Source of the DNA: a virus
Virus record (IMG/VR): IMGVR_UViG_3300035703_000361
Coordinates: 1-27,766 of that record
DNA length: 27,766 bases
Strand: one strand, 5' to 3'
Part shown: positions 1 through 27,766 of the stretch, piece after piece
Position numbering within the stretch: position 1 is the first letter of the stretch
How the letters are laid out: each line of letters begins with the position of its first letter
The notes under the pieces: generated by a model
What the model was told of the DNA's origin: nothing
The model's input: the letters and a program-made list of their open reading frames with translations, nothing else
Database searches by the model: none
Made by a program: the position numbers and the translations under genes

Positions 1-2
1 TA

Positions 3-836
3 CAGTATTCCTCTGAAATCGGGGCAGGAGGAAATCTTCATGTATTTACTGGATCTGTTGCGCTCGTACCCGGCCAGCAAAAGTATGACCTATGGCCACT
101 AGTTTCCGGGTCTGTTTCAGGAACCAACGGGAAGACCGTAACAATTAGAAAGGTCCATCACTATGAGTCCGTAGCAGCATACAGATTCTTTGATACAACA
201 AGCGTAATGAACTATTTGGGCAATCAGTTCAAGTTCGAATCGTACAGCCCAGAGACAGTGTTTTACCTTCTTCCAATCTGGGAAGACGTTCTTCGCGGAA
301 ACCAACTTCAATACAATCAAAGAATTAGAAGATCAAATTATTCATTTGATATTAATGACTATGAATTGACGGTCTTCCCGGTTCCAAACAGATCAGGAAG
401 TCTATTCTTTGATTATACAATTTCAAAAGACCCATCTACCGACTATGCATCTGGCTCGTCAGGCAGAGGCTCTCACGTATCCAAGGGCGTTGTATCCAAT
501 ATTTCAAACGTAGCATTCGGTCATATCGGCTATAAGGATATAAACTCAATTGGAAAGAATTGGATTTGGAGAATGACTGCGGCTTTCTCTAAGGAAGTCC
601 TCGGACAGATAAGATCAAAATATGGAACTATCCCGATTCCTGGATCTGAAATAACCCTTAACGGCGATTCGTTGATTTCTCAGGCCAAAGAAGAACAGGC
701 CAATCTAAGACTGGAGCTAAAAGAGCTTCTTGATCAGATGAGCTATAGAAATCTTATGGCCGAAAGGAACGAACTAGAAGAGATAGCAGAAAAGAATCTT
801 ACAAGAGTTCCTATCCTGATTTACATCAGTAAATAA
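3..836 (+). CDS. Neck / head-completion structural protein, gp13-like (5' partial)
   Basis: The frame is open from the left edge, so the start lies outside the window; the first ATG inside it (207) has no ribosome binding site and is an internal Met. The visible 277 residues have no transmembrane segment. A C-terminal stretch reads WRMTAAFSKEVLGQIRSKYG, then IPIPGSEITLNG, then a charged helix rich in Glu and Leu. That arrangement (aromatic-basic helix, 'iRxKY', 'iPxPG', 'LNG', long acidic helix) recalls the neck proteins of T4-like phages, of which gp13 sits on the portal and helps join head to tail. The position directly before gp15-like and gp14-like genes supports the role. It ends 2 nt before the next ATG. 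The assignment is from memory of the family and is moderate; a general virion structural protein is the alternative. Confidence 0.5.
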   Translation, partial: QYSSEIGAGGNLHVFTGSVALVPGQQKYDLWPLVSGSVSGTNGKTVTIRKVHHYESVAAYRFFDTTSVMNYLGNQFKFESYSPETVFYLLPIWEDVLRGNQLQYNQRIRRSNYSFDINDYELTVFPVPNRSGSLFFDYTISKDPSTDYASGSSGRGSHVSKGVVSNISNVAFGHIGYKDINSIGKNWIWRMTAAFSKEVLGQIRSKYGTIPIPGSEITLNGDSLISQAKEEQANLRLELKELLDQMSYRNLMAERNELEEIAEKNLTRVPILIYISK

Positions 837-838
837 AA

Positions 839-1645
839 ATGTCAAAAAATACAACATTTGATAACAAAAGACTCAATGCGCCCATAGGGCTCTACGAAGT
901 AGATCTTGCTTTTAGAGAGTGGTTTGATAATAAATTAAACCTTCACGTAAAAGATAAAGACGGAAACAAAAAGAAGGTTCCAATATTTTTCTTTTCTAGT
1001 GAAAGATGGAATAAAGCACGAGAAGATGGTGGGTTAAGAGACCAAAATGGAACCCTGGTTCTACCAATTGTTGCTATCCTACGAACAGGGATCAGCATAG
1101 ACAACAGCGGCCCATACGGAAGAGTATTTCAGGACACAGGAGAAGAATATATTGTATCCAGACTTGTTCATCCAAAATCTTCATTGTTAAAAGAATTAAA
1201 TCAAAGCAGACCAAAAAACATAGATCCTTCTCTTCCTGTTTATGAAATGTTTAGCGTACCTGTCCCAGACCATTATCAATTAACATATGAAGTTAAAATT
1301 TGGACATCTTACGTAGAAGAGATGAATGAAATAATAGAAAAGATGAGTCAAGAAATGAATTTCCTTTCGGAAAGGTCGTTTCAGTTCGAAACAAAAGACG
1401 GCTATTATTTTAACGCATATCAATCGGACGATTTCGACAATGATTCAAACTTGACAGATTATTCAGACAATGAAAGAATAATAAGGTTTGCTACATCTTT
1501 TACTGTTCCTGCTCATCTTTTGCCAAATTCAAAAGAAAGAAAAAGCACATTCAAGAGATATTTGTCTCAGTCAAAACTTGTCATAAAGACAGAGACAGAC
1601 TTATCAGAAGAAGAAATGGAAAAGATATTTGGAGATAAGAAGTAA
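839..1645 (+). CDS. 15: Tail terminator / sheath stabiliser, T4 gp15-like
   Basis: 268 residues, close to T4 gp15 (272). The central segment YEVKIWTSYVEEMNEIIEKM matches the gp15 pattern 'YELxIxTxYxxDMxxIxE' and is followed by a strand region ending in an 'IRFATSFTVPAHLLP' stretch, which corresponds to the gp15 'EWSLTFEVNGWMYPP' region. An upstream VPIFFFSSERW resembles gp15 'VPITYAS'. In T4, gp15 forms the hexameric ring that caps the tail tube and sheath and binds the neck. Its ATG lies 3 nt after the previous stop with no visible Shine-Dalgarno, so translation is probably coupled. The stop overlaps the next start as TAATG. Confidence 0.7.
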   Translation: MSKNTTFDNKRLNAPIGLYEVDLAFREWFDNKLNLHVKDKDGNKKKVPIFFFSSERWNKAREDGGLRDQNGTLVLPIVAILRTGISIDNSGPYGRVFQDTGEEYIVSRLVHPKSSLLKELNQSRPKNIDPSLPVYEMFSVPVPDHYQLTYEVKIWTSYVEEMNEIIEKMSQEMNFLSERSFQFETKDGYYFNAYQSDDFDNDSNLTDYSDNERIIRFATSFTVPAHLLPNSKERKSTFKRYLSQSKLVIKTETDLSEEEMEKIFGDKK

Positions 1646-2193
1646 TGCCTCTTTTTAGAAGCAAGAGAGATATTTCATTTGCTCGTACGATAGCTCGAGA
1701 AGTTATTGAGCGCGTCGTCGGAGAGAAAATAACTTATTATCCAATCTGTAGAGAGTACAGCAATGTAAATCTTTACGGCGAATCAAAAGAAAAAGTATTT
1801 GACCCACCAGTCGAATTGTTTGCGCTTGTAGACTGGAACGACCAAGAAATTAAAACCGATCAGTTCGGTATGGACATCGTGTACAATATTGATGTCTACC
1901 TTCAGGAAGACTACATTAAAGATATTGAACTGTTGCCTATAGAGGGCGACATGATTGATTACGATGACAAAAAGTTCGAGATCCTTAAGATTGATACCCC
2001 AACCCAGATATTTGGCAAGGCAGGACAACAAATAGGAAGAAAGCTAACTTGTCGGTCGATCAGAGAGAGTTCTTTCAAGACTATCATTTCTGGAACCGTA
2101 GAACACTCAAAGAGAACGTCGCCAGACGAATATCAGGACGTACAAACGCTATATGACAATGTTACGTTCCCATATTCGGGAAGTGCGTACTAG
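1645..2193 (+). CDS. Neck protein, gp14-like
   Basis: 182 residues, soluble. It contains YYPICREYSNVNLYGES, then FGMDIVYNIDVYL, LLPIEGDMIDYDDKKFEI and QIGRKLTCRSIRES. The series 'YG ... FGxxI ... xPxEGDxIyxxxxxxFEI ... G+xxxlxC' is the signature I associate with T4 gp14-type neck proteins, which form the ring between gp13 and the tail. It is shorter than T4 gp14 (256). The start overlaps the upstream stop (TAATG), with GGAG about 9 nt upstream. Its stop codon shares the palindrome CTAG with the stop of the minus-strand gene that faces it. The gene order here is 13-15-14, not 13-14-15. Confidence 0.55.
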   Translation: MPLFRSKRDISFARTIAREVIERVVGEKITYYPICREYSNVNLYGESKEKVFDPPVELFALVDWNDQEIKTDQFGMDIVYNIDVYLQEDYIKDIELLPIEGDMIDYDDKKFEILKIDTPTQIFGKAGQQIGRKLTCRSIRESSFKTIISGTVEHSKRTSPDEYQDVQTLYDNVTFPYSGSAY

Positions 2194-2465
2194 CTCTCTA
2201 TTTTAGCTAGCTTTTTGTAATAGTCCGGATCTTCCTTTAGGTGATCTAGGGCTATTTTGGCTATTGTACTTGGGCTTCCATTGACGGTTTGTTCATGTTC
2301 AATTTCATGATTTGTCCCGTCAACCCAATCGGCAAAAGAAAATCTTTCCTTGTCCAAGTCCAAATTTAGCTTTTTAGCTAATAGACGAGCTTCTTTTTCG
2401 CTAAAACCATCGTCTATCATTTTAGCTTCTTTTATAAATTTTACCAAGGACAATCTTTTCTTCAT
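2190..2465 (-). CDS. DUF5661-type small protein (minus strand)
   Basis: 91 residues on the minus strand, the only convincing minus-strand gene in the window. The N-terminal half is basic and helical (FIKEAK, then FSEKEARLLAKKLNLDLDK). Next come FSFADWVDGTNHEIEHE and a C-terminal IALDHLKEDPDYYKKLAKIE. The 'E-x-EH ... IAxxHLxEdPdYYxxL' pattern is that of DUF5661, a small domain of unknown function found in phages and bacteria. No Shine-Dalgarno is visible before the ATG (2463-2465), but an exact TATAAATA lies on the same strand about 44 nt upstream. The stop overlaps the convergent neck gene by the 4 nt CTAG. The role is unknown. Confidence 0.75.
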   Translation of the reverse strand: MKKRLSLVKFIKEAKMIDDGFSEKEARLLAKKLNLDLDKERFSFADWVDGTNHEIEHEQTVNGSPSTIAKIALDHLKEDPDYYKKLAKIES

Positions 2466-2520
2466 AAAGATAAGTATTATTTTTTTAATAAATTAAATTA
2501 TATTATCGTATTTATACATA
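2466..2520. other. AT-rich divergent intergenic spacer
   Basis: This 55-nt, nearly pure A/T spacer separates the minus-strand DUF5661-type gene from the fibre-like gene. Both starts lack a Shine-Dalgarno. It holds the minus-strand TATAAATA; the + strand ends in TATACATA immediately before the ATG at 2521, which is too close to serve as a normal promoter for that gene. Confidence 0.5.
2509..2516 (-). promoter_or_regulatory. T4-type late promoter box (TATAAATA) for the minus-strand gene
   Basis: The minus strand reads TATAAATA, the exact consensus of the T4 late -10 box recognised by the phage sigma gp55. It is intergenic, correctly oriented and about 44 nt before the start of the only minus-strand gene. 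A chance match is possible in such AT-rich DNA, because the same octamer also occurs inside coding sequence at 15124. Confidence 0.45.
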
Positions 2521-5142
2521 ATGTTTAAGACAAAGACTATCACGTCCAATTATTCCGTTACTCGGGACGATGATAAATATACAATATTTGTTGACGCTAC
2601 TAGCGGCCATGTCTCCATTAATCTTTGTTATGCCGTCGATCTAAAGAGTCTAAAAATTAAAAAAATAGACTCAACAGTCAATGGTGTATCGATATATCCT
2701 AAGTCTGCTGAAAAGATAGAAAATCAAAATAGTGTTTATGTATTAAATGTTCAATTTGATGCTGTGGAGCTTTCCTCTGATCAAATATCAAATTGGTGGC
2801 TAATTTCAGAAGAAGGAAGTAATGATAGTGCATTTTCTGGAGCCCATGCACCAACTCACTTATCTGGCGGGTCCGACGCCCTTCCGGTTCATACTCCTCA
2901 TGAAATCTCTGACTCAACCAATAGTTTAGGAACATCTTCTAGTTTTTCGTTATCTGATCATGTTCATGCCCACGGAAACAGAGGAGGCGGATCCCTTCAT
3001 GCCTTGGCTATATCTGGAGGGGCATCAGGCTTTTTGTCTGGGAGCGACAAGGCAAAACTCGACAGTATATCAAACGATTATATCGCCGCCATGTCTGGCA
3101 CGTTTGGTTCGCCTTCGGTATCGAACAGGTTTGTAACTAGCGGAGACACTAGATTAATTGATCCGCTTAGAGAATATGTGGTCTCTTCTCAAGGAGGAGA
3201 CTTTACATCTGTGTCTGCCGCATGCGCGGCAATAACAGATTCCGGACCCACGCAGCCGTATCTCGTAGATGTATATCCTGGCTTGTATATCGAGCAACCA
3301 TTTACTGTGCCACAGTTCGTCACGATAAAAGGACAATCTACCACTGGTGTTATAATAATTTCTGCTCAGACTGGTTCTAGATTTATAAAACTAACAAATG
3401 ATAACGGTCTAGAAAACTTCGTTGGGATCGGACCAGCCAGCTCTAGTTGTGTTTATATTTCTAGTTCTTCTGGCATTTTCTTAAAGAGTCTTATAGTAAA
3501 AAATTCTGACATAGGATTAGAAATAATAGGATCAGGATCTGACGGACGCGCTTGCGCAACGATACAACAGTCATTCGTAACCGACAATAACACTTGCGTC
3601 ATGATTGCTAGTGGAAGCAGAAACACAGCAGATGGATTGCTGATAACTGGATCTCGAGCAAAAAATGGAATAAAAGTTAGTCATGGAGCGCTGCTCACTG
3701 CAAACAATACAACGGTACTAGGAGTTTCTGGAGGAGTAGAACTCTACGAGGGAGCCGAACTTAACTTCAGTAACCTCAGTGTGAGATATACAGATACGGC
3801 AATTAGGCTCGTATCCGGAAGTAGAGCGCCAACATTTAGAGGGATAGGCGTTTTCATTTTAAGCTCTTCTTATAGAGATATAGTTCAAGAAGATGCCGGA
3901 GTTATAGCGACAGATTCAGGATTATACGACATAAATAAGGTATCATATTTTAACACGTCCAAAGTCAATAGCGTAGGTCTTACAGTAACAGATTCGCAAC
4001 AAGAGTATTCGATTAACTCCGAGCTTCAAGTTGGCACCCCAGAAAAGGGAAGAGAATCTTCTTTTGGAGAGGGAGACAGCTACAGCAGAGGAGTTGTTGT
4101 ATTTACGACAGACAACACTTCTCATTCCGGATCTGACGGATCAAATTTCATAGATGTATCTACAAGCGCGTCAATAGCCGATCAGCTAAGCACATTTTCA
4201 TTTCAGGCAAGTGGAGCGAACAATTCAATTCTAATAGGTTCATCATTGTCACGCTCAGCAGATTTATTGAAACATTATGGATATAAAATTGACATTTCTT
4301 CCTCGTCGAAGGCAACAGGATCCATAGTAACAGAAATTTGGAATGGGTCTTTATGGATAGATGTTGGATCCATGCAAACGGACTCCGATTCGCCATACTC
4401 TTCTTATGGCAAATCATCGATGTTTTCCAATAGTGGATCTTATCAAATAAGGCTCGGCATAACTTCTAGCACTCCGTGGGTAAAGAAAAATATAAATGGA
4501 AACAATTTATATTGGTCACGCCTAAGAATATCTGAATCGTTAAACTCTAACGTAAACTTTAACTATCTAAAGGTCCATACATCACGAACCGAAATCAATG
4601 AAGATGGATTCGTTGAACACTTTGGACTAGCCAGACACATACATCAGATAATCTGGCATCACAATCTATCTGACGATATGGTCGCAAGCCCAGATAACGC
4701 AACAATAGATTTGTCAACAAACATATCTTTGACGATGATAGACAATAGTCTTTCCAACAATCAGCCAGACGGTGTCGGCGGCATAGTTCAGATACCAGAC
4801 GCCGCCGACATATCTTTGCCACTAACTTTGAGACTTGGATATATTGGAAAGGGAGCCGTAACCGGAGATATTGTTTGGAATTTCTATTATAGAATTATAA
4901 ATGAAGGAGATACCATTTCTTCTGCTCAAACAAATATAACTTCATCAACCATACAAACGATAGCTGGTACTGATCAAAATATATTAAGATTTAAGGAATT
5001 TAACATTGACGCACGCAATGCACGCCCCGGAAGAAGCTACGTCGCGTTCGCCTATCAAAGAGAGGGAAGCAGCGGTAGCGACACATATACTGGTGCTATA
5101 GACATTGTTATAGAACAGTTATATTCCTATTTCTGGCATTAA
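2521..5142 (+). CDS. Fibre/spike-like virion protein with probable beta-helix
   Basis: 873 residues, very rich in Ser, Gly and Asn. Residues 1-100 form a beta-rich head (VTRDDDKYTIFVDATSGHV) typical of particle-binding domains of phage appendages. Residues about 107-165 hold a His/Gly-rich linker (HAPTHLSGGSD, then HVHAHGNRGGG) of the kind seen in tail fibres, where HxH motifs can bind metal. Residues about 218-490 run from YVVSSQGGDFTSVSAACAAI through DVYPGLY and short repeated beta turns, as in a right-handed parallel beta-helix (pectin-lyase fold). The C-terminal third is beta-rich. There is no catalytic signature I can name, so depolymerase activity is not claimed. It lies between neck and sheath genes; fibritin/whisker genes occupy a similar place in T4. 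It could be a tail spike, neck fibre or head decoration. Confidence 0.65.
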   Translation: MFKTKTITSNYSVTRDDDKYTIFVDATSGHVSINLCYAVDLKSLKIKKIDSTVNGVSIYPKSAEKIENQNSVYVLNVQFDAVELSSDQISNWWLISEEGSNDSAFSGAHAPTHLSGGSDALPVHTPHEISDSTNSLGTSSSFSLSDHVHAHGNRGGGSLHALAISGGASGFLSGSDKAKLDSISNDYIAAMSGTFGSPSVSNRFVTSGDTRLIDPLREYVVSSQGGDFTSVSAACAAITDSGPTQPYLVDVYPGLYIEQPFTVPQFVTIKGQSTTGVIIISAQTGSRFIKLTNDNGLENFVGIGPASSSCVYISSSSGIFLKSLIVKNSDIGLEIIGSGSDGRACATIQQSFVTDNNTCVMIASGSRNTADGLLITGSRAKNGIKVSHGALLTANNTTVLGVSGGVELYEGAELNFSNLSVRYTDTAIRLVSGSRAPTFRGIGVFILSSSYRDIVQEDAGVIATDSGLYDINKVSYFNTSKVNSVGLTVTDSQQEYSINSELQVGTPEKGRESSFGEGDSYSRGVVVFTTDNTSHSGSDGSNFIDVSTSASIADQLSTFSFQASGANNSILIGSSLSRSADLLKHYGYKIDISSSSKATGSIVTEIWNGSLWIDVGSMQTDSDSPYSSYGKSSMFSNSGSYQIRLGITSSTPWVKKNINGNNLYWSRLRISESLNSNVNFNYLKVHTSRTEINEDGFVEHFGLARHIHQIIWHHNLSDDMVASPDNATIDLSTNISLTMIDNSLSNNQPDGVGGIVQIPDAADISLPLTLRLGYIGKGAVTGDIVWNFYYRIINEGDTISSAQTNITSSTIQTIAGTDQNILRFKEFNIDARNARPGRSYVAFAYQREGSSGSDTYTGAIDIVIEQLYSYFWH

Positions 5143-5204
5143 TTATTTTATATATATAAACATTTTCATTAATTATATTTTAAAGTTATTTTTATTTAAA
5201 AAAA

Positions 5205-5247
5205 TGCTTCTCTAATTTGTTTTTTATATTTAAATGAAGCAGAGGAG
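5205..5247 (+). promoter_or_regulatory. Possible hairpin masking the sheath ribosome binding site
   Basis: The leader of the sheath gene contains CTTCTCT (5207-5213), which can pair with AGAGGAG (5241-5247), the Shine-Dalgarno, through 7 bp including one G-U. An alternative pairing is TGCTTC (5205-5210) with GAAGCA (5236-5241). The loop of about 27 nt is A/T-rich. The two exclusive pairings could act as a translational switch. This is inference from complementarity alone. Confidence 0.3.
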
Positions 5248-5256
5248 AAATAAAAA

Positions 5257-7686
5257 ATGGCAGAAAGAGTACTAGTTTCCCCAGGCGTATTTGATAGAGA
5301 AATTGACGGCACAGTCCGTTCAGCAGACGTTCAAGGTATCGGCCCCGTAATCATTGGTCCGCGAGCAAAAGGTCCCGCAATGGTTCCTGTTGTCACAAAA
5401 GATGTCGATACAGATCTACAATTTTTTGGTCCCCCAAACTCAAACGGAAAGGACTTCGCAGCTTACGCAAACAGAATATATCTTAATCAGAAAACAAATC
5501 CAAGTACCTTCATTCGTGTCCTTGGTCAAGCCGGCACAAACGTAACGACTGGCTTCTCTGTAAATAAAGTTACTGCCATCGGTGCATCAGGTTCTGCCGC
5601 ATCTGGCAGCAACGTAATCGTTCTAATTCATTCGTCAGGCTCTGTTACTCTTGCGGGCACACTTACTTCTTCTTCTGATAGCCTTGCAATTGATATCGCT
5701 GGTTACGGAGCAGTCACTGCCTCGCTAAACAGAAATTCTTCAAACTACATTAAGAAGGTTCTCAACACAGACCCGACACAGTACAGCACGCATAAGCACT
5801 ATGTGTATGCAGTATTTGACTACGGCAATAAGACCCCTGGTTCACATAACGCATTCTTTGCGGCAGAACTTCCAAGCGTTGCCGCGTCGTATACAGATTC
5901 GTTTATTACCGGCGCTACAACAACTGTAATCTCTCAGCCCTTCGGAGCCACGGAATACAACTTGTTTGGGTTTGGTTCTATCTTTGCAGGCGACACCGCC
6001 AACGAAGAAGTAAAAGTAACAATTGCAAACATTAAAAAGTCTCCAAATCCAAATCAGAATGAGTTCGGCACATTCACTGTTATCGTTCGCAAGTTCTATG
6101 ATAACGACAGACAGGCCGAAGTCCTTGAAACGTTTACAAACGTTGATTTGAATCCAGAAAGCAGAAACTATATCGTTCGTAGAATTGGTGATCGCTATAA
6201 GACATTCAATACTTCAACAAAGAAGTTTGACATGTTTGGCGATTATCCGAACAAATCACGATATATCTATGTAACTCCGTCTACGGATCTTAAGAACGGA
6301 AACGTTCCCGCAACAGCTCTCCCGTACGGGTTTAATGGATACAAGACACTATCAAGAGGCGCTGCTTCCGATAAGGCCGCGTTCCCAGAGCTTCCTTTCG
6401 TACAGACTCTTTCGTTCAAGGGAAACTTCACAACGAAGGTATGCTGGGGTATCGAACTGATTAATAACGCTTCTGGCGCGATTAATCATGGTGTCGTAGA
6501 TCGTCTTCGCCACCTTGCTTCTGGCATCATGGCAGTATCAAGCTCAACAGATACTAAATTCTCTCTAAAATGGCTAAGTGGTGCAACCGGCCTCGCAAGC
6601 GGCTACGCAGCAGCAACTCGTCTAACAGAGAATCAAATAAATGCAATGAGCACATCTGTTGCGTATAATACCGGAACTGCTTCGCCAACAGGCGGAACAG
6701 GTGGCTACTTGTCGCTAGAAAACATCGAAAACACAGCGGTTGCCAAGTTCACGCTTCCAATTGCTGACGGTTTCGATGGTATCAACATTCATAGCGCTGA
6801 CCCATTCAGCTCAGAAGACATGTTGACAAACCTAGCATATCAGACGCATGCATATCGTACTGCTGTTGATATCATCAGCAACCCCGATGAACTCGACGTA
6901 AATGAATTGGCTATGCCTGGCGTTTATGCAAGCAAGGTTACCGACTATGCTCTCGAGAAGATCGAAGATCGTGGTGATATGTTCTATCTAATGGACGCAT
7001 CTGGTTCAACCGTGAGCGACTTCGTAAATAACGTTGTCGATCGCCAGGTCGATACAAACTACGCATCCGTGTGGTATCCTTACGTCAGATTCTTTGACGA
7101 CGTAAATGACAAGTATGTTGACGTACCGCCAACAGTGGTAATGCCAGCAGTTCTTGCCTTCAATGACAAGGTTGCATATCCGTGGTTTGCTCCTGCCGGC
7201 TTCAATCGCGGTGGCCTAGCAGCATTCGGCGTAACCGAAGCGAAAGACAAGCTTAATAAAGCAGATCGTGATAGACTCTATGAAAATAGAATTAATCCGA
7301 TCGCCACATTCAAGCAGGGAACAGTCGTGTGGGGTCAGAAGACTCTTCAGGTTGCACCCTCTGCCCTTGATAGAATCAACGTTCGAAGAATGTTGCTCAA
7401 CGTAAGAAAGGTAATTGCAAGAGAAGCTCTTAATATCGTATTCGAACCAAACGTTCCGAAGACATGGGAGAAGTTCACTCGCAAGGTAGAGCCCTTCCTT
7501 CGAAGAGTACGAGAGAACTCAGGTATTGATGACTTCAAATTGGTACTTGATAACTCAACTACAACGGAAGACCTTATCGAGAGAAATATAATGTATGGCA
7601 AGATCGCAATCAAGCCAACCCGCGCAGCGGAATATATCCTTCTCGACTTCTTCGTAACTAATAACGTTGCCGGATTCCAAGAATAA
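5257..7686 (+). CDS. 18: Contractile tail sheath protein (gp18-like)
   Basis: 809 residues, longer than T4 gp18 (659). The N-terminus VLVSPGVFDREID and the following IGPVIIGPRAKGPAMVPVVT ... FFGPP correspond to the conserved sheath start 'LLSPGIELKE ... GPAF ... FG'. The conserved C-terminal core runs from VWGQKTLQ (residues about 691-698) through RINVRRMLLNVRKVIAREAL, 'FEPN', TWEKFTRKVEPFLRRVRENS and ends in strands that pack on the tube. Residues about 110-190 contain a Ser/Gly/Ala-rich insertion that may form an outer domain. The start has a strong AGAGGAG 10 nt upstream, which fits a very abundant protein. The gene is bounded downstream by a strong terminator. The assignment is confident. 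Confidence 0.93.
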   Translation: MAERVLVSPGVFDREIDGTVRSADVQGIGPVIIGPRAKGPAMVPVVTKDVDTDLQFFGPPNSNGKDFAAYANRIYLNQKTNPSTFIRVLGQAGTNVTTGFSVNKVTAIGASGSAASGSNVIVLIHSSGSVTLAGTLTSSSDSLAIDIAGYGAVTASLNRNSSNYIKKVLNTDPTQYSTHKHYVYAVFDYGNKTPGSHNAFFAAELPSVAASYTDSFITGATTTVISQPFGATEYNLFGFGSIFAGDTANEEVKVTIANIKKSPNPNQNEFGTFTVIVRKFYDNDRQAEVLETFTNVDLNPESRNYIVRRIGDRYKTFNTSTKKFDMFGDYPNKSRYIYVTPSTDLKNGNVPATALPYGFNGYKTLSRGAASDKAAFPELPFVQTLSFKGNFTTKVCWGIELINNASGAINHGVVDRLRHLASGIMAVSSSTDTKFSLKWLSGATGLASGYAAATRLTENQINAMSTSVAYNTGTASPTGGTGGYLSLENIENTAVAKFTLPIADGFDGINIHSADPFSSEDMLTNLAYQTHAYRTAVDIISNPDELDVNELAMPGVYASKVTDYALEKIEDRGDMFYLMDASGSTVSDFVNNVVDRQVDTNYASVWYPYVRFFDDVNDKYVDVPPTVVMPAVLAFNDKVAYPWFAPAGFNRGGLAAFGVTEAKDKLNKADRDRLYENRINPIATFKQGTVVWGQKTLQVAPSALDRINVRRMLLNVRKVIAREALNIVFEPNVPKTWEKFTRKVEPFLRRVRENSGIDDFKLVLDNSTTTEDLIERNIMYGKIAIKPTRAAEYILLDFFVTNNVAGFQE

Positions 7687-7709
7687 TTAAGACATAAATA
7701 AATAAATTA

Positions 7710-7733
7710 GGGTCACTTCGGTGGCCCTTTTTT
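7710..7733 (+). terminator. Rho-independent terminator after the sheath gene
   Basis: GGGTCAC, loop TTCG, then GTGGCCC form a 7-bp stem (one G-T pair) closed by a stable UUCG tetraloop. Six T residues follow directly (7728-7733). It lies 24 nt after the sheath stop and separates sheath from tube, so the tube transcript probably starts from a promoter in the remaining spacer. Confidence 0.9.
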
Positions 7734-7860
7734 ATTTGTGATATATATCCAACAAATAATCTCGTATAAATTACGTCAAATCACTAAAATAATTTGGTAT
7801 TTTGTATTTTTTTATTTTTTATCACTATTTAATTTTAGCCCGGATAGGAGTTTAAATTAA
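7734..7860 (+). promoter_or_regulatory. Tube gene leader with possible late promoter and Shine-Dalgarno
   Basis: This spacer holds TATAAATT (7765-7772), one base from the T4 late box TATAAATA, and a clear AGGAG (7846-7850) 10 nt before the tube ATG. A promoter is expected here because a strong terminator lies just upstream. Which element is used cannot be decided by eye. Confidence 0.4.
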
Positions 7861-8349
7861 ATGGCAGAAACATTGGATGTATCGCAATTACTAGCAAATA
7901 CCTACGAACCTAAAAGAAAGTATAGATGGATTCTAGAGATTGATGGAATTGACGCCTTCACTTGCGACAGCGCACAGCGCCCAACTTGGGAAGACACAGC
8001 AGTAGAAATTCATTATATCAACGACATCAGATACGTTGCGGGCAAGCGTCAGTGGGGCACATTCCAATTTACTCTTAAAGATCCGATCGCTCCTTCGGCC
8101 GCACAGAAAGTCGTCCAGTGGATGAGACTCGTTCATGACGACCCCACCGCACGTCAGGGCTATGCAGAAATGTACAAGAAAGATTTCTCTCTTAAGATGC
8201 TCGACGGTCCCGGCAACGTCGTTGAGAAGTGGAACATTCTTGGAGCATTCCCTACGTCAGTTGACTTCTCGGACTTGAACTACTCAGATTCAGAAGTTTC
8301 AACAATTCAAGTAACCGTTCGTCCTGATAAGTGTATTCTCGAATTCTAA
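7861..8349 (+). CDS. 19: Tail tube protein (gp19-like)
   Basis: 162 residues, nearly identical in length to T4 gp19 (163). Features of the tube fold are YRWILEIDGIDAFTCDSAQRP near the N-terminus, a 'VAGKRQWGTFQFTLKDPI' strand pair, a short helix (VVQWMRLVHDD) and the C-terminal beta hairpin 'GAFPTSVDFSDLNYSDSEVS' followed by IQVTVRPDKC. Subunits stack as hexamers to form the channel through which DNA leaves the head. It has a good Shine-Dalgarno and follows the sheath gene, as in T4. The next gene starts 17 nt later with its own GGAG. Confidence 0.9.
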   Translation: MAETLDVSQLLANTYEPKRKYRWILEIDGIDAFTCDSAQRPTWEDTAVEIHYINDIRYVAGKRQWGTFQFTLKDPIAPSAAQKVVQWMRLVHDDPTARQGYAEMYKKDFSLKMLDGPGNVVEKWNILGAFPTSVDFSDLNYSDSEVSTIQVTVRPDKCILEF

Positions 8350-8365
8350 TTTTGGAGATTTAAAA

Positions 8366-9949
8366 ATGGCTAATAGAAAAATGGTAATGGAACTTGCTCC
8401 TCTCTTAGGTCCTAAGAAAGAAGAAGAAATGAAAGATAAACTTATGGATGAAGACGAGAAAGAAATGTCGCTATCAAGCATGTTCGAAAAAGGCGTGAAA
8501 GAAGCAGAAGATACATATCCATCACAAGAGCCAAAATTTCCAAAGGTTGTAAAAGAAAACGAAGATAAAGAAATGAAAGTTAAAGAGCTAACAAGCATGG
8601 TGAAAAAAGTAATGCTCATGGATATAGATACCGGAAGAGTCAATCCACAACAAGCGTTGGAAATGTTTACTGACATTACCAAAGCGGCACTTGGTAAATC
8701 CAACGTTGAGCCAACCGATGCAGTAATGAGCTATGTCCGACGACAGCTTGAGGGCGCTCTCGAAGAGAGATCTAAGCAGAAAAAAGGATCCAATAATCTA
8801 AAAGAAAAATACCCAGAGAAGAAAGATTATCCATCTTCACAGGGCAAGTATCCAGCAAACGCCTCAGAGGCAAAGACTGGCGCGAAAGCAAAACTAAAAG
8901 AAAAGTACCCAGAAAAGAAAGACTATCCTTCATCTGGCGGAAAGTATCCTGCAAAAGTATCAGAATCTAAAAATCTAAAAGAAGCAGTTCCTCCCAGCAA
9001 GAGAGAGATCGCAATTAAACAACAGGAAGCAGATATGCAGAAATTGCTAGCTCAGGAAGAGCAGCTACAGAAGCAGCTTCAGCAGGTTCAAGTTCAGAAA
9101 GACGCTCTAAATAAGCGTCTCGTTCTTGGCCCAGCCCCACAGCAAACATCTATTTCACAGGTCAATCAAGAACTTGGCCAAGCAAAGTTTGGAATGCTAA
9201 ATAGAGAATCAAAGAACGAGTCCTTGACAATTACAAAGACTCAGTTTAAAGAAGCTATTAGAAAAGGCGTTCAAATTAATGAACGTAAAAAGTTTATTTA
9301 CGAAACTGTTAAAGCTCAGATAGCGGATCAGGTTGAGACACGAAATCTTATTGAATCGTATCTTACCGAAGGTCCTCTGTCGACAGCGTTCGCAGGACTC
9401 AAGGGTGCCGCACAGGGTGCCGTCTCTGGCGCAAAGAGTGCCTTTGGCCAGACCAAGCAAGCCTTCAGTCAGGCTGCCGCTGCTCAGCAGGCCAAGGACG
9501 CTCAGTCCCAGGCACTAAAACAGGCGCAGAAATCAGTTGCGGACGCAATGAAAAACGTATCTTCAACAAGAAACAAGTTCTCACAGGAAATTCTAAAGAA
9601 CGCAGGTCTTGTAAATCAGTATCACGACGCAGTTGTGGCACTTAAGCAGGCAGCAGACCAGGCAAAGCAGTCGCTATCTCAGCCAGAAGCTCAGAGAATC
9701 GACTCTGAGGCTACGGTTGCACTAGGTCAGCTATATCAGGATCTCAACAGCGAAAAGAGCGGCATTGATGTCTTCCTAAAAGATCTGGAAAAGAAGATCG
9801 GAAAAGACAAACTTCTAATGACCAGAACAAAAGCAGTTCTTGATAAAGCTCAAAAGAATCCCGATGCTGGCGTATATGGCGTAGGCAAAGGTCCGAATAG
9901 AGCAGGCCTTCGGTCTCCTCGAGGCGGCGGCGGCTCAGGACTTCTCTAA
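8366..9949 (+). CDS. Unknown Lys/Gln/Ala-rich, probably virion-associated protein with internal repeat
   Basis: 527 residues, not recognised. The N-terminal 130 residues are highly charged (many Lys, Glu, Met). Residues 145-164 and 177-196 are a duplicated Lys/Tyr/Pro segment (motif LKEKYPEKKDYPSS). Residues about 215-250 are a Gln/Leu coiled coil, residues about 350-480 a low-complexity Ala/Gln/Lys helical region, and the end is Gly-rich. TKTQFKEAIRKG followed by ...SYLTEGPLSTAFAGLKGAAQ (Glu at 335) resembles the start of the next gene's product, and the L-T-E/G step looks like a T4 gp21 protease site (L/I-x-E). GGAG lies a few nt before the ATG. Its place between tube and baseplate genes suggests a virion, scaffold or injected protein, but no function is claimed. 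Confidence 0.7.
   Translation: MANRKMVMELAPLLGPKKEEEMKDKLMDEDEKEMSLSSMFEKGVKEAEDTYPSQEPKFPKVVKENEDKEMKVKELTSMVKKVMLMDIDTGRVNPQQALEMFTDITKAALGKSNVEPTDAVMSYVRRQLEGALEERSKQKKGSNNLKEKYPEKKDYPSSQGKYPANASEAKTGAKAKLKEKYPEKKDYPSSGGKYPAKVSESKNLKEAVPPSKREIAIKQQEADMQKLLAQEEQLQKQLQQVQVQKDALNKRLVLGPAPQQTSISQVNQELGQAKFGMLNRESKNESLTITKTQFKEAIRKGVQINERKKFIYETVKAQIADQVETRNLIESYLTEGPLSTAFAGLKGAAQGAVSGAKSAFGQTKQAFSQAAAAQQAKDAQSQALKQAQKSVADAMKNVSSTRNKFSQEILKNAGLVNQYHDAVVALKQAADQAKQSLSQPEAQRIDSEATVALGQLYQDLNSEKSGIDVFLKDLEKKIGKDKLLMTRTKAVLDKAQKNPDAGVYGVGKGPNRAGLRSPRGGGGSGLL
8798..8953 (+). repeat. Two direct repeats of 60 nt, period 96 nt
   Basis: 8798-8857 and 8894-8953 encode near-identical 20-residue segments with the core KEKYPEKKDYPSS. 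The differences are largely at third codon positions (AAA/AAG, GAG/GAA, GAT/GAC), so protein sequence is conserved over DNA. This indicates an old duplication kept by selection. Confidence 0.85.
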
Positions 9950-9959
9950 GAGGTTCGAC

Positions 9960-11051
9960 ATGAGCAATAAGCCATCAAGACAGATAATTGAGCAAGCCAT
10001 CAGAGATGCTATTGAAGGAAAAGTGATCTCTGAAGGTCCGGCGGACTTCATAAAAGGCGTAGCTGGTGGAATTAAAGGTGCTGCCCAAGTTACTATGGGC
10101 AATTATCGCGTTAACAACGTTAGATCAAAAGTTCAAGGCTTCGCAGATAAAACAAATAAGCAAATTGAAAAACTATCCCAGAACGTTGCTGGAAGCGCAG
10201 AGAAGATGGTTCAGTCATCGAATCCTGCTGTGTCGTCCACAGGCAAGCAAGTTCAGGCAATTATGAAAAACGCAAGAGAAGAAATACAATCTTCTTTGTC
10301 GGAATTGCCAGAAAAGTTTCCTGCTGCCGTTTCGGGAGTTGTCGCACCGAAGCAAGCGCAGGCACAATCGCCGCAGGCTCAGACCAAGGCAAGCGCAACT
10401 CCAAACGAAAAGCAGCATCAAGAATTTAATGCGGAATACGACAGACTATCCAAGAATCCACAATTCATGGAATTTGTAAAGAAAAATTACAATGTGGACA
10501 ATCTAGATTCGTTTCCAAGAACCAAGAAGGCATTAGATAAATTATTCTCGAATTACCAGCTATGGGTCGAGAAAGAACAAAAGACTGCGGCGAGAAACAA
10601 GGAAGTAGAAGATTTGGCGAAGCAGTATGCCAAAAATCAACCCTCAGCCCAAGAGGCTCCGAAGGAGTCTTTAATTCCAGAGAAGCTAACTCATAAAATT
10701 AATTTCCCAAGCAGCATTAAGTCCTTGGTTGGCGAGTCAATTTCCAAAGTGTTCCATAACGAAATGGGAGGCCCTGCAATTCCTCCTCCGCCTCCGGACG
10801 ATGAGGACACGGTCGGCAAGTACCTAAAGGCTCCTGGGGGCGCCAGGACGCCCCAAAAGGCATCCATGAAGGCTCCCTTGGTTCCCAAGAGCGAAAAACA
10901 AACAGTCCAACCACCGGCAAGAAAGAAACAGTTGGCGACTCCTCAAAAAGAATCCTTTTCTTCCATGAAAGAAATAATGGAGTCCAGTCTTCTAAAAGAC
11001 CAAATTCTATCCTCCATTCAAGATAGAAAAAAACTTTCCGGTAAGAAATAA
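9960..11051 (+). CDS. Unknown helical protein, likely partner or paralogue of the preceding gene
   Basis: 363 residues, not recognised. The N-terminus IIEQAIRDAIEGKVISEGPADFIKG... then GGIKGAAQ parallels residues about 300-350 of the preceding product (FKEAIRKG ... LTEGP ... GLKGAAQ). The I-S-E/G step at residues 23-26 resembles a prohead protease cut site. The middle is an Ala/Gln/Lys helical region. Near residues 275-283 there is a run of six prolines followed by acidic residues, and the C-terminal part is Lys/Pro-rich, ending with the motif KESFSSMKEIMESSLL. AAGAGG precedes the ATG. Gene spacing (10 nt) indicates co-expression with the upstream gene. A virion internal or scaffold protein is possible; no function is assigned. 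Confidence 0.7.
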   Translation: MSNKPSRQIIEQAIRDAIEGKVISEGPADFIKGVAGGIKGAAQVTMGNYRVNNVRSKVQGFADKTNKQIEKLSQNVAGSAEKMVQSSNPAVSSTGKQVQAIMKNAREEIQSSLSELPEKFPAAVSGVVAPKQAQAQSPQAQTKASATPNEKQHQEFNAEYDRLSKNPQFMEFVKKNYNVDNLDSFPRTKKALDKLFSNYQLWVEKEQKTAARNKEVEDLAKQYAKNQPSAQEAPKESLIPEKLTHKINFPSSIKSLVGESISKVFHNEMGGPAIPPPPPDDEDTVGKYLKAPGGARTPQKASMKAPLVPKSEKQTVQPPARKKQLATPQKESFSSMKEIMESSLLKDQILSSIQDRKKLSGKK

Positions 11052-11081
11052 TAGTAATTTATATTTATTATATAAAATTAT

Positions 11082-11110
11082 GATCGCAACCTTTATTTGT
11101 TGGTTGCATC
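11082..11110 (+). terminator. Hairpin between unknown gene and baseplate operon
   Basis: GCAACC (11086-11091), 10-nt loop, GGTTGC (11102-11107) make a perfect 6-bp stem, extendable by GAT/ATC around a bulged C. The following TTATTTG is a weak U-tract. It may terminate partially or stabilise the 3' end of the upstream message. It lies 25 nt before the next start. Confidence 0.5.
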
Positions 11111-11134
11111 TTATTTGATAGAAAAGAGGTATAT

Positions 11135-11977
11135 ATGCAAGAAAAAGATATCGACGTTATGCAAACGGCGACTCCAAAAGTCAACGTAATGCAAGGCGCA
11201 AGTGCGCCGGAGATCCCCTATGAGCTTGTTCCGCTTCCGTCTCAAGGAAAGCTTTATCCGGAAGAACATCCATTGTTCGGTGAAGAGTCCGTTCAGATTA
11301 AAGCAATGACGGCAACGGAAGAAAACATTTTGAGTTCTCCTGCTCTTATTAAAAAAGGAACGGTTGTTGATACTCTTATTCGTTCTTGCCTCTTAAACAA
11401 AAGCATTGATCCAAAAACTCTTCTCGCTGGTGACAAGTCTGCTATTCTTTTGGCAATAAGAATTTCCGGCTTCGGTGCGGAATATACAATGAAGACTTCA
11501 TGCCCTGAATGTTCTCATGGATTTGATCATAATTTTGATTTGTCAAAGGTATTGGTTAAGCCTCTGAATTGCGATCCGCTGATAGCAAATAGTAATATAT
11601 TTTCATTTGTTCTTCCTAAAAGTAAAAAAACAATAAAGTTTAAGCTACTAACATCCGGTGACGAGATGGATATATCTGAGACTCAAGACAAGAGAAGAAA
11701 GGCACTAAGGAAGTCCGGAGTAACGTCAGAAGTAGAAACGACAGTTACAGACAATCTTCTTAGAGGCATATTAGAAATTGACGGGAACAAAGATAGGAAA
11801 TTTATAGAAAAGTTCGTTGCGACAATGCCAGTTCTCGACTCCAGAACGATAAGAGAGCACATCAAGGCAATACAGCCAGATATTTTGTTCAAAGAGGAGG
11901 TAGAATGCCCAAATTGTGGTGCCGTTGAAACACACGACATCCCGATCGGCATGGAGTTTCTTTGGCCGAAATTGTGA
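11135..11977 (+). CDS. Baseplate hub/tail-assembly protein, T4 gp26/gp51 family (zero frame)
   Basis: 280 residues in the zero frame. The N-terminus has the family start YELVPLPSQGKLYPEEHPL, followed by IKAMTATEENIL, a helical domain, and two Cys pairs: CPEC (123-126) and CPNC (258-261), each followed by His or Asp positions. This fits a zinc ribbon and the T4_baseplate family (Pfam PF12322), whose T4 members gp26 and gp51 help assemble the baseplate hub. AAAAGAGGT lies at good spacing before the ATG. The gene sits just before the tape measure, the usual place of tail assembly chaperones. The frame ends at TGA 11975-11977, but a +1 shift near 11960 would carry translation to 12215, giving about 359 residues. 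Confidence 0.8.
   Translation: MQEKDIDVMQTATPKVNVMQGASAPEIPYELVPLPSQGKLYPEEHPLFGEESVQIKAMTATEENILSSPALIKKGTVVDTLIRSCLLNKSIDPKTLLAGDKSAILLAIRISGFGAEYTMKTSCPECSHGFDHNFDLSKVLVKPLNCDPLIANSNIFSFVLPKSKKTIKFKLLTSGDEMDISETQDKRRKALRKSGVTSEVETTVTDNLLRGILEIDGNKDRKFIEKFVATMPVLDSRTIREHIKAIQPDILFKEEVECPNCGAVETHDIPIGMEFLWPKL
11953..11966 (+). promoter_or_regulatory. Candidate +1 programmed ribosomal frameshift site
   Basis: The zero frame reads ATG GAG TTT CTT TGG CCG AAA TTG TGA. GGAG (11953-11956) lies exactly 3 nt before CTT TGG C. This copies the prfB arrangement of a Shine-Dalgarno-like sequence, 3 nt, then CUU UGA C, where tRNA-Leu slips from CUU to UUU. The A-site codon here is UGG rather than a stop. 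TTT C just before it is a second +1-prone step (UUU to UUC, same tRNA). The +1 frame is open from 11904 to 12215. The shift itself is inferred. Confidence 0.6.
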
Positions 11978-12215
11978 ATTTATAGGCGTTAATACTGAAT
12001 ATTTAACCAAGATTTCATATTTAGAAACGTTCTATCTAGTGAATCACGGATTCTCAGCAGAATATCTAGATTCTATATCTTTAGAGAAAAGACGATTCTT
12101 CTTTAATTTATTAGCAGAAAAGAACAAAAAAGAACAAGAATCTGCATCCGGCAAATCGGAAGCCTCTGTTCCTTTGTCAAAAATGACTAAAGAAAAAATA
12201 AAATCAAATAGTTAA
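11964..12215 (+). CDS. +1-frame C-terminal extension of the gp26-like protein (tail assembly chaperone type)
   Basis: About 83 residues in the +1 frame. The content looks like real protein: YLTKISYLETFYLVNHGFSA then YLDSISLEKRRFFFNLLAEKN, a helical segment with conserved-looking aromatics, followed by a Lys/Ser/Glu-rich tail. The only Met is near the end (12183). Non-ATG starts upstream (GTG 11916) lie 15 nt beyond the nearest purine-rich GAGGAGG, too far for normal initiation. Independent translation is therefore unlikely, and frameshift fusion with the upstream gene is the simplest reading. The stop (TAA 12213-12215) is 17 nt before the tape measure start, as in lambda G/GT and P2 E/E'. The extension may bind the tape measure protein. 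A real indel or sequencing error is the main alternative. Confidence 0.65.
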   Translation, partial: GRNCEFIGVNTEYLTKISYLETFYLVNHGFSAEYLDSISLEKRRFFFNLLAEKNKKEQESASGKSEASVPLSKMTKEKIKSNS

Positions 12216-12232
12216 TAATTGAGCAATATTAA

Positions 12233-14386
12233 GTGGCGAAAAGGGAATCTTTAGACGACAAGGAAATTTTAAGCTTGGCGTCGGCATTCGAAAGGATGTC
12301 GGCAGCCAGCGGCATGTCCGAAGAGTCTATTGAGGGAGTGTTTCGTTCTGGCAAGAAGCTTAATAAACAATTGGCGGATTCTGCCAAAAAAGAATATGCT
12401 CAAATAATAAAGCAAACAAAAAATTACAATAAAGAAATACAAGATTTAACAAAAAGAATGAAGCAAGGCGAAACGCAACTTGCTAGTCAATTAGAGCATA
12501 CGACAAAACTAAGAAACGAAGGCCTTGAGCAAATAGATGTGTTTAATAAGGCCGGAGTATCAATGAGAGGCGCCACAGGAGCGGCCGGAGATTTGTCCAA
12601 GGCTTTCCCCGGCGTTGCATCTAGCATGGCAGTCGTGGCGAATGGGGCAATGGTTTTGTCTAAGTTAGTAGACTTTTTAGTCTCTGCATTCAACAGATGG
12701 CAAGAAACCAACAAAGAGTGGAAAAAGGCCATGGGCGAAATTCAGAAAAGAACCGGCGCCACAACAGAGCAGTTTCATAAGATGAGGAAGGCTATCGAAG
12801 AAGACAGAACTGCTATGTCATACCTCAAGGGAGACGTAAGAGGAATCGTAGACTCCGCCGAATTCATAGGGCAGCTAGCTGTCGACTTTAGAAACTTTAA
12901 CAAAGTAATGAGCAGAGACTTCAGAAAGACCATGCTGGCTCTCCAGGAAGGACTCGGATTATCTGGCGAAGCCGCAGTTGATTTTAGGCGTTCATTAGAA
13001 TCGCTCGGTTTAGCAAAGACAGAAGATGAGATTCGCAAGTTTACAGATCAATTTATGAAGTCTGCCGAAGCTGCCGGACTTCTTCCTGGCATCATGGCTC
13101 AAGATTTCAATGAAGCCAAAGATTACGTAGCAGCGTTCGGAAAAGAAGGCGTAAAGACGTTTAATAATATTTCGCTAATAGCCAACAGAGCAGGATTTTC
13201 AGCAAAGAAGTTAATAGATTCAATGTCTAAATTTAATTCATTTAATGCAGCATCCGACGCTACAAATAATTTGAACGCCGCTCTTGGTACAACAATCTCT
13301 TCTTTTGAACTTCTCACAACAAGAAAGGCAGAAGATAGATTTGAAATTATAAGAAAAGCTTTACTTGATCAAGGATTAACGTGGGACGTAATAACTGCAA
13401 AGGGTGACGACTATGCAAATCTAGTCGCCGAATCTCTAGGAGTCACAACCTCAGATGCCGCAAGACTTCTTGGTGCAAACGCTATATCAATGGAAAAACT
13501 AAGAAAAGAACAAGAAGCAAATCTAAAGAAGGCAGAAGAAGAAGCCAAGAAGAAACAAAAAGCACAAGAAGATTTTATGACATCGGTCACTAGGGCCTCT
13601 ACTGTTCTCGAGACAATTGATAGAAAGCTTGATAGAATCATGCAAAAGTTCTCTGAGGCTTTTGGTCCCATATTTGAATTGGTTAACAACATGATGTTAA
13701 AACCTTTAAATGCTGTTTTGTCATTTATGCCAACTTATGCGAAAGGGGTAACTGAAATGATGCAAATGGTAGGAAATGGAATGACAAAAATGAAACAAAT
13801 AGCTGACAGCGCGGCTCTTCATATTTATCAATATATTTCTAATAAACTAAATGCAATTAGCGATTTGTCGTTGGTGATCTTTTCTAAAATAAAAGAAAAT
13901 TTAAAAAATGCATTTGATATAGTAGACGACGTTTCTGCTATCTTTGCCAAAGTTAAAAATTCGATAGTTTCTTCTATCTCCTCTATTCCTGTGTTAAAAG
14001 ATTTAATCTCACCAGCAGAAAAAATATTTGATACTATTTTATCTTCAGTAAAAACAATAGTATCGCATGTATTGCAATTTACCAATCCAATAATGTCCAT
14101 GCTTGCCAAAGTAGGATCTTTGATTCCATCTCTTAAGACATGGGCACAAGGAAGTATAACTCAAGAAGTAGATGCCGTAGCGTCTAGCGAAACCAGAACA
14201 ACTCCTCAGAGAGTGATCGGAGGAGCAAGTAGCAGCTCCCCAGCCGTCGCAAAGTCTCAATCAGAAATCTCATCTCAGGCACCGGGAGTAATGGATGTCG
14301 TGAGCAAAGTTATACAGATACCTATAAAATTAACCATGGATGGGAAAGATATTGCTTCTGCATTTGTAGAATATTCAACAAAATAA
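12233..14386 (+). CDS. Tail tape measure protein
   Basis: 717 residues beginning at GTG; no ATG is nearby, and the upstream signal is weak (TTGAG). Residues 1-110 are charged coiled coil. Residues about 115-145 (SKAFPGVASSMAVVANGAMVLSKLVDFLVSAF) are hydrophobic, then long helical segments run to a Lys/Glu/Ala coiled coil at about 422-445. Residues about 470-600 are Met- and Ile-rich hydrophobic helices. This mix of coiled coils and buried hydrophobic helices, with the position after a frameshift-type chaperone gene and before tube-initiator and LysM genes, marks a tape measure. It sets tail length and leaves the tail ahead of DNA. At about 1.5 angstrom per residue the length predicts a tail near 100 nm, comparable to T4 (gp29 is 590). 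No peptidase or lysozyme motif was seen. Confidence 0.85.
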   Translation: MAKRESLDDKEILSLASAFERMSAASGMSEESIEGVFRSGKKLNKQLADSAKKEYAQIIKQTKNYNKEIQDLTKRMKQGETQLASQLEHTTKLRNEGLEQIDVFNKAGVSMRGATGAAGDLSKAFPGVASSMAVVANGAMVLSKLVDFLVSAFNRWQETNKEWKKAMGEIQKRTGATTEQFHKMRKAIEEDRTAMSYLKGDVRGIVDSAEFIGQLAVDFRNFNKVMSRDFRKTMLALQEGLGLSGEAAVDFRRSLESLGLAKTEDEIRKFTDQFMKSAEAAGLLPGIMAQDFNEAKDYVAAFGKEGVKTFNNISLIANRAGFSAKKLIDSMSKFNSFNAASDATNNLNAALGTTISSFELLTTRKAEDRFEIIRKALLDQGLTWDVITAKGDDYANLVAESLGVTTSDAARLLGANAISMEKLRKEQEANLKKAEEEAKKKQKAQEDFMTSVTRASTVLETIDRKLDRIMQKFSEAFGPIFELVNNMMLKPLNAVLSFMPTYAKGVTEMMQMVGNGMTKMKQIADSAALHIYQYISNKLNAISDLSLVIFSKIKENLKNAFDIVDDVSAIFAKVKNSIVSSISSIPVLKDLISPAEKIFDTILSSVKTIVSHVLQFTNPIMSMLAKVGSLIPSLKTWAQGSITQEVDAVASSETRTTPQRVIGGASSSSPAVAKSQSEISSQAPGVMDVVSKVIQIPIKLTMDGKDIASAFVEYSTK

Positions 14387-16099
14387 ATGGCAACATTTGA
14401 CGAAGACGCAAATAGACTGTTTCAAGATGCTATAGATATAAATTCTGGCATTGAAGATTCTGGTCTGTCTAATCCTGCAACTTTCGGCCAGGCAGAGAGG
14501 ATATTTAATACTTCTATAAAGTTAAATGAATTCAAAAGCTCTGCCACGATATCTGGAGACGCAGGCAAAGAATCTCCTACACTATCATTTCGAGCCTATA
14601 AAACTTATATAGATCTAATTCTTGAAGAGTTCCAAAGCAATGGAAAAGGAATAAAGTTTATTCTTTCACAGGCAGCGCTTCATTTATTGAATCCCGACTT
14701 TGGAAGAGGCAAGCTAATGAACCCGCTAGCTATGGTTCTTGGTCCTCCTCCTTTCGCAAGAGGAATATTTACAAACACGTTGGACAACCCTCTTGGATCA
14801 ATGAATCCGGTGAGTGATAACGCTGCCAAGGATGATGTCATTAGAAAGCTTTACGAAGGAAACAAGACTGACTTAAACATCGTTGGCGGAATTCCTCCGT
14901 TTGATGTTGACGGACCAAAGACAAGAGTTCCTTCCGATACTGGCGGAACAAAAACTTCTGGGGCCGAAGGAATTCCAATCATAGGTCCCGCCATTCAGGC
15001 TCTAGGCGGAGTAAATGACGGCGTTACATTTGATGAAAAATATAAGCAGCTAAACATTGCTAGCAAAACGGAAAGAGATAAAGAGTCTTTTGGCGATAAA
15101 ATAGTTTTTGATCCATATGAAAATATAAATATAAAAAGAGAAGATCCATTATTATTAATATCAAATCCCGGAGAAGAAGATAACAGTTCTTTATTTAAGA
15201 AATTTAAGCCAGACTATGAAAAAATATTCACAAAAAATGTAACAGGACCAGATTTCGGAAATGGAAGCCGCGGCCATGATTTTTGGCTTCCAAAAAAGGG
15301 TGCTCTATCAAATATAACGGACAATTATGCAAAACATATGCGCGCCGTATCAAATGTTGACACCTTCTTTTCCGAAGAAGAGCTGGAGGACGGACTTCTA
15401 TTGGCGGACGCAATAAAAGTCCTGCCGGATTTCACACATCACGTACCATTTTATTTTGAAGACATACGTTATAGTAAAGATGGAACTGGAAAGATTTTAG
15501 CATTTAGAGCATTTATTAATTCTATAAATGAAAGCATAACTCCAAATTGGCAACAAGAAACATTTTACGGAAGAATAGATCCGGTTTCCACGTACAGAAA
15601 TACCGGAAGAACATTTGATGTCACCTTTAGAGTGGTGTCGTTTTCACAAGATGGACTAAAGATCATGTGGAAAAAAATAAATCAATTTTGCAAAATGCTG
15701 TACCCTTCGTATAAAGACTCCAGACTTTTTGCCGGACCGATAGCAAGAATGAGAATAGGTGATCTCTGCGCAACGGACGATGGTCGCGGTCTTCCGGGGT
15801 TCTTTACTTCTGTAAACTTCTCATATGATGAATCTACAACGTGGGAAATGTCAAATCTTAATGGGCTAGACAAAGTTCCTCATGTCGCCATCATATCTTT
15901 TTCTTATCAAGTTATTCATGAAAAGAATCCAGAACTTGACGAAAATGGAAACTTCAATCTGTCAACGTTTAGAAAAGCAGGGAAGCTTCCAGATCAAGCA
16001 AGAAGAAACGGCGAGAAGCAAACGCAAGACGCAGAGCAGCAAGATATTGACGGAATAGGAACAGGAGACAGCGAGGATTCAAATTCTCCAGTAACATAA
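14387..16099 (+). CDS. Baseplate tube-initiator-like protein (gp48/gp54-type position)
   Basis: 570 residues, starting directly at the base after the tape measure stop (TAA ATG) with no Shine-Dalgarno, so coupled. The N-terminal 300 residues are Gly/Pro/Asp-rich and loop-like. Residues about 350-510 form a conserved-looking beta domain: VPFYFEDIRYSKDG, AFINSINESITPNWQQETFY, GRIDPVSTYRNTGRTFDVTF and MWKKINQFCKMLYPSY. This set recurs in large-myophage proteins that sit between tape measure and LysM genes and are thought to cap the baseplate end of the tube, as T4 gp48 and gp54 do. The C-terminus is a disordered Gln/Asp tail. Role is inferred from motif memory and position. Confidence 0.6.
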   Translation: MATFDEDANRLFQDAIDINSGIEDSGLSNPATFGQAERIFNTSIKLNEFKSSATISGDAGKESPTLSFRAYKTYIDLILEEFQSNGKGIKFILSQAALHLLNPDFGRGKLMNPLAMVLGPPPFARGIFTNTLDNPLGSMNPVSDNAAKDDVIRKLYEGNKTDLNIVGGIPPFDVDGPKTRVPSDTGGTKTSGAEGIPIIGPAIQALGGVNDGVTFDEKYKQLNIASKTERDKESFGDKIVFDPYENINIKREDPLLLISNPGEEDNSSLFKKFKPDYEKIFTKNVTGPDFGNGSRGHDFWLPKKGALSNITDNYAKHMRAVSNVDTFFSEEELEDGLLLADAIKVLPDFTHHVPFYFEDIRYSKDGTGKILAFRAFINSINESITPNWQQETFYGRIDPVSTYRNTGRTFDVTFRVVSFSQDGLKIMWKKINQFCKMLYPSYKDSRLFAGPIARMRIGDLCATDDGRGLPGFFTSVNFSYDESTTWEMSNLNGLDKVPHVAIISFSYQVIHEKNPELDENGNFNLSTFRKAGKLPDQARRNGEKQTQDAEQQDIDGIGTGDSEDSNSPVT

Positions 16100-16100
16100 T

Positions 16101-16376
16101 ATGGCAAATGAATTTTATAAAAATACAAATGTATTCGACAACATGTATTATCGTGTTCCAAAATTTATCTATCAAGACTTTTCCGACATTCCTGGCAAAG
16201 AGTTTCTAGTGCAAGAAGGCGACAGGTTAGATGCAATCGCTGAACAAATATATGGAAATTCAAACTACTGGAGAGCAATAGCCGTATATAATGATATTGG
16301 ATATTTTTTTGATGTTCGTCCGGGAATGGTAATAAAACTTCCTACGGATATTAAGCAAGTATTGGCTAGACTATAA
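16101..16376 (+). CDS. LysM-domain baseplate protein (P2 gpX / T4 gp53-like)
   Basis: 91 residues. Residues about 33-85 are a single LysM-like domain: FLVQEGDRLDAIAEQIYGNS, then NYWRAIAVYNDIG and VRPGMVIKLP, which give the beta-alpha-alpha-beta order. Small LysM proteins lie next to the hub in many contractile tails (P2 gpX, the LysM part of T4 gp53), where they clamp the hub to the wedge or tube rather than bind peptidoglycan. ATG follows the previous stop by 1 nt. The gene ends 1 nt before the amidase-hub gene. Confidence 0.8.
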   Translation: MANEFYKNTNVFDNMYYRVPKFIYQDFSDIPGKEFLVQEGDRLDAIAEQIYGNSNYWRAIAVYNDIGYFFDVRPGMVIKLPTDIKQVLARL

Positions 16377-16377
16377 T

Positions 16378-19170
16378 ATGTCGTCTGTTATAATTGGCAA
16401 AAAAGAAAAGACGTTGCCTGTTTCGTTGAATTTAAAAAACTTCAATGAAACAGGAGAAGAGTTTACGAGCTACACCCGCCCAGGAATAAAAGTAAAAAAG
16501 ATAATACTTCACTGGACTGGCGGCGAACGAGGAATAGACGGAGTAGAGGAAACACTAAGAAAAAGAAAGCTTGGTGCTCACTTTATAGTAGACGTTGACG
16601 GAACAGTGCAACAATACGTTGATACAGACCGCATGACTTGGCACGCTGGTGGTGCCAATCGAGATTCTATAGGATTTGAAATTGTCAACAAAGGATTTTC
16701 ATCCAGTCCTACAAGACAAGGAAGAGAAGAATATAGCACAAAGTTATTAGGTAAAAATGTAAAATTTACCACCTTTACAAAAGAGCAGATAGATGCGACA
16801 AAGAAGATAGTAAAATTTTTATGCTCTCAATACAATATTCCGTATTCCGTTCCTACGAATGACAAAGGAGAACTTCTAACAGACAGAAGATTTACTGAAT
16901 CGGAGTTGGCGAACTACTCGGGAGTCTGCGGTCATTACCATGTGGATCTAAAAAAGGAAGTCAAAGTAGATCCAGGAATAGACCTTCTGCAAGCGATACT
17001 CAACGACTCTAAAGGCTTGTCGCCAAATGAAAATGAAGTTCCTTCTGAGACTGAGTCGGAACCCGCTTTTCGTCCCGACACCAGAGGAGCTGTTGAAAAA
17101 TATGAAGCCATGACGCAAGGAAGAACCGAGCCGCCAGATGGTGAGTTGGGATATTCTATTGTATCTAAGGATAGAGAAGTAGAAACTTTTTCACTAGACA
17201 AGAATGCAAGCGGAATAATATCTGTAGCGGACACCAACAATATAATACAAACGCCATACACCAGATTCTATAGACAACTAGAGCAAATGAAAAAGGTCAC
17301 AACGCTAGAGTTGGCCACCGTGGCGCCCGTAATTCAAGTTTTGGTTCAAGCAGAAAAAGAAGATGGAAACAAAAAGGAGAATAAAGATAAAAATTTAATC
17401 AACTTAAATGAATTAATATTTTCTACTCCATCATTCGGAGAAGACGTTTTGTCCTCGCGTTATGATTTCTCTTATCAAAATCCGGAGAGGCCGATAGCTT
17501 CAATAAAAAGCTTGACCATCAACACGCAGCCGCCGTCAATAGGCGGAACATTTGGAATATCTATAGCTAAGCTTGAAATCAAGATACACAACTTTGATTT
17601 AGTTAATCAAAATCATCCAAAAGGAAAATATATAGCTTTCTTGCTGAGACAAAATTACCACGTTAGACTAAGATACGGAGCAGAAAGTTCATATACAGAA
17701 GATCATCTAAAAGAAAGCTTCCAGTGGATAGAGCAAGATTTTTTTACTTCAAGACATGATATTACTGTCAGTGATGACTTTAGTATGAATGTTACAATAG
17801 AACTGGTATCTGCCGAACATAAACTGTTTAATCAAGTTTTGATTGGAGAAAGCATTCAGGCAGAAAGTCTGCCAGAGAGCGTACTGAACGATATAGATGA
17901 TCCGTCGACAAGAAAAGATCTTTCTCTTTCTATAAAAGTTTATAACAAAAAATTATCGCAAGTAGGCATAAACGATAACATAAAAGAAGATGGCACTATA
18001 TCTTCTGTGCTTCACGGAACAATAACGGACAAAGATTTCAAAACGCATCTCGACTCACTGCCGGAAGTTAGAAAAACAAATCTTATTGCTGGATTGAAAA
18101 CTATACAATCAAAATTGCTAAGTAAAAAATATGAACAATTAATTAGTGAACATTGCTATATGTTCAAAGGAAGAAGTTCCGCTGGCGATTTACAATACCA
18201 GTCTGCTAACATGGGAGCAATCTTTATGTCTCTCGTGGCACCAGAGGTAAAGAAAATAGTAAGTATATCAAACAAAGCAAAAATTAAAGGAGGAACAATA
18301 AATACTTCATTTTACGGAAACGTGTCAGACAACAGAAATGATGTTCGCATTATTTTTGGAAATTTTAATTCGTGCGCTGCCCAATGGGCGAACAGGCCCA
18401 TAAGTACGTTTCCTATAAATCTAGAAAGACTTTTTTCCTATCTAAGGGAAGAAAGAGACATAGGAAGATTTAGTAATTCCATCACAAGTTTCATGAATAA
18501 TCTAACAGTATTCATGCAGGATGAGTCGCACTTTGTTGCTGATGGATCTGAAAAAAAACTAGTTAAGCCTCAAATTAAATTTTCTCTGTATCCAAATCCG
18601 TATTACGAAAAAAATGGTCTTCCTGCCTGGATATTTTACGTTTACGACTCTATGTCTGTCGTTACAGATTTTTCTACTATTCTTGATACTATTTCCAAAA
18701 GTGGATTAACAAAAGAAGATGTAAAATCAGAACTTGTAAAATTTGGAGTTCCAAGCATAGACATAGGCACAAACTATTCTTTAATAAAAAATATAACAGC
18801 AAATACAAGATCGGATAGTGCCTTGTCCGACATTCAGCTAAGAGAGGCAAATAGCGCCTTTAATTCCAGGCAGGTCGATGCATCAGATGTTCCTACTGGT
18901 ATATCTAGAGAGTTTGTGTCAGGGTATCAATTAGACTTGACAAAGGGAATTGTAGCCCACAGCATCATATATCCTCTACAGGTGTCGATAGATCATTACT
19001 TTATGTCGTCGGCGCTTCTCTATGGACATTTGTATATGTTTTTCCCAACAAATCTGTTTAGCGGAATATATGTCATTGATCAGGTGACTCACGAAATTTC
19101 AGAAGGATCCATGTCTACTAGACTTTCTTTAAAAGTCCAAGCAACAACCGCCAACAAAGTTCCACAGTAG
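16378..19170 (+). CDS. Baseplate hub protein with N-terminal N-acetylmuramoyl-L-alanine amidase
   Basis: 930 residues. Residues about 38-210 are an Amidase_2 (T7 lysozyme-type) domain: HWTGG (H45), GAHFIVDVDGTVQQYVD, TWHAGG (H89), IGFEIVN (E101) and GHYHVDL...KVDPG (H186, K196, D198). H45, H186 and D198 are the likely zinc ligands; the reaction would cut the amide between muramic acid and L-Ala of the host wall. After an acidic linker (210-240), residues about 345-930 look like a gp27/gpD-type hub, with an N-terminal beta domain (IASIKSLTINTQPPSIGG) and the typical C-terminal GIYVIDQVTHEISEGSMSTR. No signal peptide. The enzyme would be carried at the tail tip for local wall digestion. T4 puts lysozyme on gp5 instead, so the fusion partner differs. 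Confidence 0.8.
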   Translation: MSSVIIGKKEKTLPVSLNLKNFNETGEEFTSYTRPGIKVKKIILHWTGGERGIDGVEETLRKRKLGAHFIVDVDGTVQQYVDTDRMTWHAGGANRDSIGFEIVNKGFSSSPTRQGREEYSTKLLGKNVKFTTFTKEQIDATKKIVKFLCSQYNIPYSVPTNDKGELLTDRRFTESELANYSGVCGHYHVDLKKEVKVDPGIDLLQAILNDSKGLSPNENEVPSETESEPAFRPDTRGAVEKYEAMTQGRTEPPDGELGYSIVSKDREVETFSLDKNASGIISVADTNNIIQTPYTRFYRQLEQMKKVTTLELATVAPVIQVLVQAEKEDGNKKENKDKNLINLNELIFSTPSFGEDVLSSRYDFSYQNPERPIASIKSLTINTQPPSIGGTFGISIAKLEIKIHNFDLVNQNHPKGKYIAFLLRQNYHVRLRYGAESSYTEDHLKESFQWIEQDFFTSRHDITVSDDFSMNVTIELVSAEHKLFNQVLIGESIQAESLPESVLNDIDDPSTRKDLSLSIKVYNKKLSQVGINDNIKEDGTISSVLHGTITDKDFKTHLDSLPEVRKTNLIAGLKTIQSKLLSKKYEQLISEHCYMFKGRSSAGDLQYQSANMGAIFMSLVAPEVKKIVSISNKAKIKGGTINTSFYGNVSDNRNDVRIIFGNFNSCAAQWANRPISTFPINLERLFSYLREERDIGRFSNSITSFMNNLTVFMQDESHFVADGSEKKLVKPQIKFSLYPNPYYEKNGLPAWIFYVYDSMSVVTDFSTILDTISKSGLTKEDVKSELVKFGVPSIDIGTNYSLIKNITANTRSDSALSDIQLREANSAFNSRQVDASDVPTGISREFVSGYQLDLTKGIVAHSIIYPLQVSIDHYFMSSALLYGHLYMFFPTNLFSGIYVIDQVTHEISEGSMSTRLSLKVQATTANKVPQ

Positions 19171-19177
19171 GCCTTCA

Positions 19178-20329
19178 TTGGATTTTTACAAAACACTATC
19201 TGACAAAGATAAAGTTCTTTGTATGTCTTTGAACGACGTGTTCTACAAAAAAAGTGTAGAACCAAAAACTATTTCTGCGTTTTGGAATAGAAAATCAAAT
19301 TTTATATTCAATAATTCTTTTGATATTTCTGATATTTTAAATTTTTACAGAATCTATTCCATAGAAAACGTTGCCGCATTATTCGCAGACAAAAACATAA
19401 GTTTATATGTAGATGCTAAAAATAGAGTAAAAAATACAATAGCATCCTACAGAGACATTGTTCCGGACATTCACAATTATTCTTTGCTCGACATAGTCCC
19501 TGAGCAACTTCTGTCAGAGTATCTAACGTTAGAAACAGAGGTGTTGAAAAACACTTATTCTTTCTTACGTAAAGACAACGAGAATATAGAATTTATTACA
19601 AACTTCTTTAATAAATTTCACTATTTTGATTGTTTGAAAAAACTAAAGTACAACGTCAACACAACTGAAGGATTTAAAAAAGTAGATTTAACATTTCAAG
19701 CCAACTTCAGATTAAAGTCTTCTCCTGGATATTTTAATCTTTTTAATATGCAAAAGAGCGACAGATCAAAAGTTGTTCCGTACGACAAGGACAGTATTAT
19801 TTATTGCGCCGACTTTAGACAATTCGAGATAAGAACATTTTGTATGATTCATCCGGAACTCGATGTAGACTTCTCAAACAGAGAAATATATAAAGACTTA
19901 GCGGACAAGCTCGGAATGAATCATGAAGATGCCAAAGTTCAAATAATTGCGTATGGCTACGGGCAGCAGAACAATAAGCTTGACAAAGTATTGAATAGGG
20001 GAGCTATATTAAGTAACGCTAGCTCAAATTTCTTTTCCTGGGAGCAATACCCTGTCATATTGAAAGAGTTGGATCCCGAGTCTGTAAGGATCCATACGAT
20101 TGTACAGACGATATCTCAGTATATCTACTTCGAAAAGCTCTATAAAATTCTTGCGCTACTTGACGGGAAGAAATCCAAGTTTATATTCCCGCTGCACGAC
20201 AGCGTCATCTTATCTCTGCACAAGGACGAGATCTACCTCCGTAAACAAATAAAAGATATTCTTGAAGACGAAGTTTACAAAGTTAAAGAATATATTGGAA
20301 ATGATTTTTTGAATCTAAAAGAGATATGA
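19178..20329 (+). CDS. Compact family A DNA polymerase-like protein (polymerase domain only)
   Basis: 383 residues, about the size of the Pol I polymerase domain without either exonuclease. The segment ANFRLKSSPGYFNLFNMQ matches 'TGRLSSxxPNLQNIP'. Motif A is ADFRQFEIR (D212, E217; cf. DYSQIELR). EIYKDLADKLG corresponds to 'DIHxxxAxxxFG'. The O-helix is DAKVQIIAYGYG, with K253 and Y261-G262 kept, but His replaces the usual Arg at K-4 and Ile replaces Phe at K+4. Motif C is LHDSV (H340, D341; Ser in place of Glu of HDE). The metal-binding Asp pair is present. The start is TTG, 7 nt after the hub stop; ATG 19223 is an alternative. It could be an active small polymerase, a partner of a separate exonuclease, or a non-catalytic relic. 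Confidence 0.7.
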   Translation: MDFYKTLSDKDKVLCMSLNDVFYKKSVEPKTISAFWNRKSNFIFNNSFDISDILNFYRIYSIENVAALFADKNISLYVDAKNRVKNTIASYRDIVPDIHNYSLLDIVPEQLLSEYLTLETEVLKNTYSFLRKDNENIEFITNFFNKFHYFDCLKKLKYNVNTTEGFKKVDLTFQANFRLKSSPGYFNLFNMQKSDRSKVVPYDKDSIIYCADFRQFEIRTFCMIHPELDVDFSNREIYKDLADKLGMNHEDAKVQIIAYGYGQQNNKLDKVLNRGAILSNASSNFFSWEQYPVILKELDPESVRIHTIVQTISQYIYFEKLYKILALLDGKKSKFIFPLHDSVILSLHKDEIYLRKQIKDILEDEVYKVKEYIGNDFLNLKEI

Positions 20330-20725
20330 ATGAAGACTATTGACGAAAGACTAAGAGCCGCTGGTGACCCAAGTGTCCCTTCGGAAATCCTTTTTGCCCT
20401 AAGTAAAGACGAACACGCTACCGTGAGATGCAATGTTGCCCTAAATCCAAGTTGTCCCCTAAATATCCTCATTGATTTAAGTAAAGATAAAGATTCATAT
20501 GTCAGATGGGGCGTTGCAAAAAACCCAAATTCCCCTCTAGATATCATTCTTGCCTTAAGCAAAGATGAAGATCTCTATGTGAGATGTAATGTTGCCATAA
20601 ATACAAGTTGTCCTCCGGAAGCACTGATTCATTTGTCCGGGTATAATAGTAATTATATCAATAAGCTCCTAAGAAAAAGAAGCGATCTTCCGGACCTCTT
20701 AAAACTTAAACTTGCGGAGATATGA
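20330..20725 (+). CDS. Variant leucine-rich/HEAT-type repeat protein
   Basis: 131 residues built from three 26-residue repeats (residues 25-50, 51-76, 77-102) after a partial first unit. The consensus is SKDxxxxVRxxVAxNxxxPxxxLxxL, that of LRV (variant leucine-rich) or short HEAT-like repeats, which stack as paired helices and bind proteins or nucleic acid. The C-terminus (YINKLLRKRSDLPDLLKLKLAE) caps the stack. ATG follows the upstream stop directly (TGA ATG), and the HD gene starts 3 nt later, so all three form one operon. The specific partner is unknown. Confidence 0.7.
   Translation: MKTIDERLRAAGDPSVPSEILFALSKDEHATVRCNVALNPSCPLNILIDLSKDKDSYVRWGVAKNPNSPLDIILALSKDEDLYVRCNVAINTSCPPEALIHLSGYNSNYINKLLRKRSDLPDLLKLKLAEI
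20402..20635 (+). repeat. Three coding tandem repeats of 78 nt
   Basis: Units 20402-20479, 20480-20557 and 20558-20635 each begin with AGT/AGC AAA GA(T/C) and encode the 26-residue LRV/HEAT-like unit. Nucleotide identity is clear but imperfect. There are no spacers, so this is a protein repeat and not a CRISPR array. Confidence 0.85.
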
Positions 20726-20728
20726 ATT

Positions 20729-21337
20729 ATGAATATGGACCACGAAAAAGTAATTGAAAAAAATATATCATTAGTATCAAGTCTTTTAGATTCCGTTGTA
20801 AAATCTGAAAGAAAAGACCAGATCAAAAAGATGCTAGAAAGTGATTTTGGAACGCTGTACTTCTCGGCTCCGGCATCCTCAAGAGAAGAGTATCACTATT
20901 GTTGGCCGGGCGGACTCGTCTCCCATTCTTTGAATGTATATAAGAATCTAAGAAAACTAAATACCGCATTCGATCTTGGATTCTCCGAAGAGTCAATGTT
21001 TATCGTTACAATGTTTCATGACATCGGCAAAGCGTCGGACACAAATCTTGATGAGCCTCATTATGTAAAAACTTCAGAGGACTGGAGGCTTCGCAAGGGT
21101 TGGCTGTACGAATACAGCACGAAGGGCGTCTACATGCCAAATCACCTAAGAAGCGTTTTCATCTTGGGTCAATTTCAGATTCAGCTAAGCGCAGAAGAGT
21201 ACATGGCAATATTCTTAAATGACAATCAATATCTTGACAGCAACAAAGAATATAGATTAAAGGAGTGTTCTCTTTCTTTGTATACCCATATGGCAGACAG
21301 AATTGCTCTGGAGCAAGAAAGAAAAGATAAAAAGTAA
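20729..21337 (+). CDS. HD-domain phosphohydrolase
   Basis: 202 residues. The HD metal-binding set is visible: H66 in GGLVSHSLNV, H97-D98 in FHDIGK, and D190 in HMADRIA. The approach region YHYCWPGGLVSHS resembles YhaM-type 3'-5' exonuclease or nucleotidase HD domains ('GGLLEHT'). Such enzymes hydrolyse phosphate esters in nucleotides or nucleic acids with two metals; the substrate cannot be read from sequence. Two starts are close together (20729 and 20735). Position after the polymerase-like and repeat genes suggests a nucleic acid or nucleotide role. Confidence 0.8.
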   Translation: MNMDHEKVIEKNISLVSSLLDSVVKSERKDQIKKMLESDFGTLYFSAPASSREEYHYCWPGGLVSHSLNVYKNLRKLNTAFDLGFSEESMFIVTMFHDIGKASDTNLDEPHYVKTSEDWRLRKGWLYEYSTKGVYMPNHLRSVFILGQFQIQLSAEEYMAIFLNDNQYLDSNKEYRLKECSLSLYTHMADRIALEQERKDKK

Positions 21338-21360
21338 TCTAAAAGCTATTTATTTTCAGC

Positions 21361-22149
21361 ATGGCCATAAAAGAATACTCAAGCAAGTTTGTAAATATAA
21401 AGTATATGCCAGAAGACGGCATAATTGTTTTGAAATTAACTTCCGGTGAACCTTCCAAGCTTGTAGACGTAGAAAACAAAATAAAGACATCTCTAGCTGT
21501 AGACTCTACAAATCAGGACGGCCCAAAGTCAAAAGTAATTAAATTGTCACAGACCGGAACAAATAAGCCGGAAGTCGTGCATGAATTACTTCAGAGTCTA
21601 TTCGCTGGCGGGAAAGAGATAGAGGACGCCCAGGAAATAGCCAAGGATGCCACCGAGATTGAGCTACAAGGGCAACAGACATCTCAGACGCCCCAAGGTA
21701 TGCCATCAGAGTCTTTTGGCCTTACAGAGGCATTAAATATACTTCTTGAGTCAACCTATAGATCAGGCGCTCATTGGGACCTAGTCTCTCAGGCGGCCGG
21801 TATGCCTCCTCAACAGATTCGACCGGAAACCGTATTGTCTCTTAAAAAACTTTACCTAAAAAAGAAGAAGAATGCATTTAGGGACAACATACTGAAAGCA
21901 CTAGACAAAGCCTCCAGATACTTCGTCCGAAAGCTCCGGAGAGAGCAGGGCGACATGGTTGCCAAGAAGTTCAAAGAGAATTATAAGAAGGCCAGCGAGT
22001 CAGGAAAGGTTGATTATTTCGATGACGAAAAAGATGGTAAAGACAAAAAAGAGAAAAAGAGTGGATCTGGTAAATCGAAAAAGTCAAAAAGTAAAAAAGC
22101 TAAGAAAGTAATCCCATCTTTGGATTTCTGGAAAATATACAAAAAATAG
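21361..22149 (+). CDS. Unknown protein with Lys-rich C-terminus
   Basis: 262 residues, not recognised. Residues 1-60 look like a small beta domain (MAIKEYSSKFVNIKYMPEDG, then IIVLKL). Residues 95-115 are a Gln/Thr/Pro linker. Residues 116-130 hold SESFGLTEALNILLES, with L-T-E/A (121-124) resembling a prohead protease site, followed by a helical region. From about residue 218 the chain is extremely Lys/Ser-rich and probably binds nucleic acid, ending in PSLDFWKIYKK. A DNA-bound internal virion protein is one possibility. There is a 23-nt gap from the HD gene with no clear Shine-Dalgarno. Confidence 0.6.
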   Translation: MAIKEYSSKFVNIKYMPEDGIIVLKLTSGEPSKLVDVENKIKTSLAVDSTNQDGPKSKVIKLSQTGTNKPEVVHELLQSLFAGGKEIEDAQEIAKDATEIELQGQQTSQTPQGMPSESFGLTEALNILLESTYRSGAHWDLVSQAAGMPPQQIRPETVLSLKKLYLKKKKNAFRDNILKALDKASRYFVRKLRREQGDMVAKKFKENYKKASESGKVDYFDDEKDGKDKKEKKSGSGKSKKSKSKKAKKVIPSLDFWKIYKK

Positions 22150-22164
22150 ACTTGTCGGTGCTTG

Positions 22165-22848
22165 ATGCGTAAATATAAAGTTTATTCTCTAACTTGTCCT
22201 AAGACGGGACAAATTCGATATGTTGGAATAACATATCGATCATTGAATGCTAGACTCGAAGAGCACACGAGGCCATCTAAACATCCAAATTCCAAAAAGG
22301 CACAATGGATAAAGTCCCTGGCAGAAAAAGGACTGAAGCCGAAAATTAATTTATTAAAAGACAATTGCCACCTTGGCGAAGCATTGAAGCTGGAGGAGTC
22401 CTTAATAAAGAAACATAAAAATATCGTTTTAAACAATCAAACGAGAGGCTCTTTAAATAGCTTTGTTACCCCGTCTAACAGGAGAAGTGTTATCAAGTAT
22501 AGCATTTCCGGTGAAGTGATCGCAACGTATGACTCGGTGTCTCAGGCAATACATGAGCACGGAATAGACAAAAGAGCAATTTATAGATGTTTGTCTGGAA
22601 AGAGAAAAACCTTTGGCGGATTTATTTGGAAGTATTCCGAAAAAAGAAAGTTGTCACACAAGACAATATGCACCGGAACAAAAAAGCTCGTCTGCCAGTA
22701 CGACGAAGATAAATGCATAGCAATTTATAAGAGTGCAAAAGAAGCAAGCAATCAAACGAAGATAAACGAACAAGAAATAATAAAGTGTTGCAGAAATAAA
22801 AAGAAGACCGCTGGTAAATATACGTGGCAATACGTTGACACTCTGTAA
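22165..22848 (+). CDS. Freestanding GIY-YIG homing endonuclease with NUMOD-type repeats
   Basis: 227 residues from ATG 22165; a TTG three nt upstream is less likely. The GIY-YIG core is KVYSL (5-9) and RYVGIT (18-23), with catalytic R30 and H34 in RLEEH and a Glu in LEESLIKKH. Two C-terminal modules of about 45 residues, near 107-152 and 178-224, share 'xYdxxgxxIxxYxSxxxAxxxxxIxxxxIxxCxxxKxKTxGxxxWxY', the pattern of NUMOD1/IENR1 DNA-binding repeats. The protein resembles T4 Seg endonucleases, which cut allelic sites in competing phage DNA. No intron is evident around it. In T4, segG lies next to gene 32; here one gene separates the two. Confidence 0.85.
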   Translation: MRKYKVYSLTCPKTGQIRYVGITYRSLNARLEEHTRPSKHPNSKKAQWIKSLAEKGLKPKINLLKDNCHLGEALKLEESLIKKHKNIVLNNQTRGSLNSFVTPSNRRSVIKYSISGEVIATYDSVSQAIHEHGIDKRAIYRCLSGKRKTFGGFIWKYSEKRKLSHKTICTGTKKLVCQYDEDKCIAIYKSAKEASNQTKINEQEIIKCCRNKKKTAGKYTWQYVDTL

Positions 22849-22868
22849 TAAATTGCTAGATTGAACTA

Positions 22869-23285
22869 ATGTACAACGACAAGGTTTTATTGGGAACTTT
22901 CATATTAGGTTCCGGCGTATCAAAAAATATAATAAGAAATATTTTAGAAGCGTTTAAAACAAACAAGCTTTTCGTATTCTCCTTCAGCGCAGACGGGAAA
23001 GCTAAGTTTTTAGTTACTTTTAATATTGACAAGAAAAATCTAGGCAATATAACAAAGTTCAAAGAAGAATACAAAAACACAACACAGCTTCATAGAAACA
23101 AAGACACAAACACACTTTATACGATCAATAGCTTAAACGAAGTAATAAAACTACAAAGCAAATCAAGCAAACCAGATAAAAGTTTTGAAATAAATTGGAA
23201 AGATTATCAGAATTCTTTAGTTTATTTAAACAATAAACAATTAAGTTCTGCTAAAATAAGATTAGTTCAAATTATAAATATATAA
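22869..23285 (+). CDS. Unknown protein upstream of the SSB gene
   Basis: 138 residues, basic (many Lys and Asn), not recognised. The N-terminal half alternates beta and alpha (VLLGTFILGSGVSKNIIRNI, then LFVFSFSADGKAKFLVTF), suggesting a compact alpha/beta domain. The C-terminus is Lys/Asn-rich and ends in SAKIRLVQIINI, which overlaps the TATAAATA box ahead of the SSB gene. The start has no clear Shine-Dalgarno. It could be a small replication or transcription factor, but nothing in the sequence proves this. Confidence 0.6.
   Translation: MYNDKVLLGTFILGSGVSKNIIRNILEAFKTNKLFVFSFSADGKAKFLVTFNIDKKNLGNITKFKEEYKNTTQLHRNKDTNTLYTINSLNEVIKLQSKSSKPDKSFEINWKDYQNSLVYLNNKQLSSAKIRLVQIINI
23273..23280 (+). 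promoter_or_regulatory. Possible late promoter box before the SSB gene
   Basis: An exact TATAAATA on the + strand, 23 nt before the SSB start and inside the last codons of the previous gene. Initiation a few bases downstream would give a leader of about 17 nt that still contains the GGAGAAG ribosome binding site. It is AT-rich context and could be chance. Confidence 0.35.
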
Positions 23286-23302
23286 ACAATTGGAGAAGTA
23301 AC

Positions 23303-24178
23303 ATGACACTAAAAGTAGACGTAAGCAAAATCAAAGAAAAACTAAACAAGCAATCAAGCCGAGCCGGATGGCAGCAGAAGGAGTCGGACGTATTCAAGGT
23401 GACAGAACCTGGCAAGTATAACCTACGAGCCGTAATTTATCCGCACAGCCAGGATCCGTCGGCGGAACCGTTCCTTGAGCGACACTACCACTTTGGCATT
23501 CCTGGTGGCGGAACATTTTATTGTCCCTCAAAGAATGAAGGTCAGAAGTGTCATGTATGCGATTTCATCTGGGGCAAGATGAAAGAAAACAAGGGCAACA
23601 AGGAAGCCATCAAGAAGTGGTCAGGATTCCTTCCTAAGCTGTCGGTTCTCGTTCCTGTTCTCGTTCGAGGCAAGGAATCTGAAGGCGTAAAGTTTTTCCG
23701 CATCAACAGCAGCGACAAGGCAGGTCGTAGATCAAAGAATCACGACAAGCTTTATCAGTGGACTATCGATGATGAGACGTCGTCGTGGCTCGACCCGAGC
23801 GCCGGTTTTGACGTAGTAGTCACATATTCGGCTCCCGACGCTGCAAAGTCTGCATTCCTCGGAAACGCGAAGGCAATCCTTGATAATATTGAACTCGCTA
23901 GAAAGTCTACGAAGTTCGGCACAGATGAAGAATATAATGAATTTATTTCCTCTGTTAAGAATGTAGACAAGGAACTCTTCCCAAAGAAGACGACAGAGGA
24001 TAGCATGGCGCTTCTTCTGAAGTGGAGAGAGAAGCTAGCTCCCCAGGCGGCCCTCGAAGTTTCTGATGACGATCTAAACGCTGACGACGGTCTTTCTTTG
24101 GCCGGTTCGCCGCCGCCAAGCACGGAAGTTGACGATATCGACGCAAAACTTGCAGCCTTTGAAGACCAGCTTAAGTAA
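23303..24178 (+). CDS. 32: ssDNA-binding protein, gp32-like
   Basis: 291 residues (T4 gp32 is 301). The zinc site is H61 or H63 with C74, C83 and C86 (FYCPSKNEGQKCHVCDF), matching T4 H64-C77-C87-C90 in spacing. The OB-fold core includes KLSVLVPVLVRG, FFRINSS and YQWTIDDETS. The C-terminus is acidic (VSDDDLNADDG ... DDIDAKLAAFEDQ), the tail by which gp32 recruits replication and recombination partners. The basic N-terminus (KIKEKLNKQSSR) would mediate cooperative binding. GGAGAAG lies at good spacing before the ATG. It coats single strands during replication and recombination and works with the RecA/UvsX protein encoded just downstream. Confidence 0.9.
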   Translation: MTLKVDVSKIKEKLNKQSSRAGWQQKESDVFKVTEPGKYNLRAVIYPHSQDPSAEPFLERHYHFGIPGGGTFYCPSKNEGQKCHVCDFIWGKMKENKGNKEAIKKWSGFLPKLSVLVPVLVRGKESEGVKFFRINSSDKAGRRSKNHDKLYQWTIDDETSSWLDPSAGFDVVVTYSAPDAAKSAFLGNAKAILDNIELARKSTKFGTDEEYNEFISSVKNVDKELFPKKTTEDSMALLLKWREKLAPQAALEVSDDDLNADDGLSLAGSPPPSTEVDDIDAKLAAFEDQLK

Positions 24179-24179
24179 A

Positions 24180-24671
24180 ATGCAAAAAGACATTCTTTGC
24201 AAAGTATTTATCGCCAGAGGCACAAATAGTGACCTTGACGGGGAAAGATTGGTGTGTGGCGATAAATACTCCTTTCTTTACTCTAACAAGGAAAAGAATA
24301 TATATCAGCAGCTTGTTCCGTGTAGACCAGTGTATCGATACGCAGACGACACGGACGACTGCGAAGACTTTGAGGGAGTTTGGGTAGAAGATGGCTTTTT
24401 GTATCCTGAAAAGGAAGAAGAAAGAGAGATTAGCTATTCTCCCGGTAAACACATAAGAACATTGTCTGTTTCTTTTCATTTTTATGAAATAACAATTGTG
24501 GAGCTAGAAGATATCCTTCAATGCTCCATAAAAGACACAAAGACAAACAAAGTACTTATGTCTTGTTATAAAGACAAGATTCACATGGGATCTCTAAAGT
24601 CGTTCGCAGAAACGTGCAAAGATTCAACTGATGCAATAGAATTTACGGAACTGCTAGAAAGATTAAAATAA
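24180..24671 (+). CDS. Unknown acidic protein between SSB and recombinase
   Basis: 163 residues from ATG 24180. An upstream TTG at 24129 would overlap the SSB acidic tail and has no properly spaced binding site, so it was not chosen. The protein has Cys residues at positions 8, 26, 48 and 60 and near 128, an acidic middle (DDTDDCEDFEG, then EKEEEREI) and beta-rich segments (LSVSFHFYEITIVELEDIL). I recognise no family. Tight spacing on both sides (the ATG follows the SSB stop by 1 nt; 10 nt to the recombinase) puts it in the recombination operon. Confidence 0.6.
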   Translation: MQKDILCKVFIARGTNSDLDGERLVCGDKYSFLYSNKEKNIYQQLVPCRPVYRYADDTDDCEDFEGVWVEDGFLYPEKEEEREISYSPGKHIRTLSVSFHFYEITIVELEDILQCSIKDTKTNKVLMSCYKDKIHMGSLKSFAETCKDSTDAIEFTELLERLK

Positions 24672-24681
24672 AAAGGTATAT

Positions 24682-25812
24682 ATGGCAAAAATTGACAAGA
24701 CCGGAAACAATGATCTTGCGTCTCAATTGATGAGTGACATCAATAAAGACCTGGAAGACGAAGTTGCAGTATTGGTGGACGACGGTTCCCCTTCGGATGT
24801 TAAAGTATTTATTCCTACTGGGTCTACTCTTCTTGATTATGTTATTTCTAATCAGATTGACGGCGGCATTCCTGTCGGAAAGGTGGCCGAAATCGCAGGA
24901 CTAGAAGGCACCGGAAAGACTTTGCTCGCGATGCAAATCTGTGCAAATGCCCAAAAAATGGGCGGGTTACCAGTCTATATTGACACTGAACACGCTTTCA
25001 ATACGGACTTCGCTCAGCGTGTAGGCCTGGACACTAAGAATAACTTCATCTATGTAAATCCAGGAACAGTTGAAGACGTATTTAAAACCATCTTCACGAT
25101 CATTCATAGACTGGATGAACAAGAAAAAAAGGTAAAGGAAAAGATTCCATTCGTTGTAATCGTATGGGATTCTGTAGCGGCAACACCAACTAAGCAGGAT
25201 GTCGAAGGAGAAAATCCAGATCCGGCTGCAACTATTGGTCTAAAGCCAAGAATTCTTTCCAAGAATATATATACACTTCTTGGAATGACTGGTCGAAAAC
25301 GTGTAGCTCAAGTATTTCTCAATCAGCTAAGGACAAATATTAAAGCTCAGCCATTCCAGGATCCGTATATTACTCCTGGCGGGAAAGCCATTCCGTTCGC
25401 TGCCTCCGTACGACTCAGAATTTCAACAAAGGGAAAAATCAAGGTTGATGATTCAATTGTTGGAATTGAAGCGCAGGTAAAGTGTGTAAAGACACGATTT
25501 GGCCCTCCTTATCGTTCTTGCGAGTTTCCCATCTATTTCACACACGGCGTAGACGACACAGAGTCTATTGTTGACATGCTCGTCGAAAAGGATGTCATTA
25601 TTGGCAAAAGCGCAGGAGCAAAGGGCAAAGTGTTTTATCTAAAGGGAGATTCTGCTGATACTGCCGTTAGTAAAGTAGAACTAAAGAGAAAATACAAAAA
25701 TGATCCTGCATTCAAAAAATTGATAAATCACGAACTATCAAAGGTGATGGTTAAGGACATGGTTAACCCAGACACGGCAGAACTTGAAATTGTTCAAGAA
25801 GACGAGGAGTAG
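24682..25812 (+). CDS. uvsX: RecA/UvsX-type recombinase
   Basis: 376 residues. Walker A is GLEGTGKT (73-80); the catalytic Glu is E103 in DTEHAF; Walker B is FVVIVWDSVAA (157-167). VFLNQLRTNI is the sensor/L1 boundary, and ITPGGKAIPFAASVRLRI is the L2 end, close to bacterial RecA 'TTTGGNALKFYASVRLDI'. The ATPase forms filaments on SSB-covered ssDNA and drives strand exchange, which T4-like phages also use to start replication. The acidic C-terminus (IVQEDEE) resembles bacterial RecA. The core reads closer to RecA than T4 UvsX does; the phage symbol is used because of context. AAAGGT precedes the ATG. Confidence 0.92.
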   Translation: MAKIDKTGNNDLASQLMSDINKDLEDEVAVLVDDGSPSDVKVFIPTGSTLLDYVISNQIDGGIPVGKVAEIAGLEGTGKTLLAMQICANAQKMGGLPVYIDTEHAFNTDFAQRVGLDTKNNFIYVNPGTVEDVFKTIFTIIHRLDEQEKKVKEKIPFVVIVWDSVAATPTKQDVEGENPDPAATIGLKPRILSKNIYTLLGMTGRKRVAQVFLNQLRTNIKAQPFQDPYITPGGKAIPFAASVRLRISTKGKIKVDDSIVGIEAQVKCVKTRFGPPYRSCEFPIYFTHGVDDTESIVDMLVEKDVIIGKSAGAKGKVFYLKGDSADTAVSKVELKRKYKNDPAFKKLINHELSKVMVKDMVNPDTAELEIVQEDEE

Positions 25813-25820
25813 AAGAGGCT

Positions 25821-26186
25821 ATGACATCAACAACAAAGACAGTAACCTCAATAAAGTTAAAAGAAAAAATAAAAACGATACTCACAAAGTCGTACAGATT
25901 TATTTACAAGACAATTCTTTATTGTTATTGTTGGGTGAGAGTACAAATTAAATTCATTACGACAAATGGAAGATGGACAAAGACGGCAAAAAAGATTTTT
26001 GACGGAACAGAAGCCAGCTCCAAATACAAAGAACAAATGATATTTGTTGGAAAGATTATGGACATAGAAAGAGAACAGCAAATAAAGACGATGGCATATT
26101 TAAAGAAGAAGGAAAAGGATGCAACAATTTCTCCCGTAATTGATTTCGAAGAGCGACAAAAAATTGAAAGACAACAATCCGAGTGA
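25821..26186 (+). CDS. Unknown small basic protein
   Basis: 121 residues, basic, not recognised. Residues about 25-45 (YRFIYKTILYCYCWVRVQIKF) are aromatic and moderately hydrophobic but broken by Lys and Arg, so a membrane span is doubtful. The C-terminal half is a charged helix. GAGGAG and AGAGG precede the ATG. It lies 8 nt after the recombinase and just before the tRNA. Confidence 0.55.
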   Translation: MTSTTKTVTSIKLKEKIKTILTKSYRFIYKTILYCYCWVRVQIKFITTNGRWTKTAKKIFDGTEASSKYKEQMIFVGKIMDIEREQQIKTMAYLKKKEKDATISPVIDFEERQKIERQQSE

Positions 26187-26191
26187 TTATT

Positions 26192-26264
26192 TGCTGGGTA
26201 GCTCAGTTGGTAGAGCGGCGCTCTGTTAAAGCGTTGGTCCCTGGTTCGAGTCCAGGCCCAGCAG
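26192..26264 (+). tRNA. tRNA-Asn (anticodon GTT)
   Basis: A full cloverleaf folds by eye. The acceptor TGCTGGG pairs perfectly with CCCAGCA. The D arm is GCTC-AGTTGGTA-GAGC. The anticodon stem GCGCT/AGCGT (one G-T pair) closes loop CTGTTAA with GTT at 34-36. The variable loop is 5 nt, and the T arm is CCTGG-TTCGAGT-CCAGG. The discriminator is G, as in bacterial tRNA-Asn, and U1-A72 also matches E. coli tRNA-Asn. The 3' CCA is not encoded (CAA follows). Asn AAT/AAC codons are frequent in this window, so it may support phage translation. Confidence 0.95.
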
Positions 26265-26281
26265 CAAATTGGTGAATTATA

Positions 26282-26944
26282 ATGCTAAGAGGAAATTACA
26301 AATTAGGTTCCGTAATAACGTTTAGGTATCTGTCTCCTACAGCCACAGATAGGATGCCTACGGTATTTATATTAACGCCAAGACACTCTGATGGGTTGGT
26401 CCATGGGATAAATTTGCGGTACCTTACGCCAATACAGCAACAGCAGTTACAATACTATTTTAAAACCCCGCAAGAGCGTCAGCAGCAAACTATAAATCCG
26501 TTCCAGCAGCAACATGATCATCAATCAATGACGCTGAGGCAACAACTTAATCAAAACAGATTTGCAAGACCAGGACAACCACAGCCGCAGCAACAACAGG
26601 TTCCAGATCAAACGCAGGGAGTCGTAGTAAAGCCTGATCCAAAGAATATATTTGGAGTATCAACATTTACCAGAACGAGTAAGGCATTGGTTGATGTTGC
26701 GAGAAATGCTTTCGGAAAAATACTTAGATATGTGCCGTTCGGAGGAAATCAGCGCCCACCGCAACAGCCCACTCAGCAGCCTCCTCCAAGTTTCTTGGCA
26801 GGACTACCACAGCCAAACATTGACAATCCTAACGCCTTCTACTATGGTTACGTAAAGCCGCTACTCGGCAGAAACACAAGACTGGTCTATAGAACATACA
26901 AACCAGACTTTATACAAAACGAACGAATCATAAAGTTGAGATAG
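26282..26944 (+). CDS. Unknown Gln/Pro-rich protein
   Basis: 220 residues. The ends look folded and conserved: MLRGNYKLGSVITFRYLSP with VHGINLRYLTP at the N-terminus, and FYYGYVKPLLGRNTRLVYRTYKP at the C-terminus. The middle (residues about 50-120 and 155-175) is Gln/Pro-rich low complexity with runs of Gln and Pro. The two conserved ends could form one domain with a disordered insertion. I have no family name for it. It starts 17 nt after the tRNA. Confidence 0.6.
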   Translation: MLRGNYKLGSVITFRYLSPTATDRMPTVFILTPRHSDGLVHGINLRYLTPIQQQQLQYYFKTPQERQQQTINPFQQQHDHQSMTLRQQLNQNRFARPGQPQPQQQQVPDQTQGVVVKPDPKNIFGVSTFTRTSKALVDVARNAFGKILRYVPFGGNQRPPQQPTQQPPPSFLAGLPQPNIDNPNAFYYGYVKPLLGRNTRLVYRTYKPDFIQNERIIKLR

Positions 26945-26946
26945 CC

Positions 26947-27363
26947 ATGGAAAACGACGACCTGAGCGACCTGAGTGGCCACAAGATATTTGGAAAGCTG
27001 CTTCTCATGGCAGAAAATCATCCACACAGAAAAGAAATGTGTTCCTTGCACGCTGCGGCTATCGTGCGCGGTGGAAACATTATTTCTTTGGGTATCAATA
27101 AACCAAAGAGAAATTCGTTCGTAGATATTCATGCTCACCACAAGGGATGTACCGTTCATGCTGAGGTTGACGCAATTTTGAAAGTAAGAAAAAAGATTGA
27201 TCTTACCGGCGCCAAGATTTACGTCGTTAGAGTCAAAAAAATAAATACAAAACCAGGAAACAGCGCACCATGCGAGATGTGTCAAAACGTACTCAAAAAG
27301 TACGGATTCAAGAGAGCATACTATACAACAGAGCAACGAACGATAGAGACAATGAAGTTCTAG
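26947..27363 (+). CDS. Cytidine/deoxycytidylate deaminase family protein
   Basis: 138 residues. The zinc site is H71 with the proton-shuttle E73 in HAEVDAI, plus C109 and C112 in PCEMC. These mark the CDA/dCMP deaminase superfamily. The usual flanking elements are present: AAAIVRGGNIISLGIN before the motif, and AKIYVVRV and KYGFKRAYYTT as the strands around PCxxC. Hydrolytic deamination of dCMP would feed dTMP synthesis for phage DNA, as with T4 Cd. The chain is shorter than T4 dCMP deaminase (193) and lacks its extra zinc region, so the substrate is uncertain. Confidence 0.8.
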   Translation: MENDDLSDLSGHKIFGKLLLMAENHPHRKEMCSLHAAAIVRGGNIISLGINKPKRNSFVDIHAHHKGCTVHAEVDAILKVRKKIDLTGAKIYVVRVKKINTKPGNSAPCEMCQNVLKKYGFKRAYYTTEQRTIETMKF

Positions 27364-27377
27364 AAAGGTAAAAAGAC

Positions 27378-27716
27378 ATGTTTACAAAAACAGAAAAACT
27401 AGTAGAAGTAGCAGTAGAAGAAATTAGTGATGTAAAGTGCGACGTCTGTTCCACAGACATCTTGGCAAACAAAAAGGACACAGACGAAGCGTCGATGGCG
27501 GTTCTGATGTTTATTCGAAGTGAAGCCGGCGCAATTAAAGAAAACGGAATACAGTCCTCTAAGGAGAGAGAGTCTTCCGATTTATGTAAGAAGTGTTACA
27601 ATGAAATTATAGAGTTCATGAGAGCAAAGGGAGCCAAGGTTCCAAGCTATTACGACTCTGAAGACAATGTTGTAGACCTCTTCAATGAGCCGGACGATGA
27701 ATCAGGAATTAACTAA
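27378..27716 (+). CDS. Small protein with two Cys pairs (zinc-ribbon-like)
   Basis: 112 residues. CDVC (near residue 22) and CKKC (near residue 71) could bind one zinc. An acidic C-terminus (EPDDESGIN) and Glu/Asp-rich composition follow. GAAAGGT lies before the ATG. The two pairs about 45 residues apart fit a loose zinc ribbon, but no family is recognised. Confidence 0.6.
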   Translation: MFTKTEKLVEVAVEEISDVKCDVCSTDILANKKDTDEASMAVLMFIRSEAGAIKENGIQSSKERESSDLCKKCYNEIIEFMRAKGAKVPSYYDSEDNVVDLFNEPDDESGIN

Positions 27717-27736
27717 TAATATATTCTTTCTCTATG

Positions 27737-27762
27737 ACTACTCAGTAGTTAAGTTCTTAACT
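27737..27762. promoter_or_regulatory. Two overlapping short palindromes at the right edge
   Basis: ACTAC-TCA-GTAGT (27737-27749) and AGTTAAG-TT-CTTAACT (27747-27762) overlap by 3 nt, so only one hairpin can form at a time. They lie 21 nt after the last gene. There is no T-tract within the window. They may be an operator, weak terminator or attenuator; the sequence is cut off. Confidence 0.35.
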
Positions 27763-27766
27763 TCCT

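Follow-up and report, generated by a model that had tools for sequence, protein, structure and literature searches.

Frameshifting in the tail assembly chaperone genes of long-tailed phages is mostly −1 (−2 in Mu), with T4 as the stated exception, and a +1 shift has been predicted for the chaperone of the haloarchaeal myovirus HSTV-2 (PMC5009743). T4 gp26 and gp51 are classed among the chaperones of hub assembly; gp51 is an essential protein of unknown function that does not form part of the particle (PMC3004832). When T4-like genomes were compared, the gp51 proteins of cyanophages and marine vibriophages were reported to lack the first ~200 residues, with no mention of frameshifting (PMC3037559). 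The PRFect paper describes a two-gene chaperone pair for some of the T4-like phages and refers to Vladimirov et al. 2022 for it (PMC10885494), and poly-T −1 signals in the chaperone genes of T4-like phages are cited in the Adele paper (PMC12846349). Firth et al. predicted a group of +1 sites that consist of UUU_C with restricted A- and E-site codons (PMC3498833). Chaperone frameshifting, the chaperone identity of gp26/gp51 and, as far as citations of Vladimirov et al. 2022 convey, −1 shifting in T4-like phages are already known. We found no report of +1 frameshifting in the gp26 clade described here, of its slip motif or of a switch of direction within one slot in the literature that we could read, where Vladimirov et al. 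2022 is represented through citations only.

The window analysed here is a 27,766-base record from an uncultured phage with a contractile tail (IMG/VR IMGVR_UViG_3300035703_000361), and its tail genes code for a sheath, a gp19-like tube, a gp26-like protein, a tape measure and an amidase-bearing tail protein. A sequence-only reading had proposed a probable +1 frameshift from the gp26-like gene into a start-less extension ahead of the tape measure gene, and a comparison of 84 clusters of homologues supports it. The locus is, very probably, a tail assembly chaperone gene from which two forms are made by programmed +1 ribosomal frameshifting. Its features and those of its presumed partners are as follows:

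7861..8349, + strand: gp19-like tail tube protein (PF06841 2.6e-9, PHROG 4542 8.5e-32)
11135..11977, + strand: gp26-like short form of the putative tail assembly chaperone, 280 aa, frame 0 (PF12322 and PHROG 150 matches; homologues with the same end in many phages)
11953..11956, + strand: GGAG, Shine-Dalgarno-like, 3 nt before CTT, a possible local enhancer (~−5.9 kcal/mol with the anti-SD)
11957..11965, + strand: candidate slip site TTT CTT TGG (where the frame changes in 84 clusters; L098, immuto, L110 and L279 share TTTCTTT)
11960..11962, + strand: proposed P-site codon CTT (alternative TTT, 11957..11959), with A-site codon TGG at 11963..11965
11964..12215, + strand: +1-frame extension, 83 codons and stop (homologous shifted-frame extensions in all clusters; purifying selection in relatives)
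12233..14386, + strand: tape measure protein, 717 aa (PHROG 1535, tail length tape measure protein, 1.3e-7; relative in the contig of L098, E=2.2e-52)

The positions first read, and the string GGAG-TTT-CTT-TGG-C, were all correct when re-checked in the window. The gp26-like frame closes with TGA at 11975-11977 and its protein ends ...HDIPIGMEFLWPKL*, just past Phe-Leu-Trp-Pro. This protein belongs to the T4 gp26/gp51 family by a profile match over most of its length (PF12322, 54.3 bits against a cut-off of 24.5, E=2e-14, residues 34-269), and it matches PHROG 150, 'baseplate hub', with E=2.7e-17. Open between 11904 and 12215, the +1 frame reads ...SFFGRNCEFIGVNTEYLTKISYLETFYLVNHGFSAEYLDSISLEKRRFFFNLLAEKNKKEQE... 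and has its first ATG only near its end. The −1 frame is closed and the extension lies in +1, so that the window does not fit a −1 heptamer of the X_XXY_YYZ type, which is present in 12 other clusters. Residues 1-276 joined to the extension give a 359-aa long form; the fusion was translated with TTTC as the four-base shift word, as a CTTT word would also shift at codon 40. The tape measure gene starts 17 nt past the stop of the extension, and the chaperone gene is thus directly upstream of it, as loci of the G/GT kind require. The sequence GGAGTTTCTTTGG has a single occurrence in the window with up to one mismatch allowed (0.07 expected).

Relatives of the gp26-like protein found by tblastn are encoded by uncultured jumbo phages, Flavobacterium phage immuto, Microcystis phage Mel-JY01, Streptococcus phage GXN1 and Streptomyces phage BRock, with further ones in Bacillus SP-15, Listeria LIS04, Rhodothermus RM378, Synechococcus Bellamy and Vibrio KVP40. 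The gp26 frame in the named relatives stops soon after a Phe-Phe/Phe-Leu motif (Leu-Phe in BRock) and the extension runs onward in another frame; extensions in the clade of the window share the pattern E..F.L.Y.G(G)F...E.Y..P...R. The window protein as a query did not recover close IMG/VR relatives, and an alignment of six sequences held no stretch conserved enough for scanning. IMG/VR was scanned with queries from Mel-JY01/immuto, the SP-15 group, Bellamy, L098 and the tail tube of the window, yielding ~260 more loci, and clustering at 70% identity gave 84 gp26 clusters. The extension is in +1 in 72 of these and in −1 in 12, at the same Phe-Phe/Phe-Leu codons throughout, which goes far past anything attributable to chance. 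Longest-ORF frame calls proved wrong for L030, L046, L089 and L091, so frames were assigned by a profile of the extension, with three weak rows below threshold (L008, L015 and L259) placed from the open frame alone. Six loci that have ELFNP where the others have FF were left out of the counts; the four that were inspected all have the extension in +1, and AAT CCC AGT is conserved in them. Aligned across the 84 clusters, the homologues conserve both the frame relation and the slip site, and the second frame is open across the stop of the first gene, as in the G/GT kind. The sequence-only reading had expected a +1 shift with an SD-stimulated prfB-like site to be unusual on a PF12322 protein; this needs revision, as frameshifting turns out to be widespread in the family, being −1 in T4-like and several jumbo phages and +1 in the clade of the window.

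Differences between related loci in the extension fall on codon positions 1/2/3 of the shifted frame in the proportions 384/251/837 in the +1 group and 570/306/1097 in the −1 group, which indicates that the extension is under purifying selection in the shifted frame in relatives. The gp26 part and the extension were modelled apart. Among PDB matches to the gp26 model (pLDDT 90), the HK97 tail assembly chaperone 2ob9 ranks first by probability, but its match is not significant (E=3.8, probability 0.21, TMt 0.46), and the model of the extension is a three-helix unit for which a fold search returned no matches.

The DNA at the slip site differs between the two directions. Codon 1, codon 2 and the next base are TTT TTT T in 43 of the 72 +1 clusters, TTT TTT C in 14, TTC TTT C in six and TTT CTT T in five (the window, L098, immuto, L110 and L279), with four singletons. 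Among the 12 −1 clusters, ten have T TTT TTC, one has T TTC TTC within an A AAT TTC heptamer (L090) and one has T TTT TTT. The T TTT TTC signature is present in all 80 of 80 cyanophage-type loci, and in KVP40, Bellamy, RaK2, Atu_ph07, Paride and XbC2. Phe-Phe is written TTTTTT in 45 of 46 +1 clusters, against 71% TTT among Phe codons elsewhere (P ~6e-13, with the kinship among clusters causing P values to overstate independence). For the Pro that follows, CCT is used in 42 of 46 +1 clusters as compared with 32%, the result that coding in the +1 frame (GGC CTN) would produce. The base before the site is T in one of 72 +1 clusters (background 36%) versus 12 of 12 −1 clusters, and the second codon ends in C in none of the 72 versus 11 of the 12. 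The slip position was located at the protein level and this DNA conservation is therefore not circular; the comparison indicates that the site is conserved beyond what the protein needs.

On a gp26 tree four changes of direction are needed, three of them forced by well-supported branches, and the flanks switch with direction in each of the independent pairs, although three or four pairs are too few for significance alone. The TTT CTT T site itself, carried by the window, its relative L098 and two further lineages, needs three changes. It is probable from these patterns that one Phe-Phe/Phe-Leu slot, in most cases followed by Trp-Pro, in the chaperone gene of a large group of phages related to T4 acts as a two-way frameshift element whose flanks set the direction (+1 with a base other than T before and T or C after; −1 with T before and a second codon ending in C), and that it has switched about four times in evolution without loss of the fusion. 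The +1 version would need neither a Shine-Dalgarno element nor a structured stimulator, and would be a natural bacterial counterpart of the UUU_C class predicted from influenza PA-X.

In the proposed mechanism, most ribosomes would read the gp26-like frame to the stop at 11977 and produce the 280-aa short form, and a minority would lose one base at TTT CTT TGG (11957-11965) and continue in +1 to 12215, producing the 359-aa long form with its helical extension. The rare TGG would wait in the A site while, as at prfB, the peptidyl-tRNA shifts its pairing from CUU to the overlapping UUU. UGG occurs at 5.9 per thousand in the large genes of the window, and the sole UGG of the gp26-like gene is at the slip site. 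The SP-15-type sites allow TTC at codon 1 and keep TTT followed by C or T at codon 2, a pattern which suggests that the second codon slips in the P site while the third (TGG, CGN or TAC) occupies the A site. A less likely route is re-pairing of tRNA-Phe from UUU to UUC at the first codon, which is a possible alternative for the window and the likelier choice for LR756508 (TTT CTA T). The junction is predicted to read EEVECPNCGAVETHDIPIGMEFLGR if the slip is on CUU and ...MEFFGR if it is on UUU. On the model of lambda gpG/gpGT, coating of the tape measure protein would fall to the short form and recruitment of tail tube subunits to the long form, which makes the gp19-like tube protein the likely partner of the extension.

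The geometry of the window site had been likened to that of prfB, with an SD-like element, 3 nt and then CTT, and this holds for the window itself: the spacing is exact, and the GGAG pairs with the anti-SD at ~−5.9 kcal/mol, where the family averages about −1.5 at the same offset. GGAG at this spacing is absent from the other four phages with TTTCTTT (L098, immuto, L110 and L279), so the arrangement does not define the site; the element is real but not conserved and is at most a local enhancer. A strict prfB-type shift depending on GGAG is rather unlikely for these reasons, and also because the A-site codon is TGG rather than a stop and the gp26 family as a whole is without an SD-like element. 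Searches found no conserved SD-like stimulator near the site and no conserved strong structure on either side of it (mean z ~−0.6 both upstream and downstream), and the efficiency of the shift may accordingly be low. An anti-SD-like signal ~28-34 nt upstream in the +1 group was rejected as too far away and due to Glu-rich coding.

Three other explanations dispense with a ribosomal shift. The extension could be an independent small protein begun at GTG 11916, GTG 11919 or TTG 11925, the only candidates before its conserved part in the window, and possibly coupled to the upstream gene. Such codons do lie upstream in the open +1 frame, the small ORF of relatives has its own annotation in many databases, and in KVP40 an ATG overlaps the gp26 stop. 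Nevertheless, no SD-like sequence was found at any of the window candidates, and a start with an SD-like sequence is generally absent from the +1 clusters (two of 72 with ATG, seven of 72 with any start codon), 21 of the 72 being devoid of ATG, GTG and TTG altogether. An independent start would also leave unexplained both the conserved slip nucleotides and the onset of protein-frame conservation at the site; it is improbable for the window, and we rejected it as a general cause. A frame change by RNA polymerase has in its favour that runs of T can undergo transcriptional slippage and that most +1 relatives have seven consecutive T residues (TTTTTTTGG, TTTTTTTAC). Yet no T run exceeds three at the window site (TTTCTTT), nor in immuto, L098, L110, L279, GXN1, BRock or LR756508, and the codon-phase rules (for −1, T before the site and a second codon that ends in C) agree with re-pairing of a tRNA, so polymerase slippage was rejected as a general cause and is very improbable here. 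A sequencing or assembly error, or decay of a single gene, has in its favour that a one-base change would join the two frames, but the same split occurs at the same codons in all clusters, including finished genomes of cultured phages, and the selection on the extension also speaks against it. The closest relative, the separately assembled L098, has an identical TTTCTTTGG and the same frame relation as the window, which excludes a single-base sequencing error; the homologues refute this explanation, and we give it almost no weight. Programmed +1 frameshifting by the ribosome is the reading that we prefer.

These data indicate that a large clade of T4-related phages shifts +1 as a rule. They provide a natural set of sites that share one protein scaffold and differ in direction, slip codon and flanks, making the control of direction directly testable. 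They offer an explanation for the 'short gp51' of cyanophages and vibriophages (PMC3037559), and they predict that the chaperone locus is misannotated in many phage genomes, with the extension missing or given as a separate hypothetical gene.

Among known systems the closest are the T4-like chaperones of PF12322, whose gp26 is homologous to the short form of the window, but the T4-like relatives shift −1 and the window +1. T4 gp26 ends ...EFFELL* and has no extension, and T4 gp51 weakly matches gp26 and also, in its C-terminal part, the extension; from these T4 seems to make the pair from two genes, with gp51 looking like a gp26-type domain that has the extension in frame. Lambda gpG/gpGT and the other tail chaperone frameshifts (P2 E/E', Mu) resemble the window in having the chaperone gene just before the tape measure gene and in making short and shift-extended forms (PMC5009743), although no sequence match to lambda gpG was found; lambda and P2 E/E' shift −1 and Mu −2, whereas the window shifts +1. 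The window resembles Escherichia coli prfB (RF2) in its proposed slippage on CUU U and in its SD-like element 3 nt upstream, but the A-site codon of prfB is UGA rather than UGG, the SD-like element of the window is not conserved, and the shift would serve to add a C-terminal extension rather than autoregulation as in prfB. The influenza A PA-X site UCC_UUU_CGU likewise has UUU followed by C or U and no stimulators, and the SP-15-type TTY TTT CGN is a close match to the UUU_C class of Firth et al.; the PA-X site differs in that bacterial ribosomes are involved here and that the second codon of the window is CUU U, not UUU_C. HSTV-2 is likewise a contractile-tail virus with a +1 shift predicted in its chaperone gene, a likeness drawn from its description, but its host is archaeal. 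The Listeria phages PSA, A118 and A500, and SPP1, also have +1 shifts in phage structural genes, but these are in capsid and tail-tube genes at CCC rather than in a chaperone gene; the related ELFNP sub-group has AAT CCC AGT.

The arrangement around the chaperone gene (the gp26-like ORF) departs from that of most of the fetched cultured relatives, in which gp26 lies directly 3′ of the tube gene, whereas two ORFs intervene in the window. Neither has a confident match in a PHROG search. These and other features of the window are as follows.

8366-11051: the two intervening ORFs, both long and rich in Lys/Gln (527 and 363 aa), which separate the tail tube gene from the chaperone gene
11905-11928: third-frame ORF of 8 codons
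16378-19170: tail protein (930 aa) that carries an amidase domain at its N-terminus (PF01510, E=2.6e-21)
20330-20725: 131-aa protein built from repeats of the leucine-rich-variant/HEAT-like type (PF01816, E=2.1e-12)
22162-22848: ORF resembling a homing endonuclease of the GIY-YIG/NUMOD type, flanked by phage genes

The amidase-bearing protein likely degrades the cell wall, and the repeat protein is unusual for a phage genome.

The 8-codon ORF is opened by an ATG 4 nt downstream of AGAGGAGG, which lies within 11893-11928, and its TGA stop overlaps the TTG at 11925, a candidate start in the extension frame. This combination is probably fortuitous, because the closest relative (L098) encodes Asn-Cys at the position of the ATG, and the same start codon is thus impossible there.

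There is also variation at the proposed slip site. In a sub-group of gp26-homologue loci, of which four were inspected (L262, L265, L267 and L271; near position 2205), ELFNP takes the place of the usual FFWP motif, and the extension is likewise in the +1 frame. The Phe codon is TTC in two of these four and CCC AGT is retained in all of them; the slip site may have shifted to the Pro codon, which would resemble the situation in Listeria phage PSA. In T4 (L017), weak matches indicate that gp51 resembles a gp26-type domain joined in frame to the same kind of extension, suggesting that gene duplication may have substituted for frameshifting.
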